DNA of 64,000 nucleotides from a virus: IMG/VR virus record IMGVR_UViG_3300032607_000379, positions 1 through 64,000 of that record. The stretch is one strand, 5' to 3'. A program made the position numbers and the translations under genes. Within the stretch, counting starts at the first letter, position 1. Every line of letters starts with the position of its first letter. This document shows, piece by piece, positions 1 to 64,000 of this stretch. The notes beneath the pieces are model-generated. The model had not been told where the DNA came from, ran no database searches, and saw only the letters and a list, made by a program, of their open reading frames with translations.

Positions 1-185
1 CGGGGATTACCCCGGTGTCGGTGGGAAACAGCGTTGTAGGAAGCATGACTACGCTCAACCGCCTTCAGATCGGCGCGGGCAACCAAGGCGGCGGCACGCC
101 TTACTCATTAAACGGTCACATCCGCCGCATCGCCTTCTACCCCCGCCGATTGGCTGACTCCGAACTACAGGCGATCACAGCATGA
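1..185 (+). CDS. Tail fibre protein, C-terminal end (LamG/concanavalin A-like)
   Basis: The frame is open from the window edge to a TGA at 183-185. The last residues read LNGHIRRIAFYPRRLADSEL and then QAITA. This is the usual ending of LamG-like carbohydrate-binding domains at the tips of phage tail fibres (an N-G-x-I-R-R-I-A-x-Y/F-P-R-R-L pattern). Only about 60 residues are visible, so the rest of the fibre is unseen. The gene starting at 63601 runs off the other edge in the same direction and also looks like a fibre, so the two may be one gene if the molecule is circular. That link is an inference. Confidence 0.75.
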   Translation, partial: GITPVSVGNSVVGSMTTLNRLQIGAGNQGGGTPYSLNGHIRRIAFYPRRLADSELQAITA

Positions 186-412
186 CCGAAATAGAAATCA
201 TCAACACCCCTGCATGGGGCGACCTGTACTTGAAGTTTGCCAGCGAGGCAGAAGCCACTGAGGTGCTGGATATGTACTCCGGCAGCGTTGACATCATTGG
301 CTTGATTGAAGGCTCTGTAGGGTGGCATGTCAACGTGCGTGGGCCAAAGTCCTTAGAACTCCAAGCCTTTGCTGTGGAAGTTGCTACACCTGTACGGGTG
401 TGGTTATCGTAA
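182..412 (+). CDS. Small tail-fibre-associated protein, function unknown
   Basis: A 76-aa protein whose ATG overlaps the stop of the fibre gene (ATGA), which suggests translational coupling. It has no signal peptide or membrane segment and is of mixed composition, ending in VRVWLS. Proteins of this size directly behind fibre genes in Burkholderiales phages are often assembly helpers or small accessory tail proteins, but nothing in the sequence fixes a function. A 14-bp palindrome (AAGCTATATAGCTT, 426-439) lies in the 63-bp gap before the next gene and could be an operator or hairpin. Confidence 0.6.
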   Translation: MTEIEIINTPAWGDLYLKFASEAEATEVLDMYSGSVDIIGLIEGSVGWHVNVRGPKSLELQAFAVEVATPVRVWLS

Positions 413-475
413 TTTCACAGCTAATAAGCTATATAGCTTTAAAGAGGCGACTTACTGGAAAGAGGGACTGACTCA

Positions 476-1642
476 ATGAACAAATTAATTGACACGACAC
501 TATCTAGTTACGCCACTGTAAGGCAACTAGAGTACTTGGAAGCAGTGGCAACTCATGGCAGTAACCGCAAGGCGGCTACAGCAATAAACGTCAGTGCGCG
601 TAGCCTGGAACGTGGTCTGGCTGCATTAAAACGCAAGGCTGCAAATCAAGGCTACAGTCCTGAGAATGACATGACTAAGACGGTTCCTGAAGGCTTTAAG
701 GTCCGAGGGGTGTCTACGTACTACGACGAAGACGGTCAGGTTAAAGGCCAGTGGGTCAAGTCTTCAGCAGATGACAGCCTACGGGAACAGATGCTGAGGG
801 AGTTTGCTGAGTCGCTGGCCGACAGCGTTAAAGGCTTGGCTCCTATCGTCCCAATGCCTGTCCACAGCAACGAGGACTTGATGTGTGTGATCCCTATTGG
901 GGATCCACACTTTGGCATGTATGCGTGGGCTGCAGATGCAGGAGCTAACTTTGACCTAGAAACAGCTGAGCAGTTGACCTGTGCGGCAATTGACCGCTTG
1001 GTAGCGTCTGGTCCAGCAGCGGCTGTGGCTTTGCTGCTAAACCTGGGTGATCACTTTCACGCAGACAACCAGAAGAATCAGACGAACTCTGGCCACCAGC
1101 TTGATGTAGATGGTCGCTGGGCCAAAGTGCAGCAAGTCGGACTTATGGCCATGATTTACTGCATCAAACGTCTGTTGGAAAAGTACCCGAAGGTAGTGTT
1201 TAGGATCAACAAAGGCAATCATGATGGGCACAGCTCTTACGCGCTGGCCCTCATGCTGTCTTGCTACTTCAATGCCGAGCCACGAGTGGAGATTGATTTG
1301 TCTCCAGCCGTGACTTGGTACTACCAGTTTGGCAAGGTCTTGATCGGTAGCACGCATGGTGACACGATCAAGGGCAAAGACATGCTGTCTATCATGGCTG
1401 CTGACAAGCCCAAGGCTTGGGGAGACAGCGATCACCGTCATTGGTATGTGGGCCATGTGCACCACCGAGATGCCAAGGAGTACCACGGTGGGACTGTGGA
1501 GTATTTCAGGACACTAGCTGCCCGAGACGCCTGGCATCAAGGCCAAGGCTACCGGGCTGGCAGGGACATGTGCTTGATCGTGCACCACAAGGTGCACGGT
1601 GAGATCGAACGTCACCGCTGCGATCTGGGAATGATCAACTAA
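476..1642 (+). CDS. Metallophosphatase with N-terminal helix-turn-helix
   Basis: 388 aa, with an AGAGGG Shine-Dalgarno upstream of the ATG. Residues about 12-60 look like an HTH domain (VRQLEYLEAVATHGSNRKAA). From about residue 140 the calcineurin-like phosphoesterase motifs appear in order: GDPHFG, GDHFH, GNHDG, HGD and GHVHH, so all metal ligands are present. The family hydrolyses phosphomonoesters or phosphodiesters using two metal ions; the substrate here is unknown. The HTH suggests DNA binding, so the target may be nucleic acid. It lies between the tail locus and attP, facing the integrase, and is followed by a terminator. The same HTH-phosphatase arrangement is seen in other Burkholderiales phages (recalled, not searched). 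Confidence 0.85.
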   Translation: MNKLIDTTLSSYATVRQLEYLEAVATHGSNRKAATAINVSARSLERGLAALKRKAANQGYSPENDMTKTVPEGFKVRGVSTYYDEDGQVKGQWVKSSADDSLREQMLREFAESLADSVKGLAPIVPMPVHSNEDLMCVIPIGDPHFGMYAWAADAGANFDLETAEQLTCAAIDRLVASGPAAAVALLLNLGDHFHADNQKNQTNSGHQLDVDGRWAKVQQVGLMAMIYCIKRLLEKYPKVVFRINKGNHDGHSSYALALMLSCYFNAEPRVEIDLSPAVTWYYQFGKVLIGSTHGDTIKGKDMLSIMAADKPKAWGDSDHRHWYVGHVHHRDAKEYHGGTVEYFRTLAARDAWHQGQGYRAGRDMCLIVHHKVHGEIERHRCDLGMIN

Positions 1643-1647
1643 ACCTC

Positions 1648-1670
1648 AAGCCGCTAAATGCGGCTTTTTA
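1648..1670 (+). terminator. Rho-independent terminator after the metallophosphatase gene
   Basis: AAGCCGC, loop TAAAT, GCGGCTT, then a run of T. It starts 6 bases after the stop codon at 1642 and separates the tail/phosphatase transcript from attP. Confidence 0.85.
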
Positions 1671-1852
1671 GCATCCGCCCTCTTTTGCCTTCATCTTCTA
1701 CCGCAATGGTGTGATGGACGTCATGTGGGGGCTGGACCAGCACTGGCTTTTTAAAAGGCTTGGTCTTGAAAGGCTCAATCTGACTGGCGTAGCTGGCGCT
1801 GAAAGCGTTAGGTTGGGTGTTGGTTGTTGAGTGCATGGCTTGTTTTTGGACG

Positions 1853-1900
1853 AAAAAAAGCCTTGCCGACGCAACCCGAAGGGGCGCGTAAGGCAAGGCT
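1853..1900 (-). terminator. Terminator for leftward transcription through attP
   Basis: On the minus strand AGCCTTGCC pairs with GGCAAGGCT around a loop of roughly 22 nt and is followed by seven T. It lies beyond attP from the integrase, so an integrase transcript would cross the attachment core before ending here. In the integrated state the core and terminator would be separated. Confidence 0.75.
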
Positions 1901-1913
1901 AATGTGAAAACAT

Positions 1914-2160
1914 ATTCCAAACTTTGGAAGTTTGGAAGTCAGAAACCAAAATGGGCTGCACCCCGAAGGATGCAACCCATTGATTTCATTACAAAATTTG
2001 GCGGAGCGGACGGGACTCGAACCCGCGACCCCCGGCGTGACAGACCGGGGGTAAAAGTCAATAAACATGCGGGCTGACAAGGCATTCAAATTCCAAAGTT
2101 AGCAGTAATTGTAGATCTGGTTCCTTCTGAAGAAAAAAGCATATTCCAAAGTTTTTGGAG
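1914..2160. other. attP: tRNA-Asp 3'-half core with flanking arm-type repeats
   Basis: The core (about 1999-2046) reads on the minus strand as the 3' half of a tRNA-Asp(GTC) gene: anticodon loop CTGTCAC, T-arm GGGTTCGAGTCCC, acceptor CCGCTCC, then GCCA. The 5' half of the tRNA is absent, as expected when a phage carries only the part that restores the host tRNA after integration. Repeats of ATTCCAAA or its complement TTTGGAAG lie on both sides: 1914-1921, 1923-1930 and 1931-1938 on the left; 2090-2097, 2143-2150 and a partial copy at about 2153-2160 on the right. These look like integrase arm-binding sites. Phage genes flank both sides, so this is attP rather than an attL or attR joined to host DNA. 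The neighbouring integrase gene ends at 2162. Confidence 0.85.
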
Positions 2161-2161
2161 C

Positions 2162-3253
2162 TTAGCCTGCGGGTTTTGCCTTCTTTACAGGGCGTCGGTC
2201 ATAGACTGTCTGGATCATCTTGTCTGATGTGTGTCCAGTAGCGTTACGTACATCGGTGTCACCTCGTTCTAACTTGTCTGACACGCCCATAGGGCGACAG
2301 TCTTGCAGGCTGAAGCTGCGAAATGGTACTTTCTGTTTGGCTGCTTCTTCTTGGCAAGCAGCCATCAGGTCGAACAGTCCTGACTTCCATCCGCCCTTGG
2401 TGTAGCGGTTGCCTTGCATGTTTCCAAACAGGTAGTTGCCACTGGCCAGCTTGTTGCGCTTGAAAGCCAAGGCTTCGTCTACGGTTTCACGCAAGCCAGC
2501 ACTCCACTCAATGAGTACAGCTGGCTTAGTCTTGTTCTTGCCATCATGCCAGAGCATCCCGTCATCAAGCACTTGCTCTCTCAGGATGGCACGTACTTCA
2601 ACTGAACGCCTGACACACAGCCAAGCTGTGCGCAATCCCAAGGCCACGATGTATCGAGCACCCCCCATGGTCCGCCCTACTTCGGTAGCCAGCTTCATTT
2701 CATCTGCTGTTACCAAGTGGCGGATCTTGACGGTCTTGTTTTTGGTCATGTCAGTGAAGGGATTGATGGCAATCTTTCCTTTCTTGACGCCGTACTCCAA
2801 GATGAGCCGAGCCAGTGCTATCTCCTTGTTGCCCTTTTCAGGGCGCTTGGCCTGACAGGCTTCTAGGTACTCATAGCCCATGGTTTTGTCTATTTCGTTG
2901 ACTTCAAGATGGCCAAAAGCTTTGATCAAGTTCTTGGATTCGTTCTTGTTTTCATCAAGGGTGCTTTTCGCACGCCTTTCAGCTGAAGTCAGGGGCAAGC
3001 CTTCTTGCCAAGCAAACCAGGCGTTAATCAAGCCAGTGAAGCCACCCACAATGACTTCTGCGCCAATGCTGGCAGACTGGGCGATAGCCAGCTTACGGGT
3101 CTTGATGACCTGAGCTGCATCACTAGCTGGACATTCCAAACGAAACGCCCAGACACCTGATGGCAGCTTGTATCCAATGGAGTACACGCGTATGCCCTTC
3201 CGCTCATACAAGCGAGCAGGCAAGCCATCTGGTTTAAGGCGTCTGTTGGTCAT
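2162..3253 (-). CDS. int: Tyrosine recombinase (phage integrase)
   Basis: 363 aa. Site-specific recombinase that would join attP to the host tRNA-Asp gene. The N-terminal half is an arm/core-binding region. The catalytic domain carries the first Arg (R216 in RRSVE), a Lys in GKNKTKP (about 239-243), QDCR (317-320) where most family members have HxxR, GHT (H341), and the nucleophile Y351 in TVYDRR. The His-to-Gln change at the HxxR box is a recognised variant in integrases of this type; all other catalytic positions are present, so the enzyme is probably active. Its ATG overlaps the stop of the upstream DUF4224 gene (ATGA), so the pair is coupled. The gene runs toward attP, which begins directly after its stop. 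Confidence 0.93.
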   Translation of the reverse strand: MTNRRLKPDGLPARLYERKGIRVYSIGYKLPSGVWAFRLECPASDAAQVIKTRKLAIAQSASIGAEVIVGGFTGLINAWFAWQEGLPLTSAERRAKSTLDENKNESKNLIKAFGHLEVNEIDKTMGYEYLEACQAKRPEKGNKEIALARLILEYGVKKGKIAINPFTDMTKNKTVKIRHLVTADEMKLATEVGRTMGGARYIVALGLRTAWLCVRRSVEVRAILREQVLDDGMLWHDGKNKTKPAVLIEWSAGLRETVDEALAFKRNKLASGNYLFGNMQGNRYTKGGWKSGLFDLMAACQEEAAKQKVPFRSFSLQDCRPMGVSDKLERGDTDVRNATGHTSDKMIQTVYDRRPVKKAKPAG

Positions 3254-3489
3254 GGCGTACGAAGGAAGTCGATGTTAGCGCTTCGCCGTGGGCTGGCAGC
3301 TGTTGCACCGTAGTTAGTTGTACTAATTGCCTCATAGTGAGAGCGTTCTAGCACCAGACCAGCTCTGCCAATGAAGGCTCGGGTAAACCCTCGTTGATGC
3401 AGAGTCATAAGCTGTTTGCCAACTTTGGTGTAACCCGTTAGCGCTTGAAGCTCATCAGAAGTCAACGTAATGGGAAGAAGATTGTTCAT
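3250..3489 (-). CDS. DUF4224 protein, candidate excisionase
   Basis: 79 aa from the ATG at 3489 (MNNLLPITLTSDELQALTGY). A longer open frame extends upstream, but it would run through the terminator at 3501-3527, so the internal ATG is preferred. The L-T-x-D-E-L-Q-x-L-T-G-Y start is typical of DUF4224, a short winged-helix-like family that often sits next to tyrosine integrases. The position and the 4-nt overlap with int suggest a recombination directionality factor or an integrase regulator; no direct evidence separates the two. Confidence 0.75.
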   Translation of the reverse strand: MNNLLPITLTSDELQALTGYTKVGKQLMTLHQRGFTRAFIGRAGLVLERSHYEAISTTNYGATAASPRRSANIDFLRTP

Positions 3490-3500
3490 GGAAAGCCCAT

Positions 3501-3527
3501 AAAAAAAGCCCACACAAGGCGGGCTTT
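3501..3527 (-). terminator. Terminator insulating int from the early/middle operon
   Basis: On the minus strand AAAGCCC and GGGCTTT form a stem around a 9-nt loop, followed by seven T. It stops leftward transcription from the replication genes just before the excisionase/integrase pair, so these two probably have separate control. Confidence 0.85.
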
Positions 3528-3547
3528 GTTGATTTCTACAGTGGCGT

Positions 3548-3796
3548 TTAGTGTGCTGACTCTGGCGATTGCCATGAGTAGTAGTACTGAGCCGCTTTGA
3601 TGACTGCTTCGTCTTGAGCCAGTTGCTCTGTTGTGACGCCACGTTGCATGATCATGACTTTGATGCGCCAGAACTGTGTGGCGTGCAGGTTGAGTGCCTT
3701 AACGGCTTGCCGCTGCGCGGCATCCACAGTAGGGGCGTAAACCTCAACGTCTGTCTTCTTGTAAAAAGCCAAGTAGCTGTTGAGATGTGGAATCAT
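3548..3796 (-). CDS. Small conserved phage protein, function unknown
   Basis: 82 aa. The start (YLAFYKKTDVEVYAPTVDAA) resembles a widespread family of small phage proteins with the pattern Y-x-K-K-T-x-V-E-V-x-A-P-T followed by an Ala/Gln-rich helix; no function is established. The ATG overlaps the stop of the MazG-like gene (ATGA) and a GGAG lies 7 nt upstream. It is the last gene of the operon before the terminator at 3501-3527. Confidence 0.7.
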   Translation of the reverse strand: MIPHLNSYLAFYKKTDVEVYAPTVDAAQRQAVKALNLHATQFWRIKVMIMQRGVTTEQLAQDEAVIKAAQYYYSWQSPESAH

Positions 3797-4101
3797 CTGT
3801 TGTCTCCACTGCCTTTGATTACGTTACGGGCTTTGCGATCTGCAAGCTTTTGAATGTTGGCAATGGCTATTCCTTTAAGGCTTAGGCCGTAGTCATCAGC
3901 AATTGCTGCAACAAACCAGAGGATGTCACCTAGCTCTTTTCGGATGGCAGACCGATCAAGTTCAGTGCCATCTCGCATTGCTTTTGCAATGCAGCTATGA
4001 AGCTCGCCTACTTCACCAGACAAGCCCAACATAGCGTAGCTTGCGTTGGCAGTAGGCAGGCGAAAGCTCATGGCTTCTTCTTCGTATTCATGGAAGTTCA
4101 T
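3793..4101 (-). CDS. MazG-like nucleotide pyrophosphohydrolase
   Basis: 102 aa, a single MazG-like domain. It has the metal-binding E-x-x-E ... E-x-x-D arrangement: GLSGEVGEL at about 26-34 and IRKELGDILWFVAAI at about 53-67. The family hydrolyses NTPs or dNTPs to the monophosphate and pyrophosphate. In phages it is thought to adjust nucleotide or alarmone pools during infection. It is coupled to the downstream gene by a 4-nt overlap. Confidence 0.88.
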   Translation of the reverse strand: MNFHEYEEEAMSFRLPTANASYAMLGLSGEVGELHSCIAKAMRDGTELDRSAIRKELGDILWFVAAIADDYGLSLKGIAIANIQKLADRKARNVIKGSGDNR

Positions 4102-4104
4102 GAC

Positions 4105-4488
4105 TTACTCCACTCGCATAGCTTCAACGGTGCTACCGTTTAAGCAAGTAGTAACAGCCCCTTTGCCATGGTGGTGCACACCTTGGGATGAGACAGTTGA
4201 ACGGAATGCCTCAGCACGTTCGCGTGAATCAAACCCCCAGACCAGGATGTCTCCGATGTCCATGGCTTTGATTTGATCAATGTAGCCAGGGACATTCGCG
4301 CACCAGTTGTTGATCTTGCGGCGTGGGTTTTTAGCCAACACCATCAGATCTCCTGTGAACGAGCCATCAGGCAGCTGCACAGCAAAAGAAGCTTTAGCAG
4401 CGATAAGCAGCTTGATAGCACGGTCAACTGCCACTTGTTGAATGGACATGTCAGTGGACGCAATAGAGGTAGAGATAGTAGTAGCCAT
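4105..4488 (-). CDS. Hypothetical protein
   Basis: 127 aa, not recognised. The first 15 residues are Ser/Thr-rich, and an amphipathic helix follows (about 15-35). The middle is basic (KNPRRKINNWC) and may contact nucleic acid. Near the end HHHGKG and a lone Cys are visible. It is co-directional with and 3 bp from the MazG-like gene. The Shine-Dalgarno is weak (AAAGA), and a terminator hairpin lies just upstream. Confidence 0.65.
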   Translation of the reverse strand: MATTISTSIASTDMSIQQVAVDRAIKLLIAAKASFAVQLPDGSFTGDLMVLAKNPRRKINNWCANVPGYIDQIKAMDIGDILVWGFDSRERAEAFRSTVSSQGVHHHGKGAVTTCLNGSTVEAMRVE

Positions 4489-4505
4489 GGTTTTCTTTCA
4501 GACGT

Positions 4506-4527
4506 AAAAAAGCCTGGACATTGCCGG
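4506..4527 (-). terminator. Probable terminator
   Basis: Minus strand GCCCGG and CCAGGC pair with one mismatch around a 6-nt loop and are followed by six T. It lies between the genes at 4550 and 4488. Confidence 0.55.
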
Positions 4528-4549
4528 GCGGATGGAAAAAGAAATTCAG

Positions 4550-4735
4550 TTATTTATTTAGAAATGCCGTGCGTTGTTCGATGGCTGCACGTCCAACCTC
4601 AAGCGCCTGCCACGTTTCCATCGGGTTTTCCTCGTTGTTGGCGCACGATTGCAAGGCATCAACCAGCAGTTGCAATGCTTCTTTTGAAATCAGTGCTGGC
4701 TGTACTAGCTGCGTGATGCTTTCTTTTTCAGTCAT
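4550..4735 (-). CDS. Small hypothetical protein
   Basis: 61 aa, helical and acidic, not recognised. It starts at an ATG that overlaps the stop of the upstream gene (ATGA), which supports translation. Residues about 18-32 form a Leu-rich helix (ALQLLVDALQ). Confidence 0.6.
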   Translation of the reverse strand: MTEKESITQLVQPALISKEALQLLVDALQSCANNEENPMETWQALEVGRAAIEQRTAFLNK

Positions 4736-4965
4736 CTCATTTCCTTTTCTATTTCAATTTCAATGCGCTGCCTGTCAGCCTCGGACATGAGCTTGTCCAT
4801 CCAGGCTGCTGTCTTGCCCTTGCGGGTCAACAGGTCGAAGTCAATCTCGGTGTATCCCCGGGAGTCCCAGTCACTGTCTGCATTCCTGTCCGGGGGGATT
4901 ACGTTGTATGTCACTACCTTGGCTATGCAAGGCAGTCCGTTGGCAATGGTGGTTTCAAGTTCCAT
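4732..4965 (-). CDS. Small conserved phage protein
   Basis: 77 aa. The segment DRNADSDWDSRGYTEIDFDL recurs in small phage proteins of unknown role (recalled pattern). The rest is a charged C-terminal helix ending in EIEIEKEMR. It is coupled to the next gene by a 4-nt overlap and is preceded by a terminator at 4983-5006. Confidence 0.65.
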   Translation of the reverse strand: MELETTIANGLPCIAKVVTYNVIPPDRNADSDWDSRGYTEIDFDLLTRKGKTAAWMDKLMSEADRQRIEIEIEKEMR

Positions 4966-4982
4966 AAGTTAATTTCAGGCAC

Positions 4983-5006
4983 AAAAAAAGCACCCTAAGG
5001 TGCTTT
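4983..5006 (-). terminator. Rho-independent terminator
   Basis: Minus strand AAAGCACC and GGTGCTTT form an 8-bp stem with loop TTAG and a run of seven T. Confidence 0.85.
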
Positions 5007-5071
5007 GATTTAAAACAACATGCTGAGCTAGTAACCGTAACGCTCAGCTAGCCAATAGATGTAGCAATCAG

Positions 5072-5275
5072 TCATGACAGAGCTGTCAAGCTGTTGAGGT
5101 AAGCAATCAAGCCAGCTTTGTCTACAGGGACATCAGCATCTTCATGATGGACATTCCTGAAGCCATTGGCTTTAAGTTCTTTGCTGGTTTTAGTAATGTC
5201 GGCTTGTGTGCCTACGTACTGGGTGTATTGCTTTTGCGTAACATCGTCAAAGAAGCGGATAGCGTAAAGTTTCAT
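5072..5275 (-). CDS. Small hypothetical protein
   Basis: 67 aa (MKLYAIRFFDDVTQKQYTQY), an alpha/beta-looking protein, not recognised. Its stop overlaps an ATG that opens a 15-codon micro-ORF (5028-5075, MTDCYIYWLAERYGY) ending just before the terminator. The micro-ORF may be translated by coupling but cannot be supported further. Confidence 0.6.
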   Translation of the reverse strand: MKLYAIRFFDDVTQKQYTQYVGTQADITKTSKELKANGFRNVHHEDADVPVDKAGLIAYLNSLTALS

Positions 5276-5286
5276 TGGTGTCTTTT

Positions 5287-5463
5287 TTAGTTGGAAGCCA
5301 TGTGAGGGGCAGTTAATTTCTCTTGAATGCGCCAGAATTCCCCGTTTTTACGGGTCTTGCGCATGTAGTCTTCAGCTTGGGTTTTGCTGGTAAATGCTTC
5401 TTCCAATGCTCCGTTTTTGCGAAGCAGGTAAAGAAGGATGGTGTCGTTGGCTTTGGGGATCAT
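5287..5463 (-). CDS. Small hypothetical protein (58 aa)
   Basis: 58 aa, beginning MIPKANDTILLYLLRKNG. A GGAAAG Shine-Dalgarno lies just before the ATG, which overlaps the stop of the upstream 48-aa gene. It is basic, with an aromatic FWRI near the C-terminus, and is not recognised. Tight packing and the overlap are the support. Confidence 0.65.
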   Translation of the reverse strand: MIPKANDTILLYLLRKNGALEEAFTSKTQAEDYMRKTRKNGEFWRIQEKLTAPHMASN

Positions 5464-5606
5464 GCTTCTTTCCAGCCATAGGCAGAAATGTTGATGTCAC
5501 AGCTTTTGGAAGTGGATGTATACATTGTTTTTGCAGCAGTACGGCTGATGCCTGTCCATAACAGTCGTTTGCCGTCTTCCATTTCGATCCAAAATTGGTA
5601 GGTCAT
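5460..5606 (-). CDS. Small hypothetical protein (48 aa)
   Basis: 48 aa, beginning MTYQFWIEMEDGKRLLWTGI. It starts 2 bp after the stop of the DNA polymerase C-terminal fragment and overlaps the next gene by 4 nt. It looks like a small beta-rich fold. No family was recognised. Confidence 0.65.
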   Translation of the reverse strand: MTYQFWIEMEDGKRLLWTGISRTAAKTMYTSTSKSCDINISAYGWKEA

Positions 5607-5608
5607 AG

Positions 5609-6241
5609 TTATTTTTTCTCTGGTTTAAGGTACTTTTCCTTGCCCTCTTTGCAGAGTTCAAGGATTGTTTGCTTGTCAGCGTTGTTATCAAGCGTGATGG
5701 CGTTAGACCAGTTGGGCCAGAAGATGTCTAAGGCAGATCCCAGCTTCACCGTGTCATGCTGGATCTCAGGTAGTTCCTGCCACTGCATTGACAGCACCAG
5801 TTCCCTGTTGGCCCACTCCACTATCTCGATGTTGTCTTTGACAACAAGATAGATAGCGTCATGGATCAGGGCTACTGGTTTGATGTCAAAGCGGTATTTG
5901 GAAGCCCAGACCTTGCGCATGAAGTCCACAGCTGCTCTGTTGTTAAGCAAGCCATAGGACTGACCCATGGCATTGCCTGCGGTTCGTCCTTCAGCTGCAG
6001 CTTCGTAAGGCATCTTGGCTGAGCCAAACATGACTTGCTTGAGCAGTGGGGTTCGGACACGCAAACCAAAAGCTACTTCGACGTAGCCGTCTTTGGCCGC
6101 TTGATGAAGCCGGTCTTGGATGTACTGGTCTGAGACTTGGTAAAGGTCGTGGTAGCCCTTTTCAATGGCTTGCGACTTCTCCATGTCCCAGCCAAGGTTG
6201 CTCATCATCCCGTGGTACGTGCCGCCGTAAGTAAGAAGGAA
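5609..6241 (-). CDS. DNA polymerase family A, C-terminal fragment (fingers end and palm)
   Basis: In-frame homology to PolA-type polymerases begins at TTC 6241 (FLLTYGGTYHGMMSNLGW). The first ATG is at 6208, giving a 199-aa ORF. Counting from that ATG it contains the palm motif C, IHDAIY (H116, D117), and AFGLRVRTPL. The O-helix tyrosine-glycine (YG in LTYGG) lies upstream of the ATG, so an independent start at 6208 would lose the end of motif B. The preceding piece (6244-6372) is in another frame, separated by 5 nt containing TAG. This is the third of three pieces of one N4 gp39-type gene. Whether the pieces are rejoined at the RNA or translation level, act as a split enzyme, or reflect a mutation or assembly error cannot be told here. 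Confidence 0.85.
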   Translation of the reverse strand, partial: FLLTYGGTYHGMMSNLGWDMEKSQAIEKGYHDLYQVSDQYIQDRLHQAAKDGYVEVAFGLRVRTPLLKQVMFGSAKMPYEAAAEGRTAGNAMGQSYGLLNNRAAVDFMRKVWASKYRFDIKPVALIHDAIYLVVKDNIEIVEWANRELVLSMQWQELPEIQHDTVKLGSALDIFWPNWSNAITLDNNADKQTILELCKEGKEKYLKPEKK

Positions 6242-6243
6242 AG

Positions 6244-6372
6244 CTAAGTGGGAGCCTTCGACTCTTGTCTTAGGCTCCCATACTCCTTTTTAATGCGATT
6301 GACCTGAGTTACATTGAACTCAGTGGCAGAGATTTCTTTAATCCCTTCAATCTTGTCTACGTGTATTTCCAT
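6244..6372 (-). CDS. DNA polymerase family A, fingers fragment (middle piece)
   Basis: A 42-codon frame ending in SLRQESKAPT and then TAG. It carries the first half of polymerase motif B (O helix): R35 and K39 of R-x3-K. The Y-G that should follow eight residues after the Lys is in the next fragment. Removing the 5 nt TAGCT at 6242-6246 gives K-A-P-T-F-L-L-T-Y-G, the exact R-x3-K-x7-Y-G spacing of family A polymerases. The upstream end overlaps the stop of the HNH ORF by 16 nt in a different frame. A hairpin (TGGGAGCC/GGCTCCCA, 6249-6280) covers the end of this fragment. Confidence 0.75.
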   Translation of the reverse strand: MEIHVDKIEGIKEISATEFNVTQVNRIKKEYGSLRQESKAPT

Positions 6373-7052
6373 ACAAATCCGTAAGCTAGTTTTTGTCTTC
6401 CATTCAGCATATTGCTGATTGGGCCGGTTGTTTTTTTGCCGAGTGCATGGGATGCGGCATACAAACTTTCATAGGTAGCCACGATGTGCCCATCGGGACT
6501 TATTTGTTGGATTGGTTGTTTTTTGTTTGCGTTTGCTGCTGTGTTGCGTAGTGTTTTTTGCCTAATAAGCTCAGCAGTAAATGCTTGAACTCGGTCAGCT
6601 TTTACCGCAGCATTTCTAAGACTGATGGAAAGTGGGGATAAGGCGTACTCAAACTCTGCAGAAAGCGTTGTCATGTTGTCACCTAAAAGAAAGCGAGACA
6701 AACATTCTTGAAGTTGGTCGCTAGTCAACTTCTTTTTAGCACTCATAGTTCCTAGCTTGTAAGCATGGAGAAGGTTTTCACTTTGAGTTACCCACTCAAG
6801 GTTGTCCTTGTGTGGGTTGGCTCGATTGGCGTCAAGGTGGTTTACAACTGGCTTGCTTAACAAGTTTGGTACATAGGTCTGCGCTACAAGTCTATGCACC
6901 GTTTTTGGATACTGACGGTTGTTTTTCCATAAGGTGACGTACGGATACCCGTTTTCGTTCAGATGGGGAGTGAGGGTATTTCCTTTGGAGGAATTAACCA
7001 CACACCCATCTTCGTTTATCAGGTAGTTTTCAAAATCAGGAATGGGTATCAA
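6357..7052 (-). CDS. HNH homing endonuclease (NUMOD4-HNH-NUMOD1) inserted in the DNA polymerase gene
   Basis: 231 aa from a TTG at 7052 with GGAG 7 nt upstream. NUMOD4-like start (IPIPDFENYLINEDGCVVNS), HNH core with VHRLVAQTYVPN and VVNHLDANRANPHKDNLEWV, and a C-terminal NUMOD1-like DNA-binding repeat (about 180-231, ending GRQKLAYGFVWKY). Such enzymes nick or cut a target and spread into genes lacking the element. The ORF starts 16 nt inside the upstream polymerase fragment and ends inside the downstream one, leaving no non-coding space for a group I intron core. It therefore looks like a gene-splitting free-standing endonuclease rather than an intron or intein. Confidence 0.9.
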   Translation of the reverse strand: MIPIPDFENYLINEDGCVVNSSKGNTLTPHLNENGYPYVTLWKNNRQYPKTVHRLVAQTYVPNLLSKPVVNHLDANRANPHKDNLEWVTQSENLLHAYKLGTMSAKKKLTSDQLQECLSRFLLGDNMTTLSAEFEYALSPLSISLRNAAVKADRVQAFTAELIRQKTLRNTAANANKKQPIQQISPDGHIVATYESLYAASHALGKKTTGPISNMLNGRQKLAYGFVWKYT

Positions 7053-9087
7053 AGTAATGCTCCACAGGTATTTTCGATCCGTCTGGCATTATTATAAAGT
7101 CCCCACTTTTGCATAGCAAGGTATTGGTTCCAACTTTTAATTGAAAACACCGTTCGGTAGTTTCTGCCTGCCGAATGTCTTGAAGCTGATCTTTGAAATA
7201 AGAATAAGCACGCAAAGAGTGGCCGCAGTAGCCGTCTGTATACACTTTTAATTTATTTGTGTCCTTTGTAGTTAAAGCACTGATCATGTCCTCTAGACTA
7301 TTAAAGTCAGCCCCACAAAACAGCCATCCTTTTGGTGCTTCAAAGCATTCCTTGATCAGCTTGCCGTAAACAGAGCCAGCTGGGATGTTCTGCAGATTGG
7401 GATCGCTTGAACTCAATCGACCTGAGACAGTGCCGCCCAAATTAAACGAGCCATGTAGCCAGGCTGTACCGTCTTCTTTAAGCAGCGCTTTTTCAAACGC
7501 TGGAATAAAGGTAGACAGGATCTTGCTTACTTTGCCATGCCCAATTAATGCTGAGAGCAGTTCCTTGTGGGAAATGTCTTGTGCATGGTTGATCAGCTTT
7601 TCAAGCGTGTCAGCACCCGTAGAAGGCTGCCCAGTGTCTGTGGTGTCCAGTACTGGCAAGCCCATGTGGGTGTACAAAAGCTTTTGTAGCTGTTGACCTG
7701 AGTTTGGGTTAAACACTACGTTGTCAAACTTCTCCAGCAAGTGCTGTTTGACTTTGAGCTTGGCATTGGCAGCTGTTTGGGCGTCATTGCGTAGCGTTAA
7801 GTTGAGTTGCTGAGACAACACGCTGTTGGTGATCACTGCTAAGTGACTGGCTTGGATAGCTTCAAGTTCTGCTTTGACTTCTTGCACTTTGTCCTTGTTC
7901 AAAGGCATACCTGTCAGCTCCATTTGAATAATCAACTTGAGTGACGGCAGCATCAGATCGTTGTAGAGCGTCAACTGGTTTTCAGACTCCACAACGGGCA
8001 AGTGCTTAGCTTTAACAAAGTTAGTGCACATTGCGTCCACCAAGTTGTACTGGAGCAGTTCAGGCAAAGGAATCCTGCGGATGTCCTTGATGTCTTCCTT
8101 GGCCCAGTTGCCAGCAAACTCATGAGCCAGTGATTTCAGGCCCAGTACGTTGCCAGCAGTGCTGTTGGTAGCCAAGTACGCGATCACCTTGGTGTCGTGC
8201 ATGTTGGCTGTCATGCAGTCCAAGCCGCGCAGCATGTTAGGTGTGTCCAGTAAGTCATCCATCCACAGGGCGTAGATGATGGCTTTAACGTCATAGGTGG
8301 AATGATGAAAAGTCAGCTCACCTTTGTACTCCATGAAGAACTTCAGCAGCAGGTCACGAACTTGTTTGTTTGGACCAAACCATCCATAGAAGCCTTCTGC
8401 AGGACGTTCTGCATATTTCTTGTAGTCACAGGCAAAGGCAATGCCGTTGTGCTGATCCCAAGCAAAGGCAATAGTGCCAATGCCTGCTTCGTTAAACGAG
8501 AGCGAGAAGCCTTCGATGTCACAAGCAAGGCTTGGATACTGGTGCAGCGATTGAAGGGCTTCAGCGACGTTCTGGAGCGTCTCAGGGTAGCTTGCAGAGT
8601 GAATGATCCCGCTGCCAAGCGCTTTGTAGTCGCCAGCTATTTTGGAAGCCAAGGTATCTAGGCTCATGGTCAGGCGAGGCTGCAGATCCGGGTTGAATAT
8701 CAACTGTCGGTAGTTCAAAGTAAGCACTACATTGAAGTGCTCGTAGCCTTTGACCTTGCAGGGCATTGCATAGCCGTAGTGCGGCTCAGCTTTGGCTTGG
8801 CCAGCAAGTACCTTGAAGTACGCAGCATCAGCCACCAGAAGGTGTTTGACGCCTAGCGAATCCAAAGCTGGCAGGAGCTTTTGCAAATAGTCTTTGCAAT
8901 GCCCGGTAGGTGCTTTGTCCTGTTCGTTGTAGCTTAGGGTAAAAGCAATGACATCTTTGATGGGAACATTGCGCTCAGCCAAGGGGTTGACGTAGCTGTT
9001 AACAAGCTCTTGCTTGAAAAAGCTATTGCCCTTGATCAGCAGCGCAACAGGGTATGACTCAGATTCTTCAAAGATGTGGTGTCGCAT
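7036..9087 (-). CDS. DNA polymerase family A, N-terminal fragment (exonuclease and start of palm)
   Basis: 683 aa, corresponding to N4 gp39. The proofreading exonuclease is complete: D190-x-E192 (ACDIEG), D266 (HHSTYD) and Y347-x3-D351 (YNLVD). The polymerase domain starts with SGRLSSSDPNLQNIPA (about 556-570) and motif A D594 in GADFNSLED. The reading frame then passes DGYCGHSLRAYSYF and ends at residue 683 in THS, where the HNH ORF takes over. Motifs B and C are in the two downstream fragments. It lies between the hypothetical gene at 9092 and the HNH gene, in the replication operon. Confidence 0.92.
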   Translation of the reverse strand: MRHHIFEESESYPVALLIKGNSFFKQELVNSYVNPLAERNVPIKDVIAFTLSYNEQDKAPTGHCKDYLQKLLPALDSLGVKHLLVADAAYFKVLAGQAKAEPHYGYAMPCKVKGYEHFNVVLTLNYRQLIFNPDLQPRLTMSLDTLASKIAGDYKALGSGIIHSASYPETLQNVAEALQSLHQYPSLACDIEGFSLSFNEAGIGTIAFAWDQHNGIAFACDYKKYAERPAEGFYGWFGPNKQVRDLLLKFFMEYKGELTFHHSTYDVKAIIYALWMDDLLDTPNMLRGLDCMTANMHDTKVIAYLATNSTAGNVLGLKSLAHEFAGNWAKEDIKDIRRIPLPELLQYNLVDAMCTNFVKAKHLPVVESENQLTLYNDLMLPSLKLIIQMELTGMPLNKDKVQEVKAELEAIQASHLAVITNSVLSQQLNLTLRNDAQTAANAKLKVKQHLLEKFDNVVFNPNSGQQLQKLLYTHMGLPVLDTTDTGQPSTGADTLEKLINHAQDISHKELLSALIGHGKVSKILSTFIPAFEKALLKEDGTAWLHGSFNLGGTVSGRLSSSDPNLQNIPAGSVYGKLIKECFEAPKGWLFCGADFNSLEDMISALTTKDTNKLKVYTDGYCGHSLRAYSYFKDQLQDIRQAETTERCFQLKVGTNTLLCKSGDFIIMPDGSKIPVEHYFDTHS

Positions 9088-9091
9088 AGCG

Positions 9092-9610
9092 TTAAATAAG
9101 TAGGTTATTGACCATTCGTTGCTTTATAAGCCGGATGGGGATTTGGTTTTTCTGCTGAAGCAGATCCACAGTCTCATCAGAAAGCTTTTTGGCCCGACAA
9201 GGACAGGTATCAATAAGACTTTGAACGGGATGGTGGACAGACTGCGGCAGCAGTCGAAGATAGTCATGTAATTCATTGGATGAGTTAAGTACCTGAGTTA
9301 TAAAACCCAGTACATAAGGCAGCTCTTTCTCATTAAGCTGCTTGGTTTCTTTGAGGTACTCATTCATGACAGGGTGCAGCTGCGGATGTAAACGATTCAT
9401 CTTGCGTGGCAGCGCTGTAGTATCACAGTTATAAACCACGTTTTTATAAATAAATGAAACATGGGAATGCCCACTTAATATTGCATTTCTTGTAGCAAGT
9501 TGCTGCAAGCGGTCTTTAAACTGTTTGGTCAACGGTGCATAAAGGTGCTTGTAAAGCACATCTTTAATTTGCTGTTTAGTGCGTGGGTCGTGTTGCAACT
9601 GTTCTGTCAT
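9092..9610 (-). CDS. Hypothetical protein between helicase and DNA polymerase
   Basis: 172 aa, not recognised. It is basic and helical, with His-rich and Gln/Leu-rich stretches and a CPCRAKK near residue 135 that could bind metal. It has no membrane segment. It sits 4 bp from the polymerase gene, in the position of N4 gp38, so a replication-linked role is possible by context only. Confidence 0.65.
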   Translation of the reverse strand: MTEQLQHDPRTKQQIKDVLYKHLYAPLTKQFKDRLQQLATRNAILSGHSHVSFIYKNVVYNCDTTALPRKMNRLHPQLHPVMNEYLKETKQLNEKELPYVLGFITQVLNSSNELHDYLRLLPQSVHHPVQSLIDTCPCRAKKLSDETVDLLQQKNQIPIRLIKQRMVNNLLI

Positions 9611-9634
9611 GAAAGTACTTAGAAGTTAATTAAG

Positions 9635-10888
9635 TTAAGCCAAATCTCCAGTTAAATAAACATGGTTTCTGGCGCGTGATACTGCGACATAAAGCATCCT
9701 TGCGATTTGATCTCCGCTGTTACAGCGGCTGATGTCATCCAGGTCAATGAACACCTCGTCAAAGGTGGAGCCTTGGGCTTTGTTGATGGTGGAGGCGTAC
9801 ACCGCCCGTAGGTCAATCCATTGCTCTTCGATTTCGACTACCAAGTGGTATTCACCGTCAGCACGGGCTTGCTTGATACGGGCTTTCTTGTCTTGGAGCG
9901 ATTTGGGCATGAAGGCTGCAATCTCGTTGTTGACAACGAAGTTGTTGCCCATAACGCCCAAGCTTTCTGTATCTGCAGAAATCATGTTGATCTGCACCAG
10001 TTGACCAGTCTTGAGAGACTTTCGTCCTTGACTGATAAAGCTGTTGCAGACTGCGTAGTCACCGTCTTGAAAGTGCGGATCGCCTTTGACTTGATTGCTG
10101 ACAAACTCGTTAAAGCCAATGACACACTTGTTGGTCCACCCAAGGATCTTGGAGTGGGAGTAGCGCCAGTCAGGGCGGCTGAATTCCTTGGCAATGGCTT
10201 CTTTAAATTCAGAGCGTTCTAAGTACTTGACGTGGTGGCCATCAGGCTTGAATTTGAAAAACTCACCTGAATTGACTGTGTTCCTGAACTTGGTAGACAA
10301 GTCCACAATAGGGTTGCCTGCAGCTTGGCGTACGACGCTGGTCAGTGTTGCACCAGAGAACTTGGTGTTAAATACAGGCGCGCTTGATGATTTGATTGGG
10401 GTCAGCTGCGCTGGATCCCCAACAAAAACAATCTTGCAGTGCTTGGTCAGTTGAAAAATAAACCCCAGCAACTGAGAGTCAATGAAGCTGGCTTCGTCAA
10501 TAAACAGGATAAAGCCTGTCTTGATGTCTGAGCTGCGGGGAACCAGCTTAGTGACATCGGTCTTGTAGTTTGTTTCAACTTGCAGACCCAGAAAGGAATG
10601 GATCGTAGTGGCGTATTGGCCAGTAATATGGCTCAGGTTCTCTGCAGCCTTGTTGGTGGTTGCAGTCAGTTCCACCTCGTACTCACATTGCTCTGGATTA
10701 ACCAAGCTGGCGCTTTTGACGTAGCCTGGGATCTTGTCCAGAATAGTGCGTACCAAGGTGGACTTGCCGCAGCCAGAGTACCCTGACAGCACAAACACCG
10801 TTTCTTCAGGATCAAGCAGGAATACATGAAAGGCTTCCAGAGCAGCCTGTTGGTCAGAGGTGAGAGTGATGTCAGTAGTTTGAGTCAT
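9635..10888 (-). CDS. SF1B DNA helicase, Dda/RecD-like (N4 gp37-type)
   Basis: 417 aa. Walker A at about 36-43 (GYSGCGKST), Walker B LFIDEAS at about 129, SF1 motif V region STINKAQGSTFDEVFID and motif VI MLYVAVSRARNHVYL near the C-terminus (UvrD_C2-like). These assign it to 5'-3' SF1B helicases of the Dda/RecD type. It would unwind DNA at phage replication forks together with the family A polymerase encoded downstream. The start is preceded by the sequence AACTTAAACC, also seen before other middle genes. Confidence 0.92.
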   Translation of the reverse strand: MTQTTDITLTSDQQAALEAFHVFLLDPEETVFVLSGYSGCGKSTLVRTILDKIPGYVKSASLVNPEQCEYEVELTATTNKAAENLSHITGQYATTIHSFLGLQVETNYKTDVTKLVPRSSDIKTGFILFIDEASFIDSQLLGFIFQLTKHCKIVFVGDPAQLTPIKSSSAPVFNTKFSGATLTSVVRQAAGNPIVDLSTKFRNTVNSGEFFKFKPDGHHVKYLERSEFKEAIAKEFSRPDWRYSHSKILGWTNKCVIGFNEFVSNQVKGDPHFQDGDYAVCNSFISQGRKSLKTGQLVQINMISADTESLGVMGNNFVVNNEIAAFMPKSLQDKKARIKQARADGEYHLVVEIEEQWIDLRAVYASTINKAQGSTFDEVFIDLDDISRCNSGDQIARMLYVAVSRARNHVYLTGDLA

Positions 10889-10894
10889 GATGGT

Positions 10895-11197
10895 TTAAGT
10901 TGGGCTAGGCGTTACCAGATCACCGGGTTTGACACCCAGAAGAGCTGCTACTTTGATGCGGATGTATTCCGCATGGGACATTACTTTGGTTTCAAAGGCT
11001 TCCCTTGAATACTCAGTAATGCTGTGTTGTTTTTCATATGGCTCGCTGAGTAACTCAGCATTAGCCAAGCTGGCAATAAATGACAAGCCATCTTTGAATG
11101 GCAGCACCAGTCTGGTATCCCAGCTAAGCTTAATAATCATGAGATTATCTTTTTGCTTCTGGGCATTAACTGTTTTAAGGGCTTCTACATATTCCAT
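10895..11197 (-). CDS. Hypothetical protein
   Basis: 100 aa, not recognised; mixed alpha/beta and fairly hydrophobic (DNLMIIKLSWDTRLVLPF). Its ATG follows directly after the TAA of the VWA gene, and it ends 6 bp before the helicase start, so it belongs to that operon. Confidence 0.65.
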   Translation of the reverse strand: MEYVEALKTVNAQKQKDNLMIIKLSWDTRLVLPFKDGLSFIASLANAELLSEPYEKQHSITEYSREAFETKVMSHAEYIRIKVAALLGVKPGDLVTPSPT

Positions 11198-12328
11198 TTA
11201 GTTCTCCATAGAGTAATGAATTACTTTGCCAAAGGGCGCAGTAAATTTCTGGTTATCGTGAATAAGCCAGAGTGTTCTGGTCTTGGTAGTTACATCGTAA
11301 AAATTGAAGTAACCGTCCGTGAATACCAGTAGTAGCTGGGGCTTGTTTTCATTAGCCCAGTTCAGTACAGGTTGAATATCTGTGCCGCCACGACCTACAA
11401 AATCAACTTCTTTCAGATCGCGGACATTACGTAGTTGCGTGACAGACTGGATCTCAGTATCAAACTGCACAAGCGTTATCTTTTCTGGCTTCATCATCTT
11501 CATGACGTTGTGTGTTTCACTGACAAAACGCAGAAAGTTTTCATCAGTTACTGATCCAGAGATATCCACAGCAATAGCTATATCTATTAACTGTTCGCTG
11601 TAAAGGCTAGGCAGGTGATACTGCGGAAAGAAACGCCGATTGGGTTTACGGAAGGTAAAGTCATTCTTGGCAAAGGTCAGCAGATACTTTTGCAGTATGC
11701 GATGCCACGGCAGCTTTGGAGCCAGCAGTTTATTCAGGAATATCTGAATCTCACCGGGAATAGCACCTGGCTTTTCATTAGCCATCTGGGACTGCAATGC
11801 AGCACGCATTAATACGTCCTGCATCTCCTGTTCAACCAGCTCTGTAGGCTGTTCACAGTCCTGTAAATCACCATCCATAGGCATAGGCGGTGGTTTAGGC
11901 AGCTGTATTAGTATGTTGTATACCTCATCAGCGCTCATGCCTGTATACACACGGTCGGCATAACCTCCCTGCGGCATTTTGAAACCTCGCTCAATAAGCT
12001 GTAGGTTAATAACGTGGTCGCAAGCAATATTGAATATGTGCTTGTCACGCCCAGCTCCACGGATCATGTGCAGATATGCACAGTGCATTGCTTCATGCAA
12101 CATGAGGAATATCCGCTGATCGGGATTCAAATCTATAAAGAATTTGGTGTTGTACTTAATAACAGTGCCATTGGTGGCAGCTGTTGGAATGGAATCGTCA
12201 AACGATTGTTTGAGCGAATATGCCAAGGTTGTGAAAAACACTGAGTCAGGAATCAGCATCAGCTGTACCTTGGTTTTACTCAATGCAAGTTGCGCTTCAT
12301 TATGTGTAGTGGTGGACATAGGCTTCAT
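11198..12328 (-). CDS. VWA-domain protein with metallopeptidase-like N-terminus (N4 gp25-type)
   Basis: 376 aa, DUF2201 architecture. The N-terminal part has HEAMH (an HExxH zinc site) in RIFLMLHEAMHCAYLHM. The C-terminal VWA domain has the MIDAS motif DISGS in IAVDISGSVTDENF. It pairs with the MoxR ATPase gene upstream; MoxR-VWA pairs act as chaperones that remodel or insert cofactors into partner complexes. In N4 the equivalent genes are conserved but their target is unknown. A second in-frame ATG three codons in is an equally possible start. A hairpin with a TTCC loop lies 37 nt upstream. Confidence 0.88.
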   Translation of the reverse strand: MKPMSTTTHNEAQLALSKTKVQLMLIPDSVFFTTLAYSLKQSFDDSIPTAATNGTVIKYNTKFFIDLNPDQRIFLMLHEAMHCAYLHMIRGAGRDKHIFNIACDHVINLQLIERGFKMPQGGYADRVYTGMSADEVYNILIQLPKPPPMPMDGDLQDCEQPTELVEQEMQDVLMRAALQSQMANEKPGAIPGEIQIFLNKLLAPKLPWHRILQKYLLTFAKNDFTFRKPNRRFFPQYHLPSLYSEQLIDIAIAVDISGSVTDENFLRFVSETHNVMKMMKPEKITLVQFDTEIQSVTQLRNVRDLKEVDFVGRGGTDIQPVLNWANENKPQLLLVFTDGYFNFYDVTTKTRTLWLIHDNQKFTAPFGKVIHYSMEN

Positions 12329-12364
12329 TCAGTTAAAGGTGGGCCTATGGCCCGGATCACCAAG

Positions 12365-12379
12365 GCGCAAGGAATGTGC
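12365..12379 (-). promoter_or_regulatory. Repeated 5-bp stem, 5-nt loop hairpin (copy 1)
   Basis: Plus strand GCGCA-AGGAA-TGTGC, read on the mRNA strand as a stem with loop TTCCT. Closely similar hairpins stand 27-50 nt before three other minus-strand genes (17416, 49849, 53699). Role unknown; candidate promoter or mRNA-leader element. Confidence 0.45.
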
Positions 12380-12394
12380 TTGATATTCAGTAAG

Positions 12395-12583
12395 TCAAAC
12401 TACTTCAGTAGCTTGCCTTTGCAAACGCTTAATACCTTCACGGTAGTATTCAGACATTTTGTGGCTGTAGGAAGTAGCCGCTTCATGCTCAAGCAAGTTG
12501 CGCTCATAATCGCGAAGGGTTTCCTGAATAATGTCTTTTGCCAAAGGTTTATGAAACGGATTGATAAGACTGATTAACTTCAT
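12395..12583 (-). CDS. Small conserved phage protein
   Basis: 62 aa from the ATG at 12583, chosen because AAGGATATACAAATG gives a good Shine-Dalgarno; an upstream in-frame start lacks one. The sequence (MKLISLINPFHKPLAKDIIQ then a long charged helix) matches a small phage family with an N-terminal I-N-P-F-x-K-P and a coiled-coil tail. Function unknown. Confidence 0.7.
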   Translation of the reverse strand: MKLISLINPFHKPLAKDIIQETLRDYERNLLEHEAATSYSHKMSEYYREGIKRLQRQATEVV

Positions 12584-12611
12584 TTGTATATCCTTGAATA
12601 TGTTGAGACAT

Positions 12612-12634
12612 AAAAAAGCCACCTCAAGGGTGGC
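12612..12634 (-). terminator. Rho-independent terminator after the MoxR gene
   Basis: Minus strand GCCACC, 5-nt loop, GGTGGC, then six T. It lies 22 bp downstream of the MoxR gene stop. Confidence 0.85.
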
Positions 12635-12655
12635 TGCATATTAAATAGATACTAT

Positions 12656-13687
12656 TTAAAAGAGTGCTTCTGCAAAATCTACCCGCCATTTAACAATGGC
12701 AGGATGTTGCAGCAGGGGTTTATTACGCTGGGTTGTTTCGCGTACTGTAATTACTTGGAACTCATGCGGCATCCGGTTGACGAACTTCATCAGTTGACCA
12801 AGGTTAGCGTCTGTAGCGTTATGTGCCAAAGCGCCTGTAATGGCGTACTGCACAGATGGCTCTGTTGGCACTTTGACAGTGTCAGGTGAGGCTACGATCT
12901 GGCTGATCTTTGGCAGGGTGTCATAGATCTTGCAGAACGTGATGAACTCACGGGCTACGCCTTCTGACACAGTGCCTGCGTACAGCTGGAGCGCCAATGG
13001 ATCCGTAGCTGGTATTTCTGCCATCAAACGGCTCAGGAACTCCCAGGTGCGTGGACAAGCATAGGTACTGTCCGTATGGTCAGGCTTGAACGTGAAGACC
13101 GCTGATGGTTTGAATTTGACGTAGTCCACGATCTGGTGATTGATGCCTGCTTCTGCAGCCCAGTTCACCCATTCTTCAGCGTCAATTTCCAGCTCCATGT
13201 GGATTAGACGAGACTGCAAAGCAGTGCTCATCGGCTGCACGATGGCGTTGTCTGTCTCCAGATTGCCAGCGCACATAATGGCGACATTTTTGTGCAGTGC
13301 GTATGCACCTACCATGCGGTCCAGCACCAGCTTGTAGGCAGCTGCTTGCACAGCAGGTGAGGCAGAGTTGAACTCATCGAGAAACAGCAGCCAGCCTGAA
13401 TAGCCTGGTGGCAGTGGATCTCCCTCGATGGGGAAAGTCTCCATGGGCACATACCCAGCACGGGCTTTACGAGGGTCAATGTTGGTGCCGATTGATGGAA
13501 AGCCCAGAAGGTCAGTGGGATCGCACTGGCTCAAGCGCAAGTCAATGACTTTCAAGTTGTAGTCTGCTGCGATCTTGTAGCCGATCTGGGATTTGCCACA
13601 GCCAGGGCTACCTGAAAGCATGGGCACAAGTTTGGCTTTAATAACTGCCGTGATCAGACTGACGGCTTGAGAGACTTTGACTTTCAC
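12656..13687 (-). CDS. MoxR-like AAA+ ATPase (N4 gp24-type)
   Basis: 343 aa from a GTG start. Walker A SGSPGCGKSQI at about 26-36; Walker B LLFLDEFNSA at about 99-108; then sensor-type NLETDNAI. The MoxR family drives conformational change in client proteins together with a VWA partner, encoded next downstream (11198-12328). A terminator separates the two transcripts, with a small gene in between, so the pair need not be made in fixed ratio. Confidence 0.9.
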   Translation of the reverse strand: MKVKVSQAVSLITAVIKAKLVPMLSGSPGCGKSQIGYKIAADYNLKVIDLRLSQCDPTDLLGFPSIGTNIDPRKARAGYVPMETFPIEGDPLPPGYSGWLLFLDEFNSASPAVQAAAYKLVLDRMVGAYALHKNVAIMCAGNLETDNAIVQPMSTALQSRLIHMELEIDAEEWVNWAAEAGINHQIVDYVKFKPSAVFTFKPDHTDSTYACPRTWEFLSRLMAEIPATDPLALQLYAGTVSEGVAREFITFCKIYDTLPKISQIVASPDTVKVPTEPSVQYAITGALAHNATDANLGQLMKFVNRMPHEFQVITVRETTQRNKPLLQHPAIVKWRVDFAEALF

Positions 13688-13701
13688 AATAAGACTTTCT
13701 G

Positions 13702-13890
13702 TTAATTACTGAGCTGGCTCAGCAGAGTGTTGTGGTACGTCATCAACAAAGTAGTGATGTCGTTCTTGGTAGTAATGGGTAGCTTGGAGTCGGCGTAGTC
13801 CACCACCTCTTGCAAGCTGTTTAATGTAGGGAACAGCGGCATAGCCACCGCACGGAGTCGCGGCTTAAAGGAACAGTGGGACTTAGACAT
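13702..13890 (-). CDS. Small hypothetical protein
   Basis: 62 aa (MSKSHCSFKPRLRAVAMPLF then a helical C-terminus). The ATG overlaps the end of the upstream HTH gene (8 nt), indicating coupling. No family recognised; the basic N-terminus could contact nucleic acid. Confidence 0.6.
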   Translation of the reverse strand: MSKSHCSFKPRLRAVAMPLFPTLNSLQEVVDYADSKLPITTKNDITTLLMTYHNTLLSQLSN

Positions 13891-14134
13891 TCGGTTGACT
13901 GGGGCTGAACAGGTTTTTAATAAAGCGAAGCGTTAGATAGACAAGACTTGGCTTAGTTGGAATCACTACTGGTTTGTTGTGCTTGACTAAACCCATCTCA
14001 TGCTCTTTCAGAACGCGACGGATAGTACGTGCAGAGCATTTGTACATCTCTGCTAGTTCCTTGATGCTTACTTTTTGTCGGTGGAAGAAAGCAATTCCAT
14101 GTTTGTCTGATTGCTTAATGCACTTAACGGTCAT
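13883..14134 (-). CDS. Small helix-turn-helix protein
   Basis: 83 aa from the ATG at 14134 (AAAGGA Shine-Dalgarno). Residues about 21-45 (VSIKELAEMYKCSARTIRRV) are a clear recombinase/resolvase-type HTH: an S-I-x-E-L-A-x-x-Y turn and a recognition helix with TIRR. It is followed by a basic tail. It may act as a transcription regulator of the phage; its targets are unknown. Of the regulators visible here it and the phosphatase HTH are the only DNA-binding candidates, and no CI-like repressor was seen. Confidence 0.75.
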   Translation of the reverse strand: MTVKCIKQSDKHGIAFFHRQKVSIKELAEMYKCSARTIRRVLKEHEMGLVKHNKPVVIPTKPSLVYLTLRFIKNLFSPSQPNV

Positions 14135-14280
14135 GGGGATATGTCCTTTAATGGTTTTGTTGGCTTTGCAGCCCTGGTTTGTAGTTGCTGGCGTGCTGCA
14201 AGCACATGAGGTAGCAGAACAACAGCTACCTTGACTGTCTTGAGCAGCACAGGCGCTAGCTTGATCAGGAATGGGAGCAT
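14131..14280 (-). CDS. Small hydrophobic protein
   Basis: 49 aa from the ATG at 14280 (GGAAAG Shine-Dalgarno). It has one predicted membrane-spanning helix (IKLAPVLLKTVKVAVVLLPH) and a basic, Ala-rich tail. It is coupled at both ends by overlaps (stop TAA of the zinc-ribbon gene at its start, ATGA at its end). The role is unknown; it could be an inner-membrane early protein. Confidence 0.6.
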   Translation of the reverse strand: MLPFLIKLAPVLLKTVKVAVVLLPHVLAARQQLQTRAAKPTKPLKDISP

Positions 14281-14480
14281 TAGCTTTCCACCCGGCTGTG
14301 GCCAACTAGGCGGTATGCACTTACCCAGTCTGCTAAACATTCGTTGCACTTGGCGTTAATCCAAATGTGGGAGCTTTGGTGATGCGTCTTAGTGTCCTCA
14401 GCTATGTCATAGCTGTTGCAGTGTGGGCATGTAGGGCCATGCTTGAGTGTGTAGCCGGTCCAGAGTCCTTCTGGTTTCAT
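14280..14480 (-). CDS. Small zinc-ribbon protein
   Basis: 66 aa. Two Cys pairs, CPHC (about 18-21) and CNEC (about 45-48), with His residues between them, form a probable zinc ribbon. AAGGAG stands 5 nt before the ATG. Zinc ribbons of this size in phages may bind DNA or host RNA polymerase; no direct evidence here. Confidence 0.7.
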   Translation of the reverse strand: MKPEGLWTGYTLKHGPTCPHCNSYDIAEDTKTHHQSSHIWINAKCNECLADWVSAYRLVGHSRVES

Positions 14481-14522
14481 AAAACTCCTTGGTGTATCGG
14501 GTGTGTATGGTCAAAAATTGAA

Positions 14523-14540
14523 AACCTAACAAGTTAGGTT
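14523..14540 (-). terminator. Perfect inverted repeat, probable terminator
   Basis: AACCTAAC, 2-nt spacer, GTTAGGTT; on the minus strand T-rich sequence (TTTTC then TTTTT) follows. It lies between the gene ending at 14584 and the zinc-ribbon gene. An operator role is an alternative. Confidence 0.5.
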
Positions 14541-14583
14541 ATCGGTTTAGATGTTTTGAGAAGTCTGGCGATACTTCTTTGAC

Positions 14584-15096
14584 TTACCACCAGCTGTCGT
14601 AAAAAACAGCTTGGCCATCAGCAATGGCTTGTCTGGCTTTAGCAATGAAAGCGTGCAGGTCTTCAACGTCTTCTTGATTGATAGCGCTATCACCAAAGAA
14701 AAAGCCTGAAGTTGCTTTCAAAGTTTTGTTTTGAGCAGCTTGTTCCAGGCTGTCTAAGTCTTCCAGTTCAATACGAACGTTGTTGCGGTTGAATTCTTCA
14801 GAAACTCCGCCTTTGTTGTCATACAGGTTGTTCATCCAACCGTGCAGAGCGTTGAACTTGCGCCAGTAATCAAACTCAGGGTTGACAATGCCCTGTTCTT
14901 TAGCAGATTGCATTGCTTTCTGTTCGCCGTTGTAATACGTCTCTTGCTCTGCGCGAGAAAGATCTTCGTATTCATCAGCTGAAAGCAAAGCAAACCCCAC
15001 AGCTTTAGCTGCAAGATTGCCAAGGTTTACGTCAGTGGTTTCACCTTCAGGCACAAGTTTGGCTTGAAGGGTGCGTGCGTACATGTCGAGTCCCAT
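14584..15096 (-). CDS. Conserved phage protein of the MGLDMY family
   Basis: 170 aa from the ATG at 15096, where AAAGGAC is well spaced. It begins MGLDMYARTLQAKL and contains FDYWRKFNALHGWMNNLY and GFFFG. This is the signature of a common phage family (M-G-L-D-M-Y ... Y-W-R-K-x-N-x-L-H-x-W-x ... G-F-F-F-G) of unknown function. It lies after the RNA polymerase genes and beyond a terminator, so it starts a separate transcript. Confidence 0.8.
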   Translation of the reverse strand: MGLDMYARTLQAKLVPEGETTDVNLGNLAAKAVGFALLSADEYEDLSRAEQETYYNGEQKAMQSAKEQGIVNPEFDYWRKFNALHGWMNNLYDNKGGVSEEFNRNNVRIELEDLDSLEQAAQNKTLKATSGFFFGDSAINQEDVEDLHAFIAKARQAIADGQAVFYDSWW

Positions 15097-15119
15097 GGGG
15101 AAGTCCTTTGTGTATAAGT

Positions 15120-15155
15120 AAAAAAAAGTGGACACACCTTTTCAGGTATGTCCAC
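15120..15155 (-). terminator. Strong terminator after the RNA polymerase genes
   Basis: Minus strand GTGGACATACC pairs with GGTGTGTCCAC (one mismatch) around a 6-nt loop, followed by eight T. Confidence 0.9.
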
Positions 15156-15202
15156 TAGTCCCGGATCACCCAGTGCCAGGAGGGCACATAGGTGTCAGGT
15201 TG

Positions 15203-16441
15203 TCAGCTCAAAGCGTAATTGCTTCCACGTATGTGGTCTGCCAGGTCATAGGTCATCTTGGGGAAGACGCCTGGCCTGCCATGTACTTGGCTGAGCAAGT
15301 CATCAAGCACCATGGATTTAGCAATCTCGGCCATCAGTTCCCGGTACTGCCAGCGCACAGTATTGAGATTATTCGGATGAGCTTTGAACTCATCGTGAAT
15401 AGTCACTAATGCAAATGGCTTGTAGGTCAGCAGGGTCGCAGCCATGCTTTTGAGCGAGTCCAGATGGGCATCACTCAAGTACTTGACGTTGGTTTCGCCC
15501 AAGTACGGAAGGATGACAACACTTGTCAGAGTGCTGCGCTCGTACTGCTGCATGTAGTACGCTACTTTGCCTGTAGGACTTGGTTCCTGCTGGCTTTCTC
15601 CTTGGATACGCGCTTCTTTTTCCTTGCTGATAGCTCTGAAAGCCTGATCAACCATTTCTGCGTCGTAGTTACAACGGCGGTGCATTTCCCGCACCACGTA
15701 AGCATCCATGGAATGCACTACGTTAGCTGCGTTGGACAGACCATGACGTGCACCAAGGTTTTCATAGAACTCATAGGTGAAGGTGGCATGGTCGAGTTCA
15801 TCGACTTCAATGCGTACTTCTCGTTTGTTCATGACCTTGACCTTGGCATCGAAGCCATCAGGCAGTTTCCACTGGTGGATTAAGCCCCATGGCTTCCAGC
15901 TGCCAAGCAAATCTTGGAGCAACTCCCATGCACCGGGTGCAACTTGGTTAGCAGCCTGATAGAAGGCATCCAGTTCAGGCGTGTCTTCCCCGAAGATCTG
16001 CTTGGGCATGGCTTTGGAGCCATAGAAGCTGGTCATCAATGACTGCTTGGCATCTGCTCTGCTGATGTTGACGCTGCTGCCCAGAATAGTGCCCATCACT
16101 TGCGTGGTGTAGGTGTAGGCATCTGAGCGCTCGTTGGGGTTGACTAAGCCTGTAGCTGTAGCGCCTTTGACGCAGCCTGTAAGCACTGACATCAACTGAA
16201 TGCCAGAACAGCAAGCATCCAAGCCCACCATGTGGCCGCTTGGGATGCCTGCCTGTGCTTTGCGTATAGCTTGCATGGCTTTCATGTACAAGGGCTTAGT
16301 CTCAGCCTGGTCAGCCAGATCTTCCAGCTCATTGAGGTTGGCTTCTGCCCACTCAATACGCTTTTCAAATACAAGTTTGTCGTGACCAAATTGATTGGCC
16401 AAGTCGATTAGCAGGTACTGCCATCCGGTGAATGTTTTCAT
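15203..16441 (-). CDS. Phage RNA polymerase, large subunit (N4 RNAPII, motifs A-C)
   Basis: 412 aa. It carries the catalytic half of a T7-like single-subunit RNA polymerase: motif A D75 in GLDACCSGIQLMS, motif B K132 to Y140-G141 (AKQSLMTSFYGSKAM), and motif C H349-D350 (TIHDEFKAHPN). The DxxGR box is absent and is found in the gene just upstream. This is the two-gene arrangement of N4 RNA polymerase II (gp15 and gp16), which transcribes middle genes. Start ATG with AAAGGAA 7 nt upstream; 15 bp separate it from its partner. Confidence 0.95.
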   Translation of the reverse strand: MKTFTGWQYLLIDLANQFGHDKLVFEKRIEWAEANLNELEDLADQAETKPLYMKAMQAIRKAQAGIPSGHMVGLDACCSGIQLMSVLTGCVKGATATGLVNPNERSDAYTYTTQVMGTILGSSVNISRADAKQSLMTSFYGSKAMPKQIFGEDTPELDAFYQAANQVAPGAWELLQDLLGSWKPWGLIHQWKLPDGFDAKVKVMNKREVRIEVDELDHATFTYEFYENLGARHGLSNAANVVHSMDAYVVREMHRRCNYDAEMVDQAFRAISKEKEARIQGESQQEPSPTGKVAYYMQQYERSTLTSVVILPYLGETNVKYLSDAHLDSLKSMAATLLTYKPFALVTIHDEFKAHPNNLNTVRWQYRELMAEIAKSMVLDDLLSQVHGRPGVFPKMTYDLADHIRGSNYALS

Positions 16442-16456
16442 GGTTGTTCCTTTGGT

Positions 16457-17368
16457 TTAAGTTGTTGGCACACCTTCAATGATTTCAGCGTCAGCTAGTT
16501 CTAGCATTGCTTTCTTGAAGGCAGATCCTTGGGTATTGATGTGGTATCCGTGCGAGTAAATGCGCCCTCGCTTGTCTACTTTATGCGTCAGGTAGAACCT
16601 GTTGCCTTGCGTAGCCATGAGGTGATAGAAGTGGTAGCTTTGCTTCTTAAAATGCGCCCAGCTTTCTTCTTTGTCCTGAGTATCAAGATCAAAGGTAGGT
16701 TCTTCTTCCACAGTACTGAGAAAATCGGTGTCCAGCTGTAAGACAACCTTGTTCATGATGTTCAAGGTGTCCAGACAGATGTCTCCGTCATGGTGATTAC
16801 CTGATCCGAGGATTAAGGAATCGTTGTGCGTTAGGTAGCCGCTGGAGTAATTGTGGGTTAACTCCAAAGGCTCGCACACCATTGGCGGCAGGAACTGACT
16901 GTTGTCGATGAACTCTATCAGTGCATCTGGCAATGGAATGCGTGACTCCACCATCAAACTGGCCTGTGGGCCGTCTTTGCTGATGTCAAACGCATCTGTA
17001 TTGCACAATACAGCTAGTAGTTCTGCCACAGTAGTGATGGCTTCTGTTCTGTCACTGAGTTTTAACCTAGATGCCATTTGTGATGACACTGAAGTAAACA
17101 GTTCAGGACGCTGTGCGTAAGACACGCCTACAAACATGTCTATTACCAAGGCTGGTATGTCCATGTTCTGTAGTTGTGCTGCACGCTTCATCTTGGACTC
17201 GTAGTACGTTCCATTCATGTATGCAGTAATCAGGCGCACACCTTCGATGAGCTTGTCCTGCATGAAGCTGCTGGCTTCAATAGCATCTCTGATCTTTACG
17301 TCGATGTGCTTACGGTTGTAGCGTTCTTCGTTCATTTCCTGAACAACTATGTCGCGCATGGTTTCCAT
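16457..17368 (-). CDS. Phage RNA polymerase, small subunit (N4 RNAPII, DxxGR part)
   Basis: 303 aa from the ATG at 17368 (AAGGAG, 6-nt spacing); a longer TTG-started frame lacks a ribosome site. It is the N-terminal part of a T7-like polymerase, ending with the template/RNA-binding box D265-K-R-G268-R269 in HKVDKRGRIYSHGYHIN. Motifs A-C are in the adjacent gene. The two proteins should form a heterodimer equal to one T7-like enzyme. It follows the early genes and is preceded by a TTCC-loop hairpin at 17416-17430. Confidence 0.93.
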   Translation of the reverse strand: METMRDIVVQEMNEERYNRKHIDVKIRDAIEASSFMQDKLIEGVRLITAYMNGTYYESKMKRAAQLQNMDIPALVIDMFVGVSYAQRPELFTSVSSQMASRLKLSDRTEAITTVAELLAVLCNTDAFDISKDGPQASLMVESRIPLPDALIEFIDNSQFLPPMVCEPLELTHNYSSGYLTHNDSLILGSGNHHDGDICLDTLNIMNKVVLQLDTDFLSTVEEEPTFDLDTQDKEESWAHFKKQSYHFYHLMATQGNRFYLTHKVDKRGRIYSHGYHINTQGSAFKKAMLELADAEIIEGVPTT

Positions 17369-17415
17369 GTAATGCTCCTTTGGGTTTGAGTTTGTCGATG
17401 AAGGCAATCGCCCAA

Positions 17416-17430
17416 GCGCAGGGAATGCGC
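17416..17430 (-). promoter_or_regulatory. Repeated 5-bp stem, 5-nt loop hairpin (copy 2), before RNA polymerase genes
   Basis: Plus strand GCGCA-GGGAA-TGCGC, a perfect stem, with loop TTCCC on the mRNA strand. It lies 47 nt before the RNAPII small-subunit ATG. Flanking bases (CTTGGGCGAT on the minus strand) are shared with the copy before the nuclease gene at 53664. Confidence 0.5.
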
Positions 17431-17447
17431 CTGAAAAAACTTATTGT

Positions 17448-17726
17448 TTATGCTGTCTCTTTTTCGGTACAGCTCAAAGCTGCACCTACCAGTTCAATGC
17501 GAGCATCACGCTGGGTACAGTCTTTGATACTTTGTTCGGTCCTCATGAAGTCGGCCCAACATGTGAAAGCGTGCATGTACAAGGTGTCAGTGCTGGCTTG
17601 AAGACGCAGTTTCTTCTCAGCTGCCTGTCCTGCTTTCCATACACGATGGTCATCTGAGAAGTCATAAGTCCAGTCATGACACTGCAAAGCTTGGGCATAC
17701 GCCTGGTAGTCTTTAAAGGAAGGCAT
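17448..17726 (-). CDS. Early hypothetical protein
   Basis: 92 aa from the ATG at 17726 (GGAGTATTTCC spacing). A helical, soluble protein with two Trp and three Cys residues (MPSFKDYQAYAQALQCHDWT); no family recognised. It is the last small early gene before the RNA polymerase genes and has its own promoter hairpin at 17765-17777. Confidence 0.7.
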   Translation of the reverse strand: MPSFKDYQAYAQALQCHDWTYDFSDDHRVWKAGQAAEKKLRLQASTDTLYMHAFTCWADFMRTEQSIKDCTQRDARIELVGAALSCTEKETA

Positions 17727-17742
17727 GGAAATACTCCAGGTT

Positions 17743-17777
17743 GCTGGCAATAGCGCCAGCCCAATGGCCGTAGGCCA
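17743..17777 (-). promoter_or_regulatory. Virion RNA polymerase-type hairpin promoter 1
   Basis: Minus strand TGGCC-TAC-GGCCA (17765-17777): 5-bp stem, 3-nt loop. With the loop centre (A, 17771) as -11, position -8 is G and the predicted start is 17760. A second inverted repeat GCTGGC/GCCAGC (17743-17760) begins exactly there. The purine at -11 and G at -8 match the known N4 virion polymerase rule. Drives the gene at 17726. Confidence 0.75.
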
Positions 17778-17811
17778 CGTTGGAGTTCTTCTGTGGTTCT
17801 TCTGTGAACAT

Positions 17812-17940
17812 AAAAAAAGCCCACCTCTTGTTGCGAAGGAGCAGGCCGGGAAAAGCAGGAGTCTGGAGCTACCTTACAGACAGGCTAAAGGTGACTGTCT
17901 CAACTGCGTTTCTGTCTGGCCTTAGGTAAGGCACATACTG
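17812..17940 (-). ncRNA. Structured non-coding stretch, candidate small RNA
   Basis: There is no ORF between two minus-strand T-runs. On the minus strand it holds GCCTTA-CC-TAAGGC, then CAGACAG paired with CTGTCTG about 28 nt on, then a GC-rich weak hairpin and seven T (17812-17818). It could be a small RNA released by readthrough, or a long leader. No tRNA features (no T-loop, no CCA). Confidence 0.3.
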
Positions 17941-17941
17941 T

Positions 17942-17998
17942 AAAAAAGCTAACTGCTCCCCATCCCAAAAGGGATGAGAAGCGGTGGAGCATTTAGCT
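17942..17998 (-). terminator. Large compound terminator
   Basis: Minus strand AGCTAA/TTAGCT and TGCTCC/GGAGCA stacked, enclosing CATCCC/GGGATG, then six T. It overlaps the last codons of the gene ending at 17993. Confidence 0.9.
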
Positions 17999-18271
17999 CA
18001 GATCGAAGCCTGCGGTATCAGATGCCTGAGCAGACTGAAACTCAATAACCAACTTCGACATGATCGCGGCAACCCGCGTCGGGTCTTCGTTCAGCCAGTC
18101 CAGCATCTGCTTTTCGCTGGGCTTCGACTCTTTCAGCGGGATAGCACCCAGCTTACGACGCTTGCCCCCATCCTTCGATGGAAGGTACAAATTCAAGAAG
18201 CCCTGCGCTTTCCACGAATCGTTGCTGGCGCTGTTGTTGTTCGACTGAACGGCATTGGATTTAAAAGACAT
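17993..18271 (-). CDS. Conserved small early protein
   Basis: 92 aa (MSFKSNAVQSNNNSASNDSW, then AQGFLNLYLPSKDGGKRRKL). An Asn/Ser-rich disordered start leads into a compact beta-strand/basic core (GFLNLYLPSKDGGKRRKLG) and an acidic end (GFDLS). Similar proteins occur near the early genes of other phages of beta-proteobacteria (recalled). Function unknown. It is flanked by hairpin promoter 2 and a strong terminator, so it is its own transcription unit. Confidence 0.75.
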   Translation of the reverse strand: MSFKSNAVQSNNNSASNDSWKAQGFLNLYLPSKDGGKRRKLGAIPLKESKPSEKQMLDWLNEDPTRVAAIMSKLVIEFQSAQASDTAGFDLS

Positions 18272-18308
18272 GAGATAGCTCCAGAAAAAGGATTAAAAAA
18301 GAAACGCA

Positions 18309-18341
18309 TTGCGTCAAAGCGCAAGAAATGGCCGTAGGCCA
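18309..18341 (-). promoter_or_regulatory. Virion RNA polymerase-type hairpin promoter 2
   Basis: Minus strand TGGCC-TAC-GGCCA at 18329-18341. The loop centre at 18335 as -11 gives G at -8 and a start at 18324, exactly where the second inverted repeat TTGCG/CGCAA (18309-18324) begins. Drives the gene at 18271. Confidence 0.75.
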
Positions 18342-18453
18342 CAGCGGCGTCAACTTTAGAAGCAGAGCTTGAAAAAGGTGACTATTCTAGTAAGAATTTA
18401 ATAAGGAAAGACTAACCCTGAATAATTCAAAACTTGTCACGGGTTTGTCATAC

Positions 18454-18531
18454 TTAGCCCCTCCAAGCAAGCATGGCGCCAATGCTGGCGAACAAGGTAA
18501 TAGTTACCACTGTGCAAACAAAATCATTCAT
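18454..18531 (-). CDS. 25-aa membrane mini-protein
   Basis: MNDFVCTVVTITLFASIGAM plus LAWRG. One hydrophobic helix with a short polar start. GGAG stands 8 nt before the ATG, and a terminator precedes it. Very short, so support is the ribosome site and the sharp hydrophobic segment. Possibly an early membrane-active peptide; function unknown. About 110 bp of AT-rich sequence follow with no gene. Confidence 0.45.
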   Translation of the reverse strand: MNDFVCTVVTITLFASIGAMLAWRG

Positions 18532-18552
18532 TTAAAGCTCCGCTATGCAATG

Positions 18553-18575
18553 AAAAAGGACTCATCAGAGTCCTT
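18553..18575 (-). terminator. Rho-independent terminator
   Basis: Minus strand AAGGACTC, loop TGAT, GAGTCCTT, then T residues. It follows the 37-aa early gene. Confidence 0.85.
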
Positions 18576-18598
18576 GTTGGTTTGAAAGCAGCAGACTG

Positions 18599-18712
18599 TT
18601 AACCGCGCCACTCGTCCAAGTAGGTGGACTCCAGCGCATCGTCAAGGGCAGCAAACAGATCGAGGTCGAGCAAGTCGGATTCGGCAGCAATAGGCAGGTC
18701 TTGATAAGACAT
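18599..18712 (-). CDS. Acidic 37-aa early protein
   Basis: MSYQDLPIAAESDLLDLDLF then AALDDALESTYLDEWRG. GGAG is 7 nt before the ATG; a longer in-frame start would lie inside the promoter hairpin. Strongly acidic with a Leu/Asp-rich amphipathic helix, as in small host-takeover proteins that bind host enzymes, but nothing more can be said. It has its own promoter (18774-18786) and terminator. Confidence 0.65.
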   Translation of the reverse strand: MSYQDLPIAAESDLLDLDLFAALDDALESTYLDEWRG

Positions 18713-18745
18713 AACTTCTCCAGAAGTATTGAAAACAATGGGCGA

Positions 18746-18786
18746 TGCAGACAACCTGCACCACTCCAGCAAATGGCCGTAGGCCA
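18746..18786 (-). promoter_or_regulatory. Virion RNA polymerase-type hairpin promoter 3
   Basis: Minus strand TGGCC-TAC-GGCCA at 18774-18786. The predicted start is 18769. The second inverted repeat (TGCAG/CTGCA, 18746-18760) begins 10 nt further on, later than at the other copies. Drives the 37-aa gene at 18712. Confidence 0.7.
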
Positions 18787-18829
18787 AAGAAACAAGTAAC
18801 CGCAGTTAAGCAGCTACTAGTAGACAGAG

Positions 18830-19048
18830 TCAGTACCGACGGGCGTGCTTACGCTCTTGGTAGATGATGAACAGCACTTGGCTTACAGCGATAAGTGCAA
18901 AGACACTGGCTGCTACTAATGCAAGCTGTGCAATAGGGCCAGTTGTCATGAGCAGGTAGCAGAGCAGTTCAATGCTGGCTACTGCCAGCAAGAACACTGC
19001 AAACGATGCTTCTGTATAGATGTAGAAGATGCGTGAAAGATTGGCCAT
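18830..19048 (-). CDS. Small integral membrane protein, early
   Basis: 72 aa from the ATG at 19048 (AAGGAATAGTCATG). Two or three predicted membrane helices fill most of the chain: about 14-33 (FAVFLLAVASIELLCYLLMT), then IAQLALVAASVFALIAVSQV, with a basic cytoplasmic end QERKHARRY. It is an early inner-membrane protein, conceivably involved in superinfection exclusion or membrane changes; unproven. Promoter hairpin 4 lies just upstream. Confidence 0.7.
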   Translation of the reverse strand: MANLSRIFYIYTEASFAVFLLAVASIELLCYLLMTTGPIAQLALVAASVFALIAVSQVLFIIYQERKHARRY

Positions 19049-19066
19049 GACTATTCCTTGATTGAT

Positions 19067-19099
19067 GAGCAAGATTGCTCCAATGAATAGCCGTAGGCT
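19067..19099 (-). promoter_or_regulatory. Virion RNA polymerase-type hairpin promoter 4
   Basis: Minus strand AGCC-TAC-GGCT (19089-19099), a 4-bp stem version. The loop centre is 19094, -8 is G, and the predicted start is 19083. The second repeat GAGCAA/TTGCTC (19067-19080) starts 4 nt on. Drives the membrane protein gene at 19048. Confidence 0.65.
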
Positions 19100-19103
19100 T
19101 CTG

Positions 19104-19133
19104 AAAAAAACATACCAACCCGTTAGGGTTGGT
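19104..19133 (-). terminator. Rho-independent terminator
   Basis: Minus strand ACCAACCC, loop TAAC, GGGTTGGT, then ATG and seven T. It ends the transcript of the 52-aa gene immediately before promoter hairpin 4. Confidence 0.9.
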
Positions 19134-19139
19134 TGTTAG

Positions 19140-19298
19140 TTAGAAGATCAAGTCTTCCGCTCGGTTGACTGCCCGTCCCTTGTAGTCTGTTGATACAACT
19201 ACATCGAACTCGCCATCTTGTGCATTGCACATAGCTTCGTACTCAAGCCAGTCGGCTTCAGTAGGCTCATAAGCCAAGGCTTCTTTAGCAATACGCAT
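19140..19298 (-). CDS. 52-aa early protein
   Basis: MRIAKEALAYEPTEADWLEY and onward, ending AVNRAEDLIF. AGGAG stands 7 nt before the ATG. Acidic and soluble, not recognised. It is set precisely between promoter hairpin 5 and the terminator at 19104-19133, which supports it as a real single-gene unit. Confidence 0.7.
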   Translation of the reverse strand: MRIAKEALAYEPTEADWLEYEAMCNAQDGEFDVVVSTDYKGRAVNRAEDLIF

Positions 19299-19317
19299 GA
19301 CTAACTCCTATTAACAC

Positions 19318-19349
19318 GGCAATATTGCCAAGAGATAGCCGTAGGCTGT
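19318..19349 (-). promoter_or_regulatory. Virion RNA polymerase-type hairpin promoter 5
   Basis: Minus strand AGCC-TAC-GGCT (19337-19347), extended by a G-T wobble and an A-T pair. The centre is 19342, -8 is G, and the predicted start is 19331. A 12-bp palindrome GGCAATATTGCC (19318-19329) follows. Drives the 52-aa gene. The roughly 165 bp upstream (19350-19515) hold no gene, only short inverted repeats. Confidence 0.7.
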
Positions 19350-19515
19350 ATCGGCTGTGTATCGGAATGGGGAATGGGATGAGAATGATGAGGAATGGTG
19401 GGCTTAATCAATAGATTGATACCCATCTGTATCCTGTCTGTACAAAGTTGACGGACTTACTGTCCTTACTCTGTCTGTTGGATAGACTATCTCTATCCCC
19501 TTGTGTTGTGTAGGA

Positions 19516-19551
19516 CTTAATAGCCACCCCGAAGGGTGGCGTGGTATTAAG
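19516..19551 (-). terminator. Terminator-like hairpin after the first early gene
   Basis: GCCACCC, loop of four (TTCG on the minus strand), GGGTGGC, flanked by a second pairing segment CTTAATA/TATTAAG. A stable stem but no T-run, so it may be a processing or 3'-end protection hairpin instead. Confidence 0.45.
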
Positions 19552-19741
19552 GCTGTTGATTGAGCAGAGCTTGCATCTCGCGCTCTTGGAGCAGGAGCTT
19601 TTTCTGACGGTCATTGCGTGCTTCGTCTACGAACGTAGCAGCGGTTTCTTCTGACCACTTGCTGATATGGCCGAATGCCACACAGAAGTTGGTGATACCT
19701 TCGAGCAAGGTAGTGATCATGATATTAAATGCACGGAACAT
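19547..19741 (-). CDS. First early gene product, small conserved protein
   Basis: 64 aa (MFRAFNIMITTLLEGITNFC then a charged helix ending ALLNQQP). AGGAG is 7 nt before the ATG. A hydrophobic N-terminal helix and an acidic/basic C-terminal coil are visible; the pattern W-x-E-E-T-A-x-x-F-x-D-E-A-R-x-D-R is seen in small leading-region proteins of other phages (recalled). Function unknown. It is the first gene after the divergent region and has promoter hairpin 6. Confidence 0.75.
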   Translation of the reverse strand: MFRAFNIMITTLLEGITNFCVAFGHISKWSEETAATFVDEARNDRQKKLLLQEREMQALLNQQP

Positions 19742-19769
19742 AGCTAACTCCTATAGGATTAATGAACTG

Positions 19770-19801
19770 GGGTACGTACCCACTGGATGGCCGTAGGCCA
19801 T
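19770..19801 (-). promoter_or_regulatory. Virion RNA polymerase-type hairpin promoter 6
   Basis: Minus strand TGGCC-TAC-GGCCA at 19788-19800, with a sixth A-T pair. The centre is 19794, -8 is G, and the predicted start is 19783. A perfect palindrome GGGTACGTACCC (19770-19781) follows. It is the first promoter of the early region. Confidence 0.75.
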
Positions 19802-19990
19802 GTGTAGGGGGGGGGTGTCCGTGTTTAAGGGCTCCGCCCTTATAAGTCCTGCATCCGTACCCATTTTGTAAATTCCCAGAAAACCTGCGGTCCTAAAATT
19901 CTGCAGAATAATTCCACAGAACTTTTGGTATTCATTGGTTTTTAATAATGCCGTACCATATGCACCCGATACAGTAACTACTGGGGATAT
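19802..19990. other. Divergent intergenic region, probable site of genome ends
   Basis: No gene. It holds a run of nine G (19807-19815), a 7-bp stem/3-nt loop hairpin TAAGGGC/GCCCTTA (19826-19842), and AT-rich sequence before the terminase-side gene that may hold the late promoter. In N4 the early genes start at one end of the linear genome and gp69 at the other, so the two ends join here. The virion termini are probably within or near this stretch (inference). Confidence 0.45.
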
Positions 19991-20686
19991 ATGACGGTAT
20001 TAACCATTGAGCAATTCAAACAAGCTTTACCGGACAAGGTGAAGAAGTCCGTGAACCAAGAGCTGATTGACTCGGTCAATAACACTCTGGCTGACCCGGA
20101 GATGTTTGAGGCGTACCGGGATAACCTGCTGAGCTACACCCGTGTGATGGCCGATGGTCGGTTCAAGGTAAACAGTTATGTGGATGCTGTGCGCTATGTA
20201 AGCCACAAGCTCATGGGCTGCAGCAACATCGAGGCATACACCAAGGCATTCCCCGATAAGTACGCACGGTTCGTGGCTCAGGGTGTCCAAGCCAAGGACA
20301 TCGCCAGCTACGTCACTGCGTACAACAAGAGCAAGCTGGTCAACCTGATCTTTGAGCAGACGCTGATTCCCAGCTATGTACTGAACCAGGATCTGTATCA
20401 GCGGGCGCTCAATGTGCAGGCGGAACTTATGGTTCATGCCAAGAGCGAGAAGGTCAGGTCTGATGCGGCCAACTCCCTGCTTACTCAGCTCAAGATGCCT
20501 GAGACGCAGAAGGTAGAGCTGGAGATAGGTATTAAGGAAGACTCGTCCATTGCCCAGCTCAGGATGGCCACGATGGAGTTGGCAAGGCAGCAGCGCTTGT
20601 CCATGGAGTCTGGGTCTATGAATGCCCAGCAGGTTGCCCACTCCCGCATTCAAGTTGTGGATGTCAAAGCCAAGGAGATAGTGTGA
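19991..20686 (+). CDS. N4 gp69-like protein, probable small terminase subunit
   Basis: 231 aa, soluble and helical, with TIEQFKQALPDKVKKSVNQE at the start and a Gln/Ala-rich C-terminal helix. It is the first gene of the late block, before lysis and large terminase genes, as gp69 is in N4-like phages. A role in recognising DNA for packaging is inferred from position and from the basic helical make-up; no catalytic motif is expected. Confidence 0.7.
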   Translation: MTVLTIEQFKQALPDKVKKSVNQELIDSVNNTLADPEMFEAYRDNLLSYTRVMADGRFKVNSYVDAVRYVSHKLMGCSNIEAYTKAFPDKYARFVAQGVQAKDIASYVTAYNKSKLVNLIFEQTLIPSYVLNQDLYQRALNVQAELMVHAKSEKVRSDAANSLLTQLKMPETQKVELEIGIKEDSSIAQLRMATMELARQQRLSMESGSMNAQQVAHSRIQVVDVKAKEIV

Positions 20687-20844
20687 TCCGTATTCACCTT
20701 ATAAATCTTCTTCTTTTAGCTTTGGCCATTGCCGGGTTTATCTGGGCCGAGGTAGCGTATGTTGTATGCGGGATAGTGGCGCTGTCAGGTTTATTTGTTC
20801 CGTTGATTGACTTTGGTCCTACTGACAAGCCTGATGAATATTAA
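20683..20844 (+). CDS. Small two-helix membrane protein, candidate holin
   Basis: 53 aa from a GTG that overlaps the previous stop (GTGA); AAGGAG is 5 nt upstream. Residues about 5-45 form two hydrophobic helices (INLLLLALAIAGFIWA and VVCGIVALSGLFVPLI) with a charged tail DKPDEY. It sits directly before the transglycosylase-like gene. Size, topology and position fit a class II holin or pinholin; this is an inference. Confidence 0.6.
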   Translation: MIRIHLINLLLLALAIAGFIWAEVAYVVCGIVALSGLFVPLIDFGPTDKPDEY

Positions 20845-20911
20845 AAGTTAATATGTAATACTGCCAAGCCAATTACACTAGACGCATTGCGTCCAGTTTA
20901 AAAGGATATGT

Positions 20912-21718
20912 ATGGCCATAACTCAGAGAAAATCAAATGCACTGGCGTTGCCTGATGATGTGGTGGCTATTCTTGCTGCACAAGATAAGCGAAAGAACTT
21001 TCCACCGGGGACTATGCAATCACTGATGACGCAGGAGATTGGTGGGCAGGAAAGTAAATACTTGAAGGACATTACGGCATATCACTATGCACCTAATGCC
21101 GAAGGTAAAAGGATTGCTGGGCAGACGGGTAAGGTATCTACCGCCTTTGGTCCTTTTGGTTTGTTGGACTCCACGTCCAAAGATCCCGGCTATGGGGTTA
21201 CTCCACTGGGTGACAGGTCAAGCTTTGCAGAGCAAGCCAGGTTCTCCGCTGATTATCTGGATGGGCGGTCTAAGGCGGCTGGCAGTCTGAATGCAGGCTT
21301 GGCAGGTTATGGTCAGGGTAAACCCTATTCCGATCAGGTAGTAGCACGGCGGGATAACACCCGCTTCCCTAATGCAGAGAAAGCCCCTGTCCCAGTAGCA
21401 CCTGTAGTCGCCGCTGCTGCGGCTACGCCGCAAGCGGCTCCAGTTGCCCCAGTAGTTGTTGCACAAGCTGACGCCCTGCCTGTTGCTGCTACTCCTGCTG
21501 TAGCCCAAGCTGACGCATGGCAGGAGTTCCTGGCTCGTTCCCGTGCGGCGGGCGCTCCTACCCCTGCTCCTGTTATGCCGCAGCAGTTTGCGTATCAGCC
21601 CATGCCTATTGCCGCCCCTGATTTCCTGAGCATGGTGAGCTACATGAACAAGGAACGTGCGCCAAGCCAAGGGTTCCAAGGCTTGCAGGGCTTCGGCGGC
21701 ATGGGTGCTGCGGTTTGA
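20912..21718 (+). CDS. Lytic transglycosylase-like lysozyme (endolysin or virion-associated)
   Basis: 268 aa. Residues about 30-150 look like an SLT-type fold: a QES box with the probable catalytic Glu (GGQESKYL), AFGPFGLLDST where the family has G-x-x-G-L-M-Q, then an F-x-x-x-Y-L helix and GLAGYGQGKPYSDQV. It would cleave the glycan strands of peptidoglycan. The C-terminal part (about 155-268) is Ala/Pro/Val-rich and low-complexity, probably a linker to a short tail. It may serve lysis (holin next door) or virion entry. Strong AAGGATATGT start context. Confidence 0.7.
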   Translation: MAITQRKSNALALPDDVVAILAAQDKRKNFPPGTMQSLMTQEIGGQESKYLKDITAYHYAPNAEGKRIAGQTGKVSTAFGPFGLLDSTSKDPGYGVTPLGDRSSFAEQARFSADYLDGRSKAAGSLNAGLAGYGQGKPYSDQVVARRDNTRFPNAEKAPVPVAPVVAAAAATPQAAPVAPVVVAQADALPVAATPAVAQADAWQEFLARSRAAGAPTPAPVMPQQFAYQPMPIAAPDFLSMVSYMNKERAPSQGFQGLQGFGGMGAAV

Positions 21719-23328
21719 TAAAGGATGCCGTCGCAGAAGCACTAGCACCGTGGAAGGTTGAGGATTACCTCAACGGCACAGACTATGCGGTGGACCCGAA
21801 GTACGTACCCAGTGAGTTTGCGCTGGAGTTTGTGACCTTCATCAAGCTGGTCAACGGCCAGCAAGGCGAAGAGCATAAGACGCCACTGGTGCATTACCGA
21901 ATGCTGGACACGCTGACCGAGGGTGGCAGGCGTGTGGTGAACCTGTGCCACCGAGGTATCGCCAAGACTACCGTCATGGGCGAGTACCTGTTCCTGTACA
22001 TCGCAGTCTACGGGGAGATCCCTGGCTTTGGCCGGATTGACTTGGCTCTGTATGTATCTGACTCCATTGAAAACGGTGTCAAGAACATGCGCAAGAACTT
22101 GGAGTTCCGGCACGATAACTCCGAGTTCCTGAAGGAGTACATCCCTGAGATCCGCTTCACGGACATCCGCTGGGAGTTCAAGAACGCTGACGGCAAGGTG
22201 TTCATTGTCAAAGGCTACGGAGCCAAGACAGGTGTGCGGGGAGCCAAGGAGATGGGCAAGCGCCCCCAGTTGGCAGTGCTGGATGACTTGATCAGCGACG
22301 AGGACGCCCGCTCTGTAACAGTGGTGTCTGCCGTGGAAGACACGGTCTACAAGGCGGTGAACTACGCACTGCACCCAACCAAGAACATGATCATCTGGTC
22401 AGGGACTCCCTTCAATGCGAAGGATCCTTTGTACAAAGCGGTGGAGTCTGGCGCTTGGAGCGTCAACGTGTTCCCTGTATGCGAGGTCTACCCCTGCACG
22501 AAAGAAGCATTCCGGGGCAGCTGGCCTGACCGCTTCACGTTTGAGTACGTCAAAGAGCAATACGACACTGCCATCAAGTCTGGGAAGGTGGAAACCTTTA
22601 ACCAGGAGCTGATGCTTCGAATCATGAGCGAAGAAGACCGAATGATTCAGGACGGGGATATCGGCTGGTACAAGCTCGATGCGGTCATCCGCAACAAGTC
22701 CCGGTTTAACTTCTATATCACCACTGACTTTGCTACGTCTGAGAAGGACAAGGCAGATTATTCTTTTATATCAGTCTGGGCTTACAACAATGTAGGAGAC
22801 TGGTTATGGGTAGACGGTGTTTGCAAACGACAACTAATGGACAAAAACATTGATGACTTATTCCGTCTTGCACAAAACTACAAGCCGCAGTCTGTGGGTA
22901 TTGAAGTTACTGGTCAGCAGGGTGGGTTCATCCAGTGGATCCAAGGACAGATGCTTGAACGGAATATTTACTTCCCTCTTGCTAGCGAAGGAAATGATAC
23001 CAAGCCAGGGATCCGACCCAATACTAACAAGATGGTCCGTTTTAACACCGTGGTTCCTTTGTTCAAAGCACGAAAGATATTCTTTCCATTAGAAAGAAAG
23101 ACCGAAGCTACAATTGCTGAAGCTGTAAATGAATTAAGCTTGGTATCTGTTTCTGGTTTCAGAAGCAAGCACGATGACTTTCTGGATACTGTTTCTATGC
23201 TGTCTGCACTGACGCCGTGGAAACCCTCTGAAGAAGCGCCGTTAGTTACCTCTGGCAAATCAGACGGTATGTGGGATCTTGATGTCCAAGATGACAGCAT
23301 GGATCGCATTGCCTCGTATATTGTTTAA
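21715..23328 (+). CDS. Terminase large subunit (N4 gp68-type)
   Basis: 537 aa from a TTG overlapping the stop of the upstream gene (TTGA); no earlier start is in frame. The ATPase has CHRGIAKTTVM (Walker A type) at about 65-75 and LAVLDDLISDED (Walker B) at about 180. The C-terminal RNase H-like nuclease has TTDFATSEKDKADYS (first Asp) at about 342 and SKHDDFLDTVSML (acidic pair) near 490. It powers packaging and cuts the DNA. The gene is packed 9 bp from the next. Confidence 0.93.
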   Translation: MIKDAVAEALAPWKVEDYLNGTDYAVDPKYVPSEFALEFVTFIKLVNGQQGEEHKTPLVHYRMLDTLTEGGRRVVNLCHRGIAKTTVMGEYLFLYIAVYGEIPGFGRIDLALYVSDSIENGVKNMRKNLEFRHDNSEFLKEYIPEIRFTDIRWEFKNADGKVFIVKGYGAKTGVRGAKEMGKRPQLAVLDDLISDEDARSVTVVSAVEDTVYKAVNYALHPTKNMIIWSGTPFNAKDPLYKAVESGAWSVNVFPVCEVYPCTKEAFRGSWPDRFTFEYVKEQYDTAIKSGKVETFNQELMLRIMSEEDRMIQDGDIGWYKLDAVIRNKSRFNFYITTDFATSEKDKADYSFISVWAYNNVGDWLWVDGVCKRQLMDKNIDDLFRLAQNYKPQSVGIEVTGQQGGFIQWIQGQMLERNIYFPLASEGNDTKPGIRPNTNKMVRFNTVVPLFKARKIFFPLERKTEATIAEAVNELSLVSVSGFRSKHDDFLDTVSMLSALTPWKPSEEAPLVTSGKSDGMWDLDVQDDSMDRIASYIV

Positions 23329-23337
23329 GGACTAGAC

Positions 23338-24078
23338 ATGACGCTTCAAGAAGTATTCGATCAATTGACCTATGGCGAGCTGAGCCAACTCAATATTGGT
23401 GGCGCTGGTGCTGGGATTATTAATAGAACCAACTACGTTCGCGTGCTGTCGCACGTTAGCCTTGGGCTAACTTCGATTTACAAACGGTTTGCCTTGAAGG
23501 AAGGCCGTGTAACGCTACAGCTGACGCCGACTATCAGCACTTACTCGCTGAACAGCAAGTTTGCCGTCAGCAACCGCCTTTCGCGGGAGCCAATTAAGTA
23601 CTTGCTGGACAGCGCCATGCTGCCGTTCCAAGACGATGTGCTCAAAGTTGAACAGGTGCTCACAGACTTGGGACTGGAGCTGTCACTCAACGACAAATCT
23701 GACCCGCATTCGGTCATGACCCCGGCAGCGACCACGCTGCGCGTACCTTTTTCGGTGGTACTGCGTGCCATGGATCTACCCGAGCAGCTTAAAACTGGAA
23801 CGCTGGAAGTGGTGTATCGAGCTAACCATTTCAAGATTGATCCAGATGACTTTGAGCCTGATGTGCTTCAGCTGGAATTGCCTGACGCTTATCAAGAAGC
23901 GCTCTTGTACTTTGTCGCCAGCCGGGTGAACAACCCCATTGGCTTGACGAATGAGTTCAATGCAGCCAACAACTACGCTGCTAAGTACGAGCAAGCCTGC
24001 CAGCAGCTTGAGCTGCAGAACCTGCAAGTCGATCAGGGCAGCGAAGGCAGCAAGTTGTATGACCGAGGCTGGGTTTAA
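23338..24078 (+). CDS. Virion/tail protein in N4 gp67 position
   Basis: 246 aa, SD AAGGAC. Beta-rich with a helical end; YGELSQLNIGGAGAGIINRT near the start. It stands between the terminase and a cluster of tiny proteins, where N4 carries the tail component gp67. Assignment rests on position; no motif was recognised. Confidence 0.6.
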   Translation: MTLQEVFDQLTYGELSQLNIGGAGAGIINRTNYVRVLSHVSLGLTSIYKRFALKEGRVTLQLTPTISTYSLNSKFAVSNRLSREPIKYLLDSAMLPFQDDVLKVEQVLTDLGLELSLNDKSDPHSVMTPAATTLRVPFSVVLRAMDLPEQLKTGTLEVVYRANHFKIDPDDFEPDVLQLELPDAYQEALLYFVASRVNNPIGLTNEFNAANNYAAKYEQACQQLELQNLQVDQGSEGSKLYDRGWV

Positions 24079-24089
24079 AGGAAACACAC

Positions 24090-24272
24090 ATGGCAACCAA
24101 ACCTAAATCGACAGTTAATGCAGCGGGTAACTACACCAAGCCAACCATGCGCAAGACGCTGTTTGAAAACATCAAGGCCGGAACTAAAGGCGGTGATCCT
24201 GGCGAATGGAGCGCACGTAAGGCGCAGTTGCTGGCCGTGCAATACAAAGCAAAAGGCGGAGGATATAAATAA
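24090..24272 (+). CDS. Small basic conserved phage protein
   Basis: 60 aa (MATKPKSTVNAAGNYTKPTM ... GGDPGEWSARKAQLLAVQYK). The pattern K-S-x-V-N-x-A-G-N-Y-T-K-P and G-x-W-S-A-R-K-A-Q-x-L-A is shared by a widespread small phage family of unknown role. Very basic, so it may bind DNA in the head. It overlaps the next gene by one base (TAATG). Confidence 0.75.
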   Translation: MATKPKSTVNAAGNYTKPTMRKTLFENIKAGTKGGDPGEWSARKAQLLAVQYKAKGGGYK

Positions 24273-24502
24273 TGAAAGCTCCACAACAATCGCTGAAAAG
24301 CTGGGGCGACCAGAAATGGCGCACTAGTGACGGCACGCCATCAGATGGCAAGAAGCGTTACTTGCCTGACGCTGCGTGGAGTGCGCTGAGTCCTGCAGAA
24401 AAAGCAGCGACTAACCGGGGCAAAGCCCAAGGTAATCGCAGTGGCAAGCAGTTTGTAGCGCAGCCTGCCAAGGTTGCCGCCAAGACATCCAAGTTTCGTT
24501 AA
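24272..24502 (+). CDS. Small basic conserved phage protein (DUF5872-like)
   Basis: 76 aa. S-L-K-S-W-x-x-Q-K-W-R-T-S-D-G-x-P-S and KRYLPDAAWSALSPAEKAAT match a common family often annotated DUF5872 (name given with caution). Lys/Arg-rich C-terminus. Coupled to the gene before it. Likely a DNA-binding or head-associated protein; function not established. Confidence 0.7.
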   Translation: MKAPQQSLKSWGDQKWRTSDGTPSDGKKRYLPDAAWSALSPAEKAATNRGKAQGNRSGKQFVAQPAKVAAKTSKFR

Positions 24503-24529
24503 CTTCAATTGACCATCAGGAGTATTGCT

Positions 24530-24628
24530 ATGTATGACAAAAAAATGGCCCCCATGAAACCAGCTGCTAAGAAGCCACCTGCTAAAAGCAAAATGCCTAG
24601 CAAGACTCCGGCTAAAAAAGGCATGTAA
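24530..24628 (+). CDS. 32-aa lysine-rich peptide
   Basis: MYDKKMAPMKPAAKKPPAKS then KMPSKTPAKKGM. CAGGAG stands 7 nt before the ATG, and the stop is adjacent to the next start. Almost entirely Lys, Pro, Ala and Met, like histone-tail or DNA-condensing peptides. Small, but ribosome site and packing support it. Confidence 0.6.
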   Translation: MYDKKMAPMKPAAKKPPAKSKMPSKTPAKKGM

Positions 24629-24892
24629 GTGGCTACCAAAGACTCGCGTCTTGTTAATGCAGGGGTGGCTGGCTTTAATCAGCCCAAAGCTACGCCCAGT
24701 CACCCGACTAAAAGCCATGTAGTAGTGGCTAAGTCTGGCGACCAGATCAAGACCATCCGCTTTGGGCAGCAAGGCGTCAAGGGATCGCCCGATGGATCGG
24801 CACGTAACGAGGCTTTCAAAGCCCGACACGCCCAAGACATTGCAAAAGGCAAGCTCAGTGCTGCGTACTGGGCCAACAAAGTTAAATGGTAA
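24629..24892 (+). CDS. Small conserved phage protein
   Basis: 87 aa from a GTG directly after the previous stop. It contains RLVNAGVAGFNQPKATPSHP, TKSHVVVAK, IKTIRFGQQGV, and a C-terminal FKARHAQDIAKGKLSAAYWA with NKVKW. This is a highly characteristic small family found near structural genes of many podoviruses and large phages; function unknown. Confidence 0.8.
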   Translation: MATKDSRLVNAGVAGFNQPKATPSHPTKSHVVVAKSGDQIKTIRFGQQGVKGSPDGSARNEAFKARHAQDIAKGKLSAAYWANKVKW

Positions 24893-24916
24893 TTCCTAAT
24901 CGGAGCATGACCACCT

Positions 24917-27079
24917 ATGAATGAAGTCAACAAGTCCTCAGACGTGGGTGTCAAGCCTCTGACCGAGTGGAAAAAAGAGCCTACGGTACTTGATTTGAAG
25001 CAAGACCTTCAGGACGCTACCCCCATACACGACAACCAGGTCATCAAGATCAATGAGTGGCTGGACAACCTGAACATCACTGGCAAAGCCAAGGTGTCTA
25101 CAGGCAAGGGCAACTCCAGCATCGTGCCCAAGCTCATCCGAAAACAAGCCGAGTGGCGGTACGCCTCTTTGAGCGAGCCATTCCTGAGCACGGACGATGT
25201 ATTCAACGTCAAGCCCGTGACCGCTGAAGATCGCAAAGCCGCCCAGCAAAACCAATTGGTTCTGAACCACCAGCTCAACAACCACATCGACAAGACCAAG
25301 TTCATAGACGAGTACATTCGTGCTGCTGTCGATGAAGGCACAGTCATTGTGCGGGTAGGTTGGCACTTTGAAGAAGAGGAAATAGAAGTCACCGTGCCAG
25401 ATGTGCAGTTTCAGGTAAATCCGGAAATGGGTCCGCTGCATGAGCAGCTGCACAACCTGATGCAAAGCTCGCCCAGCGAGTACGCCACCAATGTGCCGGA
25501 TGAACTCAAAGAAGCCCATGACCTGACGATGGAGCAAGGCCAGCCCGTTGAGCCAGTGATTGTTGGGGACAAGCAAGTCAAACAGATGCGTACGGTCAAG
25601 AACCGCCCAACGCTTGAAGTGTGTGACTACCGCAACGTGATCATTGACCCGACTTGCAATGGCGACATCAGCAAGGCCAAGTTCCTTGGCTTTACGTTTG
25701 AGTCTTCCTTGGCTGAACTCAAGACCGATGGAAAGAAGTACCAAAACTTGGACCGCATCAATGTGGAATCCAACTCAATTTTGGGAACTCCTGACTACAA
25801 CGCAATCGGTGACACGCAGACGTTTAACTTCTCAGACGAGCCGCGCAAAAAGTTTGTGGTGCAAGAGTACTGGGGCTACCGGGACATTGATGGCTCAGGC
25901 TTGATCAAGCCAATTGTTGCCGCCTGGGTAGGCGACACCATGATCCGTCTGGAGGACAACCCGTTCCCAGACAAAGAGATTCCCTTTGTAGTCGAGCAGT
26001 ACCTGCCCGTGCGCAAGTCCAACTATGGTGAGCCAGACGGCGCATTGTTGGAGGATAACCAGCGGGTTATCGGTGCAGTAACGCGGGGCATGATTGACGT
26101 AATGGGCAAGTCAGCCAATGGCCAGACAGGTATCCGCAAAGACATGTTGGACACCACCAACCGCAGGAAGTTTGACAAGGGCTTGGACTATGAGTTCAAC
26201 GCCAACGTCGATCCCCGCCAAGGTGTGTACATGCACACTTACCCAGAGATCCCGCAGTCTGCTCAGTTCATGCTGCAGTTGCAGAACATGGAAGCGGAAT
26301 CCCTGACGGGGGTTAAAGCCTACTCGCAGGGCGTGACAGGTATGGGTCTGGGCGATGTAGCCGCAGGCGTGCGCGGGGCATTGGACGCAGCTTCCAAGCG
26401 TGAGCTTGGGATCCTTCGGCGCTTGTCCAGCGGCATCATCAAGATTGGCCGAAAGATCATCAGCATGAACGCTGAGTTCCTTTCTGACGAAGAAGTGGTG
26501 CGCGTGACCAATGAAGAATTTGTCACGGTACGCAAAGACGATCTGCCGGGCAAGTTTGATTTGCGGCTGTCTATTTCCACGGCGGAAGAAGACAACAACA
26601 AAGCCGAACAACTGGCTTTCATGCTGCAGACCACAGGCAACAACATGGACGGCGAGCTACGCAACATGATTCTGTCTGATATTGCGCGTCTGAGAAAGAT
26701 GCCTGATCTGGCCAAGAAGATTGAGACATTCCAGCCTCAGCCAAATGAACTGGCTCAGCGTAAAGCTGAGTTGGAAGTACAGCTGTTGGAAGCACAGTTG
26801 GAAAACGAACGTGCTCAAGCAATGGAACGTCAATCAGGTGCTCAGTTGGACATGGCTAAAGCAGGTACTGAGCAGGCTAAGCAGCAGTATCTCAAGTCAG
26901 ATACTGATTTGAAGAACCTGGACTTTGTTGAACAGGAGTCCGGCGTTAAACAAGAGCGGTCCAAGGAACTTCATGGTGAACAGGCCCGTAGCCAAGCCAA
27001 ACTAAAGATGATGGACCGCAACTTTGTTAATGAAGATCGCAACTCTGATTTGTTAAAAGAGTACTTACGCCAGAGATAA
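24917..27079 (+). CDS. Portal protein (N4 gp59-type)
   Basis: 720 aa. Large protein between terminase and capsid genes, with KWRKQAEWRYASLSEPF-like N-terminal order (LIRKQAEWRYASLSEPFLST at about 75-95), a long central core and an extended C-terminal coiled coil rich in Glu, Gln and Lys (about 610-720). This layout fits the portal barrel seen in N4-like phages. It forms the dodecameric DNA channel at the capsid vertex. A GGAG is 12 nt from the ATG; a six-codon frame starting earlier is out of phase. Confidence 0.88.
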   Translation: MNEVNKSSDVGVKPLTEWKKEPTVLDLKQDLQDATPIHDNQVIKINEWLDNLNITGKAKVSTGKGNSSIVPKLIRKQAEWRYASLSEPFLSTDDVFNVKPVTAEDRKAAQQNQLVLNHQLNNHIDKTKFIDEYIRAAVDEGTVIVRVGWHFEEEEIEVTVPDVQFQVNPEMGPLHEQLHNLMQSSPSEYATNVPDELKEAHDLTMEQGQPVEPVIVGDKQVKQMRTVKNRPTLEVCDYRNVIIDPTCNGDISKAKFLGFTFESSLAELKTDGKKYQNLDRINVESNSILGTPDYNAIGDTQTFNFSDEPRKKFVVQEYWGYRDIDGSGLIKPIVAAWVGDTMIRLEDNPFPDKEIPFVVEQYLPVRKSNYGEPDGALLEDNQRVIGAVTRGMIDVMGKSANGQTGIRKDMLDTTNRRKFDKGLDYEFNANVDPRQGVYMHTYPEIPQSAQFMLQLQNMEAESLTGVKAYSQGVTGMGLGDVAAGVRGALDAASKRELGILRRLSSGIIKIGRKIISMNAEFLSDEEVVRVTNEEFVTVRKDDLPGKFDLRLSISTAEEDNNKAEQLAFMLQTTGNNMDGELRNMILSDIARLRKMPDLAKKIETFQPQPNELAQRKAELEVQLLEAQLENERAQAMERQSGAQLDMAKAGTEQAKQQYLKSDTDLKNLDFVEQESGVKQERSKELHGEQARSQAKLKMMDRNFVNEDRNSDLLKEYLRQR

Positions 27080-27161
27080 TATTAATTTGCTATATAGTAC
27101 GGGACGTTTAAGGTATTAATTTTTAAACGCCTCTATTAACTTTCAAAGCACTGGTAGACCA

Positions 27162-27503
27162 ATGAGTACTGAAACAATCCAAGAGATTGAGCAAAACATC
27201 AAACAAGCCAAAAGCTTGGTTGAATTTGGAGATGCCTTGGAGCGCCTAAAAGGCAACAAGGATTTCAAGAAAGTAATTGTTGAAGGTTTCTTTGAGAAAG
27301 AAGCCATCCGACTGGTTCACTTAAAAGCGGACCGGAATATGCAAAGCGGCGATATTCAAAAATCAATCATCACCCAAATGGATGCTGTAGGCGTACTGAG
27401 CCAGTACTTCAACACAATCCTTATTCAAGCGAATCAGGCTAGCAAATCAATTGCTGCTGATGAAGAAGCCCGTGATGAACTGCTTGCAGAGGAACTTCAA
27501 TAA
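27162..27503 (+). CDS. Hypothetical virion-region protein in N4 gp58 position
   Basis: 113 aa, helical throughout (EIEQNIKQAKSLVEFGDALE), acidic C-terminus. The 82 bp before it contain an inverted repeat CGTTTAA/TTAAACG. It overlaps the next gene by one base (TAATG). Function unknown; helper or head-completion role is possible from its location between portal and scaffold-like genes. Confidence 0.65.
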   Translation: MSTETIQEIEQNIKQAKSLVEFGDALERLKGNKDFKKVIVEGFFEKEAIRLVHLKADRNMQSGDIQKSIITQMDAVGVLSQYFNTILIQANQASKSIAADEEARDELLAEELQ

Positions 27504-28657
27504 TGTCAGATACCGTAGTCGATACCCCAGTTAATGAATCCGCTGCCGTTGAGCAGACGAATTACCTCAGCATGTCTGACGCTGAAATCATGGCAGGAGG
27601 TGTGCTGTCCGCTCCTGCTTCTACTGCCCAAGCAGATGACGAAGAAGACAGCAACGAAGATGCTGATGATGCAGGTGAAACAGCACAGGCTGCTGGTCCC
27701 TTTACAAACAATGACGAAGACCAAGACGATGCAGCTGACGAAGGAGCCGGAACGGCGACGAACGAAGCTGCAGAGTCGGCAGACACCAAAGCTCCTGAAG
27801 CTGAGCAAGAGCCAGAAGTCAAGATTGACTATGAAGCCGAATACAAGCGGCTGACCGCACCCTTCAAGGCTAATGGCCGGGAGATTCAGGTCAAGTCTGC
27901 CGAGGATGCAATTGCGCTCATGCAGATGGGTGCGAACTACAACAAGAAGATGGCGGCATTGAAGCCGAATCTGAAAATCATGAAGCTGTTGGAAAACAAC
28001 AACTTGATGAACGAGGAAAAGCTCAGCTTTTTGATTGACCTGGATAAAAAAAATCCAGCCGCAATCAACAAGCTAGTTAAGGAAAGCGGCATTGATCCTA
28101 TGGATCTTGACGCTGAGAAAGCAGGCGAGTACAGACCGAAAATTCACGCTGTTGATGACCGAGAGATTGATCTGGATACGGTTCTTGATGAAATTCAAGA
28201 TACTCCAACGTATGCCCGGACATTGGACGTTGTCAGTCAGAAGTGGGACGGTGCAAGCAAACAGGTTATTTCGCAGACACCACAACTGTTGAAAGTCATT
28301 AACGCCCACATGGAGTCGGGCATCTATGACTTGATCAGTAAAGAGGTTGAAAGCGAACGCGTGTTTGGTCGCTTAAATGGTTTGTCTGATATTGAAGCTT
28401 ACCGGCAAGTAGGTGATGCGATCCAGGCGCGAAGTGGGTTTGATCATTTGGGCCAAGCCCAAAAGAAACCACAAGCTTCTGCCCCAGTGATCGTGGAACC
28501 TAAACCGAAGAAAGCCGAAGATGACAGGCTCAAGGAAAAAAGGCGAGCTGCAAGCTCCACTAAACCTGTATCTCCTACGGCAACTACCAAGGACTTCAAT
28601 CCATTGGCTTTGTCGGACGAGGAATTCAGCAAACTTGCTGATAACAGGTTCCGTTAA
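27503..28657 (+). CDS. Acidic scaffold-like protein (N4 gp57 position)
   Basis: 384 aa. The first ~110 residues are a very acidic, Ala-rich disordered arm (Asp/Glu runs), followed by a helical region and a basic Lys/Arg/Pro-rich C-terminus. Directly upstream of the capsid gene, this composition and order are typical of scaffolding proteins that chaperone capsid assembly. N4 gp57 has been labelled tape measure in databases, so that name may appear; the sequence favours scaffold. Confidence 0.7.
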
Positions 28658-28680
28658 TTTTAATTATCAAGGAACTGACA

Positions 28681-29847
28681 ATGTCTATTCAATATAAGTC
28701 GCCCCCCGCCGTCGCTTCCAGCGTCGGTCCGCAAATCACCAATGAGTTCTATCAGAAGAAAGCTCTGATCGAAGCTCAAAAAGAGCAGTACTTCAGCCAG
28801 CTGGCCGATGTGACCTCTATGCCCAAGAATCTGGGCAAGAAAATCAAGCGTTACCACTACCTGCCGCTGCTCGATGACGACAACATCAATGACCAGGGTA
28901 TCGACGCTGCAGGCGTGACCAGTGCTGGCGGCAATCTGTATGGTTCGTCCAAAGACATCGGCACGATCACGGGCAAACTGCCTGTGCTGTCCGAGTCGGG
29001 TGGCCGCGTCAACCGTGTTGGCTTCAAGCGTAAGGAAATTGAAGGCACGCTGGAAAAGTTTGGCTTTTTTGACGAATACACCCAGGAATCGCTGGACTTT
29101 GATACGGACGCTGAGTTGATGATGCACATCAACCGCGAAATGATCATGGGCGCCAACGAGATGACCGAAGACGCGCTGCAAATTGACCTGATCAGCGCTG
29201 CTGGCGTGATCAAGTACGCAGGCAACGCTACGTCTAACGTCACCATGGGCGCTGATGCCTTGGTTAGCTACCGCGACTTGATGCAGCTGTCTATTGATCT
29301 GGATAACAACCGCACTCCAAAGCACACCAAGGTGATCAATGGCTCGCGCATGGTTGATACCCGTGTCCTGCCTGCAGCCCGTGTGGCCTACATCGGTACT
29401 GAGTTGCTGCCAACCTTCAAAGCCATGAAGGATCTGCATAACAACCCAGCTTTTATCGCTGTTGAGCAGTACGCCGCTGGTGGTGAGACGCTGCGCGGTG
29501 AAGCCGGTGCTGTGGACCAGTTCCGTCTGGTGGTTGTCCCTGAGATGGTCAAGTTTGCTGGCGCTGGTGCTGATGCGTCTGCCGATTCTGCCAACTACGA
29601 GACGAGCAACAAGTTCGACGTGTTCCCAATCCTGGTTGTTGGCGATGAATCCTTCACGACTGTTGGTTTCCAGACCGATGGCAAGACCGTGAAGTTCAAG
29701 ATCACCCACAAGATGCCGGGTGAAGCAACTGCTGACCGTAACGATCCATATGGTGAGACGGGCTTTATGTCGATCAAGTGGTACTACGGCTTTATGGCTC
29801 TGCGTCCTGAGCGTATTGCTCTGATCAAGACGGTTGCCCGTCTGTAA
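28681..29847 (+). CDS. Major capsid protein (N4 gp56 family)
   Basis: 388 aa, [29 protein letters not shown] with I-D-A-A-G following (about 58-85) is the hallmark of the N4 gp56 capsid family (HK97 fold). Length is close to N4's protein. Codon use is strongly biased to GC-ending codons compared with its neighbours, consistent with high expression. A terminator follows immediately. Confidence 0.95.
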
Positions 29848-29858
29848 GTAGGTGAGTT

Positions 29859-29892
29859 AAGGGAGTGGGCCACAAGCTCGCTCCCTTTTTTT
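29859..29892 (+). terminator. Rho-independent terminator after the capsid gene
   Basis: AAGGGAG with inner GGGC, loop CACAA, GCTC, CTCCCTT and seven T in total. Placed right behind the capsid gene, it can reduce expression of the genes beyond. Confidence 0.92.
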
Positions 29893-29927
29893 CTGAGTAT
29901 TTGTTTATCCCCTATTGAGGAATCGCA

Positions 29928-30506
29928 ATGTCTGATATCGACAACGACCAACCACTTGTGCAAGACGAGCTAGCCACCTTGAAGGCGCGTGCCGACATGC
30001 TGGGCGTCACCTACCACCCTGCCATTGGTCTGGAAAAACTCAAAACTAAAGTAGCTGCTGCCTTGAGCGGCGAGCAAGAACAAGCAGCAGCTGAAGCCAA
30101 GCCCGAATTGGCAGCAGCTGCAGAAGTTCCAGAGACAGAAGGTGCAAAGCGCCTGCGTCTGAAGCGCAAAGCTAACGAGTTGGTGCGTATTCGGGTGTCC
30201 TGCATGAATCCCGCCAAGGCTGAGTGGGAAGGCGAGATCTTTACCTGCGGCAATTCACTGGTGGGTTCGGTCAAGAAGTTTGTCCCTTTCAACACTGAAG
30301 ACGGCTGGCATGTACCGCGCATCATTTATGAACAAATGCGCGAGCGCCAGTGCCAGATCTTTGTGGCTGTGCGTGACTCACGCGGCAACACCTCCCGCAA
30401 GGGCAAGCTCATCAAGGAATTTGCCATTGAAGTACTTGCTCCGTTGACGGCAGAAGAGCTTCATGACTTGGCTCAGCGCCAAGCCATCAGCAAATCCATC
30501 GACTGA
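29928..30506 (+). CDS. Virion protein in N4 gp55 position, with LEM/HeH-like start
   Basis: 192 aa, SD GAGGAA. Residues about 12-48 (ELATLKARADMLGVTYHPAI, then a helix) resemble the short HeH/LEM helix-extension-helix fold found at the ends of phage structural proteins. The second half (KANELVRIRVSCMNPAKAEW, WEGEIFTCGN) is a compact beta domain. Position follows gp55 of N4. Possibly head-tail joining; not proven. Confidence 0.65.
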   Translation: MSDIDNDQPLVQDELATLKARADMLGVTYHPAIGLEKLKTKVAAALSGEQEQAAAEAKPELAAAAEVPETEGAKRLRLKRKANELVRIRVSCMNPAKAEWEGEIFTCGNSLVGSVKKFVPFNTEDGWHVPRIIYEQMRERQCQIFVAVRDSRGNTSRKGKLIKEFAIEVLAPLTAEELHDLAQRQAISKSID

Positions 30507-30531
30507 TTGACCACCTAGCCCGGATAGACCT

Positions 30532-31473
30532 ATGACTACTATTGCTGTCAGCGACCTGACCCAAGCCCGCCTGGATGGCACAGGCGTATTTGATGTCTTG
30601 ATGCGTGCCAACGCAGCGCATCTGGAATCAGAGTTCGGCAAAGGCCGAATCAAGGGGCCAGAGTATTCAACGGTCTATCTGGGATCGCTTACCCAGGTGC
30701 TGCAGACAGCACTTAGTTTTCTACTGACCAAGGACAAAACTGCGCTGGAAGTTGAGCTGTTGAACAAACAGATTTTGCTAGCTGGCAAGGAGCTGCTTAA
30801 AGCTGATGCTGCATTGGCACAAATTGAAGCACAGACTGCTTTGATTAACCAGCAAAAAGCCAATGCTGTAGTAGAAGCTTTGAACATTCCTAAACAGGGT
30901 GTAGTCCTTGATAAACAAGCAGCACAGATTACGCAACAAACCACTAATTTAGTTGCTGAAGCCCTTAATATTCCAAAGCAGGGTTTGGTCATTGATGCTA
31001 ACAAAGCACAAGTTACTCAACAGACACTGAATCTGACTTCGCAAAAGTTGCAACTAGAAGCGCAAACCGCATTGGTTACGCAGCAAAAAGCCAACGCAAT
31101 TATTGAAGGCACAGTTCTACTGGCTACTGAGTGCAAGCTTCGTGCAGAGTTTGATGTGCTGGTTAGTACCAACCTCAAGATTGCACAGGAAACTTCGTTG
31201 TTGGCGCAGAAATCAGCAACAGAGCGTGCACAGGTTACGGCACTGGGTGTGGATGACAACTCGGTAGTGGGTCGGCAAAAGCAGCTGTACCAAGCACAGA
31301 CCTCTGGCTTCTCGCGGGATGCCGAGCAAAAAGCAGCCAAGGTCATGGTTGATACGTGGAACGTACGTCGCACAACAGATCCCGATGCAGCGCCAGCGGA
31401 TGGCACTAACAAGTTGAGCGATGTGTTTGTGGGCCAAGCCGTTACCAAGTTGCTTTCAGGCGTGGGCCTGTAG
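30532..31473 (+). CDS. Virion protein with repeats, N4 gp54 position
   Basis: 313 aa. The central part (about 75-215) is built from repeated segments such as QTALINQQKANAVVEALNIP and KQG, recurring with variants about every 35 residues. These form a long Gln/Ala/Leu coiled coil. The C-terminal end is more globular. Length and place match N4 gp54, a virion protein. It is followed by a strong terminator. Confidence 0.75.
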   Translation: MTTIAVSDLTQARLDGTGVFDVLMRANAAHLESEFGKGRIKGPEYSTVYLGSLTQVLQTALSFLLTKDKTALEVELLNKQILLAGKELLKADAALAQIEAQTALINQQKANAVVEALNIPKQGVVLDKQAAQITQQTTNLVAEALNIPKQGLVIDANKAQVTQQTLNLTSQKLQLEAQTALVTQQKANAIIEGTVLLATECKLRAEFDVLVSTNLKIAQETSLLAQKSATERAQVTALGVDDNSVVGRQKQLYQAQTSGFSRDAEQKAAKVMVDTWNVRRTTDPDAAPADGTNKLSDVFVGQAVTKLLSGVGL

Positions 31474-31493
31474 AAGCGCAGACCACAAGATCA

Positions 31494-31519
31494 GGGGAGC
31501 CGAGTGCTCCCCTTTTTTT
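31494..31519 (+). terminator. Rho-independent terminator
   Basis: GGGGAGC, loop CGAGT, GCTCCCC, then seven T. Confidence 0.95.
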
Positions 31520-31542
31520 ATCACCAAAGAAGGCACAGCTTT

Positions 31543-33762
31543 ATGGGAATCTTCAGCAGCAAAAAAGTCACTACGGTAAACACATTTGTGTCCCGTGTTA
31601 TGGATGACAACGGGATCCCCGATGCTGTGAAGAGTGGGGTAATGAAAGGCATTTTGCGCGATGAAAGCCTGAATGAAAACATTCTGGAAGAGCTAGTTGG
31701 CAGCATTGCTGTACGTGCTGAGCGCATGTATACCTACGCGGAAAAGCACTACACGCATGGCTCTCCTTCAGGAGATGTGTATTCGGACACACGCGGACGG
31801 GATGAAATGCAGACAGTCCTGAACCAATTAGAAGGCTCGCCAGTGTTCATGGCGTATTCCCATTTTGGTCCGATTAACAACCTGCATGTAGGCTGGATGC
31901 AGTTAGCTAGCGACTACGGCTATGACGCCAGCAGCAACCAGCTGGCTGTGTTGAGCGCTCAAAAAGGCGTGCCTGTTTACCTCAACGACATGGTGATGGT
32001 GCTTCCTCCTGTGGTGGCAGCAGGCTACGCACCCAATGCGTTTGAGCAGTGGGATACACCGCCCAATGCAGGCTACACGCCTGAGCGCTTGGCTTCCTCT
32101 GTTCTTACTAGTGCATTGGTTCAAGCCAGTGTGCCTGTGATTGACGCTTCCTTGTCTGAAGCCAAGCTTAGGGTTAGCTTTGTCTGGAAGACCGGAGCAG
32201 TGATCAACGAAGCCAGCCTGCTGCTCTCCCTTGGAGAGTACGACGATGACCCAGACGCGGACTACTACCAGGCTAAGTACACAGTCAACGGGCAGACCAA
32301 GTACTGGGCATACCGTTACGGTGCTGGCCAGTATCCCGAGCTAGACAAAGTGTTCTCTTCTGAGTTTGAAGCGTCTGGCTCGTACTTTCCGTTTACGCAC
32401 TTTCGCTATAACAAGCAGTCCACCAACGCAGACAAGACGAGTGATGCGTACAAAACTTCCAAGAAGATGGTGAAGTTTCTTGGGATGGACTTTGACGCAA
32501 TGGCTGATGCGATCAATACCAATCCAGATATTGCCGATGTTCAGCAAGCCATGCTGACCATGGCTGTGCCTGCTGTCACCAGTAACGCTGTAGAAGCCAA
32601 GTACTTGTTCAAGTACTTTGAAAATTTGTACTTTGTATCCAGCAACCGTACAGGTTTAAGCGGCGTTAGTGGGGTAAGTGGGCTATTTGCACGGCTGTTT
32701 GACCGCGCTGCAGCCAACACGATTGTTATTCAAGACCGCCAGTTCAAGATGGCTTTGAGCCATAACGGCATTGCTAGGCGTAGACGCGTTGGTGTTGTAG
32801 CGCCTGTAGGCACTTGCACAGCAGCTTATGTAAGCGAGGTTGTGGAAATACCAGTCGATGACAGCACCGGGCTGTTGGAAGCGTTTCCTGACTGGTCTGC
32901 ACCTAAGCACACGTATCGTTTTCAGGTCAGCAAAACCCTGTACGACGAAATCACAGTGTCTGGCTTGCGTATGGTTTATTACGTGCTGGGTAACTACACC
33001 ACGGTAGGAGATGAGCAGGACGCTATCTTGCTGATTCCCATTGACCGGGCTATTAGCTCAGACATGCAAATTACTGAGCGAGAGGAACTGTATTCCCGTT
33101 CATTGCACATTGTGTTTAACAGTGTGATTATTACCAAAGTTAAGTGGTATCAAACTGGTATTTTCAGAGTAGTAATGTTTATTGTGGCTGTTGCCATGGC
33201 GTTTGTTGATGGCGGTGCTACTTTGGCAGCATACCTCTCAATTACTACTACACAAGCAATCATCTTAATGATTGTGATAAGTCAGGTTATTGCGCCAATT
33301 GTTTTGCCTGCATTGTTCAAGCTATTTGTAAAAGTGTTTGGCCAAGATATAGCTACCCTGATTGCCATTGCGGCAATTATTTATGGCGGGTATGAGTTTA
33401 TTACCTCGCCGGGTATGGCGGGCGCACCGTTTGCTCAAGTCATGCTAGAAGTGGCCACGGGACTACAGGGGGCCATCATGCAAGACAAGTTTTTAGATCT
33501 GGCAGAAGCACAGACTGATTACTTTGAATTCATGAAGGAACAAACTAAAACTCTGGACGCAGCTAATAAGTTACTGGAGACAACAAGCTTCCTCAGTCCT
33601 TTTGTGATATTTGGGGAAACTCCAAATGACTTTTATAATCGGACCGTTCACTCCGGTAATGTCGGAGTATTAAGTATTAGCGCAATTTCCTCCTATGTGG
33701 ATATCGCTCTCACTCTTCCGAAGTTAGACGAAACACTTGAAACAATAGGAGAAAAATCATGA
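31543..33762 (+). CDS. Large virion protein with membrane helices, probable DNA ejection protein (N4 gp53 position)
   Basis: 739 aa from the ATG at 31543 (AAGAAGG upstream); the longer frame would start inside the terminator. Mostly soluble up to residue about 540, then three strongly hydrophobic segments (about 545-640, including FRVVMFIVAVAMAFVDGGA and IAPIVLPALFKLFVKVFG). Internal head proteins that enter the host with the DNA often carry such segments. Position between gp54-like and the virion polymerase supports an ejection or channel role (inference). Confidence 0.7.
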   Translation: MGIFSSKKVTTVNTFVSRVMDDNGIPDAVKSGVMKGILRDESLNENILEELVGSIAVRAERMYTYAEKHYTHGSPSGDVYSDTRGRDEMQTVLNQLEGSPVFMAYSHFGPINNLHVGWMQLASDYGYDASSNQLAVLSAQKGVPVYLNDMVMVLPPVVAAGYAPNAFEQWDTPPNAGYTPERLASSVLTSALVQASVPVIDASLSEAKLRVSFVWKTGAVINEASLLLSLGEYDDDPDADYYQAKYTVNGQTKYWAYRYGAGQYPELDKVFSSEFEASGSYFPFTHFRYNKQSTNADKTSDAYKTSKKMVKFLGMDFDAMADAINTNPDIADVQQAMLTMAVPAVTSNAVEAKYLFKYFENLYFVSSNRTGLSGVSGVSGLFARLFDRAAANTIVIQDRQFKMALSHNGIARRRRVGVVAPVGTCTAAYVSEVVEIPVDDSTGLLEAFPDWSAPKHTYRFQVSKTLYDEITVSGLRMVYYVLGNYTTVGDEQDAILLIPIDRAISSDMQITEREELYSRSLHIVFNSVIITKVKWYQTGIFRVVMFIVAVAMAFVDGGATLAAYLSITTTQAIILMIVISQVIAPIVLPALFKLFVKVFGQDIATLIAIAAIIYGGYEFITSPGMAGAPFAQVMLEVATGLQGAIMQDKFLDLAEAQTDYFEFMKEQTKTLDAANKLLETTSFLSPFVIFGETPNDFYNRTVHSGNVGVLSISAISSYVDIALTLPKLDETLETIGEKS

Positions 33763-34328
33763 GTGCATACGATTCAATGTACGGGTACATGCGGGGTTAC
33801 GGCCCACAACCCGGCTACGCTGGCAATTACACAAACTACATGGACATGGCCAGCGATGCTTATGGCAGTTCAGGTATTCCAAATGCAGGTGGCCAGATTC
33901 AGAATTCGCCTAACTTGCTTGGTTATGTGAACGGCGCAGACATGTCCAGCGATATGTTTACCAACGGCGGTGGCTTGCTTAACGCAGGCGGGCTGGTGAA
34001 TGGGCAGAGCTATGGCTTGCTGGACAAAATGGGTGACGGGCTAGGCTCATTATTTAAAGGTGCTATTGGAACAAGAGAAGCTCCTGGCTGGGGTGGCTTG
34101 GCAATGAGCGCTATTGGCGGTGCTGCCAATACCTTTATGGGCATGAAACAGTACGGCTTGGCCAAAGACATGTTTGAAGAAAACAAACGGGTAAGCGCAC
34201 AGAATTTTGCAGTGCAAGGTGGCCTGACAAACGCACGGCTAAATGATCGCCAAGTACGCCGCAACATTGAACGGCCTGACTCAATGGCAGCTGTAGATTA
34301 CATGTCCAAGTATGGAGTAAAAGTATGA
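33759..34328 (+). CDS. Virion-associated protein (N4 gp52 position)
   Basis: 189 aa; its ATG overlaps the previous stop (ATGA). N-terminal half is Gly/Tyr/Met/Asn-rich (SMYGYMRGYGPQPGYAGNYT). The second half (about 110-189) has a small hydrophobic segment (GGLAMSAIGGAANTFMGMKQ), then a basic helix ending RRNIERPDSM. Similar Gly-rich proteins with a C-terminal helix occur among internal ejection proteins of podoviruses. Confidence 0.65.
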   Translation: MSAYDSMYGYMRGYGPQPGYAGNYTNYMDMASDAYGSSGIPNAGGQIQNSPNLLGYVNGADMSSDMFTNGGGLLNAGGLVNGQSYGLLDKMGDGLGSLFKGAIGTREAPGWGGLAMSAIGGAANTFMGMKQYGLAKDMFEENKRVSAQNFAVQGGLTNARLNDRQVRRNIERPDSMAAVDYMSKYGVKV

Positions 34329-35839
34329 GCATCCCTATTACTTGGCAAAACGTCAATGCTCCGTCTAACAATGACTCCATGCGTGGCATGGCTTTGGCGC
34401 AGCAAGGCATCACGGGCGGCTTTGATAAGTTTGCTTCACTGATTGCAGACCGTGAACAAGTCAATCAGAGTGTGGCTGACCGTGGCCGACAGGCCAGCCA
34501 GGAAGAGTATCTGAACCTTGTTCAGAGCTACAAGACGCCAGAAGATCTGCAAGCAGCCCGTATGTCTGGTGTGTTGGATCAACGCTTGGCAGCACTGGAT
34601 CCACGTAATCAGGCAGCAGTGCGTGGTGCAACTGAGTCACGTATCACTAGCTTGCAGCAGCAAGCGACAGCAGGCAATGCTTATGCAGATTCTGCTGAGT
34701 TGCTTGCACAGCGTCCTGTTGAAGAGCAAATTAAAGCGTTACGTGCCAGCGGACAGTATGAAAAAGCAGATGAATTGGTTCCGCAGCTTACCCGCAATCG
34801 TGGCCAATTTTTGGAGGCTAACCGTACGGCGTCTCGTGCACGTAGTGCGGAAGCGCAAGTAGATAGGCTGTCTGCTATTAACGATCCTTTGGCTGTTCGG
34901 GCTGCAGAATTTAAAACCCGTCAAACGCCAGAAATGGAACGTCAAGCTTTGTTGCAACAAGAGCTAACAGGCGTAGGTTTGGTAGATCAACAGCGCACTG
35001 CTAGAGAACAAGCTGAAGATCGTTTAATTACTAGCGTGACCACCGATACGGCAAGCGCTTTCCGAAGTGGAACGCGGGACAACATGATTAAGTTAGGGGG
35101 TCTGGCAGCAATTCGGGGATACACCTTGGACGCGCTAGGTGCACCAGACATGAGCAAGCTTACGCCTGAGAACCGTCAGCAACTAGATGCTGATGCTAAA
35201 AAAGCAGGCTTGCCTACGACAGATCAAGTTTTCTCGGGTAATACCAAGATGGCTAACTTGTTTTTGTCTGGATTAGAAAGCGACACTCGTTTTACACCAC
35301 AAGCATTGGCAAGAAATCGTGCAGCTGTCATTAAAGCATTTGACACCAGCACTGAGAACGCAGCTGTTGGTAACGATGCGTATAACAGTCGCATGACTGC
35401 AGCTATCAGAGAGGTAACTGACAAAGAAGCGGATTCGTCTAATTGGTATGCACCTAATAGCCCAAATGCTATGAAAAACTATGAAGAGCTGACCGCCATA
35501 ACGGCTAAGCTTTTTACAGGTGAAGGCTTTAATACGGAAAACGACAAAGAAGATTTAGCAAACGTAAATGATTTCATCTTCAAAATGGCAACTCAGGGAA
35601 TCCGCACCAAAGACGGCAAGATGGTGACGCCATCTAAACAGGATATTCTTGGGGCTATTAACTCCACGGAAGGCGGTTTTTGGCGCGATGACCAAAGAGC
35701 AAACAGAGCCAAAAAATATTTGCAAGATCGAATGGAAACTTCTGGCGTGATTGAGTCCATTCAATCAGGTGAGAAAAGTAGAGCAGGCAACCGTCAGCGA
35801 GCAGTAGCTGCCATCATGTCAGGCCAGCCGCAAAAATAA
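34325..35839 (+). CDS. Internal virion protein, Ala/Gln-rich (N4 gp51 position)
   Basis: 504 aa; the ATG overlaps the previous stop (ATGA). Long helical, Gln/Ala/Arg-rich protein with no membrane segment. It begins MSIPITWQNVNAPSNNDSMR. It is the gene immediately before the virion RNA polymerase and is coupled to the two genes upstream, so all probably assemble in the head and are ejected with the DNA. Function beyond this is unknown. Confidence 0.65.
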   Translation: MSIPITWQNVNAPSNNDSMRGMALAQQGITGGFDKFASLIADREQVNQSVADRGRQASQEEYLNLVQSYKTPEDLQAARMSGVLDQRLAALDPRNQAAVRGATESRITSLQQQATAGNAYADSAELLAQRPVEEQIKALRASGQYEKADELVPQLTRNRGQFLEANRTASRARSAEAQVDRLSAINDPLAVRAAEFKTRQTPEMERQALLQQELTGVGLVDQQRTAREQAEDRLITSVTTDTASAFRSGTRDNMIKLGGLAAIRGYTLDALGAPDMSKLTPENRQQLDADAKKAGLPTTDQVFSGNTKMANLFLSGLESDTRFTPQALARNRAAVIKAFDTSTENAAVGNDAYNSRMTAAIREVTDKEADSSNWYAPNSPNAMKNYEELTAITAKLFTGEGFNTENDKEDLANVNDFIFKMATQGIRTKDGKMVTPSKQDILGAINSTEGGFWRDDQRANRAKKYLQDRMETSGVIESIQSGEKSRAGNRQRAVAAIMSGQPQK

Positions 35840-35859
35840 TAGAAACTTAACTCTATTTA

Positions 35860-35893
35860 AAAAGGGGGAGTAGTTAATACTGCTTCCCCTTTA
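35860..35893 (+). terminator. Probable terminator before the virion RNA polymerase gene
   Basis: AAAGGGG and CCCCTTT enclose a second pairing AGTA/TACT; the T-tract is short. Readthrough is likely needed for the polymerase gene, or it has its own promoter in the following 30 bp. Confidence 0.6.
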
Positions 35894-35924
35894 TCATTGG
35901 GTAATCTGATATTGAGGGCATTAC

Positions 35925-38900
35925 ATGGCAACAAGTTACGACGAATACTTTATTTCTTCTGATTTTTCTGCTGACCATTCCTTGGGGGCGCAGGAAAAAT
36001 TTGCTGCCGTGCAAGAAGCTAGTAGTAGAAAGATACTGGAGCTGGAAAGAATTAAACAGCTACAACTGGCTCGTGAAAAAGACGTAGCTAATTCTTTAGT
36101 AGGCCGCTATGGCTTGAGTCCTGATGACCTGTTGGGATCTGTTGTTAATCGCGGTGTTGCTACGCTTGCTGGTGTGGCTGATGGCGCAGGAGCTATTGCT
36201 TCAGGTGCGGCCAGTGAACTGGCTCGCGCAAATCGCACCTTTGTAGATCTTCCAGTACAAGAAGCGTATCAAAGATACAAAGCAGGTATAGCAACTCCTG
36301 CAGACCTGAAAATAATCAACGCACCTGAAGCACGCGGCAGGCTTTTACAAGACGCTGATAACTTAGAACGTTTTTCTTCCAAGATTGACAAGCGCCGTGC
36401 AGAAATTGATGCTGAAGTTGCTCCCGACAGGAACGGAGTTAAGCCTGCTGGCTTAGGCCGTATGGTGGTCGATAGTGGGCTGAGCCTGGCTAACTCTGCT
36501 ATCTCTGTACCAGAGTCTGTCGTTGGTTTAGCAAGCATCGTCTCTGGCGGTGCAGCAGGCAAGCTACTGGAAGACGCTGGTTTTCGCCCTGCTGAAGCCA
36601 AGGCGTTCCTTAACTCGCTCAAGTCTGCTGAAATGCAGGCGTCCACCCAAGCTGTTAACGGTGCAGAAGGCTTTTGGAACACCTTGGACCAAGTGGCTGA
36701 GAATCCAAGCACCGTCCCTCAGCTGCTGTTGGAGTCGCTTTTCCCGATGCTGGCAGGTGGCGTAGCAGCCCGAGGACTGCAAGCACTGGGTGCTGGCGTC
36801 AAGCTGGCTACCGCAGCAGGCGAAGGCTTGACCATGGCTGGCTCTGCAGCCGAGCAGATCCGTGGGCAAACAGAAGACAAGCGCCTGAGCTTTAAACAGT
36901 CCCTGGCCGCTGGTACTACAGGCGTCATGGGCGCTGCTGTATCCCGCCTGAGTGGTGGCTTGGCTAACAAGGCTGGGCTTGGCGACATAGATGAAGCTAT
37001 CGTCAAAGGTACGCTGGGCACATCACAGCGTGGCGTGTTGACACGTACCGCAGGAGCTACTGTGCTGGAAGGTGGAGAAGAAGCTCTGCAGTCCACGGGC
37101 GAAACCATGCTGCAGAACGCAGCGCTGGGTAAATCACTGACTGATGGCGTGGGCAACGCTGCTGCTTTAGGCATGGTCACGGGTGCTGTCATGGGCGCAC
37201 CTATGGGGCTGGCCAAAGGAGTAGGCGAAGCCAAGCAGCGCTATCAGGACACGGCGGTCTTGCAAGACAGGGCTATTGCCACAGGCAATGTCACTGCTCT
37301 GGCAGATCCCGCTGCTCGCACCTACGCACCAGAGCGAGCAATTGCTGCGCTTCAGGGCAATGCCCAGCTAGCGACCACTACTGATGAAACCAAACAAGCT
37401 CATTTGGTTAAAGCCAATGAGATTGAAGACGTACTGGTTCAAAAGCAAGAAGCGTTGGCAGCAGACTTTTCTACTAAAACGCTCAAAGGCGTACAAGCCG
37501 AAATCGCTAAAGTAATGAAGTTGGTAGCAAATACCGACCCGGCCAAGGTTGCAGACATAGCCGCTTTGAACGGTTACTTGGACAATTTGCGGCTACAAAT
37601 CCCTGCGCTGGAAACAGACAAGGCAGACGCCAAGCTTACCAAGACGCTGGAAAAAGAACTGGCGCAACTGGACTCCCAGATTGCAGGCGTGAAGAGCGCC
37701 AAGACGGAGCTTAATCAGTTTGTGCAGGCAGGCACTGGCGTTGAAGCCATGCTTGCAGGGCTAAGTACGCCAGCAGACCCTACAGATCTCGTTGCAGTGG
37801 AAGCTTCAACAGTTGCTGCCACGCGCATTGTCAATTTGGCGATGGCTTCACCGCAGCTGCTTGATCCTGCCAAGGCAGAAGAGCTGGCTAACAATACTGC
37901 AAATGCGTTGACTGCGCCTCAACGGGAGTACTTGCGGGAGTTTTCCAAAGCACGGCAAGAACAAAACCTGCTGATGGATATGGACAAGACATCCCAGCAA
38001 ATTTACCAAGGCGGTGGGGGCAACGTAGGCATCAAGGATTATCAAGAGCGCATGGCTCAGGCAATCAAAACGGGCAACATCAAGCAGGCACAAAAGCAGC
38101 TTGATGACCTGGCAGCTTTTGAAGAAGACCACCGCAGTAAAGGACAAGTGGCTGCTGCTGCGCTGGCTAAAGGGCTAGGCGTACAAATTATCAAAGCCAA
38201 CGGTCAATGGAAAATTGGTGATGGCTCGCTGACTGAAGCGCAGTTAACCGCTAATGGCGGACTGGCCATGAAGTCCCCTAAGCTTGTTGACAACATTCAG
38301 CAAGAAGCTGAAGCGCTGGCTTCGACACTGAGTTTTTTAACTCGTGCGTATGACATGAAGTTCAACCCAGCTGCTGCTGGTGCACCCCAATCAACTGGAG
38401 CTGCCAATGTCCCGAACGAATCACAACCAGGACAAGGAGCACAAGGTCAAGCTGAAGCCCCTCCAATACAAACCCCTGCGCCAACTGGAAGCCCAGCGCC
38501 CTCCCCTCAAGGAGTACCCGCAGCTACAGGAGCCGCTGGACCAGTACAAGCCACTAGGGTAATTAGCACAGCGCCTCGGGTGCAAGTAGGCACAAACGTA
38601 TCTGGCTACAACAACACTAATGCACAAACAGATAGAGATCTTGCTGACAGGCTTGGGTTGACAGACAAAATTGAAGCGCTTTTTGCTCAAGGCAAGACAG
38701 TCAACGATGTCGATGCTGAACTAGGTGTGGCGCTTGACTTTTTGGACAAGTCCGACCGACGAGGTTTTGTAGGCCGTGTTCGCGCTACTTTGGGCATTCC
38801 TTCAAGAATGACGGCAGAAGGTGCAGCGGAATTCAAGGTGTGGGAGCAAGGTCGCAATAAGCGACTGCGCGAAGCTGCTGCTGCTGCCCCGGCCAGCGCT

Positions 38901-41900
38901 GTACTTGAGTCAACTGCAGTAGTAGCTGAGACAACTCCAGTAAATGAAGAGACTTCCGTCTCTTCTGTGAATACTAAAGTTACTAAGTCTGCTGAGTTGA
39001 CTGAGTCAGCTGAGAAGCCTGCAGCCACTACAGAGGAAAACCAGTCTAATTCAGAGAATAGCACAGCTGAGCTTGCTACTGATGGATCTGGAACCCTTTT
39101 AGCAGTTCAACAAAAATCCCCGGAGGGGACACCCCACAATGAAAAGAAGCTAGGTGACTTTTTTACTCAGGCAATTGGCAAAGACACAGATGGCTCAAAA
39201 CGCCCGTTAGTTGCTGTTAAAAACTTCATGTCTGCAGTAGCTGCAGGCACAGTAAAGATTGGGGAGTACGTCAAGAACCAGGACTTGAACAAAGGTTCAA
39301 AATTGCTGGTGTGGGCTAAGTTTGTTGAGAAGACTGCAGAATGGTCGCCAATCATTGTTCGCAACCTCAAGATTTTTCCGTACGAAAAATTTAACTACGC
39401 GGATCCAATCCGGTACTTGGTTCAGACAACTAGCGCAAATGGAAAAACCACAGCTGATGTTGAACAAAATATAAAGACAGCAATGAGTGCTGCAGTGTTT
39501 GGATACATTGCAGATCAAGCAAGCCGAGCTGCAAAAAACGACAACAAAGCAATCAACAAAACTTTGGGTCATCGCCCTGACTCGCCTGTTAGTACAGATG
39601 CCATAGAAGCGTTGACAGACGTTGGCGTGTACATGTCTCAGGTGATTGATTCACTTGGTGCAGCTGTTATAGATGCTCTGGGGTTTAAGCTGGACAACAA
39701 CGCTCCAAAAGACATGCTGGCCAAATTGCAAGTGTCTCTTGGCGCCCATACGTTGAAGCTGATGGAGGACCGGGGCTTACTGGTTCGGCATTCTTTGACA
39801 AACGGCGAAATAAACAGACTTCGTAATGAGGATCTTTTTGGGGAAAAGGAGCCTGAAAATGAAGCAGAGGAAACTGCATCGGTGACAGACAGAATACTTG
39901 GCCATCACTTTTTCCAGTTATCTCGTGACGAAGAAGGACAGCTTGTTGGGGAAGCCAAGGACATTGCAGATGCAAATAAAGGATCTCAGAATCTGATTCA
40001 AAACTTGTTTGGAATCGAAACAGGACAAACTTTTCCAAGCCTTACCCCCATAAAAGGTGTTCAGAAAGAATCCGACACCGGGATGGGCCTACCTGGCTTT
40101 ATCAAGAAAGTGTTCAGGCTTAATCAGACCCGCCCATGGAAAGCAAACAAAGACCCCTTGAAGGTGCTAAGTTTCTTTTCAGAAGAAGAAGGCATGGAGA
40201 TGGCTGGAGTTGATAACTCAACTGACCACACCCATCGTCGCAATCTAAAAAGCAAGCAAGCAAAGAACGATGGCTTAACGCGTGAGTTTAAAAACCTCAT
40301 GGAATTTATAGGCGATCTGGCTACAAGTGTGAAAGGCATGGATCAGGAGTTTTTTCTGAGCCAAGTAATGTGGAAGCAGCAGCGTTCAGGCTACAAGACC
40401 AACACTGTAAATCCAAACACCAGCAAGATTGTTCGCTGGTTGATTGCTCCTGACAGCTGGAGCACCAAGATTACTTTGAGCACTGAAAGCCAGCTCCAGT
40501 CTTTTATGTTGCGTGCTTCAGAAGGCTTCGGGATTAAGCCAGAAAAAGCTGACAGTCAAAAGTCTGTTGATGCTCTTGCTTCCTTGATGCAAACCCCTGC
40601 TATGCAAGAAGCTGTCAAAGCGCTGCAGATAGCTTTGTTTACCCAAGACGCATCGTTAAGTATTGAACAACAAGCAGCAATTAAAACATCAGTTAAAACA
40701 GGCGGACAAAAACTGCATACCTTGGCTTCGTTGATTGCGTACGCTCATTACCAGCAAGCGTTGGACACGAAAGCAGATACGTTTACAACTAACTTAATGG
40801 GAGAAGTTGATGGTGTGTCCAACGGCTCAATCCTCAATTCGATCATGTATGGGGCAGCGGCTACTGCAGAAGAGCTAAACACGTTGCTTGAAAAAGGCGG
40901 CATTTACACGCTGGGTAGCAAATTCCGTCAGTACAACATCTGGCGCGGCACTCCTACTCATCAGGACATTTACGAATCCAATGCTCAGGATTTGCATTCC
41001 TACGTAGACTCGATGCCTGCCAACACTCGTGATGTAACAGGCGCAATTTGGGCAACTGCAGGATCCCCAATTAATGCCGCATTGGAAGCAACTAAAGATG
41101 GGCGGGACTTGCTCAAGGGGCCAATCAATCCGCTGAACTACGGCGGCGGCTTTAAAAGCATTATCGGAAAAATGGCGTACGACTATGTCGATGTCATTTA
41201 CGAAAAGATGGAAGGTCTTTCACGCAAAGGCGTTGATCAAAATACGGTCAATGAGTTTGTGCGCAATATCAATGTATTGTTAAATTCAGGGCAAGTACGT
41301 CAGATCCCGATTGGCAAACCTATTGCATATTACTTAGGCTATACGTTGTCAAAGGATCAAGAATTTGCACTGCGTAGCGCGTACACAAGTACTATCGGCG
41401 CGGCTACAAAAGAAGTGGTAGGCACTAACTTCAAGCCATTTTTAGATAGAAGTAAGCTGGTAACGCAAACGGTTAACTTGACTTATGGCTTGTATGAAGC
41501 AGTTTACAGCGCGTCTCGTTTGGCAATGATAAAAGAAATGGGCATCCCAATTTCAATGGGAGAACCAATTCATGATTTAAGCAAGGTACAAGAAGAAGAG
41601 CTTGCTGAACGGTTAAAAGACATTTTGCCTACGATGCACACAGCAATGTCTAAGGACGAGGGTAAAGTTGACAACGGCATTTTGTTGGCCAAGAAAAGCC
41701 GCAAGCAAAACAACACTGCACCGTACGCAGTTGAAGTTGGTTTTGGGTCGAAGTTGAAAAACAATGCCAGCCAGATTTCTGTTTCTGGTCGTTCAGTCAC
41801 TCGGGATGAGCCTGGAGTGATTGCTATTTCTGGCACAACACACGCTTTAGACAGCGCTTTGTCCCATGAAGCACAGCTAGTTAATCATGTTGTAAACAAT

Positions 41901-44900
41901 CATGACGCGGTGGGTGCAGGTATTAATACATTGGCTGAGTCAGCGGAGTCGCTGAACAAAAGCACTTGGACTAAGACACTCAACTACTCCCCGCTAAATG
42001 AAGCGCACGATGCACTGATGCGGGTAGTTCAAGGCATAGTAGCTATGGATCAACGCGGTGAGTTGACACCGGAAATTAAAGCTGCAATTGAGGAAAAACT
42101 GATTGCTCTTTCTAAAAAGAAAAAAGGCAGCAAACCTGAATCAATTGTGGATGCAGCCGCATTGCAGATTTTTAGTGAAGCTCTGCAAGCCAACCGAATC
42201 AAATTTGGTTCCATGCTTCAATGGGCTGTTGTTGACCAGTACGCCATGGACGGCGGCAGCTATAAAGTGACTGACGAAAATCGCCAAGAAGCGCAGGACA
42301 AACTTAATGCACTAAGTCTTGTTCGCGCAGATGCTGATCTTCAGGCATTGGATGCTTTTGCACTAACGATGTTTGGTGCTAAAGCTACAAAAGCTGCGCC
42401 AGTTGCATCAACAACAGTCTCGCCTAAAAAAGCCACACTTACTAGTGTGTTTGGTCCACTGGGCACACCTAACATTGCTCCTGATGAAGACCTGGTTGCG
42501 TTCTTTAAAGCTAACCCGGAAGCTAGCGTTAAGCGTGTGATGGAAGGTTTGCTGCGAAAAGTTAGTACTGATGGCAGCATTCCAAATCCTAAGTTCCACA
42601 GCATGTTGGTTAGATCATTAGTCAAGCTGGTAGATCCAGAACTCAAGATCAAGTACATCACCAAAGATTCGCCTGGAGACTTGCCACTGAATGGCCCAGT
42701 CAAAGGGGCACGCGGATGGCTTGCTATTAACGGAAGCAAAAAGGAAATCTATGTGTTGAGTCCTGAGTTTGTTGACTCGGGCTTGACAACTGAGTTGTTG
42801 ATTCATGAACTGGTTCACGCAGCGCTAAGCAGTATTTTGCAAAGCACGGATGCTGCAGTGCAACCGTTTATTGCAGAGCTAAACACACTGCTGAATGCCG
42901 CTCAGTCTACGGTCAAGAACAGCGCAGCACTAACGCAAAAGTTTGGCAACGCAGTGCAAGACTTGGATGAGTTGATAGCTTGGGGCATGACTAACCAAGA
43001 CTTTCAGACTGAAGTGTTGGCCAAGATCTCTATGCAGTCCACCACACTGGGCAAGTTAGTCAATGGTGTGCAAATCTTTGTAGCTAACTTGGCAAATCTG
43101 CTGGGCTTTACAGACGTAGCGTCTGCTAATGGGTTGGGTGTATTAATTGCCAACGTCTCAGCACTGTTTGCAGAAGTTGCTAAAACGCAACCTGTGACGC
43201 GCAAACAAGAACCACGCAACATGAGCATGGCTACGCAAAGTTCTGCTACACCTCCAGCATCTCCTTCACCACAAGCAGTGCTAAATACTTACAGCACGCA
43301 GGATCTGCATGATGCGCTGGACGATAAGAAGCTTTCTCCATTGTTCAGTACTCAGATAAGAAGCTTGCTGGGCAACATTGTTGAAAAGTTACACGGACCG
43401 TACGGCTCGTTTAAAGCTGGCTTGATGAAAGATCAGGCGTTGACCGCTGAAGATGTGTGGCAAAAAGCGCTCAACACAGGGGAAGCGCCCTTTGCTTCAC
43501 AGATCCTTGGCTCTGGCTTTGCCCTGCCTGCCCAAAGTCTGTTTGCCATCGAGCAAGTAGAAGCCACGGTTCGTGCTGCATTAGGAGCCAAAGAGGCATA
43601 CAGCACCAGCGCGTACAGAGTGCTGGACAAGCTGTACACCGAAGTCAGTGGCAAGATTAAGGTTGAAGCTTTTCACACAGGTTCCCCGTGGAGCCAAGCC
43701 ACGCCTGCGGAGCAGGCGGCAGCGCAGGCTCTGCATGACTTTGTATTCAAGCTTGAATCAACCAACGGCAAGCGGTCTGATTACCTGTCTCGCTTCGCTG
43801 CCATGGGCATGGCTCATGAGGGCTTTAACAAGCTGCTGCAGATGGCTACGGACACTAGCCGTAGTGCTGCTCAAGCCATGAGCTTTTTAGATCGCTTGCA
43901 AGCTATCTTTGTAGGTATCTTGGATTTCTTCCAGGCTAAGCTTACGCACACTTTCAAAGGCCAGCAAGCTGACGAAAAGCTGACTGCGCTGGTTGGGCAG
44001 CTGGTAGACATCGAAGCCAAGCGTCGTTATGTGCTGGCAAACCCACGCGGTAACACGTTGACTGAAAACATAGAAGACCGTGCCAAAGCTGCAGCGGATG
44101 CGCTGCGCACCAAGATATCCAGCTTGGCTGGCGCTCCGGTGATTTCCCAGAACAACAACGCAGCGGTTCGGGCAGCAGGCGCATTGGTTCAGACCTTTGC
44201 TGATAACCGGGTTGAACTTTTTATGGACAACCTGCGCACGATGCGCAACTCGGCGTTCAAAGGAAAGTTGGGAGTTATCGCTTCTACACTGGGCGAACTG
44301 CAGGGACCAGCTAAAGCCTTGCAGGCTTTGCTGCGGGTATCCAAGTGGATGGAAGGCAACCGTCAAGATCTGATTGTCAACACAGCTAAGTTTGCTCTTG
44401 CTGGCTTTGCTAACCAAGGCAAGGACTTGAGCAAAGAAGCCAGCGCTGCTGTGTCCCAAGTGTTTCTGCGTACGGGCCTGCATTACTTGATTGGCAAGTT
44501 CAGCATGGCTGAGATTGCTGGATTGGTGGACAACACTCCTGAGTTGGACAAAGCCATAGCAACGTATGAAGCCAAGCTCAGCAGCTTTGGTATAGCCCAG
44601 CACTACTTTATTAAGCAAGCTAACACGCTGGCTATAGCAATAGCTACGGGTGGTGTGCGGGGTTCACTGAAGATAGAAAATGCTCATAATATTGCTCGCC
44701 TGTACAAGACAGGTTATCAAAACAAGCTGAGCGTGGCACGCACGACTGAAGCCAGAGAAGCTATTGAAGTGCTGGTGGCGCTTTACGCTGTGGGCTACAG
44801 CGATAGTGCAGCACGGATTGAAGCGTCTAAAGTGCTGGCTATTGAAAACCGACGCACCGACAACAATGGCGTGGAGTCTGTGCTCAAGCTGCACAAGCAG

Positions 44901-46796
44901 CTGGAAAAGGAATCGCTGGAGCGGCTGTTCAAGAACAAGCCTGAACTGATGGTGCACGGCTACCTGCCTGAGATTTATGACCCTAAAGTCGAGTTGGAAA
45001 CGGCTAACGCTACAGAAGGCAAAGAGCTAGAGGCGCTGGGTTACAGCAAAGGTGCAAAGTTGGTAAGGGATCGAGCTGACCCAGATCGTTCTGTCCGCCA
45101 CTTCTACATCCGCGACGGTGGCGGCATGGGCAGACGCGTGACGGGAATTACTTCCTGGAAGAACAAGACCAGCAAAGGCACGGAGAACCACAGCGGGTAC
45201 ACAAATACCAATACATACACAGGTGCGCAGAATGCTTCGGCTAATGCTGACATGCTGGCTTCACGCCAACAAGACATTGCTGATATGTTTAAGCCTGGTC
45301 CACGTCCTGATCTGTCTAAAGTCCGGGCTAACCACATGGCTCCTGTATTCAACGAATACGGTGACATTGTGAAGTGGCGTTACTTGATGCTAAACAGCAC
45401 CAAGGATAATTTGCTCAAACGGGACAACCGCTTTGACCAGTTACTGGGCAGCTTGTCTGGTTCTATCTATGACAAGGAAACTTCACGGGAGCAAAACAAG
45501 ACAGCTTTTCAAGCGCTGAAAGCGCAGTACGACGCTGACTATGCTAAGAACCCACAAGCTTATGTGCTGGTTGGGCAGGGTTCTTTGGACAAAGAGATGA
45601 AGGAAATCTGGAATCTCCTGCCTGCAGACAGTAAAGCCGATGCTCGGGCTATCTGGGGCTATGACGGCATGATGGTCAAGAACGATGCGCTGGACATTAT
45701 GTTTGGCTACCGCAAAGCATCGCTGGCCAATGCGTTTGAAAAAGATCCTGCGTTGCGTAATGCTTTGGAAAAGCTGTTTGTCATGGGGATGGAGACAGTG
45801 CTTAGCCAGCAAGGCCGAGTGTTTAAGGGCATGAGTCAGCAAGAAGCAGATGCCTACGCCAAGCAAGCAGCCATCATGGTTACGCGAGGCGAAAGGGTCT
45901 GGCAAGAGCTGGTAGCTCAAACCAAAGACATTGTGGTGGTCAGGACAGGCTTGGTCATGCTGGGCAACATCTACTCCAACATGTCGCTACTGTGGATCAG
46001 CGGAGTTCCAATCCTTGATATCTTGCGCCACCACACAGTTGCACTTAAAGGAGCAACAGCGTACCGGCTTGACAGTGCTGAGTTGGCTCGGCTTACGCTG
46101 CTGCGGGACACTGGCTACATGCAAGGTAAGGATCTTGAGATAACCCGCCGCATTGCACGCTTGGAAAACAATCTTGCAAACAACCCAGTCAAGGAACTGA
46201 TTGATGCGGGATTGATGCCTACCATTGTTGAGGACTTGGCAGCTGAGGAAGACATCTACTCGTACAAAAGCAACTTTGCCCGTAAAGTAGAAACCTACAC
46301 TGACAAGCTCAACCCTAAAGTGCTGAGTGTCGCTAAAGCAGTACTTGTATCTCCTGGTACGCCGCTGTATCAAGGGCTGTCCCGCGTAACTCAGTTGTCT
46401 GACTTTGTGGCTCGATACACGCTGTACCAGCACAACATCAGCAAGCGCAACCCGATGACCAAAGCAGAAGCCATACAGGATGCCAGTGACTCGTTTATCA
46501 ACTATGACATCCCTATGCACCGAGCGTTGCAGTATCTAGATGACATGGGCCTGATGCCGTTTACCAAGTACTTCCTGCGGATTCAGAAAGTGATCAGCAA
46601 AGTTTTTCTGGAAAAGCCGGGGCGTGCGTTGATGGCCATGACTGTGGGACAGTTTCTGGATTTAGGCCCCATCGTTCTAGATGGTTCAATGTTTGGCAGG
46701 ATTGGCAACAATCCGTTTGATATTGGAGCGTTCAAACTGGCCACCGTGCTAGACGATATAGCGCCAATCAACGCTGCCTTGTCTATTGTGAAGTGA
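35925..46796 (+). CDS. Giant virion-encapsidated RNA polymerase (N4 gp50-type)
   Basis: 3623 aa, SD GAGGG. It is packed in the head and ejected with the DNA to transcribe early genes. Residues 1 to about 1070 are an N-terminal region ending in two low-complexity linkers (about 812-880, Pro/Ala; about 982-1069, Ser/Thr/Glu). The polymerase domain follows: an Arg at 1504 in NPNTSKIVRWL (DxxGR-equivalent), motif A D1629 in GEVDGVSNGS, motif B Y1739 in NYGGGFKSIIGKM, motif C H1993-D1994 in VVNNHDAVGAG. Spacing agrees with N4 (A to C about 390 there, 365 here). An HELVH zinc-type motif lies at 2294-2298 (TTELLIHELVHAAL). The rest is a large C-terminal domain of unknown detail, probably for encapsidation and ejection. 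It ends the late block and faces the minus-strand genes. Confidence 0.96.
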   Translation: MATSYDEYFISSDFSADHSLGAQEKFAAVQEASSRKILELERIKQLQLAREKDVANSLVGRYGLSPDDLLGSVVNRGVATLAGVADGAGAIASGAASELARANRTFVDLPVQEAYQRYKAGIATPADLKIINAPEARGRLLQDADNLERFSSKIDKRRAEIDAEVAPDRNGVKPAGLGRMVVDSGLSLANSAISVPESVVGLASIVSGGAAGKLLEDAGFRPAEAKAFLNSLKSAEMQASTQAVNGAEGFWNTLDQVAENPSTVPQLLLESLFPMLAGGVAARGLQALGAGVKLATAAGEGLTMAGSAAEQIRGQTEDKRLSFKQSLAAGTTGVMGAAVSRLSGGLANKAGLGDIDEAIVKGTLGTSQRGVLTRTAGATVLEGGEEALQSTGETMLQNAALGKSLTDGVGNAAALGMVTGAVMGAPMGLAKGVGEAKQRYQDTAVLQDRAIATGNVTALADPAARTYAPERAIAALQGNAQLATTTDETKQAHLVKANEIEDVLVQKQEALAADFSTKTLKGVQAEIAKVMKLVANTDPAKVADIAALNGYLDNLRLQIPALETDKADAKLTKTLEKELAQLDSQIAGVKSAKTELNQFVQAGTGVEAMLAGLSTPADPTDLVAVEASTVAATRIVNLAMASPQLLDPAKAEELANNTANALTAPQREYLREFSKARQEQNLLMDMDKTSQQIYQGGGGNVGIKDYQERMAQAIKTGNIKQAQKQLDDLAAFEEDHRSKGQVAAAALAKGLGVQIIKANGQWKIGDGSLTEAQLTANGGLAMKSPKLVDNIQQEAEALASTLSFLTRAYDMKFNPAAAGAPQSTGAANVPNESQPGQGAQGQAEAPPIQTPAPTGSPAPSPQGVPAATGAAGPVQATRVISTAPRVQVGTNVSGYNNTNAQTDRDLADRLGLTDKIEALFAQGKTVNDVDAELGVALDFLDKSDRRGFVGRVRATLGIPSRMTAEGAAEFKVWEQGRNKRLREAAAAAPASAVLESTAVVAETTPVNEETSVSSVNTKVTKSAELTESAEKPAATTEENQSNSENSTAELATDGSGTLLAVQQKSPEGTPHNEKKLGDFFTQAIGKDTDGSKRPLVAVKNFMSAVAAGTVKIGEYVKNQDLNKGSKLLVWAKFVEKTAEWSPIIVRNLKIFPYEKFNYADPIRYLVQTTSANGKTTADVEQNIKTAMSAAVFGYIADQASRAAKNDNKAINKTLGHRPDSPVSTDAIEALTDVGVYMSQVIDSLGAAVIDALGFKLDNNAPKDMLAKLQVSLGAHTLKLMEDRGLLVRHSLTNGEINRLRNEDLFGEKEPENEAEETASVTDRILGHHFFQLSRDEEGQLVGEAKDIADANKGSQNLIQNLFGIETGQTFPSLTPIKGVQKESDTGMGLPGFIKKVFRLNQTRPWKANKDPLKVLSFFSEEEGMEMAGVDNSTDHTHRRNLKSKQAKNDGLTREFKNLMEFIGDLATSVKGMDQEFFLSQVMWKQQRSGYKTNTVNPNTSKIVRWLIAPDSWSTKITLSTESQLQSFMLRASEGFGIKPEKADSQKSVDALASLMQTPAMQEAVKALQIALFTQDASLSIEQQAAIKTSVKTGGQKLHTLASLIAYAHYQQALDTKADTFTTNLMGEVDGVSNGSILNSIMYGAAATAEELNTLLEKGGIYTLGSKFRQYNIWRGTPTHQDIYESNAQDLHSYVDSMPANTRDVTGAIWATAGSPINAALEATKDGRDLLKGPINPLNYGGGFKSIIGKMAYDYVDVIYEKMEGLSRKGVDQNTVNEFVRNINVLLNSGQVRQIPIGKPIAYYLGYTLSKDQEFALRSAYTSTIGAATKEVVGTNFKPFLDRSKLVTQTVNLTYGLYEAVYSASRLAMIKEMGIPISMGEPIHDLSKVQEEELAERLKDILPTMHTAMSKDEGKVDNGILLAKKSRKQNNTAPYAVEVGFGSKLKNNASQISVSGRSVTRDEPGVIAISGTTHALDSALSHEAQLVNHVVNNHDAVGAGINTLAESAESLNKSTWTKTLNYSPLNEAHDALMRVVQGIVAMDQRGELTPEIKAAIEEKLIALSKKKKGSKPESIVDAAALQIFSEALQANRIKFGSMLQWAVVDQYAMDGGSYKVTDENRQEAQDKLNALSLVRADADLQALDAFALTMFGAKATKAAPVASTTVSPKKATLTSVFGPLGTPNIAPDEDLVAFFKANPEASVKRVMEGLLRKVSTDGSIPNPKFHSMLVRSLVKLVDPELKIKYITKDSPGDLPLNGPVKGARGWLAINGSKKEIYVLSPEFVDSGLTTELLIHELVHAALSSILQSTDAAVQPFIAELNTLLNAAQSTVKNSAALTQKFGNAVQDLDELIAWGMTNQDFQTEVLAKISMQSTTLGKLVNGVQIFVANLANLLGFTDVASANGLGVLIANVSALFAEVAKTQPVTRKQEPRNMSMATQSSATPPASPSPQAVLNTYSTQDLHDALDDKKLSPLFSTQIRSLLGNIVEKLHGPYGSFKAGLMKDQALTAEDVWQKALNTGEAPFASQILGSGFALPAQSLFAIEQVEATVRAALGAKEAYSTSAYRVLDKLYTEVSGKIKVEAFHTGSPWSQATPAEQAAAQALHDFVFKLESTNGKRSDYLSRFAAMGMAHEGFNKLLQMATDTSRSAAQAMSFLDRLQAIFVGILDFFQAKLTHTFKGQQADEKLTALVGQLVDIEAKRRYVLANPRGNTLTENIEDRAKAAADALRTKISSLAGAPVISQNNNAAVRAAGALVQTFADNRVELFMDNLRTMRNSAFKGKLGVIASTLGELQGPAKALQALLRVSKWMEGNRQDLIVNTAKFALAGFANQGKDLSKEASAAVSQVFLRTGLHYLIGKFSMAEIAGLVDNTPELDKAIATYEAKLSSFGIAQHYFIKQANTLAIAIATGGVRGSLKIENAHNIARLYKTGYQNKLSVARTTEAREAIEVLVALYAVGYSDSAARIEASKVLAIENRRTDNNGVESVLKLHKQLEKESLERLFKNKPELMVHGYLPEIYDPKVELETANATEGKELEALGYSKGAKLVRDRADPDRSVRHFYIRDGGGMGRRVTGITSWKNKTSKGTENHSGYTNTNTYTGAQNASANADMLASRQQDIADMFKPGPRPDLSKVRANHMAPVFNEYGDIVKWRYLMLNSTKDNLLKRDNRFDQLLGSLSGSIYDKETSREQNKTAFQALKAQYDADYAKNPQAYVLVGQGSLDKEMKEIWNLLPADSKADARAIWGYDGMMVKNDALDIMFGYRKASLANAFEKDPALRNALEKLFVMGMETVLSQQGRVFKGMSQQEADAYAKQAAIMVTRGERVWQELVAQTKDIVVVRTGLVMLGNIYSNMSLLWISGVPILDILRHHTVALKGATAYRLDSAELARLTLLRDTGYMQGKDLEITRRIARLENNLANNPVKELIDAGLMPTIVEDLAAEEDIYSYKSNFARKVETYTDKLNPKVLSVAKAVLVSPGTPLYQGLSRVTQLSDFVARYTLYQHNISKRNPMTKAEAIQDASDSFINYDIPMHRALQYLDDMGLMPFTKYFLRIQKVISKVFLEKPGRALMAMTVGQFLDLGPIVLDGSMFGRIGNNPFDIGAFKLATVLDDIAPINAALSIVK

Positions 46797-46803
46797 TGCT
46801 ATG

Positions 46804-46846
46804 TTCAAGGTTGGGGACTGTGCAAGCGGCAATCCCCAGCCTTGAA
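46804..46846. terminator. Bidirectional hairpin between convergent genes
   Basis: TTCAAGG/CCTTGAA and GGGGA/TCCCC stacked with small internal loops. No long T-run on either strand. It lies between the virion polymerase stop and the convergent small membrane gene, so it may end both transcripts. Confidence 0.55.
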
Positions 46847-46886
46847 AATCCCCGTCTTTCCGGAGTGTCATTGTTCAGTCTCTGTG

Positions 46887-47078
46887 CTACTTTTTGGGAG
46901 TGTCTTCTTCAAAAAAGGCTTTGAGGCTAGACGCTGTAAACAAGGTCATGGAAATTAATGAGACAAGAATTCCAAGAGCCATGCCCACAGCAACAATTAA
47001 AATGCCTCCGCTAAACAGCACAGTGAGTACGGCAATGGCGGCTATCAAGTAGCCGATTCCTTTGAGTACGCTGGCCAC
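46887..47078 (-). CDS. Small two-helix membrane protein
   Basis: 63 aa from a GTG at 47078. Two hydrophobic helices cover about 8-50 (YLIAAIAVLTVLFSGGILIV and ALGILVSLISMTLFTA), with a charged tail FFEEDTPKK. The topology fits a holin or another small inner-membrane protein. It is at the far end of the SSB/RuvC operon, away from the lysozyme, so a lysis role is less clear than for the gene at 20683. Confidence 0.6.
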   Translation of the reverse strand: MASVLKGIGYLIAAIAVLTVLFSGGILIVAVGMALGILVSLISMTLFTASSLKAFFEEDTPKK

Positions 47079-47087
47079 GAATGCGGC

Positions 47088-47408
47088 TTAGCTGAACAAG
47101 CTGGTGGTTTTGACAGGCTCAGCAGAGACTTCTTCTTCTGCTGGTTCTGCAGCCGGGTGCAGTACTGCTGGGGCAGTCATTGCAACAATGCTCAAAACCT
47201 TGGCAACTGGGGCTGCCTCGCTGATTTCGTCTTCCGCAAAGTCAGGCAGCGAATTTTCTTCGATGTCCATCTCAGCGGAGATGCCACTTTCCTTGCGGCC
47301 AGCGGTAAACGTGACGCTGACTTCCTTGTCTGACAGGTCAATGCCCTGCGATGAGATGTACTGCTTTAATGCAGTGATGATCTCGGTTTGCTTTAGTTGG
47401 ATCTGCAT
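47088..47408 (-). CDS. Small acidic conserved protein
   Basis: 106 aa, SD AGGAAA. N-terminal 50 residues (MQIQLKQTEIITALKQYISS, then VSVTFTAGRKESGISAEMDI) make a small alpha/beta domain; the rest is acidic, Ala/Pro/Glu-rich and disordered, ending TTSLFS. An acidic tail with an aromatic tip is also the design of SSB tails. It is co-transcribed with the RuvC-like and SSB genes, which hints at recombination or replication. Confidence 0.65.
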   Translation of the reverse strand: MQIQLKQTEIITALKQYISSQGIDLSDKEVSVTFTAGRKESGISAEMDIEENSLPDFAEDEISEAAPVAKVLSIVAMTAPAVLHPAAEPAEEEVSAEPVKTTSLFS

Positions 47409-47417
47409 TGTTTTTTC

Positions 47418-48002
47418 CTATGAAGCTGCCATGAAAGGCAGCAGTTGTTTAAAAGACGAACAGGCCATACCTGCGTAGATAGCTGCTACTGCATCGGCTT
47501 GGTGCTCTGCTTTCGCTTCGCTGACCAGGCTCTTGCCGTGTTGCTTATAGATTGGCCAGTTGGCTTCTGGATGCTTAGCCATGGCCCACTCAATCATTTG
47601 CTGCTTGGTTGCTGTCTTGTTGCCAGCCCCAGCGAGTTTGACCTCGCTTGGGGTGACTTCAAAGAACGGGATGCCATTGGCTCTCAATGCCCCCAGGACG
47701 CCCACACAGATGCCGTAGGAGGCCATAGCGCGGGCAGACTGGCTACCCACTGGAACTTCTACAAATACCGCATGGGCGTCTCTTACAGCGGCAATAGCGC
47801 CTTCGTACAACTGACTGGCAGACGCTAGATCCAGCGAGTTCTGACGCACCTGCTTGCCTTTGGAAAGCTCAGGACAGGTAAGCGCCAGCTCGTTGACCGT
47901 GAGCTGCTGGGTTGCTGTGTCAAAGGTGGCCATTGCCAAGCCCCAGTTTCTGAGGCTGGGGTCGCAGCCGACAAACTTCAGCTTACGGCTGGGTTTGAGC
48001 AT
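47418..48002 (-). CDS. RuvC-like Holliday junction resolvase
   Basis: 194 aa, RNase H fold. Acidic catalytic positions are visible: D in VGCDPSLRNWGLA (about 14), E in VFVEVPVGSQSARA (about 84), and HQADAVAAIY near 170. It would resolve branched DNA before packaging. Its start overlaps the end of the upstream gene by 20 nt. Confidence 0.85.
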   Translation of the reverse strand: MLKPSRKLKFVGCDPSLRNWGLAMATFDTATQQLTVNELALTCPELSKGKQVRQNSLDLASASQLYEGAIAAVRDAHAVFVEVPVGSQSARAMASYGICVGVLGALRANGIPFFEVTPSEVKLAGAGNKTATKQQMIEWAMAKHPEANWPIYKQHGKSLVSEAKAEHQADAVAAIYAGMACSSFKQLLPFMAAS

Positions 48003-48285
48003 GAGTCTGTGGGCTTGCTGCTTCTTCCAGTTCAGCTACAAAAGGCAGCTTGCCTAGTTCGCCAAGAGCTACGTTCAAGCCAAAGATAAAACCCTTGTGG
48101 TAATCGCCTACCAGTGGAGTGTCATCTTGGCCATCGAGTTGCATCTCAATGCCAGTGGCAGGAACTGTCAGTAGGTGCTGGAGCACCTTGACCCGTCCCT
48201 GATGCCAGCCAAAGAGGATCTTGACAAAAGCATCAAGGTCATTGACCTCAACGCTTTCAGCGTGTGCTTCAGGTAGCTTAATCAT
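47983..48285 (-). CDS. Hypothetical protein between SSB and RuvC genes
   Basis: 100 aa from the ATG at 48285; an alternative TTG at 48300 would overlap the SSB stop. FVKILFGWHQGRVKVLQHLL and DYHKGFIFGLNVALGELGKL suggest a compact alpha/beta fold. No family recognised. Tight packing with recombination genes is the only hint of role. Confidence 0.6.
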   Translation of the reverse strand: MIKLPEAHAESVEVNDLDAFVKILFGWHQGRVKVLQHLLTVPATGIEMQLDGQDDTPLVGDYHKGFIFGLNVALGELGKLPFVAELEEAASPQTHAQTQP

Positions 48286-48292
48286 GCTGGCT

Positions 48293-49027
48293 TTAAGCAA
48301 ACAAGCTGGTAGCTGGCTTCTTCATGGCAACGCCGCCACCAAAGGCAGACTTGGGAGCGCCTGCTGTGCCTGCAGATTTGCTGGCCTTGATACGAACAAC
48401 GCCTGCGTACTTTGATTCCCAAGTGCTGTAAAACACTGGCTCATTGGCAGCAGCACGGACTTCAGCAGTGGTCATCTTGTCAGATGCGCGGAAGAACTTG
48501 TCGATCTCGTTCTCATCACGCGTCTCGCCTGTAGGCAGGTACTCACCAGCTTCGTTCTTGGCCGTCTTGTCAACGGTCTGCTTCATCAGGCCAATGATGA
48601 TTTCTTTGCCCATCAGATCGACTGGCACTTCGACCTTGGTAGGCACTTCGGCTTTGGCGTCGTAGTTGTAAACGTTGACAACCTTCGTCTCAGTGTCCAG
48701 GTCAGAGATTTCCTTGCCCGTTGCCAGCAATGCCAAAGCATTGGCAGCAATGAAGCCTGGAAGGTAGTTCTTCTGGCCGTCTTTTTCGTAGTAGTTTTTG
48801 GCTCCCTTGGCAGTGCCAGAGGTCATCCACAGGGTCTGGCGAATGTCGCGGCCTTGGCTGGTTTTAGCGTGCAAGACCAAGCCAGTAGCCCCGCCTGCGG
48901 ACTTAGTAACGTAGACCAAGGTGACGGTAGCTGGGTACAGGCCGGATTCCAGTACGCCGCCTCCACCAACAGAGTCTTTCTCGTTGGCAATGGAAGCATC
49001 GGAAATGAGGTTTTTCAAAAGTGACAT
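48293..49027 (-). CDS. Single-stranded DNA-binding protein (N4 gp45-type)
   Basis: 244 aa. It has an OB-fold-like core (GLYPATVTLVYVTKSAGGAT; EVPVDLMGKEIIIGLMKQTV), KNEAGEYLPTGETRDENEID, and an Ala/Gly/Lys-rich tail ending KKPATSLFA. In N4, gp45 coats single-stranded DNA, works in replication, activates virion polymerase promoters by hairpin extrusion, and activates late host-polymerase promoters. The gene follows the Sak4-like gene, as in N4. AACTTAAACC precedes it at 49044-49053. Confidence 0.85.
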   Translation of the reverse strand: MSLLKNLISDASIANEKDSVGGGGVLESGLYPATVTLVYVTKSAGGATGLVLHAKTSQGRDIRQTLWMTSGTAKGAKNYYEKDGQKNYLPGFIAANALALLATGKEISDLDTETKVVNVYNYDAKAEVPTKVEVPVDLMGKEIIIGLMKQTVDKTAKNEAGEYLPTGETRDENEIDKFFRASDKMTTAEVRAAANEPVFYSTWESKYAGVVRIKASKSAGTAGAPKSAFGGGVAMKKPATSLFA

Positions 49028-49093
49028 GGTGATTTTCTGTTTCGGTTTAAGTTAAAAGGCGGTTGTTTAAGTTTCAGATGCTTGACTGCTCAG

Positions 49094-49822
49094 TTATGAG
49101 TAGTACTCTTGCAGCTTGTTGATGACAAGCTGCATGTTGTTGTCGATGAAGGTTTCCTTCGTCTCAAACAATCCCAATGGACCACGCAGACGCTCGTTTA
49201 CCGTCTCTTTTGTGATCTTGGTCTGGAAGACGTACTTGAAGCCAAGTGCCTCTTCCTCGGGAGTAATGACCAACAGCTTGGAGCCGTAGTCTTTCAGTGC
49301 CTTCAGTGCCACTTTCTTGGACGTGATGACAACACTGAAGTAGCTTTCAATGCCGTTGTTCTTCAAGCTACCTTTGACGGGCACTTTGGTTTCCATCAGC
49401 ATCTCGGACTCGTTGAGCGTGTCCATGGTGTGGGCTGTGAAGATCACGTTCTTGCTGGACTTGGCCACGTTCTGCTGCATCAGGTTCTTGAAGTACTGAG
49501 CAAAGTCACCCCAAGCCTTCATGCCATTGGCTGAGTTCAGGACGTACACGCTTTCGTACATGTCAAGCAGGTACGTCAGCGAGTCCACCACAATGGTGTG
49601 CACATCGGGCAGGCTTTCAGCTGCATCGAATGCTTCCATGACTTGCAGTGGATCGGTGATCACGTACTGCTTGAATTTGGATTTGAAAGGTAGCTTCTTG
49701 CCTGCCTCGCAGTTAAGGTACATCACGCCTTCTGGCTTTTCCAGTTGCATAAGGGACGCTGATTTGCCAGTGGCGGATTTACCGCATAGCAAGACCAGGT
49801 TGTCGTTGTAATGCTGGGTCAT
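49094..49822 (-). CDS. RecA-like ATPase, Sak4/AAA_24 type (N4 gp44 position)
   Basis: 242 aa. Walker A GKSATGKSAS at about 14-21, Walker B TIVVDSLTYLL at about 78-88. The short RecA core without a C-terminal domain fits phage Sak4-like annealing recombinases. It probably acts with the SSB encoded just downstream. AAAGGAA stands before the ATG, and a TTCC-loop hairpin lies 27 nt upstream in the end of the preceding gene. Confidence 0.82.
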   Translation of the reverse strand: MTQHYNDNLVLLCGKSATGKSASLMQLEKPEGVMYLNCEAGKKLPFKSKFKQYVITDPLQVMEAFDAAESLPDVHTIVVDSLTYLLDMYESVYVLNSANGMKAWGDFAQYFKNLMQQNVAKSSKNVIFTAHTMDTLNESEMLMETKVPVKGSLKNNGIESYFSVVITSKKVALKALKDYGSKLLVITPEEEALGFKYVFQTKITKETVNERLRGPLGLFETKETFIDNNMQLVINKLQEYYS

Positions 49823-49840
49823 TGGTTCCTTTGTTAGTTT

Positions 49841-50230
49841 TCAAAGATGTGCCGGGAAGGCACTTGTGGTTTCATGTTTGCTGACTTGAACGGCGGCAGT
49901 GGTCGGGAACTTGACCCAGTACCGTTCGCTGTCTGTTTTGATGTCCTGCTGCGGATTGCCAGCATCTGTTTTGCCATGCAAGCGGTTGACTACTAGCGTT
50001 ACGTAACCTGCGATATCCACCCAGTTGTCGTCGTAGGCAGAGTCACCGTTGAGGATCCTGGCAATCTTGTGGACTACCATTTCCAACGCTTCACGCTGAT
50101 CAGCTTCCATGCCCGGCCAGTTAGGTGCTTTATGTAAGATGCTTTTGAGTTGCTGGGAAATACCCGCCAAGTCTTTGAACACACCGTAGCGGTCGCCACG
50201 TTGGGCTAAGGTGCTGTTGATGTTGGTCAT
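49841..50230 (-). CDS. DUF6378-like protein
   Basis: 129 aa. AQRGDRYGVFKDLAGISQQL, REALEMVVHKIARILNGDSA and NWVDIAGYVTLVVNRL match the R-x-x-x-Y-G ... M-x-x-x-K-I-x-R-I-x-N-G ... D-x-x-D-x-A-G-Y order of DUF6378, an all-helical phage family probably related to MazG-type folds. Role unknown. The C-terminal ~40 residues are polar and variable. Confidence 0.72.
   Translation of the reverse strand: MTNINSTLAQRGDRYGVFKDLAGISQQLKSILHKAPNWPGMEADQREALEMVVHKIARILNGDSAYDDNWVDIAGYVTLVVNRLHGKTDAGNPQQDIKTDSERYWVKFPTTAAVQVSKHETTSAFPAHL
49849..49863 (-). promoter_or_regulatory. Repeated 5-bp stem, 5-nt loop hairpin (copy 3)
   Basis: Plus strand GTGCC-GGGAA-GGCAC; mRNA-strand loop TTCCC. It lies within the last codons of the upstream gene and before the Sak4-like gene. 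Downstream sequence AACTAACAAAGGAA resembles that after copy 4. Confidence 0.45.
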
Positions 50231-50243
50231 AGGTTTTTAGGTG

Positions 50244-50480
50244 TCAGGAGTTTTCTCCTATCAGTTCAATGGGCGCACCAAAGGTGTCCTCCCATGATCC
50301 ATTTGGCTTCTGGACAATCTCGATGACAGCAAAATCATCTTCAGGATCCATGCAGCTGTCCACCCTCATTTGATGGAGGTCTTTCAGCTCTGCCTGTGCT
50401 TCTTCCTTGGTGTCGTAGATGTCTCCTGCTGCCATCGTTATGCCTTGGCAAATGGTCATGCAGATCAGTCCGTATTTCAT
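50244..50480 (-). CDS. Small hypothetical protein
   Basis: 78 aa, acidic, not recognised (MKYGLICMTICQGITMAAGD). GAAAG lies 8 nt before the ATG. It sits between a strong terminator (50497-50518) and the DUF6378-like gene, so it begins a new transcript. Confidence 0.6.
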   Translation of the reverse strand: MKYGLICMTICQGITMAAGDIYDTKEEAQAELKDLHQMRVDSCMDPEDDFAVIEIVQKPNGSWEDTFGAPIELIGENS

Positions 50481-50496
50481 AAGGAATCTTTCAAGT

Positions 50497-50518
50497 AAAA
50501 AAAGGGGCCGAAGCCCCT
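50497..50518 (-). terminator. Rho-independent terminator after the primase gene
   Basis: Minus strand AGGGGC, tetraloop TTCG, GCCCCT, then T residues. Confidence 0.95.
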
Positions 50519-50526
50519 GATGTTGA

Positions 50527-52665
50527 TTACCGTTTAGCCAGTGCTTTCATGACAGTCACCATGACAGTGCCCATGATTTCTTGCTCTTCAAGCTTGTCCG
50601 CAATCTTGTCGTTCAGGCCCATGACGCGAGAGCGGATGCCCTCAAAGTCAAAGCCTGCGTCCAGCAAAATCATGGCGTAACGCAGCAGCATGTTGTTGCG
50701 GTTGCCGTCACCAATGTTGTTGATGACCCACCGCTCTAAGTTGTCCATGGACTGCTGGGAGTCAATGAGGGCTTTGCGCTCTTCGTTCTTGCTGGTCTTC
50801 GGGATGAAGGGCAAGGCGTCGAGCAGCTCACCTTCGTTGTACTCAAAGTGGCCATTGTTAGAAAGCCACTTGCGTGCACGCTGATTGGTAGCTTTGTCCA
50901 CTTCAAACGGAAGCCAGTCATAAATGTGGGCCATGAACTCTTTGTAGTCCTTGGCTTCCATCTTCAGTTCGTAGTTCAAAGGCAGGATGATGCGAAAGCG
51001 ATGCCCATCGTCTGTGTGGCGCTTGGTCGTGTACAGCAGGAACTTGTAGTTCTTGAGCAGCAGCTTGGCTGTGGATATGTTCACTCCCCCGTCCACATCA
51101 ATGACAGCCAGGTTAAAGCCAGGGATGGCGTTTTCCTCGTTGCGGTAGCCACCCATCAAATGATGCGCCACCCAGTGCAGGCCAGAAGCCTGTGTGAGTT
51201 TGTGCAGCATGTCGAAAGGAGCTACTTCATTGCGGTAGTCGGTAGTGATGTCACTGGAGTAAGCAATGACCATCTTGTTGATATCAGTCTCCTTCAGTGT
51301 CTCGCCCCGCAAGAACTCAATACCATCAGAAAAAGCTTTCTTGATGATGATGTTGTTCTTGTAGCCATAAGCGGTAGCCAAGGTCAGCAGTTCGTTCTTG
51401 TATGCAGTACCGCCCTTGTAAAAGGGAAGTTCTTCTGCAAGATCGGCCTGCGTTACGTCAGCGCCTACGGCTGCGATGTACTTAGCCAGCTTTACCCATG
51501 GCTTGTCACGGGCTAGCATCAAGCTGAATGCTTCGCCAGAGTCCTCAGCAAGTTTGATGGCGTTGTACACATGTCCATCAGTTACTGCGGTTGAGTCATC
51601 AATGAAGGCATACGCACCTGCAAGCTTGAGTACCTTGAAGTAGCGTTCAGAAAGCTCACGCTTCTGAATTTCCTGATGGTCAGGCAGCTGGTCTGCACGT
51701 TGTTCGCAGTTGAGCTGGTACGCATTGAGCAAGATGCACGTTTCCTTGCTAATGATGAGCTTCTTGTTGGCATTGATGATGTCAGCCAAGTTCTCCATGC
51801 GGTCAGCCAGTGCTTCAATTGCGGTAGCATTGGCTTGGCTGGTACGGTCTTGGTACATCTGCTCTGGCGTGCGCTCCGAGCGGCTGGCTTTCTTGACGTA
51901 GCCAAAGAAGCAGCGCCGTGCGTAGCCTGTGCCAAGCATGTCCATCAGCTCTTCTTCGACTTTGGCCCCGTCAAAGATCTTCTGTGGAACGCCAAACATC
52001 AACAAGTTGGCTGGCGTCTTGCCTACAATTTCCTCACTGCGAGCGTTGTCGTTGGTGCTTTTGATCAGTTTGGATTTGATCAAGCCCTTGTCATACAGCT
52101 CGATGAAAGCAACAAATGCTTCCTGATTGGGGATCAGGTTGTTGCCAACTTCGTCCATGATCAGGTTCAAACCACCACAGTTTGCTAACAACAAGTGATG
52201 GCGGAACTGCTCAATGGCTGGAGCTGTAGCGGAATCAAAGGAAAAGCGTGGAGCGCCTAGACGATCTGCTTCCTTCTTCAAGCGTGCCAGTTCATCATCT
52301 GGGTCAGTGCCCTTGCGGGTTGCTCGTTTGACAGCCAGCTTGGGCAAGTTGTCCTCAAGCAGAAGAGGGAAAGTCTCCTGCTCATAGCGGTGACGGAATT
52401 GCCCAAGGATCAGCTCTTCCAGCAAGTTCATGGATTGCGTTTTGCCGTAGCCAGAGGGAGCTAGGTTTAACGCATACATGTTTACTGGAATCTCCCCTTT
52501 GTCAGGGGTGTCAATGTTGCAGCGCATCTGCGCTGCAACTAAGCAGAAGTAGTAGCCCACCAGAATGCGGAAGAACAAGGAATCGTCACGCTGGGTGTGA
52601 TCGCGCAAGATGCTCACCACACGTTCGCTGGTTGCGTGGTAGTCCATTTGATTGAAAGGTTTCAT
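50527..52665 (-). CDS. Primase-ATPase fusion (N4 gp43-type; DUF3987-like ATPase and AEP primase)
   Basis: 712 aa. The N-terminal ATPase has Walker A LAPSGYGKTQS (about 68-78) and Walker B LIMDEVGNN (about 165-173), as in DUF3987/YfjI-type helicases. From about residue 510 it has archaeo-eukaryotic primase motifs: the acidic pair in LAVIDVDGGV, a His in TTKRHTDDGHRFRIILPLNY. A PriCT-like end follows (GDGNRNNMLLRYAMILLDAG). It would unwind DNA and make primers for the family A polymerase. Large, one-gene replication protein, co-transcribed with the nuclease gene upstream. Confidence 0.87.
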   Translation of the reverse strand: MKPFNQMDYHATSERVVSILRDHTQRDDSLFFRILVGYYFCLVAAQMRCNIDTPDKGEIPVNMYALNLAPSGYGKTQSMNLLEELILGQFRHRYEQETFPLLLEDNLPKLAVKRATRKGTDPDDELARLKKEADRLGAPRFSFDSATAPAIEQFRHHLLLANCGGLNLIMDEVGNNLIPNQEAFVAFIELYDKGLIKSKLIKSTNDNARSEEIVGKTPANLLMFGVPQKIFDGAKVEEELMDMLGTGYARRCFFGYVKKASRSERTPEQMYQDRTSQANATAIEALADRMENLADIINANKKLIISKETCILLNAYQLNCEQRADQLPDHQEIQKRELSERYFKVLKLAGAYAFIDDSTAVTDGHVYNAIKLAEDSGEAFSLMLARDKPWVKLAKYIAAVGADVTQADLAEELPFYKGGTAYKNELLTLATAYGYKNNIIIKKAFSDGIEFLRGETLKETDINKMVIAYSSDITTDYRNEVAPFDMLHKLTQASGLHWVAHHLMGGYRNEENAIPGFNLAVIDVDGGVNISTAKLLLKNYKFLLYTTKRHTDDGHRFRIILPLNYELKMEAKDYKEFMAHIYDWLPFEVDKATNQRARKWLSNNGHFEYNEGELLDALPFIPKTSKNEERKALIDSQQSMDNLERWVINNIGDGNRNNMLLRYAMILLDAGFDFEGIRSRVMGLNDKIADKLEEQEIMGTVMVTVMKALAKR

Positions 52666-52680
52666 GAATCTTCTTTAGGG

Positions 52681-53664
52681 TTAGGCCATTAGCAGATCGC
52701 CGCTGGCAATCAAAGCGTCTTTTTGGCTACAGATAGGGAATGCCTGACAGTATTTGCAGGCGGTGACTTGACCAGGAACTTCTTTGACCAGGCCGACGCT
52801 GCCGTCTTCAATGAAGCGCAGGCGTGCGTCGTGCATGGTGTCGAAGTTCTTGGTGCTGCGCTTGATAGAAGCCGGGTTCTTGTAGTACTTGAACTGCGGC
52901 TCTGAGCGCCAGAGGTCTTCTGAGTTGCACTCAGGGATCTCATCTTCTGGAGCATCCCAGTACTGCTCGATCTGTTGCAACTTGCGGCGGATAAAGCCGT
53001 CTGTTTCAGCCAGAGAGAGCAGCGGAAAGGTCTGCTTTTTAAAGCGCTGGTTGGGGTAGTTAGGATCGGTCTTGACCATCCCAGCTTTCCAATCCATGAA
53101 GATGTGGTGGATGTCCATCTCGTCTTGGGTGATCAGCTTGGGATCAAGCCAGCGGTAAATGCTGCCTTGCTGGGTCTGCTTGGTAGCGTTGACTTGGTTC
53201 ATGTATGACCACACAGAGGCGGTTTTGAAATCCTGAACCCGGCCATCACCGACAAAGTCAAACTTGCCCGTGACGGTCCACTTGCCAACTTTCTTGGTCA
53301 GGCGCTGCTCCAAGTAAATTGGAATCACGCTATCGGTCAGTTCTTCTGGTTTAGGGTTAACTCGCACACGGTCAATGACTTTAGGCGGGTAGCCCAGTGA
53401 GGTCATTGCTGCTTGGTGGTTGTTAAGCCAAGCTCGTTCTATCCCGTCATGCACTGCTGCACCAAGCCTGTTGCTCATCATGTCGGGCAACGAAGCCATG
53501 CCATCTTCCATAGAAATGCGCGATGGCAAAATAATCTGGCGGATGGGTTTCAGAAGCGTTGTTGCGCTGACGGTGTGCGCGTCATGGTTGTAGTCGTAGT
53601 AATCGCTGGCCAGAAATACAGCCAGAGCTAGCGGCACGTCAGAGACGTTGGTGAAGCGTTGCAT
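52681..53664 (-). CDS. PD-(D/E)xK nuclease with C-terminal Cys cluster (N4 gp42 position)
   Basis: 327 aa. FDFVGDGRVQDFKTASVWSY gives the D ... D-F-K-T core of the Cas4/RecB nuclease family. The C-terminus has CKYCQAFPICSQKD: three Cys that could form most of an iron-sulfur or zinc site, with the fourth ligand not obvious. Such RecB-like enzymes process DNA ends. The gene precedes the primase gene, in the place of N4 gp42. TTCC-loop hairpin copy 4 lies 35-49 nt upstream. Confidence 0.82.
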   Translation of the reverse strand: MQRFTNVSDVPLALAVFLASDYYDYNHDAHTVSATTLLKPIRQIILPSRISMEDGMASLPDMMSNRLGAAVHDGIERAWLNNHQAAMTSLGYPPKVIDRVRVNPKPEELTDSVIPIYLEQRLTKKVGKWTVTGKFDFVGDGRVQDFKTASVWSYMNQVNATKQTQQGSIYRWLDPKLITQDEMDIHHIFMDWKAGMVKTDPNYPNQRFKKQTFPLLSLAETDGFIRRKLQQIEQYWDAPEDEIPECNSEDLWRSEPQFKYYKNPASIKRSTKNFDTMHDARLRFIEDGSVGLVKEVPGQVTACKYCQAFPICSQKDALIASGDLLMA

Positions 53665-53698
53665 GAGAGAGTTACCTTCTTTGTTAGTTATCGGGCAA

Positions 53699-53713
53699 GC
53701 GCCCGGAAGGCGC
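53699..53713 (-). promoter_or_regulatory. Repeated 5-bp stem, 5-nt loop hairpin (copy 4)
   Basis: Plus strand GCGCC-CGGAA-GGCGC, perfect stem; mRNA-strand loop TTCCG. Followed on the minus strand by CTTGCCCGATAACTAACAAA, similar to the sequence after copies 2 and 3. Confidence 0.5.
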
Positions 53714-53720
53714 CTGTAAT

Positions 53721-54095
53721 TTACTGCTCAGCTGTGTTGAGTTCTAGCCAGCGGGTCAAAATGTCTCGTGCATCGCGGATGTCTTGTGCACGGGGCTTGC
53801 GTGTAGTGTTGTTGCTGGACATAAGCAACTTGGAACTAGCTTGCTGAATGCAGCCAGAGAAATCGTAAATTTCAAATAGTTGATGGATAGCAAATACGTC
53901 CATGTCCTTAATTTTTTTAACTGGTTTGGAATTTCGTACATGGCGTTTTAAAAGAGGGACAAGGTCTGTGTTTTCAGAATCAAAATCAAACACGCCTTGA
54001 GACACAGCAGCACTAAGTTTTTCGCAGTCAGGACAAAAATCTAAGGTTGAAGAAATAGAAACAGGGCAGCCAATAGACTTACAGGTATGCAGCAT
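53721..54095 (-). CDS. Small zinc-finger-like protein
   Basis: 124 aa. Four Cys at the N-terminus (C5, C10, C21, C24; CKSIGC and CPDC) suggest a zinc ribbon. The C-terminal half has DIRDARDILTRWLEL, loosely similar to the end of DUF3310 proteins; this link is weak. It is placed between the RNR genes and the nuclease gene. AT-rich compared with its neighbours. Confidence 0.6.
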   Translation of the reverse strand: MLHTCKSIGCPVSISSTLDFCPDCEKLSAAVSQGVFDFDSENTDLVPLLKRHVRNSKPVKKIKDMDVFAIHQLFEIYDFSGCIQQASSKLLMSSNNTTRKPRAQDIRDARDILTRWLELNTAEQ

Positions 54096-54166
54096 GAAAC
54101 GCCTTAAATAATGTGAACATCCCTCTGCGTGGACTTGTAATGGTTTGGTTCTGCTGAAAGCACGCC

Positions 54167-54206
54167 AAAAAAAAAGGGAGCCTGCTGAGATGAGCAGACC
54201 CCCTTG
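54167..54206 (-). terminator. Rho-independent terminator after nrdA
   Basis: Minus strand GGGG and CTGCT pairing with AGCAG and CCC, followed by nine T. Confidence 0.88.
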
Positions 54207-54218
54207 TCGATTTACAAA

Positions 54219-55967
54219 CTACGCTGAGCAGGCAATGCACTCGTCCTTAATGACGACGCCGCTCCGGCTGTAGATGTAGTACTGGCTCAAGCAGTCAGGG
54301 TGCAAAAGCACTTCAGTCATGAGGTCAGCTACTAAGCTTTCAGAGCCGTCTTCTGGAACATAAAAGTTCAAAGACTGGCCCTGACAGGTGTACTTTTGCC
54401 GCTGGGTAGCGTGACGCAAAATAATCCGCTGATCCATCTCAAAGGCGTTGAGAAAGACCAGCTTTTCCTCGGGGGTCAGCCAGCTAACGTGCTGGACAGA
54501 TCCCAGGTTGTCGATGATGTTTTGGATCGTGTCATCGCTGTACACACCCTTGGCTTTCATCACCTCATAGATCACTGGCGTGATCCGGCGCAACTCGCCT
54601 ACAGCTGTACCTGCGTCAAAGACTGCACCTGGATCTGGGAACCAAGACTCGCTGACACCGCCCATGAGCAGCGCCGTAGACTTGGTCGGTGCATAGGCAG
54701 TGCGGTGCGTGTTGCGCACCCCGTAGCCTTTACACCAGTCTGGCTCACTGTATTCCTGAGCAAGCCACTGGGAAGCACGCAGGCTTTCATCGTGCAAATG
54801 CTTGGCAATCTCACCGGACAGGAACTGGGCTTCCAGTCCGATGTAAGGAATGCTTTTGCTTTGCAAGTACGTGTGGAAACCCATGATGCCAAGACCGATG
54901 GCTCGGCCTTTGCGGGTGAACTCACGTACTTTTTCCATGCCAGGGATACCTTCGCTGGCTTCAATGAACTCGCTGCACAGGCAGTCCAGAAACACTGTGG
55001 CAACGAATGCGGAGTCGCTGCTCTTGATCCGGTCCCAGTGAACAAGGTTCAATGAAGACAGGATGCAGGAGTATGTGTACTCATCGCTGGAGTGCAGCAT
55101 GATCTCGCTGCACAGGTTGGATGCCACGATGTCCAGACCATGGTCTTTGTACATCTGGGGGCGGTGGCGATTGGCTTTGTCTACGCAAAAGATGTAGCCC
55201 TTGCCCGTGGTGAGCTTGGTGTACAGAGCTTTGATCCAGCGCTTGGAAGCGTCTTCTTCACCTGCCACCAGACGGGCAATGAACGTGTCCTTGATGATCC
55301 AGCCGTAGTTCTTGCCATTGGGATCCGCTGCCAGCTGGTCGCAGGCTTCGTCCCAATCTGGGTGCTCGATGTCAAGGTAAGCGCCTACGGAGCCACGACG
55401 ATTGCCGCCTTGGCTGATCTTGCCAGCGGTAGTAAAGAAGTCATTAATGACCTCTACTGGTCCGCTGGCTTTGCCGCCGCTCTTGATGGCTGTGCCTCGG
55501 GCACGAATGGTGGAGAAGTCAGCGCTAGTGCCAAAGCCCTGCTTGGACAGCAATGCGGTTTCCCGCAGGTTGTCATAGAAGGACTCCACAGAGTCTCCGA
55601 CTTGCTGGCCTGAGCAGCTAACCATCATGCCTCGGCTGGTTCCAGTGTTGGACAAAGCCGGTGATGCTGGCGACAAGACGCCATCCCACAGTTCGTTGAA
55701 GAACTTGGCTTCCCACTCCAGCTCCCGTCCTTTGAGGTGACGGGCAAGCGTCTTGGCAATCTGCTTGTGCCTGCCCAGCACAGCGTCTTCGCCTGGCAAG
55801 GTGTACTTTTCTTTGAACATCTGCCAGCCCGGTGTTGTGTACCAGGCGGGCAAGTGGCCTTTGTCTTGCAAAGCTTTGCGCTCAATGCTCAGGCGTTCAT
55901 ACTTTTGCAGGTTCTCCACCGCAGGCGGTGAAGTCTGCTCAGCAGTGTCAATCGGATTACCGTGCAT
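54219..55967 (-). CDS. nrdA: Class I ribonucleotide reductase, alpha subunit
   Basis: 582 aa from the ATG at 55967, which overlaps the end of nrdB by 11 nt. Reduces ribonucleotides to deoxyribonucleotides with NrdB. Visible: SPASPALSNTGT, the redox Cys in MMVSCSGQQVGDS, the active-site box NLCSEIML (Cys and Glu), and a C-terminal CIAC pair for electron transfer. There is no ATP-cone at the N-terminus, so dATP inhibition would be absent, as often seen in phage enzymes. A longer frame upstream has no ribosome site. Confidence 0.93.
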   Translation of the reverse strand: MHGNPIDTAEQTSPPAVENLQKYERLSIERKALQDKGHLPAWYTTPGWQMFKEKYTLPGEDAVLGRHKQIAKTLARHLKGRELEWEAKFFNELWDGVLSPASPALSNTGTSRGMMVSCSGQQVGDSVESFYDNLRETALLSKQGFGTSADFSTIRARGTAIKSGGKASGPVEVINDFFTTAGKISQGGNRRGSVGAYLDIEHPDWDEACDQLAADPNGKNYGWIIKDTFIARLVAGEEDASKRWIKALYTKLTTGKGYIFCVDKANRHRPQMYKDHGLDIVASNLCSEIMLHSSDEYTYSCILSSLNLVHWDRIKSSDSAFVATVFLDCLCSEFIEASEGIPGMEKVREFTRKGRAIGLGIMGFHTYLQSKSIPYIGLEAQFLSGEIAKHLHDESLRASQWLAQEYSEPDWCKGYGVRNTHRTAYAPTKSTALLMGGVSESWFPDPGAVFDAGTAVGELRRITPVIYEVMKAKGVYSDDTIQNIIDNLGSVQHVSWLTPEEKLVFLNAFEMDQRIILRHATQRQKYTCQGQSLNFYVPEDGSESLVADLMTEVLLHPDCLSQYYIYSRSGVVIKDECIACSA

Positions 55968-56979
55968 CAGCCAATTCCTTGTTGAAGGCCAGCTTGTGCT
56001 TGGCCCAGTTACGGGTGTATTGCAGCTGGGTCGCTGCAAAGAAGTCGGGCACTTTCACAGTGGAAAGCTGCTGGTAAAACCAGTTGGAGATAACGCCCTT
56101 GGTGTGGCCAAACATGGGCGGCATTTCCAGGCGGTTAAGTACTACGTCAATGCGGTCTTCCAAGAAGCGGTTGAGTTCTTCTTGCGTGACCACACGGTTG
56201 CCGGAAATGGCAAACAGCAAGTCATTGATGCGGCGTTCGTGATCTGCCACTTGCTCAGCAATAGTCAGGATCTTTTGGCGCAGCGCAGCTTCCTGAGCTT
56301 CAGAATGGTTCCCTGCCTTGACGCGTTCGGCTTTGCATTCCCTGAAAAGACGGGCTGATGCAATGGAGTGAAAGTTCTCGTCCTTGGCAGAACCGTCGAT
56401 ACCCGAAACAAAGTGCGGGATCAGGTTGTAGCCACGGGAGTTAAAGCCCTTGAAGAAGCCAAAGGCTGTAAACAGTACTGCACCTTCAAGGAATGCCAGT
56501 GCTGCAGTAACTTCTAAGGCGTCTTCCGACGCGGTGCACGCGTTGATAAAGGCGATGCGCTCAGCCAGGATGGGATCTTGTTTCCAACGGGTATAAAACT
56601 CGTCCGTGCTGTTGCCCAGAACCTTATTACCAAGGTCATAAAACGGAGCATGGGAGCCAAGCTCCACATTGGCAAAGCAAGCTGCCATGCGCTGGATCTC
56701 AGGGCGTGGGAAAAGGCGTCCGATCTTGCCACCCCACAATTCTTCTCCACCGATCATCAGCTCGTACTGAGTCAGAACTGACTGAGCTGTAAGCAAGCCA
56801 TGACGCTCTGCATCATTTAGTCCTACCCGGAAGTCCTGCTCGTCCTCTTCTACGCCAAGCTCTTCTGCAGGCCAAAAGATAGCTTGTTGCTCAATACTCA
56901 TCTCAGTAGCCCATGGATACCGGGCTACATACGACTCAGTAGGAGATTCAATCTGGCTCAGATAGGTTTTCTGTGTCAT
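55957..56979 (-). CDS. nrdB: Class I ribonucleotide reductase, beta subunit
   Basis: 340 aa. Ferritin-like di-metal ligands are visible: E in WPAEEL, E and H in NVELGSHAPFY, E in FLEGAVLF and the later ENFH. A Tyr four residues after the first His is the likely radical site. It supplies the radical used by NrdA, encoded just downstream and overlapping. The order nrdB-nrdA is reversed compared with most bacterial operons. Confidence 0.92.
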   Translation of the reverse strand: MTQKTYLSQIESPTESYVARYPWATEMSIEQQAIFWPAEELGVEEDEQDFRVGLNDAERHGLLTAQSVLTQYELMIGGEELWGGKIGRLFPRPEIQRMAACFANVELGSHAPFYDLGNKVLGNSTDEFYTRWKQDPILAERIAFINACTASEDALEVTAALAFLEGAVLFTAFGFFKGFNSRGYNLIPHFVSGIDGSAKDENFHSIASARLFRECKAERVKAGNHSEAQEAALRQKILTIAEQVADHERRINDLLFAISGNRVVTQEELNRFLEDRIDVVLNRLEMPPMFGHTKGVISNWFYQQLSTVKVPDFFAATQLQYTRNWAKHKLAFNKELADAR

Positions 56980-57000
56980 GAAGGCTTTCTTTTAACGGTT

Positions 57001-57037
57001 AAAAAAACCAATGCCCTCCCAGAGGAAAGGCATTGGT
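57001..57037 (-). terminator. Rho-independent terminator after thyX
   Basis: Minus strand ACCAATGCC and GGCATTGGT, 13-nt loop, then a T-run. Another hairpin (CAGGGGC/GCCCCTG) lies at about 57071-57091. Confidence 0.9.
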
Positions 57038-57134
57038 GGTATTTGCCAGCTGAGATTGCAGGTATTCACACAGGGGCCGGGAAAGCCCCTGAACAATCTC
57101 ACTGAGTTAATTGGGAATAGGAGTTTACTGCTAT

Positions 57135-57875
57135 TTAGTATTTACCTTCAGTTAATGCTGCCCACGACACTGGATATAGAGGGGCAATAATGTCTCCAAC
57201 TTGCTTGGCTAGGGTTTGTATTTCCAGCTGGGCATGGGAGTCAGTACGCAAGTTATAGAAGTTTGCAAAAGCAAACAAACTGCCAGTCCAGACCCAATTG
57301 ACTTCACAGCCTTGGGGCAGGATAAATCGGGCTTGCTCTGGGCAAACGTTCCAGTCTTCAACCATTTCGCGATACAGCTCAATGGCGTTTTTGCAGTGGT
57401 TGTCATACAAAACACCCAGTTCATCATTGTCAGGATGCTTACCTGCACTGCCTTGTTTGACCGACGCTGCAGCTAAACGGAAAGTTTCAGGTAGGTAAAA
57501 CTTAGGCGTAGTGCTGATGTAACGCCTGGATTCTTCTGATTCCACAAAGCCAATCTTGTGCTTAAAGCACTGCACCCGGATAGGAATAGGTGCTGACATA
57601 CGCAAGGTAATCTGTGGGTGGCCAAACGGAACCCAGTGACAAGGAATGGATCGGCAGTAAACAGCCAGCTCCTTAGCGTAGTCATGGGTAAGGCAGTTGT
57701 TCATATTGAGAAGCAACTTTTCCCAGTCACCTGATGCCATACCTCTGGCTAGAAATTGGATCAGCTTACTGTTTTGAGCTTCACTGAACTGATCTGCCAA
57801 GGTGGCAAACGACTGTCTAGCATAGTTGGCCACATCTTTATCAGTGAGATAATGGTTTTCATAGTGTGCTTTCAT
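57135..57875 (-). CDS. thyX: Flavin-dependent thymidylate synthase
   Basis: 246 aa from the ATG at 57875 (MKAHYENHYLTDKDVANYAR); the longer frame adds a basic stretch with no ribosome site. It makes dTMP from dUMP with FAD, NADPH and methylenetetrahydrofolate. The signature region reads FKHKIGFVESEESRRY, so the usual RHR triad is KHK, while the E-S-R-R-Y end is kept. LRTDSHAQLEIQTLAKQV is the conserved C-terminal helix. With NrdA/B it forms a dNTP supply module. Confidence 0.85.
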   Translation of the reverse strand: MKAHYENHYLTDKDVANYARQSFATLADQFSEAQNSKLIQFLARGMASGDWEKLLLNMNNCLTHDYAKELAVYCRSIPCHWVPFGHPQITLRMSAPIPIRVQCFKHKIGFVESEESRRYISTTPKFYLPETFRLAAASVKQGSAGKHPDNDELGVLYDNHCKNAIELYREMVEDWNVCPEQARFILPQGCEVNWVWTGSLFAFANFYNLRTDSHAQLEIQTLAKQVGDIIAPLYPVSWAALTEGKY

Positions 57876-57945
57876 GGATTTCTTTCTTAAAGGAGGGATT
57901 CTTATACAAGAGCGCAGCAATTACCGGAGGTAATCTATTTTATGG

Positions 57946-59907
57946 ATGCAGCACATGACTAATGTTTGCGGTACAGGTGGTTGGAGTGGACCCAAGCCAG
58001 GAGATCCTGACAACAATTCAGTTCTAACAGCAACACCTGCTTTCGGCGGTATTGATGTGTCTTGGTCTATGCCAACGACTAATAGTTTTGCAGTGTCTCA
58101 GGTATTGATTTACCGTGGACTGCTTCCAACTTTTAATGGGGCAATTCAAATTGCTGTGTCAGGTGGCAATCAGTACTACGACAAAGTTAATGGTCAGTAT
58201 GAGTATTACTACTGGATCAGAATTGTTTCTATCAATGGCACTGAAGGTGAGTTGATAGGGCCAGCATCTGCTGTAGCTCGACCTTTGATTGGTGACTTGA
58301 TTGAACAACTGACAGGTCAGATTGACTCAGGATCGCTGGCGCAATCTTTGAAAGATGATCTGAGCAAGATCAGTATCTTGCGTGCAGATCTACTCAATGA
58401 AATTACAGCGCGTGAGAACAGCAACGTCACGCTGGCTCAGGCATTGACAGATGTTGATGCTGGTGTTGCTGAAGCGTTGACGTTTGTATCTCAGGAGATC
58501 AGCACCCGTACAAGCAACGACGCAGCGTTAGCGGAAGCGTTGAACCTGACAGCAGTTACTTTAGGCAATGACTTTGCACTTGCTACTACAGCGTTGACAA
58601 CAAGTATTGACGCAGTTACTGGCACTGTTGGTGCTATGTACACCGCTAAAGTCAATGTCAATGGCTTAATAGGTGGTTTTGGTTTAGCCAATGATGGGGC
58701 AACTGTAGAAGCTGGCTTTGATGTTGATCGTTTCTGGGTTGGAAAATCATCAACCAATGCAGCATGGGAAATTAATACTGCTTATGCTTTAAATACTGTA
58801 GTTACTGGCTTGGGGTATAACTGGAAATGCTTGCTTGCTCATACATCTTCTCAAAGCATAGGTCTTCCGGCAGCTGTAGTCCCTAGTAATACTTATTGGA
58901 CTCGTCTTACCAAGACTTTAGTTAAACCATTTATCATTGAAAATGATGAAGTGTTTATTGACCAAGCGGTAATTAACAAGCTGACTTTTAAAAAGCTGAC
59001 TAATGAAGCAGGCACTTTTATTGTTAATTCAGAAGGACAACTGAGCGCTGCATATATTAATACTAGTGGCATGAGCATAAAAAACTCAGCAGGTACTATA
59101 TTGCTTGATGCGGGTAACGGTTATTTTTCAGGAAAACTATCTGCAGGTGTAGTTGATTTTGCTAGTTCCGTTGGCGTGACACTTCCGCCGTTTACTGCGC
59201 CTGGGTCTTACCCTTTGACTGTACCTACTGGAAACACTGCAATGCGTGTTTTATTAGTAGGAGGGGGGGGTGGTGGTGGAGCTGGAAATTTGCAAAACTT
59301 TGCACCTGCTGGAGGTGGAGGCGGTTCGGGCGGCATCTATGAGTACACTTTTACTGGGTTAACAGAAGGGGCTCAGTACACATTAGTCGTTGGTAATGGT
59401 GGCGCTGGCGGGTTAATGCACCCTTCTGGCTCTTATGGCAACAACCGATATGGAAGCCCTGGCGGAGCTGGTGGCTCTACGTATGTCGATGGCTTGCCAG
59501 GTGCGGTAGCCACTGGAGGGGGAGGCGGTGGAGGCGGTGGACAAGACAGTGGCGGTGTTGGGGGCGTTGGTGGCGCTGCAGGATTGCCGTCAGGTGGGGC
59601 TACTGCAGAGGGCACTTTTGGTACTGTTGGAGATGTAGGTGGCGTAGGTGGTTACAGCGTATATGGCACAGGCGGAGAAGCCGGAGTTTATTTTGGATTT
59701 AACAACAACATGTTAGGTGGCGCAGCTGGTGGGGGTGGCGGAGGTGGTGGCACTCACGTTCCTTACTGGAACACGGATATACGAGGCGGAGCCGGTGCAG
59801 CTGGTAAGGCCATAATTGAGTATTTTGATCCTGCTGGTGTTGTGCTGCGCAAAGAAATGAACCAGCTAAAAACTGAACTACGCGCAACTGGACTTGAATT
59901 AACATGA
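57946..59907 (+). CDS. Tail adhesin: J-protein-like (DUF1983) with polyglycine tip
   Basis: 653 aa; GGAGG 14 nt upstream of the ATG, with an out-of-frame ATG between. The first ~110 residues (TGGWSGPKPGDPDNNSVLTA) and the fibronectin-like part resemble the end of siphovirus J tail-tip proteins. A coiled region follows, then the DUF1983 pattern VNGLIGGFGLANDGATVEAG (about 240-262). From about 435 to 635 the chain is a run of Gly-rich repeats (up to nine Gly in a row), as in polyglycine receptor-binding tips. It probably sets host range. Finding a siphovirus-type module here suggests horizontal exchange. Confidence 0.8.
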   Translation: MQHMTNVCGTGGWSGPKPGDPDNNSVLTATPAFGGIDVSWSMPTTNSFAVSQVLIYRGLLPTFNGAIQIAVSGGNQYYDKVNGQYEYYYWIRIVSINGTEGELIGPASAVARPLIGDLIEQLTGQIDSGSLAQSLKDDLSKISILRADLLNEITARENSNVTLAQALTDVDAGVAEALTFVSQEISTRTSNDAALAEALNLTAVTLGNDFALATTALTTSIDAVTGTVGAMYTAKVNVNGLIGGFGLANDGATVEAGFDVDRFWVGKSSTNAAWEINTAYALNTVVTGLGYNWKCLLAHTSSQSIGLPAAVVPSNTYWTRLTKTLVKPFIIENDEVFIDQAVINKLTFKKLTNEAGTFIVNSEGQLSAAYINTSGMSIKNSAGTILLDAGNGYFSGKLSAGVVDFASSVGVTLPPFTAPGSYPLTVPTGNTAMRVLLVGGGGGGGAGNLQNFAPAGGGGGSGGIYEYTFTGLTEGAQYTLVVGNGGAGGLMHPSGSYGNNRYGSPGGAGGSTYVDGLPGAVATGGGGGGGGGQDSGGVGGVGGAAGLPSGGATAEGTFGTVGDVGGVGGYSVYGTGGEAGVYFGFNNNMLGGAAGGGGGGGGTHVPYWNTDIRGGAGAAGKAIIEYFDPAGVVLRKEMNQLKTELRATGLELT

Positions 59908-60593
59908 TTACACGCCTGAACCCAATTTTTAACAACAGCGGCCAACTACTGGATTTCCATTCCATTACAAAAGCATCTACTGATGTCAGCACTCAAGTGA
60001 TTTCTTGGACAGTTGGCTCATGGGGCAGTGAAGCTATTTCGCGCACTCAGCACCCAGATGTAGAGCGGCTAATACAAATTAAATACTTGGAATGGCTACC
60101 TGAGTATCAAAGTGAAGCCAAAACTATTATTCAGGCACACCCTGACTGGTCTGGAGAAGGTCTACAACGTCCTAATCAGAATCATGTTTACGTGTTGCCA
60201 GAAGGCGTCTGGAAAGACCTTCGCCCATTGGTTTCAGTTCAAGCGGCTCAGTGGAACAAGATCCAAACCATACGAGACAAGCTGAAACTGTCTGGTACTA
60301 GGGTAGAAGACTTTTGGTTCCATTCAGATGCCAACTCAAGAACTCAGCAGCTTGGCTTGGTACTGCTGGGGGCAAACATACCTGCTGACCTTCAATGGAA
60401 GACTATGAGCGGTAGGTTTGTCACTATGACTTCTGCACTGGCGCAACAAGTGTTTACTGCTACTGCCTTCAGCGATCAGGCTATCTTTGCTAAAGCAGAA
60501 GAACACAAGGCTGCAATGCAAGCGGCTATTAATCCAGAAGACTATGACTTTACAGTTGGCTGGCCTGCTACTTATTTGGCCAGTTCAGATTAA
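59904..60593 (+). CDS. DUF4376 tail protein
   Basis: 229 aa; ATG overlaps the previous stop (ATGA). From about residue 115, TIRDKLKLSGTRVEDFWFHS, GLVLLGANIPADLQWKTMSG and a C-terminal A-I-F-A-K-A-E-E-H-K-A-A-M helix match DUF4376, found in phage tail fibre loci. The N-terminal part is likely a fibre-binding or assembly domain. Probably a fibre component or chaperone for the upstream adhesin. Confidence 0.78.
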   Translation: MITRLNPIFNNSGQLLDFHSITKASTDVSTQVISWTVGSWGSEAISRTQHPDVERLIQIKYLEWLPEYQSEAKTIIQAHPDWSGEGLQRPNQNHVYVLPEGVWKDLRPLVSVQAAQWNKIQTIRDKLKLSGTRVEDFWFHSDANSRTQQLGLVLLGANIPADLQWKTMSGRFVTMTSALAQQVFTATAFSDQAIFAKAEEHKAAMQAAINPEDYDFTVGWPATYLASSD

Positions 60594-60709
60594 TATGGTG
60601 TAATAACCCCATATTATTCGGATGGCTGGCTGTCGGCAGGAACTTCCGATCTGATTAACTTCTGTTTGCTGGTTTTCAGTGAACCAAAAGATATTCGGAG
60701 TTCCTGCGC

Positions 60710-60826
60710 ATGGTTAAAAAAATCAAACAAGTTCAAGGCAGCACTTGCCTACCTATGCGCAGCACTCTGCGTTATGGGAATGTCACCTCTATTAGTGTGC
60801 CTGGCTTAGCCAGCATAGAGGTTTAA
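60710..60826 (+). CDS. 38-aa peptide in tail locus
   Basis: MVKKIKQVQGSTCLPMRSTL then RYGNVTSISVPGLASIEV. CGGAG stands 8 nt before the ATG, and the stop lies 4 bp from the next start. A basic N-terminus and no membrane segment. Small but well placed; function unknown. The 116 bp before it contain no other gene. Confidence 0.5.
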   Translation: MVKKIKQVQGSTCLPMRSTLRYGNVTSISVPGLASIEV

Positions 60827-60829
60827 GGC

Positions 60830-63115
60830 GTGAGTGCCCCAACTGTGTCTGTTACTTTAGTAGCAGTGGACCAAAGTGGTAATCCTGTAGCTAACGCCCG
60901 TGTTACGGCAGTGCTAGATCGCACTGACATTGAGCACGGGTTTGTCGTGCCTGAAAAGGTCGAAGCCTTTGCTGATGCTACAGGGCAGTGTGTTTTGCAG
61001 CTGTGGCCTAACGTACTAGGACTGGCTGGGTCTTTCTACCGAGTGCAAGCCTGGAATCCAGACACTGGGAAAAAGTTCCTAGATGCTATGGCTTTGGTTC
61101 GTAACGAGCCGTGTTTGCTCAGCGAAATATTGGTAGACGAGCCACCTATTGGCTACGATGCAGCCACTCAAATTCTGCTAGGCGCACAGGAGGCGCGTGA
61201 TGAATCCAGAGATGCGCGTGATGCGTCTGAAGGCTTTGCTGACGAGTCAAAACGGCAAGCCATCCTTGCCACAGGGCAAGCTGAAGTAGCTAAAGACAAT
61301 GCTGATTTAGCAGGTGACGAGGCGCAGGACGCAGCCGACAAAGCTGTTTTGGCAGCAGATGCACTTACAGCGTCTGAAGTAGCTCGTGATGCAGCTCAGT
61401 TGTCGGCGGGTATTTATCCTGACACGGCTACTGGCTTGTCTGCAACAGCGGTTGGCCAGTATTTCAGCATCCCGTCTATTTTGGATACTGAATATTTGGT
61501 GCTGTTTAGACATGATGCAGGAGCTGTTGCTACTGAAATCAAGCGCTATCCAAGCGTAGCCGGTCTTGAATATGAAGTGGCAAACGTCATCCACGTCAAG
61601 TCCAACGGCAACAACCTGCGCGACGGCTTAAGCTGGCACACTGCTGTAAAAACCATTGAGCGCGCTTTAGAAATGGCTTGGGCTAACCCATTGCCAACGC
61701 TGATTGAATGGGCACCAGAAGCTGTGGTGTACACCAAAGGTCATCTTGACATGCCCGATAACTGCGTGATCAAAGCCACGCACAGAACAGTTTTTTTACG
61801 GCCCGAAGACGGGTTTGAGCCTTTGCCAAATGGCAATCCTTCAACTAAACCTTATAAGCAGCGCAATGTGTTTCGCATGGGATCAGGTTGTTTTTTGGAA
61901 GGCGTAATGTTTGAGGGCTGGCAACTAGACAGCTTAGAAAATCCAACGTCTGGTTTTGCAGTTAGCTTTCGTCCTGACGCCATTATTCGACGAGTGCCCT
62001 ACGCCCACAAAATTGCTGTTCGCAGTATTCCAGAGTGGGGTGTGATTGCGCCACCTTTGGATTATAAAACTGCTAATCCAGAAGTGCCTGTAGGTGCTGG
62101 TGTAGTGCTGGCTGATGGCAAAGTGTGCAGCCAGTATTCTATTTTTCCAAACATCATGACTTGGGGCGCTACACCTGTAACGCCTAATGGCATTGGGTAT
62201 TGCGCTAAAAACGGTGGCTTGATTAACGCTGTGAATGCGGTGTCTATTTGGAGCCATAAACATTTTATGGCGCTGTCAGGTGGGCAAGTGATTTTGTCTG
62301 CCTGCTCGACGCAGTTTGGCGACTACTCTATGTCAGCCAAAGGTTCCCGTAGCCTGGTAGTGCCTAAAGCAGTTACGGGTTTGACAAAGCAACCAGAAGC
62401 GTCTGCAGCTATTTTAGCTGCTGAAACTGCTGTGGCAAGCCTAAGTGAAACCCTGTGGGGCGCACTGGTTTACGGCAATTACACTTTTTATATAAAAGAC
62501 GGTATTCGTGTTGACTGGACAGACGCTCATAAAAAACAAACTACCAGAGATACAGGCACGCTGTTGCAATGCTTGCGCTGGACGTTGAGCAGTGGCAACC
62601 AGCAGCCTATGCTGGACTTTGCCAAAGGTTTGTTTGATGTGCTGGGTGAACCAGTGCTGACAGCTGACAAGTTTCCTGCGTTTGTTTATTCTTTTGAATG
62701 GCTGCGTGACGAAATTGCTGGCGTCCCTGGCGGCAAAAGTCCTTTGGCTGGCGTTTCTGCTGAAGCTGCTGGGCAGGTTATTAAGTTGATTAATGCGCTG
62801 ATTTCTACGCTGACTAATCCTAGCAAGCGCAAAGAGCCAAGCCGTATCACGGCTATTGGTCATACATGGACAGCAGTAATGGCAGGCGTAGCGCTGACTA
62901 AAGTACCTCCTGCACGCAATGGAGCCACGATCCAAGACTCTATTCTTGAAGAAGAAGATGGTGTAGTAATTGCGTCAGGTCAAGATGACCAAGGTAATGC
63001 CTTGTTTGTGGGCGGCTTGAAAATTGACGCTGACACTGGAGAGCTGGGCGGTCCTCCGTTTGACCAAGCTGTTCGCCGCATTGCTACCCGCATTTCAATA
63101 TCAAGGAGCTTTTGA
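60830..63115 (+). CDS. Tail spike / fibre protein
   Basis: 761 aa from a GTG. The first ~105 residues (VSVTLVAVDQSGNPVANARV) form an Ig/CNA-B-like beta domain, often a tail-attachment part. Residues about 120-185 are an Ala/Asp/Arg coiled coil (ARDESRDARDASEGFADESK). From about 245 (NVIHVKSNGNNLRDGLSWHT) a region like right-handed beta-helix spikes begins (AVKTIERALEMA). The end is helical and basic. It probably binds or degrades surface glycan; no catalytic residues can be named. Confidence 0.75.
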   Translation: MSAPTVSVTLVAVDQSGNPVANARVTAVLDRTDIEHGFVVPEKVEAFADATGQCVLQLWPNVLGLAGSFYRVQAWNPDTGKKFLDAMALVRNEPCLLSEILVDEPPIGYDAATQILLGAQEARDESRDARDASEGFADESKRQAILATGQAEVAKDNADLAGDEAQDAADKAVLAADALTASEVARDAAQLSAGIYPDTATGLSATAVGQYFSIPSILDTEYLVLFRHDAGAVATEIKRYPSVAGLEYEVANVIHVKSNGNNLRDGLSWHTAVKTIERALEMAWANPLPTLIEWAPEAVVYTKGHLDMPDNCVIKATHRTVFLRPEDGFEPLPNGNPSTKPYKQRNVFRMGSGCFLEGVMFEGWQLDSLENPTSGFAVSFRPDAIIRRVPYAHKIAVRSIPEWGVIAPPLDYKTANPEVPVGAGVVLADGKVCSQYSIFPNIMTWGATPVTPNGIGYCAKNGGLINAVNAVSIWSHKHFMALSGGQVILSACSTQFGDYSMSAKGSRSLVVPKAVTGLTKQPEASAAILAAETAVASLSETLWGALVYGNYTFYIKDGIRVDWTDAHKKQTTRDTGTLLQCLRWTLSSGNQQPMLDFAKGLFDVLGEPVLTADKFPAFVYSFEWLRDEIAGVPGGKSPLAGVSAEAAGQVIKLINALISTLTNPSKRKEPSRITAIGHTWTAVMAGVALTKVPPARNGATIQDSILEEEDGVVIASGQDDQGNALFVGGLKIDADTGELGGPPFDQAVRRIATRISISRSF

Positions 63116-63601
63116 ATGTCACGCATTAAATGCAAAACACCGTCTACCGGAAAAGTTATTAACTATGTACTTAGCGGTATTAGTACAGCGTGGACTACGT
63201 TAGCGTATGCCAATGATTTTTCGGTGCCTGATGCAAGTAATGTTTTTCCTCATCGAGACAATTTGGACGATAGCCGTGCTATTCGGCCCGGTGAAATCTT
63301 TTTTCTCACCCCTTTGTTTGTGCGCAACACTTCAAATACAGACTGCTACATAGAAGTAATGTTTGCTTCTGATGAAGATGTAGATGTTATGTGTCCAGGT
63401 CGAATGTTGATCCCTGCGCAAGATACAGCTTTGGTTCCAATACAGGGACGTTCGTTGCTTAAACGCAGATGGACTAACACTGCATTGGCAGCAAGTCTCA
63501 TAGGCGATAAGTTACTGGTAAAAGCTGAGTCGGCTGGCGTTCTTGATGTATGGGCAAGTGCTGAAGAAAAGCTATCTTCTGAACACATTGGAGTTGAATA
63601 A
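63116..63601 (+). CDS. Tail-locus structural protein, unknown
   Basis: 161 aa, SD AAGGAG. Beta-rich (LTPLFVRNTSNTDCYIEVMF), no motif recognised. It starts directly after the spike stop and overlaps the next gene by one base (TAATG). Likely a small tail or collar component. Confidence 0.65.
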   Translation: MSRIKCKTPSTGKVINYVLSGISTAWTTLAYANDFSVPDASNVFPHRDNLDDSRAIRPGEIFFLTPLFVRNTSNTDCYIEVMFASDEDVDVMCPGRMLIPAQDTALVPIQGRSLLKRRWTNTALAASLIGDKLLVKAESAGVLDVWASAEEKLSSEHIGVE

Positions 63602-64000
63602 TGGGCTTGATAAGCGATCAAAAACTTCTGTCAAACCGAGGTGCGTTGGTAGGCAAATCTACCCAGCTTGACATCAACGGCCTTAACCCTGCTTCCTACT
63701 CCGGTGCAGTAATGCAGGGTAAAGACGATGTGCTGCATTATTCTGATGGCACCCGGTGGATGGGGCTGGCTCCCATCTTTTCAACATTCTTTGACGGCGG
63801 CAATGCAGCGACTGAATATGCTGGTCCGTTGCCTGTGGACTTTGCTGGAAGCCAGTTGTGGTTTGGCGGCTCGACTACGCAGTTGGCTTTTCGGGGTGAC
63901 ATCGAAGCCAACTGGCTTGACAGCGATCCTGTGCTGGCTGACAGAGAATTGGCCATTGAAATTGACACCAATCGCTTCAAGCTGGGCAAAGAAGGATTGC
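63601..64000 (+). CDS. Tail fibre protein, N-terminal part (runs off window)
   Basis: 133 codons are visible, starting MGLISDQKLLSNRGALVGKS. ASYSGAVMQGKDDVLHYSDG looks like a short N-terminal attachment repeat of tail fibres (x-x-G-x-x-x-x-x-x-G-x-W/L). The remainder, including any receptor-binding tip, lies outside. Position 1-185 carries the end of a LamG-type fibre in the same direction; it may be the same gene if the molecule closes. Confidence 0.7.
   Translation, partial: MGLISDQKLLSNRGALVGKSTQLDINGLNPASYSGAVMQGKDDVLHYSDGTRWMGLAPIFSTFFDGGNAATEYAGPLPVDFAGSQLWFGGSTTQLAFRGDIEANWLDSDPVLADRELAIEIDTNRFKLGKEGL

Follow-up and report, generated by a model that had tools for sequence, protein, structure and literature searches.

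Ribosomes very probably hop over a 5-nucleotide (nt) insert in the DNA polymerase gene of an N4-like phage (Schitoviridae), to judge from the sequence of that gene and of its relatives. The phage is represented by the window, the 64,000-nt stretch of DNA analyzed here, which is part of a 69,382-base virus record. An HNH endonuclease gene splits the polymerase gene, and the insert interrupts the codons of the catalytic O helix downstream of it, directly behind an mRNA hairpin and between codons that may suit one tRNA. This arrangement recurs in relatives, goes together with an intact HNH gene and is followed by coding sequence under purifying selection. We consider it highly likely that the HNH gene and the insert form a mobile homing cassette, in which a tiny bypass element accompanies the nuclease gene and programmed translational bypassing lets the polymerase survive an insert that blocks the nuclease's target.

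The record has the gene content of an N4-like phage, including N4-type RNA polymerase subunits, portal, primase and ribonucleotide reductase, and the minus-strand DNA polymerase of the window matches Schitoviridae phage polymerases. The ribonucleotide reductase small- and large-subunit frames overlap (55957-56979 and 54219-56039, minus strand); the best PHROG for this enzyme, phrog_30939 (977 positions), covers both subunit frames in one protein. The family A DNA polymerase is encoded in two parts with the HNH gene between them (Table 1). It is the only polymerase of this family in the contig, with no second copy, and the HNH gene gives the only HNH_3 match across the 69-kb contig. Split polymerases share a conserved tail of ~40 amino acids (aa) on part 1, which is missing from unsplit polymerases, and an extension of ~20 aa on part 2. 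Pollock, Pylas and SP5M have a similar tail where their polymerases are split at another position, before GYDGH. The part 1 tail weakly matches the beginning of an intein-like chain, PDB 9hth_A, which bears the name DNA-directed DNA polymerase (E 0.0068 for the best stretch); it has no Pfam intein match, and an intein C half of normal length was not found. These tails may help the two polymerase parts to associate.

Table 1. Features of the split DNA polymerase locus in the window
Feature	Position	Strand	Basis
DNA polymerase part 1 (exonuclease domain and first half of polymerase domain)	7036..9087	-	Pfam DNA_pol_A 5.5e-32; phrog_17 1e-115
C-terminal extension of part 1, RQAETTERCFQLKVG...YFDTHS	7036..7173	-	Alignment of 16 tails
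HNH homing endonuclease (NUMOD4, HNH_3, I-HmuI-like C-terminal motif)	6357..7052	-	Pfam; phrog_59 6.8e-39
Polymerase part 2, 5' reading frame from ATG 6372 to the take-off codon, 42 codons, ending RQESKAPT	6247..6372	-	
Extension of part 2	6327..6372	-	
AAGGAG, Shine-Dalgarno-like, immediately 5' of the hairpin; role uncertain	6283..6288	-	
Hairpin UGGGAGCC..GGCUCCCA; abuts the take-off codon, its last A touching the codon	6249..6280	-	
Proposed take-off codon ACU (Thr)	6247..6249	-	
Proposed bypassed insert TAGCT; stop UAG 6246-6244 overlaps proposed landing codon GCU 6244-6242	6242..6246	-	
Polymerase remainder (FLLTYGG..., O-helix Phe and Tyr, motif C)	5609..6241	-	PF00476 positions 204-344 over 5831-6274

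The original prediction, made from the sequence of the window, placed an in-frame TAG and a 5-nt frame break inside the O helix, and this was confirmed. The 5' frame of part 2 reads MEIHVDKIEGIKEISATEFNVTQVNRIKKEYGSLRQESKAPT and ends at TAG; the polymerase resumes from position 6241, in another frame, with FLLTYGGTYHGMMSN. Intact relatives such as L005-L007 read KAPTFLLTYGG uninterrupted, so TAGCT is a net 5-nt insert, and its removal restores the helix as had been proposed. Translation from the possible start at 6208, predicted to omit a catalytic residue, would leave out both the O-helix Phe and Tyr. The hairpin noted before the break is also real: positions 6247-6280 fold at -21.5 kcal/mol (z -6.7), and none of 200 shuffled sequences was as stable.

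Inserts were found in 20 metagenomic contigs, the window and 19 others from IMG/VR, all within one hot spot of about 15 nt. Thirteen of these inserts are 5 nt long (window, L026, L089, L095, L097, L099, L127, L045, L103, L101, L102, L104 and L105), one is 9 nt (L021) and one is 1 nt (L088, in a T run and possibly an error). The remaining five contigs have long inserts: 40 nt in L120, 45 nt in L113, 47 nt in the matching pair L114 and L115, and 48 nt in L116. The 5-nt inserts follow one or the other of two O-helix Thr codons, the last of KAPT or the last of KAPTFALT, and all 13 bring an immediate in-frame stop, which may be UAG, UGA or UAA. The stop comes later in the long inserts (at the second codon in L113, L114 and L116 and at the eighth in L120), and is also missing directly after take-off in the 9-nt and 1-nt inserts; mechanistic details must therefore differ for the long inserts. 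Every insert except the 1-nt one has a stop in or adjoining the take-off frame, and the effects on frame are +1, +2 and 0. In L088, at 12783 on the contig's minus strand, the insert reads UUU-U-GCU; the gene is split by an HNH gene and has a hairpin, and the extra nucleotide represents either a +1 frameshift form of this element or an error in the homopolymer.

Some of these loci came from insert-directed searches, so frequencies are valid only from the HNH searches and from an unselected sample, for which relatives were fetched by the C-terminal part of the polymerase irrespective of the insert. In this sample the O helix was intact in 76 of 79 judgeable relatives and broken in three (L021, L026 and L045), all of them split by an HNH gene at the same place and with the same layout. 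Searches with the HNH proteins yielded L089, L127 and the five contigs with 40-48-nt inserts. Two IMG/VR scans for the O-helix codons, which let 5 unspecified nt follow KAPT or KAPTFALT, returned 13 stretches; two (L096 and L098) were unrelated sequence, and the 11 true O-helix inserts had an immediate in-frame stop in every case. Scans of IMG/VR permitting 1-31 nt gave four contigs, all four HNH-split loci, and a scan for longer gaps gave the known long inserts and L192, in which the gene is split and the O helix intact. Contig L119 has a deletion or misassembly that fuses the HNH gene to the polymerase beyond the O helix, and is uninformative. Querying GenBank phages with three proteins or peptides turned up no insert-bearing cultured phage, and an insert search of cellular genomes gave a single match, attributable to chance.

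Since the window is a single metagenomic contig and the 1-nt insert of L088 lies within a T run, a sequencing or assembly error might be suspected. For the insert family as a whole this explanation is already refuted: there are 19 other contigs, from many samples, and a random indel at the O-helix site occurs in 0/76 other relatives. We regard it as negligible for the window. Alternatively, the gene might be decaying, with the insert an inactivating mutation, perhaps a scar of repair after cutting, and the polymerase dead. Nuclease cutting can leave short insertions, and a stop with a frame change does lie within a catalytic helix. Yet every 5-nt insert brings a stop, a compatible landing codon and a flush hairpin together, identical inserts are present in independent assemblies (L097/L099, L102/L104 and L114/L115), and no further family A polymerase is encoded in the contig. 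The coding sequence downstream of the inserts is also constrained, with pN/pS values of 0.18-0.55 (about 0.25 for the window remainder compared with L026). Mutation, decay and sequencing error had all been listed as alternatives in the original prediction, and recurrence, codon pairs, hairpins and downstream constraint speak against them; decay in particular we consider improbable.

Presence of the insert follows the nuclease gene. Every locus that is split at the O-helix-proximal site, and in which an intact HNH gene and the O helix can be read, has an insert, compared to 0/71 unsplit genes. Three split loci have neither an intact HNH gene nor an insert: L079, where an HNH remnant alone lies in the split, and L077 and L192. 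In the latter two an unrelated open reading frame replaces the HNH gene and the polymerase is still split, with an intact O helix. The HNH gene adjoins the insert and is gained or lost with it, except in L095, L097 and L099, which have kept the insert and lost the HNH gene. The nuclease tree disagrees with the polymerase tree for L088 and L045, and L102 and L105 are identical to just past the insert and then about 70% identical for some 120 nt. Upstream of the split in L026, two HNH genes lie within one polymerase gene, and the one adjacent to the insert groups with HNH genes of the GYDGH split site.

A related nuclease is found with an intron at this hot spot. In the cultured Acinetobacter phage nACB1 (OQ032511), a group I intron of about 0.8 kb (Rfam 41 bits, E 9e-9, under the gathering score of 50) interrupts the polymerase O helix at KAPTFA-L^LTY, in the Leu codon of FALTY. 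The two insert sites flank this position, one at a distance of 7 nt and the other at 5 nt, and the HNH protein of the intron is 61% identical to that of L103. The simplest reading of these sequences is that the nuclease targets O-helix DNA and would travel with a device that spoils its target, in one case an intron and otherwise a bypassed insert. Pseudoalteromonas phage pYD6-A (L107, 4166-4378) has a group I intron (Rfam 88 bits) and an HNH gene in the same polymerase gene, at motif A. Identity of the O-helix site with the SPO1-like intron site was considered and rejected; in SP82G the intron lies near the GRLSS motif, outside the O helix.

The nACB1 intron, at nearly the same place, raises the possibility that a minute intron or other processing removes the insert from the RNA so that ribosomes never meet it, and the long inserts are indeed hairpins. 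But inserts of 5 nt and 1 nt are below the size of any known intron type, and splicing needs neither a stop codon nor matched end codons. Nor did Rfam reveal an intron: there was no match at E <= 1 in positions 5000-9500 of the window, for which a group I intron was rejected, and no match at the gathering score in the tested insert loci. We view RNA removal as improbable, about on a par with decay.

Bypassing requires that we consider the codons at the two ends of the gap, and we define the landing codon as the last three bases of the insert. Take-off and landing codons specify the same amino acid in 13 of 17 tabulated elements. The codon is identical in L089, L095, L097 and L114 (ACU/ACU), L101 (ACG/ACG) and L088 (UUU/UUU), and synonymous in L026 and L116 (ACC/ACU), L102 and L105 (ACG/ACA), L113 (ACG/ACC), L120 (ACU/ACA) and L021 (CUC/CUU). 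The other four pairs, ACU/GCU in the window and L103, ACC/GCU in L045 and ACU/AUU in L127, need one G.U pair, so that the window landing codon is only a wobble match to ACU. Stop and landing codon overlap in the 5-nt inserts, where the sequence takes the form ACN-UR-NNN. In sequence terms, the two codons of an element would suit one tRNA, mostly as ACN/ACN.

Ordinary -1 (or +2) ribosomal frameshifting without skipping would also reconnect the frames of the window, given that a 5-nt insert is equivalent to a -1 shift and that an internal Shine-Dalgarno-like AAGGAG lies upstream. Frameshifting would, however, put two extra residues (Leu-Ala in the window) into the O helix and disrupt its Lys-Phe-Tyr spacing, and CCC ACU UAG contains no slippery heptamer. 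Inserts of 9, 45 and 48 nt are frame-neutral, needing no shift, yet contain in-frame stops; frameshifting therefore cannot solve them, and we judge it very unlikely. One of the motifs AGGA, GGAG or GAGG is present in 16/17 elements, but also in intact genes (43/72 at the FALT position, 13/72 at the KAPT position), for which reason a Shine-Dalgarno role is left uncertain.

A three-piece enzyme, in which the stop is used and the remainder is made by re-initiation, might be suggested by ATGATG 11 codons past the break in the window. This would split the O helix itself, and L095, L097, L101, L102, L105 and L116 lack a start codon over the 61-103 codons that follow the insert, so that in those six the enzyme cannot be rescued by re-initiation; the chance that it operates here seems minimal. 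Skipping is the economical reading, because it alone restores the same catalytic helix for every insert length.

Hairpins flush with the insert are a further shared feature, ending at the take-off codon or at most 2 bases away. For inserts after KAPT, the minimum free energy of the 45-nt segment ranges from -13.7 to -23.8 kcal/mol, compared to a mean of -5.4 (sd 3.1, minimum -14.5) kcal/mol in 71 intact genes. Compared with synonymous recodings of the same peptide, with codons drawn from each gene's own usage, the window hairpin is more stable (p = 0.002), and so is the real sequence in 13/13 tabulated short (1-9 nt) inserts (p 0.001-0.03); the upstream hairpin was not significant in this comparison in 3/4 long inserts (p 0.11-0.14). 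Compensatory changes keep the stem at three pairs among the window, L026 and L089 (A-U/G-C, G-C/C-G and C-G/U-A). Where the insert site shifts from KAPT to FALT, the hairpin shifts too; at the FALT position the stem is partly dictated by the protein sequence, and some intact genes reach 9-11 bp. An outer stem around the insert, AAGGAG/UUCCUU, is present in the window, L026 and L089 and was rejected as a general feature, being lost in L095, L097 and L127. The long inserts of L113, L114, L116 and L120 have a further strong GC-rich hairpin within the gap (-18.5 to -26.6 kcal/mol). No take-off stem-loop of that kind occurs in the window, where a 5-nt gap cannot hold one.

Together, these features suggest how the cassette could operate. 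The HNH gene splits the polymerase gene, and an insert ~100 nt downstream, in O-helix codons that the nuclease probably recognizes, would spoil the target and thereby spare the carrier from cutting. By itself the insert would kill the polymerase, were it not that ribosomes would skip over it. When Thr-tRNA is paired with ACU in the P site and the A site holds UAG, zipping of the hairpin at the trailing edge of the ribosome would pull the mRNA; the peptidyl-tRNA would release and re-pair 5 nt downstream on GCU, and decoding would restart at UUC. Closure of the last pairs of the flush hairpin could give enough displacement for a 5-nt move. The product would have the unchanged O helix RQESKAPT-FLLTYGG, and the predicted spanning peptide contains SKAPTFLLTYGG. 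Bypassing itself, its efficiency, the motor role of the hairpin and protection of the target are what we infer from the arrangement.

The closest parallel is T4 gene 60, to which the original prediction had likened the window. Relatives with the same split, stop-containing inserts, codon pairs and flush hairpins lend support to that comparison at the level of sequence. Run through the same script, gene 60 gives 46 codons, take-off GGA, UAG, a 50-nt gap and landing GGA. In gene 60 a stop follows the take-off codon, and a 5' stem-loop closing at the rear of the ribosome is believed to draw the mRNA along (PMC5009743, PMC11194080). In both systems an HNH gene (mobA in T4) splits an essential replication gene (PMC5009743, PMC3014915, PMC11194080). 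Both also have a stop at or near take-off and a 5' stem-loop, and the end codons, which match one tRNA in gene 60, may do so in most polymerase elements. The gap begins 46 codons into the second cistron of gene 60, compared to 38-47 codons from the part 2 start in the polymerase elements, and its 50 nt compare with 40-48 nt in the long polymerase inserts. The T4 insert, too, is thought to protect against the nuclease. Gene 60 differs in encoding a topoisomerase and in using Gly codons, whereas the polymerase elements lie in a DNA polymerase gene and their matched codons are for Thr; in addition, most polymerase elements have a 5-nt gap, where the sole predicted hairpin is 5' of take-off and none is in the gap. 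Homology between mobA, a fragment with 37 aa left, and the HNH proteins of the polymerase locus was undetectable.

Other systems share some of these properties. Synthetic "stop-hops" (reviewed in PMC5009743) involve matched codons around a stop and a short hop, but they are constructs, whereas the polymerase form is natural, hops 5 nt because the stop overlaps the landing codon, and has a hairpin and a mobile nuclease. In mitochondria of Magnusiomyces capitatus, ribosomes skip many mobile inserts in coding DNA, called byps, seemingly independent of mRNA context and with relaxed mitochondrial decoding (PMC5009743); in contrast, the polymerase inserts are confined to a single hot spot of a single bacteriophage gene and are accompanied by a hairpin and an HNH gene. 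The nACB1 intron shares the O-helix hot spot and a closely related HNH gene, but is removed from RNA by splicing and is about 0.8 kb rather than 5 nt long. The Corndog tape measure gene, beside an inserted HNH gene, may likewise be expressed non-canonically, by bypass or from an ACG start, although there it is the gene start that is concerned and no matched-codon insert is described (PMC4351075).

T4 gene 60 has long been the single well-proven bypass of the bacterial type, and, according to a 2016 review, the existence of shorter matched-codon counterparts had long been presumed (PMC5009743). A search of open-access papers found no report of bypassing in Schitoviridae or in a phage DNA polymerase. 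We think it likely that Schitoviridae polymerases hold diversified mobile bypass elements at one hot spot, ranging from stop-hops of 1-9 nt to gaps of 40-48 nt and alternating with a group I intron, and that among natural programmed bypasses the 5-nt form is the smallest, with a hairpin that closes directly behind the ribosome as its main driver. Gene finders misread polymerases that carry such inserts as broken. If ribosomes do skip the insert, a selfish nuclease can persist, with no need of an intron, where an essential enzyme is most conserved.

Follow-up and report, generated by a model that had tools for sequence, protein, structure and literature searches.

Six predicted hairpin promoters of LIT1/PEV2 type in the early region of an N4-like phage

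Six short hairpins placed before the early genes of an N4-like phage are, with high confidence, its early promoters, read by the phage's own virion RNA polymerase (vRNAP). They add to a known kind of promoter, with the LIT1/PEV2 type as the nearest, and the term N4-rule promoter does not suit them. To our knowledge, vRNAP belongs to a small group of enzymes for which a DNA hairpin serves as promoter. Its promoter rules derive almost wholly from coliphage N4, where early transcription by this enzyme is gyrase- and SSB-dependent and rifampicin-resistant. Binding of the vRNAP, the exact start of each RNA and the role of the stem-loop that follows it we infer from the sequence.

Genome setting and early units

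The window, the whole stretch of DNA analysed here, comprises 64 kb of a 69,382-base IMG/VR virus record. Judged by its gene content, its source is an N4-like phage (Schitoviridae); terminase, portal and primase genes of phage type are also present in the window. The polymerase domain of the vRNAP was found to match the solved N4 vRNAP (2po4) with E 1e-49 in a family profile search. The family profile was required, as phmmer with the single vRNAP domain gave no match in the PDB. In this domain the named relatives PEV2 and LUZ7 are distant, with about 30% identity to the window, and closer relatives were found in IMG/VR (G001 with 76% and G004 with 43% identity). Assignment of the N4 contact residues K114, R119, W129 and R904 in the window vRNAP was dropped as unreliable; only K437 and R440 align firmly. 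Late genes run rightward from 19991 and early genes leftward from 19741; the natural left end would accordingly be at about 19.8 kb, in a record that is probably circularly permuted.

The sequence GCCTACGGC was found on the minus strand at 17767, 18331, 18776, 19090, 19338 and 19790 (17767-19798). A preliminary description had reported six minus-strand hairpin copies with none seen in other intergenic DNA, and this was confirmed, the seventh copy (51463, plus strand) being inside the primase ORF. The chance expectation is 0.37 copies in the whole window, and none of 100 dinucleotide shuffles reached seven. No more copies were found in the remainder of the 69,382-base record. The hairpins have 3-nt loops and lie upstream of early genes, and their stems from P1 (19788) to P6 (17765) measure 6, 4, 4, 5, 5 and 5 bp, so that two of them are one pair short of the 5-7 bp range of N4-rule promoters. 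Another intergenic triloop hairpin, with a TCC loop and a different motif, is centred at 19834 on the plus strand.

Downstream of each of the six hairpins come a ribosome site and an ATG, with a leader of 33-57 nt counted from the N4-numbered +1. Terminator-like hairpins were detected by scan after five of the six units, and a TTCG-loop hairpin follows the P1 gene. The repeated order of hairpin, ribosome site, gene and terminator-like hairpin thus defines six short units, the last of which holds the P6 gene, RNAP1 and RNAP2 (Table 1). The P2 gene has no counterpart in any compared genome.

Table 1. Position of the predicted promoters, stem-loops, genes and associated features in the window
Feature	Position	Strand	Details
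P1 hairpin	19788..19800	-	TGGCC-TAC-GGCCA; 6 bp with flanks; before PEV2 gp01 homologue
P1 5' stem-loop	19768..19782	-	TGGGTACGTACCCCA
P1 gene	19547..19741	-	64 aa; PEV2 gp01 homologue
Hairpin after P1 gene	19523-19540		GCCACCC-TTCG-GGGTGGC
P2 hairpin	19337..19347	-	AGCC-TAC-GGCT; 4 bp
P2 5' stem-loop	19318..19329	-	GGCAATATTGCC
P2 gene	19140..19298	-	52 aa; terminator-like hairpin 19133-19114
P3 hairpin	19089..19099	-	AGCC-TAC-GGCT; 4 bp
P3 5' stem-loop	19067..19080	-	GAGCAATCTTGCTC
P3 gene	18830..19048	-	72 aa; terminator-like hairpin 18818-18795
P4 hairpin	18774..18786	-	TGGCC-TAC-GGCCA; 5 bp
P4 leader stem-loop	18742..18764	-	GTGGTGCAGGTTGTCTGCATCGC
P4 gene	18599..18712	-	37 aa; terminator-like hairpin 18575-18556
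P5 hairpin	18329..18341	-	TGGCC-TAC-GGCCA; 5 bp
P5 5' stem-loop	18309..18324	-	TTGCGCTTTGACGCAA
P5 gene	17993..18271	-	92 aa; PEV2 gp13 orthologue; terminator-like hairpin 17982-17955
P6 hairpin	17765..17777	-	TGGCC-TAC-GGCCA; 5 bp
P6 5' stem-loop	17743..17760	-	GCTGGCGCTATTGCCAGC
P6 gene	17448..17726	-	92 aa; opens RNAP1 + RNAP2 operon
RNAP1	16457-17407	-	subunit of middle-gene polymerase
RNAP2	15203-16441	-	subunit of middle-gene polymerase
Terminator-like hairpin	15156-15127	-	strong; after RNAP1/RNAP2 operon (15203-17407)
vRNAP	35925..46796	+	virion RNA polymerase, 3623 aa; presumed hairpin reader
Integrase-like gene	2162-3253

By analogy with N4, gyrase-driven negative supercoiling would extrude each hairpin, SSB would melt the coding-strand hairpin and the template strand (plus) would take the C(GTA)G mini-hairpin shape. 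The injected vRNAP would bind this template hairpin and begin minus-strand RNA a few bases downstream. Each unit would then be composed of the hairpin, a 4-6 nt spacer, the start, the 5' stem-loop, the ribosome site, the gene and the terminator-like hairpin, and P6 would drive the operon with both middle-gene polymerase subunits. The 5' stem-loop may help the nascent RNA to peel off the template and may protect its triphosphate 5' end from decay.

Promoter letters and their distribution in the family

The promoter letters of N4 refer to the template strand, with a 5'-GRA-3' loop, a closing C:G and G at -8 (PMC4496689); the N4 template oligo is GTTGC-GAA-GCAAC (PMC12633501). Since the window's early genes are encoded on the minus strand, the plus strand serves as template and reads TGGCC-GTA-GGCCA, with T at -11 and C at -8. 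The preliminary description had taken its letters from the coding strand, and its claim that A at the centre and G at -8 satisfy the N4 rule therefore fails: template -11 is T instead of a purine in 6/6 copies, and template -8 is C instead of G in all six. The template loop GTA is closed by C:G in every copy, and the loop 5' G, loop 3' A and closing C:G make up the C(GNA)G mini-hairpin, the part needed for extrusion in N4 (PMC4496689). As the letters at -11 and -8 misfit the bases which N4 vRNAP reads, the window's vRNAP must read its hairpins somewhat differently.

Starts set 11 nt from the loop centre were recomputed at the positions given earlier (19783, 19331, 19083, 18769, 18324 and 17760). 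The arithmetic is sound, but as true starts these positions are doubtful, because a conserved GG mostly lies 2-3 nt later. The template C expected at +1 in N4 is generally absent, the RNA base being G in P1 and P6 only and T or C otherwise. All six copies except P5 (TTGCG), which lacks it, have the GG 2-3 nt past the predicted +1. The RNA probably starts with this conserved GG, which coincides with the +1 of N4 or, as in most copies of the window, follows it by two bases.

The hairpins precede orthologous genes in four close relatives (G001, G002, G003 and G014). Compensatory changes sought in these relatives were seen by inspection in the P3 stem, which is TAGCC/GGCTA in three relatives and TGACC/GGTCA in G003, amounting to two paired changes. 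The P1 hairpin of G001, with a broken closing pair, is an exception to this conservation. In PEV2 the identical 13-mer TGGCCTACGGCCA lies before gp12 (hairpin at PEV2 3276), and the hairpin of gp13, orthologue of the P5 gene, is CAGGC-TAC-GCCTG, with the same loop and a different stem. Both gp12 and gp13 are annotated in the PEV2 record as 'transcribed strongly in early infection', and RNA-Seq is named in the notes of neighbouring genes. A search of 2.9 million viral contigs with the 21-letter pattern TGGCCTACGGCCATNNNNTGG gave 13, all of them N4-like and carrying N4-like early or neighbouring genes; four are relatives known before, four match Litunavirus records (YH30, YH6, PEV2 and LIT1) and five are others.

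Hairpins before genes 1, 12 and 13 of LIT1/LUZ7 were predicted in 2010 (Ceyssens et al., PMC3715699). The LIT1, PEV2 and LUZ7 hairpins share with the window the TAC coding loop, 4-5 bp stems, GG at +3 and orthologues behind P1 and P5. Hairpin and spacing are as in these relatives and stand before orthologous early genes (P1 gene/gp01 and P5 gene/gp13), and an N4-type vRNAP is encoded in the genome. PEV2 and LUZ7 differ in having mixed TTC and TAC loops, about four hairpins and longer operons, whereas the window has six TAC loops and short separate units. N4 P1-P3 resemble the window in having a C(GNA)G triloop hairpin on the template strand ahead of early genes and RNAP1 and in the homologous vRNAP, and N4 P1 and P2 also in the inverted repeat at the RNA start. 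N4 has a purine at -11, G at -8, GG at +1 (template C) and three promoters, while the window has T, C, GG mostly at +3 and six promoters. The predicted P1-P4 of Klebsiella phage KP8 are similar in hairpin, short spacer, GG and more than three copies, but have N4-type letters (C-TCC-G coding loop, -8 G) and GG at N4's +1 (PMC6950046).

A family survey covered 21 named Schitoviridae and 13 IMG/VR relatives, in addition to the record of the window itself; the scan was for C-TNC-G hairpins on the coding strand, with at least 4 bp, upstream of RNAP1. After filtering and removal of near-duplicates, 74 promoters were kept; the filter demanded GG within five bases, and P5 of the window is therefore outside this set. 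On N4 itself the scan yields exactly P1, P2 and P3. N4 had earlier been noted to have only three early promoters, which stands, but six are no exception, as relatives show 4-6 hairpins per genome in the scan and the window is at the top of that range. Convincing C-TNC-G promoters were rare or missing in Horatius, P184, XC38, Philippe, RG-2014, Ea9-2, RPP1, phi50-12, G004 and G009, and two of these apparently rely on a different loop (ACA in P184, 4 nt in Ea9-2).

Template -8 is G in 9/9 promoters of N4's clade and 0/13 of Humphriesvirinae, and C in 16/16 of the window clade; G is universal at this position in N4's own clade only. Template -11 is T in the window clade (16/16), G in a second IMG/VR clade (15/15), A in Humphriesvirinae (13/13) and C in Zuri. 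The first GG lies at N4's +1 in 22/22 promoters of N4's clade and Humphriesvirinae together and at +3 in 46/50 elsewhere, G015 left out, and its spacing from the hairpin is constant within clades. R904, which reads the -8 G in N4, is invariant within N4's clade. Co-variation of polymerase and promoter is plausible, and is put no higher because the R904 equivalent outside that clade is not firmly placed.

Two other readings of the hairpins were weighed against this background. The palindrome TGGCCNNNGGCCA could be an operator, bound by a repressor or activator of the phage and possibly with a part in lysogeny, and near-identical palindromes before several genes, together with the integrase-like gene of the window, would suit such a site. 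Yet the hairpins are present in the nearly complete relative G001, in which no integrase was detected, and PEV2, described as lytic, carries the identical hairpin. The stems vary with pairing kept around a fixed C-TNC-G core, which suits a hairpin over a double-strand site, and the constant hairpin-GG distance within clades also speaks against an operator, making this reading very improbable. That host polymerase transcribes the early genes, leaving the hairpins another role, is hardly credible. Two or three weak promoter-like matches do occur in the region, but the phage encodes a vRNAP, and host-type matches, raised earlier as -10/-35 boxes, proved rarer than in shuffles (3 vs 6.3), with none regularly placed before the units. 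The sigma-70 reading was rejected on this count and irregular placement. Early promoters read by the phage's own vRNAP thus stay the preferred explanation of the six hairpins.

The stem-loop at the start of the RNA

A second inverted repeat had been described as starting at +1 in two copies and near it in three. This agrees with our positions, which are exact for P5 and P6 and at +2 to +4 for P1-P3; in P4 the repeat lies further in. The expectation that early mRNAs would begin with a 5' hairpin is supported by excess folding in the first 22 nt. For the 22 nt from the N4-numbered +1, the 74 promoters gave a mean folding z of -1.10 +/- 0.15 against dinucleotide shuffles, and flanking windows at -60, -42, +10, +22 and +34 of the same promoters gave means between -0.21 and +0.07. 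When the prefix through GG was held fixed in the shuffles, z was -1.11 +/- 0.15. The excess is present in the window clade, N4's group, Humphriesvirinae and the Migulavirinae-like set, and no excess was found in seven Vibrio-phage promoters. A stricter count, limited to stems whose first base is the first G, showed only a modest excess (25 observed vs 10.4 expected), which is why the folding-energy test with flanking controls was used.

The 5' arm of the repeat is centred on GG and is 80-85% paired, examples being GGACA-TGT-TGTCC in N4 P1 and GGGCA-TGT-TGCCC in Zuri. Compensatory changes were assessed by inspection only, as the short leaders did not align well enough in MAFFT for formal pair counting. 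By this inspection, pairing is kept in the P5 repeat (TTGCG/CGCAA in the window vs TTGGG/CCCAA in relatives), in the P4 inner stem (GCAG/CTGC in the window, CAAG/CTTG and AAAG/CTTT in relatives) and in the gp13 leader (GGCT/AGCC in PEV2, GGCC/GGCC in YH6 and LIT1). A 5' stem-loop after the start is a probable family-wide feature of vRNAP early transcripts. A literature search that stopped short of the original N4 studies (Haynes 1985, Glucksmann 1992) turned up no earlier report of 5' stem-loops in N4 early RNAs.

The second inverted repeat could instead act in DNA, as a promoter part or in extrusion. This retains some weight because in P5, P6 and some relatives the repeat includes bases upstream of GG, which would be outside the RNA if GG is +1. 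In N4 P1 and P2, with mapped starts, the repeat arm begins at +1, and excess folding is found within the first 22 nt only; these two facts favour the RNA, though both are compatible with a DNA role too, which we regard as unlikely. Taking the repeat as a 5' RNA stem-loop, a wider proposal can be put forward tentatively, at somewhat less than even confidence: a 5'-terminal stem-loop from the first transcribed GG may be integral to vRNAP early units across Schitoviridae, letting the nascent RNA fold off the template so that the template is reusable and the 5' end shielded from decay, and the -11 and -8 letters and the start spacing may have split, along with the polymerase, into two or more classes.

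Significance for the Schitoviridae

The -8 and -11 rules of N4 fail across the family, and the C(GNA)G mini-hairpin is common to much of it, apparently with the exception of P184- and Ea9-2-like phages. The divergent promoters provide natural promoter-polymerase pairs for specificity studies. vRNAP is without part of the RNA-exit domain of T7 RNAP, forms RNA:DNA hybrids on single-stranded templates and has its transcript displaced by SSB (PMC4496689). The 5' stem-loop is a simple, testable and apparently overlooked feature which bears on how transcripts may be released by an enzyme without that domain.

Conserved elements upstream of P1

A second conserved hairpin is situated upstream of P1, the first of the six candidate early promoters, and its stem changes are paired in the four relatives G001, G002, G003 and G014. 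The C(GNA)G loop of this hairpin sits on the minus strand, so it would point right, to the late gene at 19991, if it were a promoter. The hairpin lacks the GG of the conserved probable RNA start. The window and the same four relatives also share a C run just upstream of P1, which is perhaps near the genome end.

Features of the window
Feature	Position	Strand	Remarks
Integrase-like gene	2162-3253	-	tyrosine-recombinase type; phrog_1, 5.5e-18
DNA polymerase A matches	5609-9087	-	two separate ORFs, 7036-9087 and 5609-6208
P5 gene (behind promoter P5)	17993-18271	-	match to phrog_6271
C run	about 19801-19815	-	conserved
Second hairpin	centre 19834		minus-strand letters AAGGGC-GGA-GCCCTT

Integrase-like and polymerase genes

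Integrases have already been reported from N4-like metagenome viruses (PMC10654107). The integrase-like gene of the window, itself from an N4-like phage, has a 72% relative in G003, no relative was found in G001, and it gave no match in Pfam. As the DNA polymerase A matches are spread over two ORFs, the polymerase gene looks split.

Loop types in other Schitoviridae

Loops of another kind appear to be in use in other Schitoviridae. Phage P184 seems to use ACA triloops, at early offsets -6247 and -1676, and Ea9-2 seems to use 4-nt loops, at offsets -6348 and -5908; in both phages comparable leaders that contain an inverted repeat come next. TAC, TTC and TCC loops co-occur among the early hairpins of a single viral contig (L182:3951-7269), so the central base of the loop can differ between hairpins of one genome.

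The P5 and P2 units

The family matched by the P5 gene is labelled 'toxin' in the host-takeover category, and the gene's orthologue in Pseudomonas phage PEV2, gp13, is noted as strongly and early transcribed. The P2 unit (window 19140-19348), composed of hairpin, leader, 52-aa gene and terminator, has a counterpart in none of the genomes compared; it is possible that units are acquired by the early region in their entirety.
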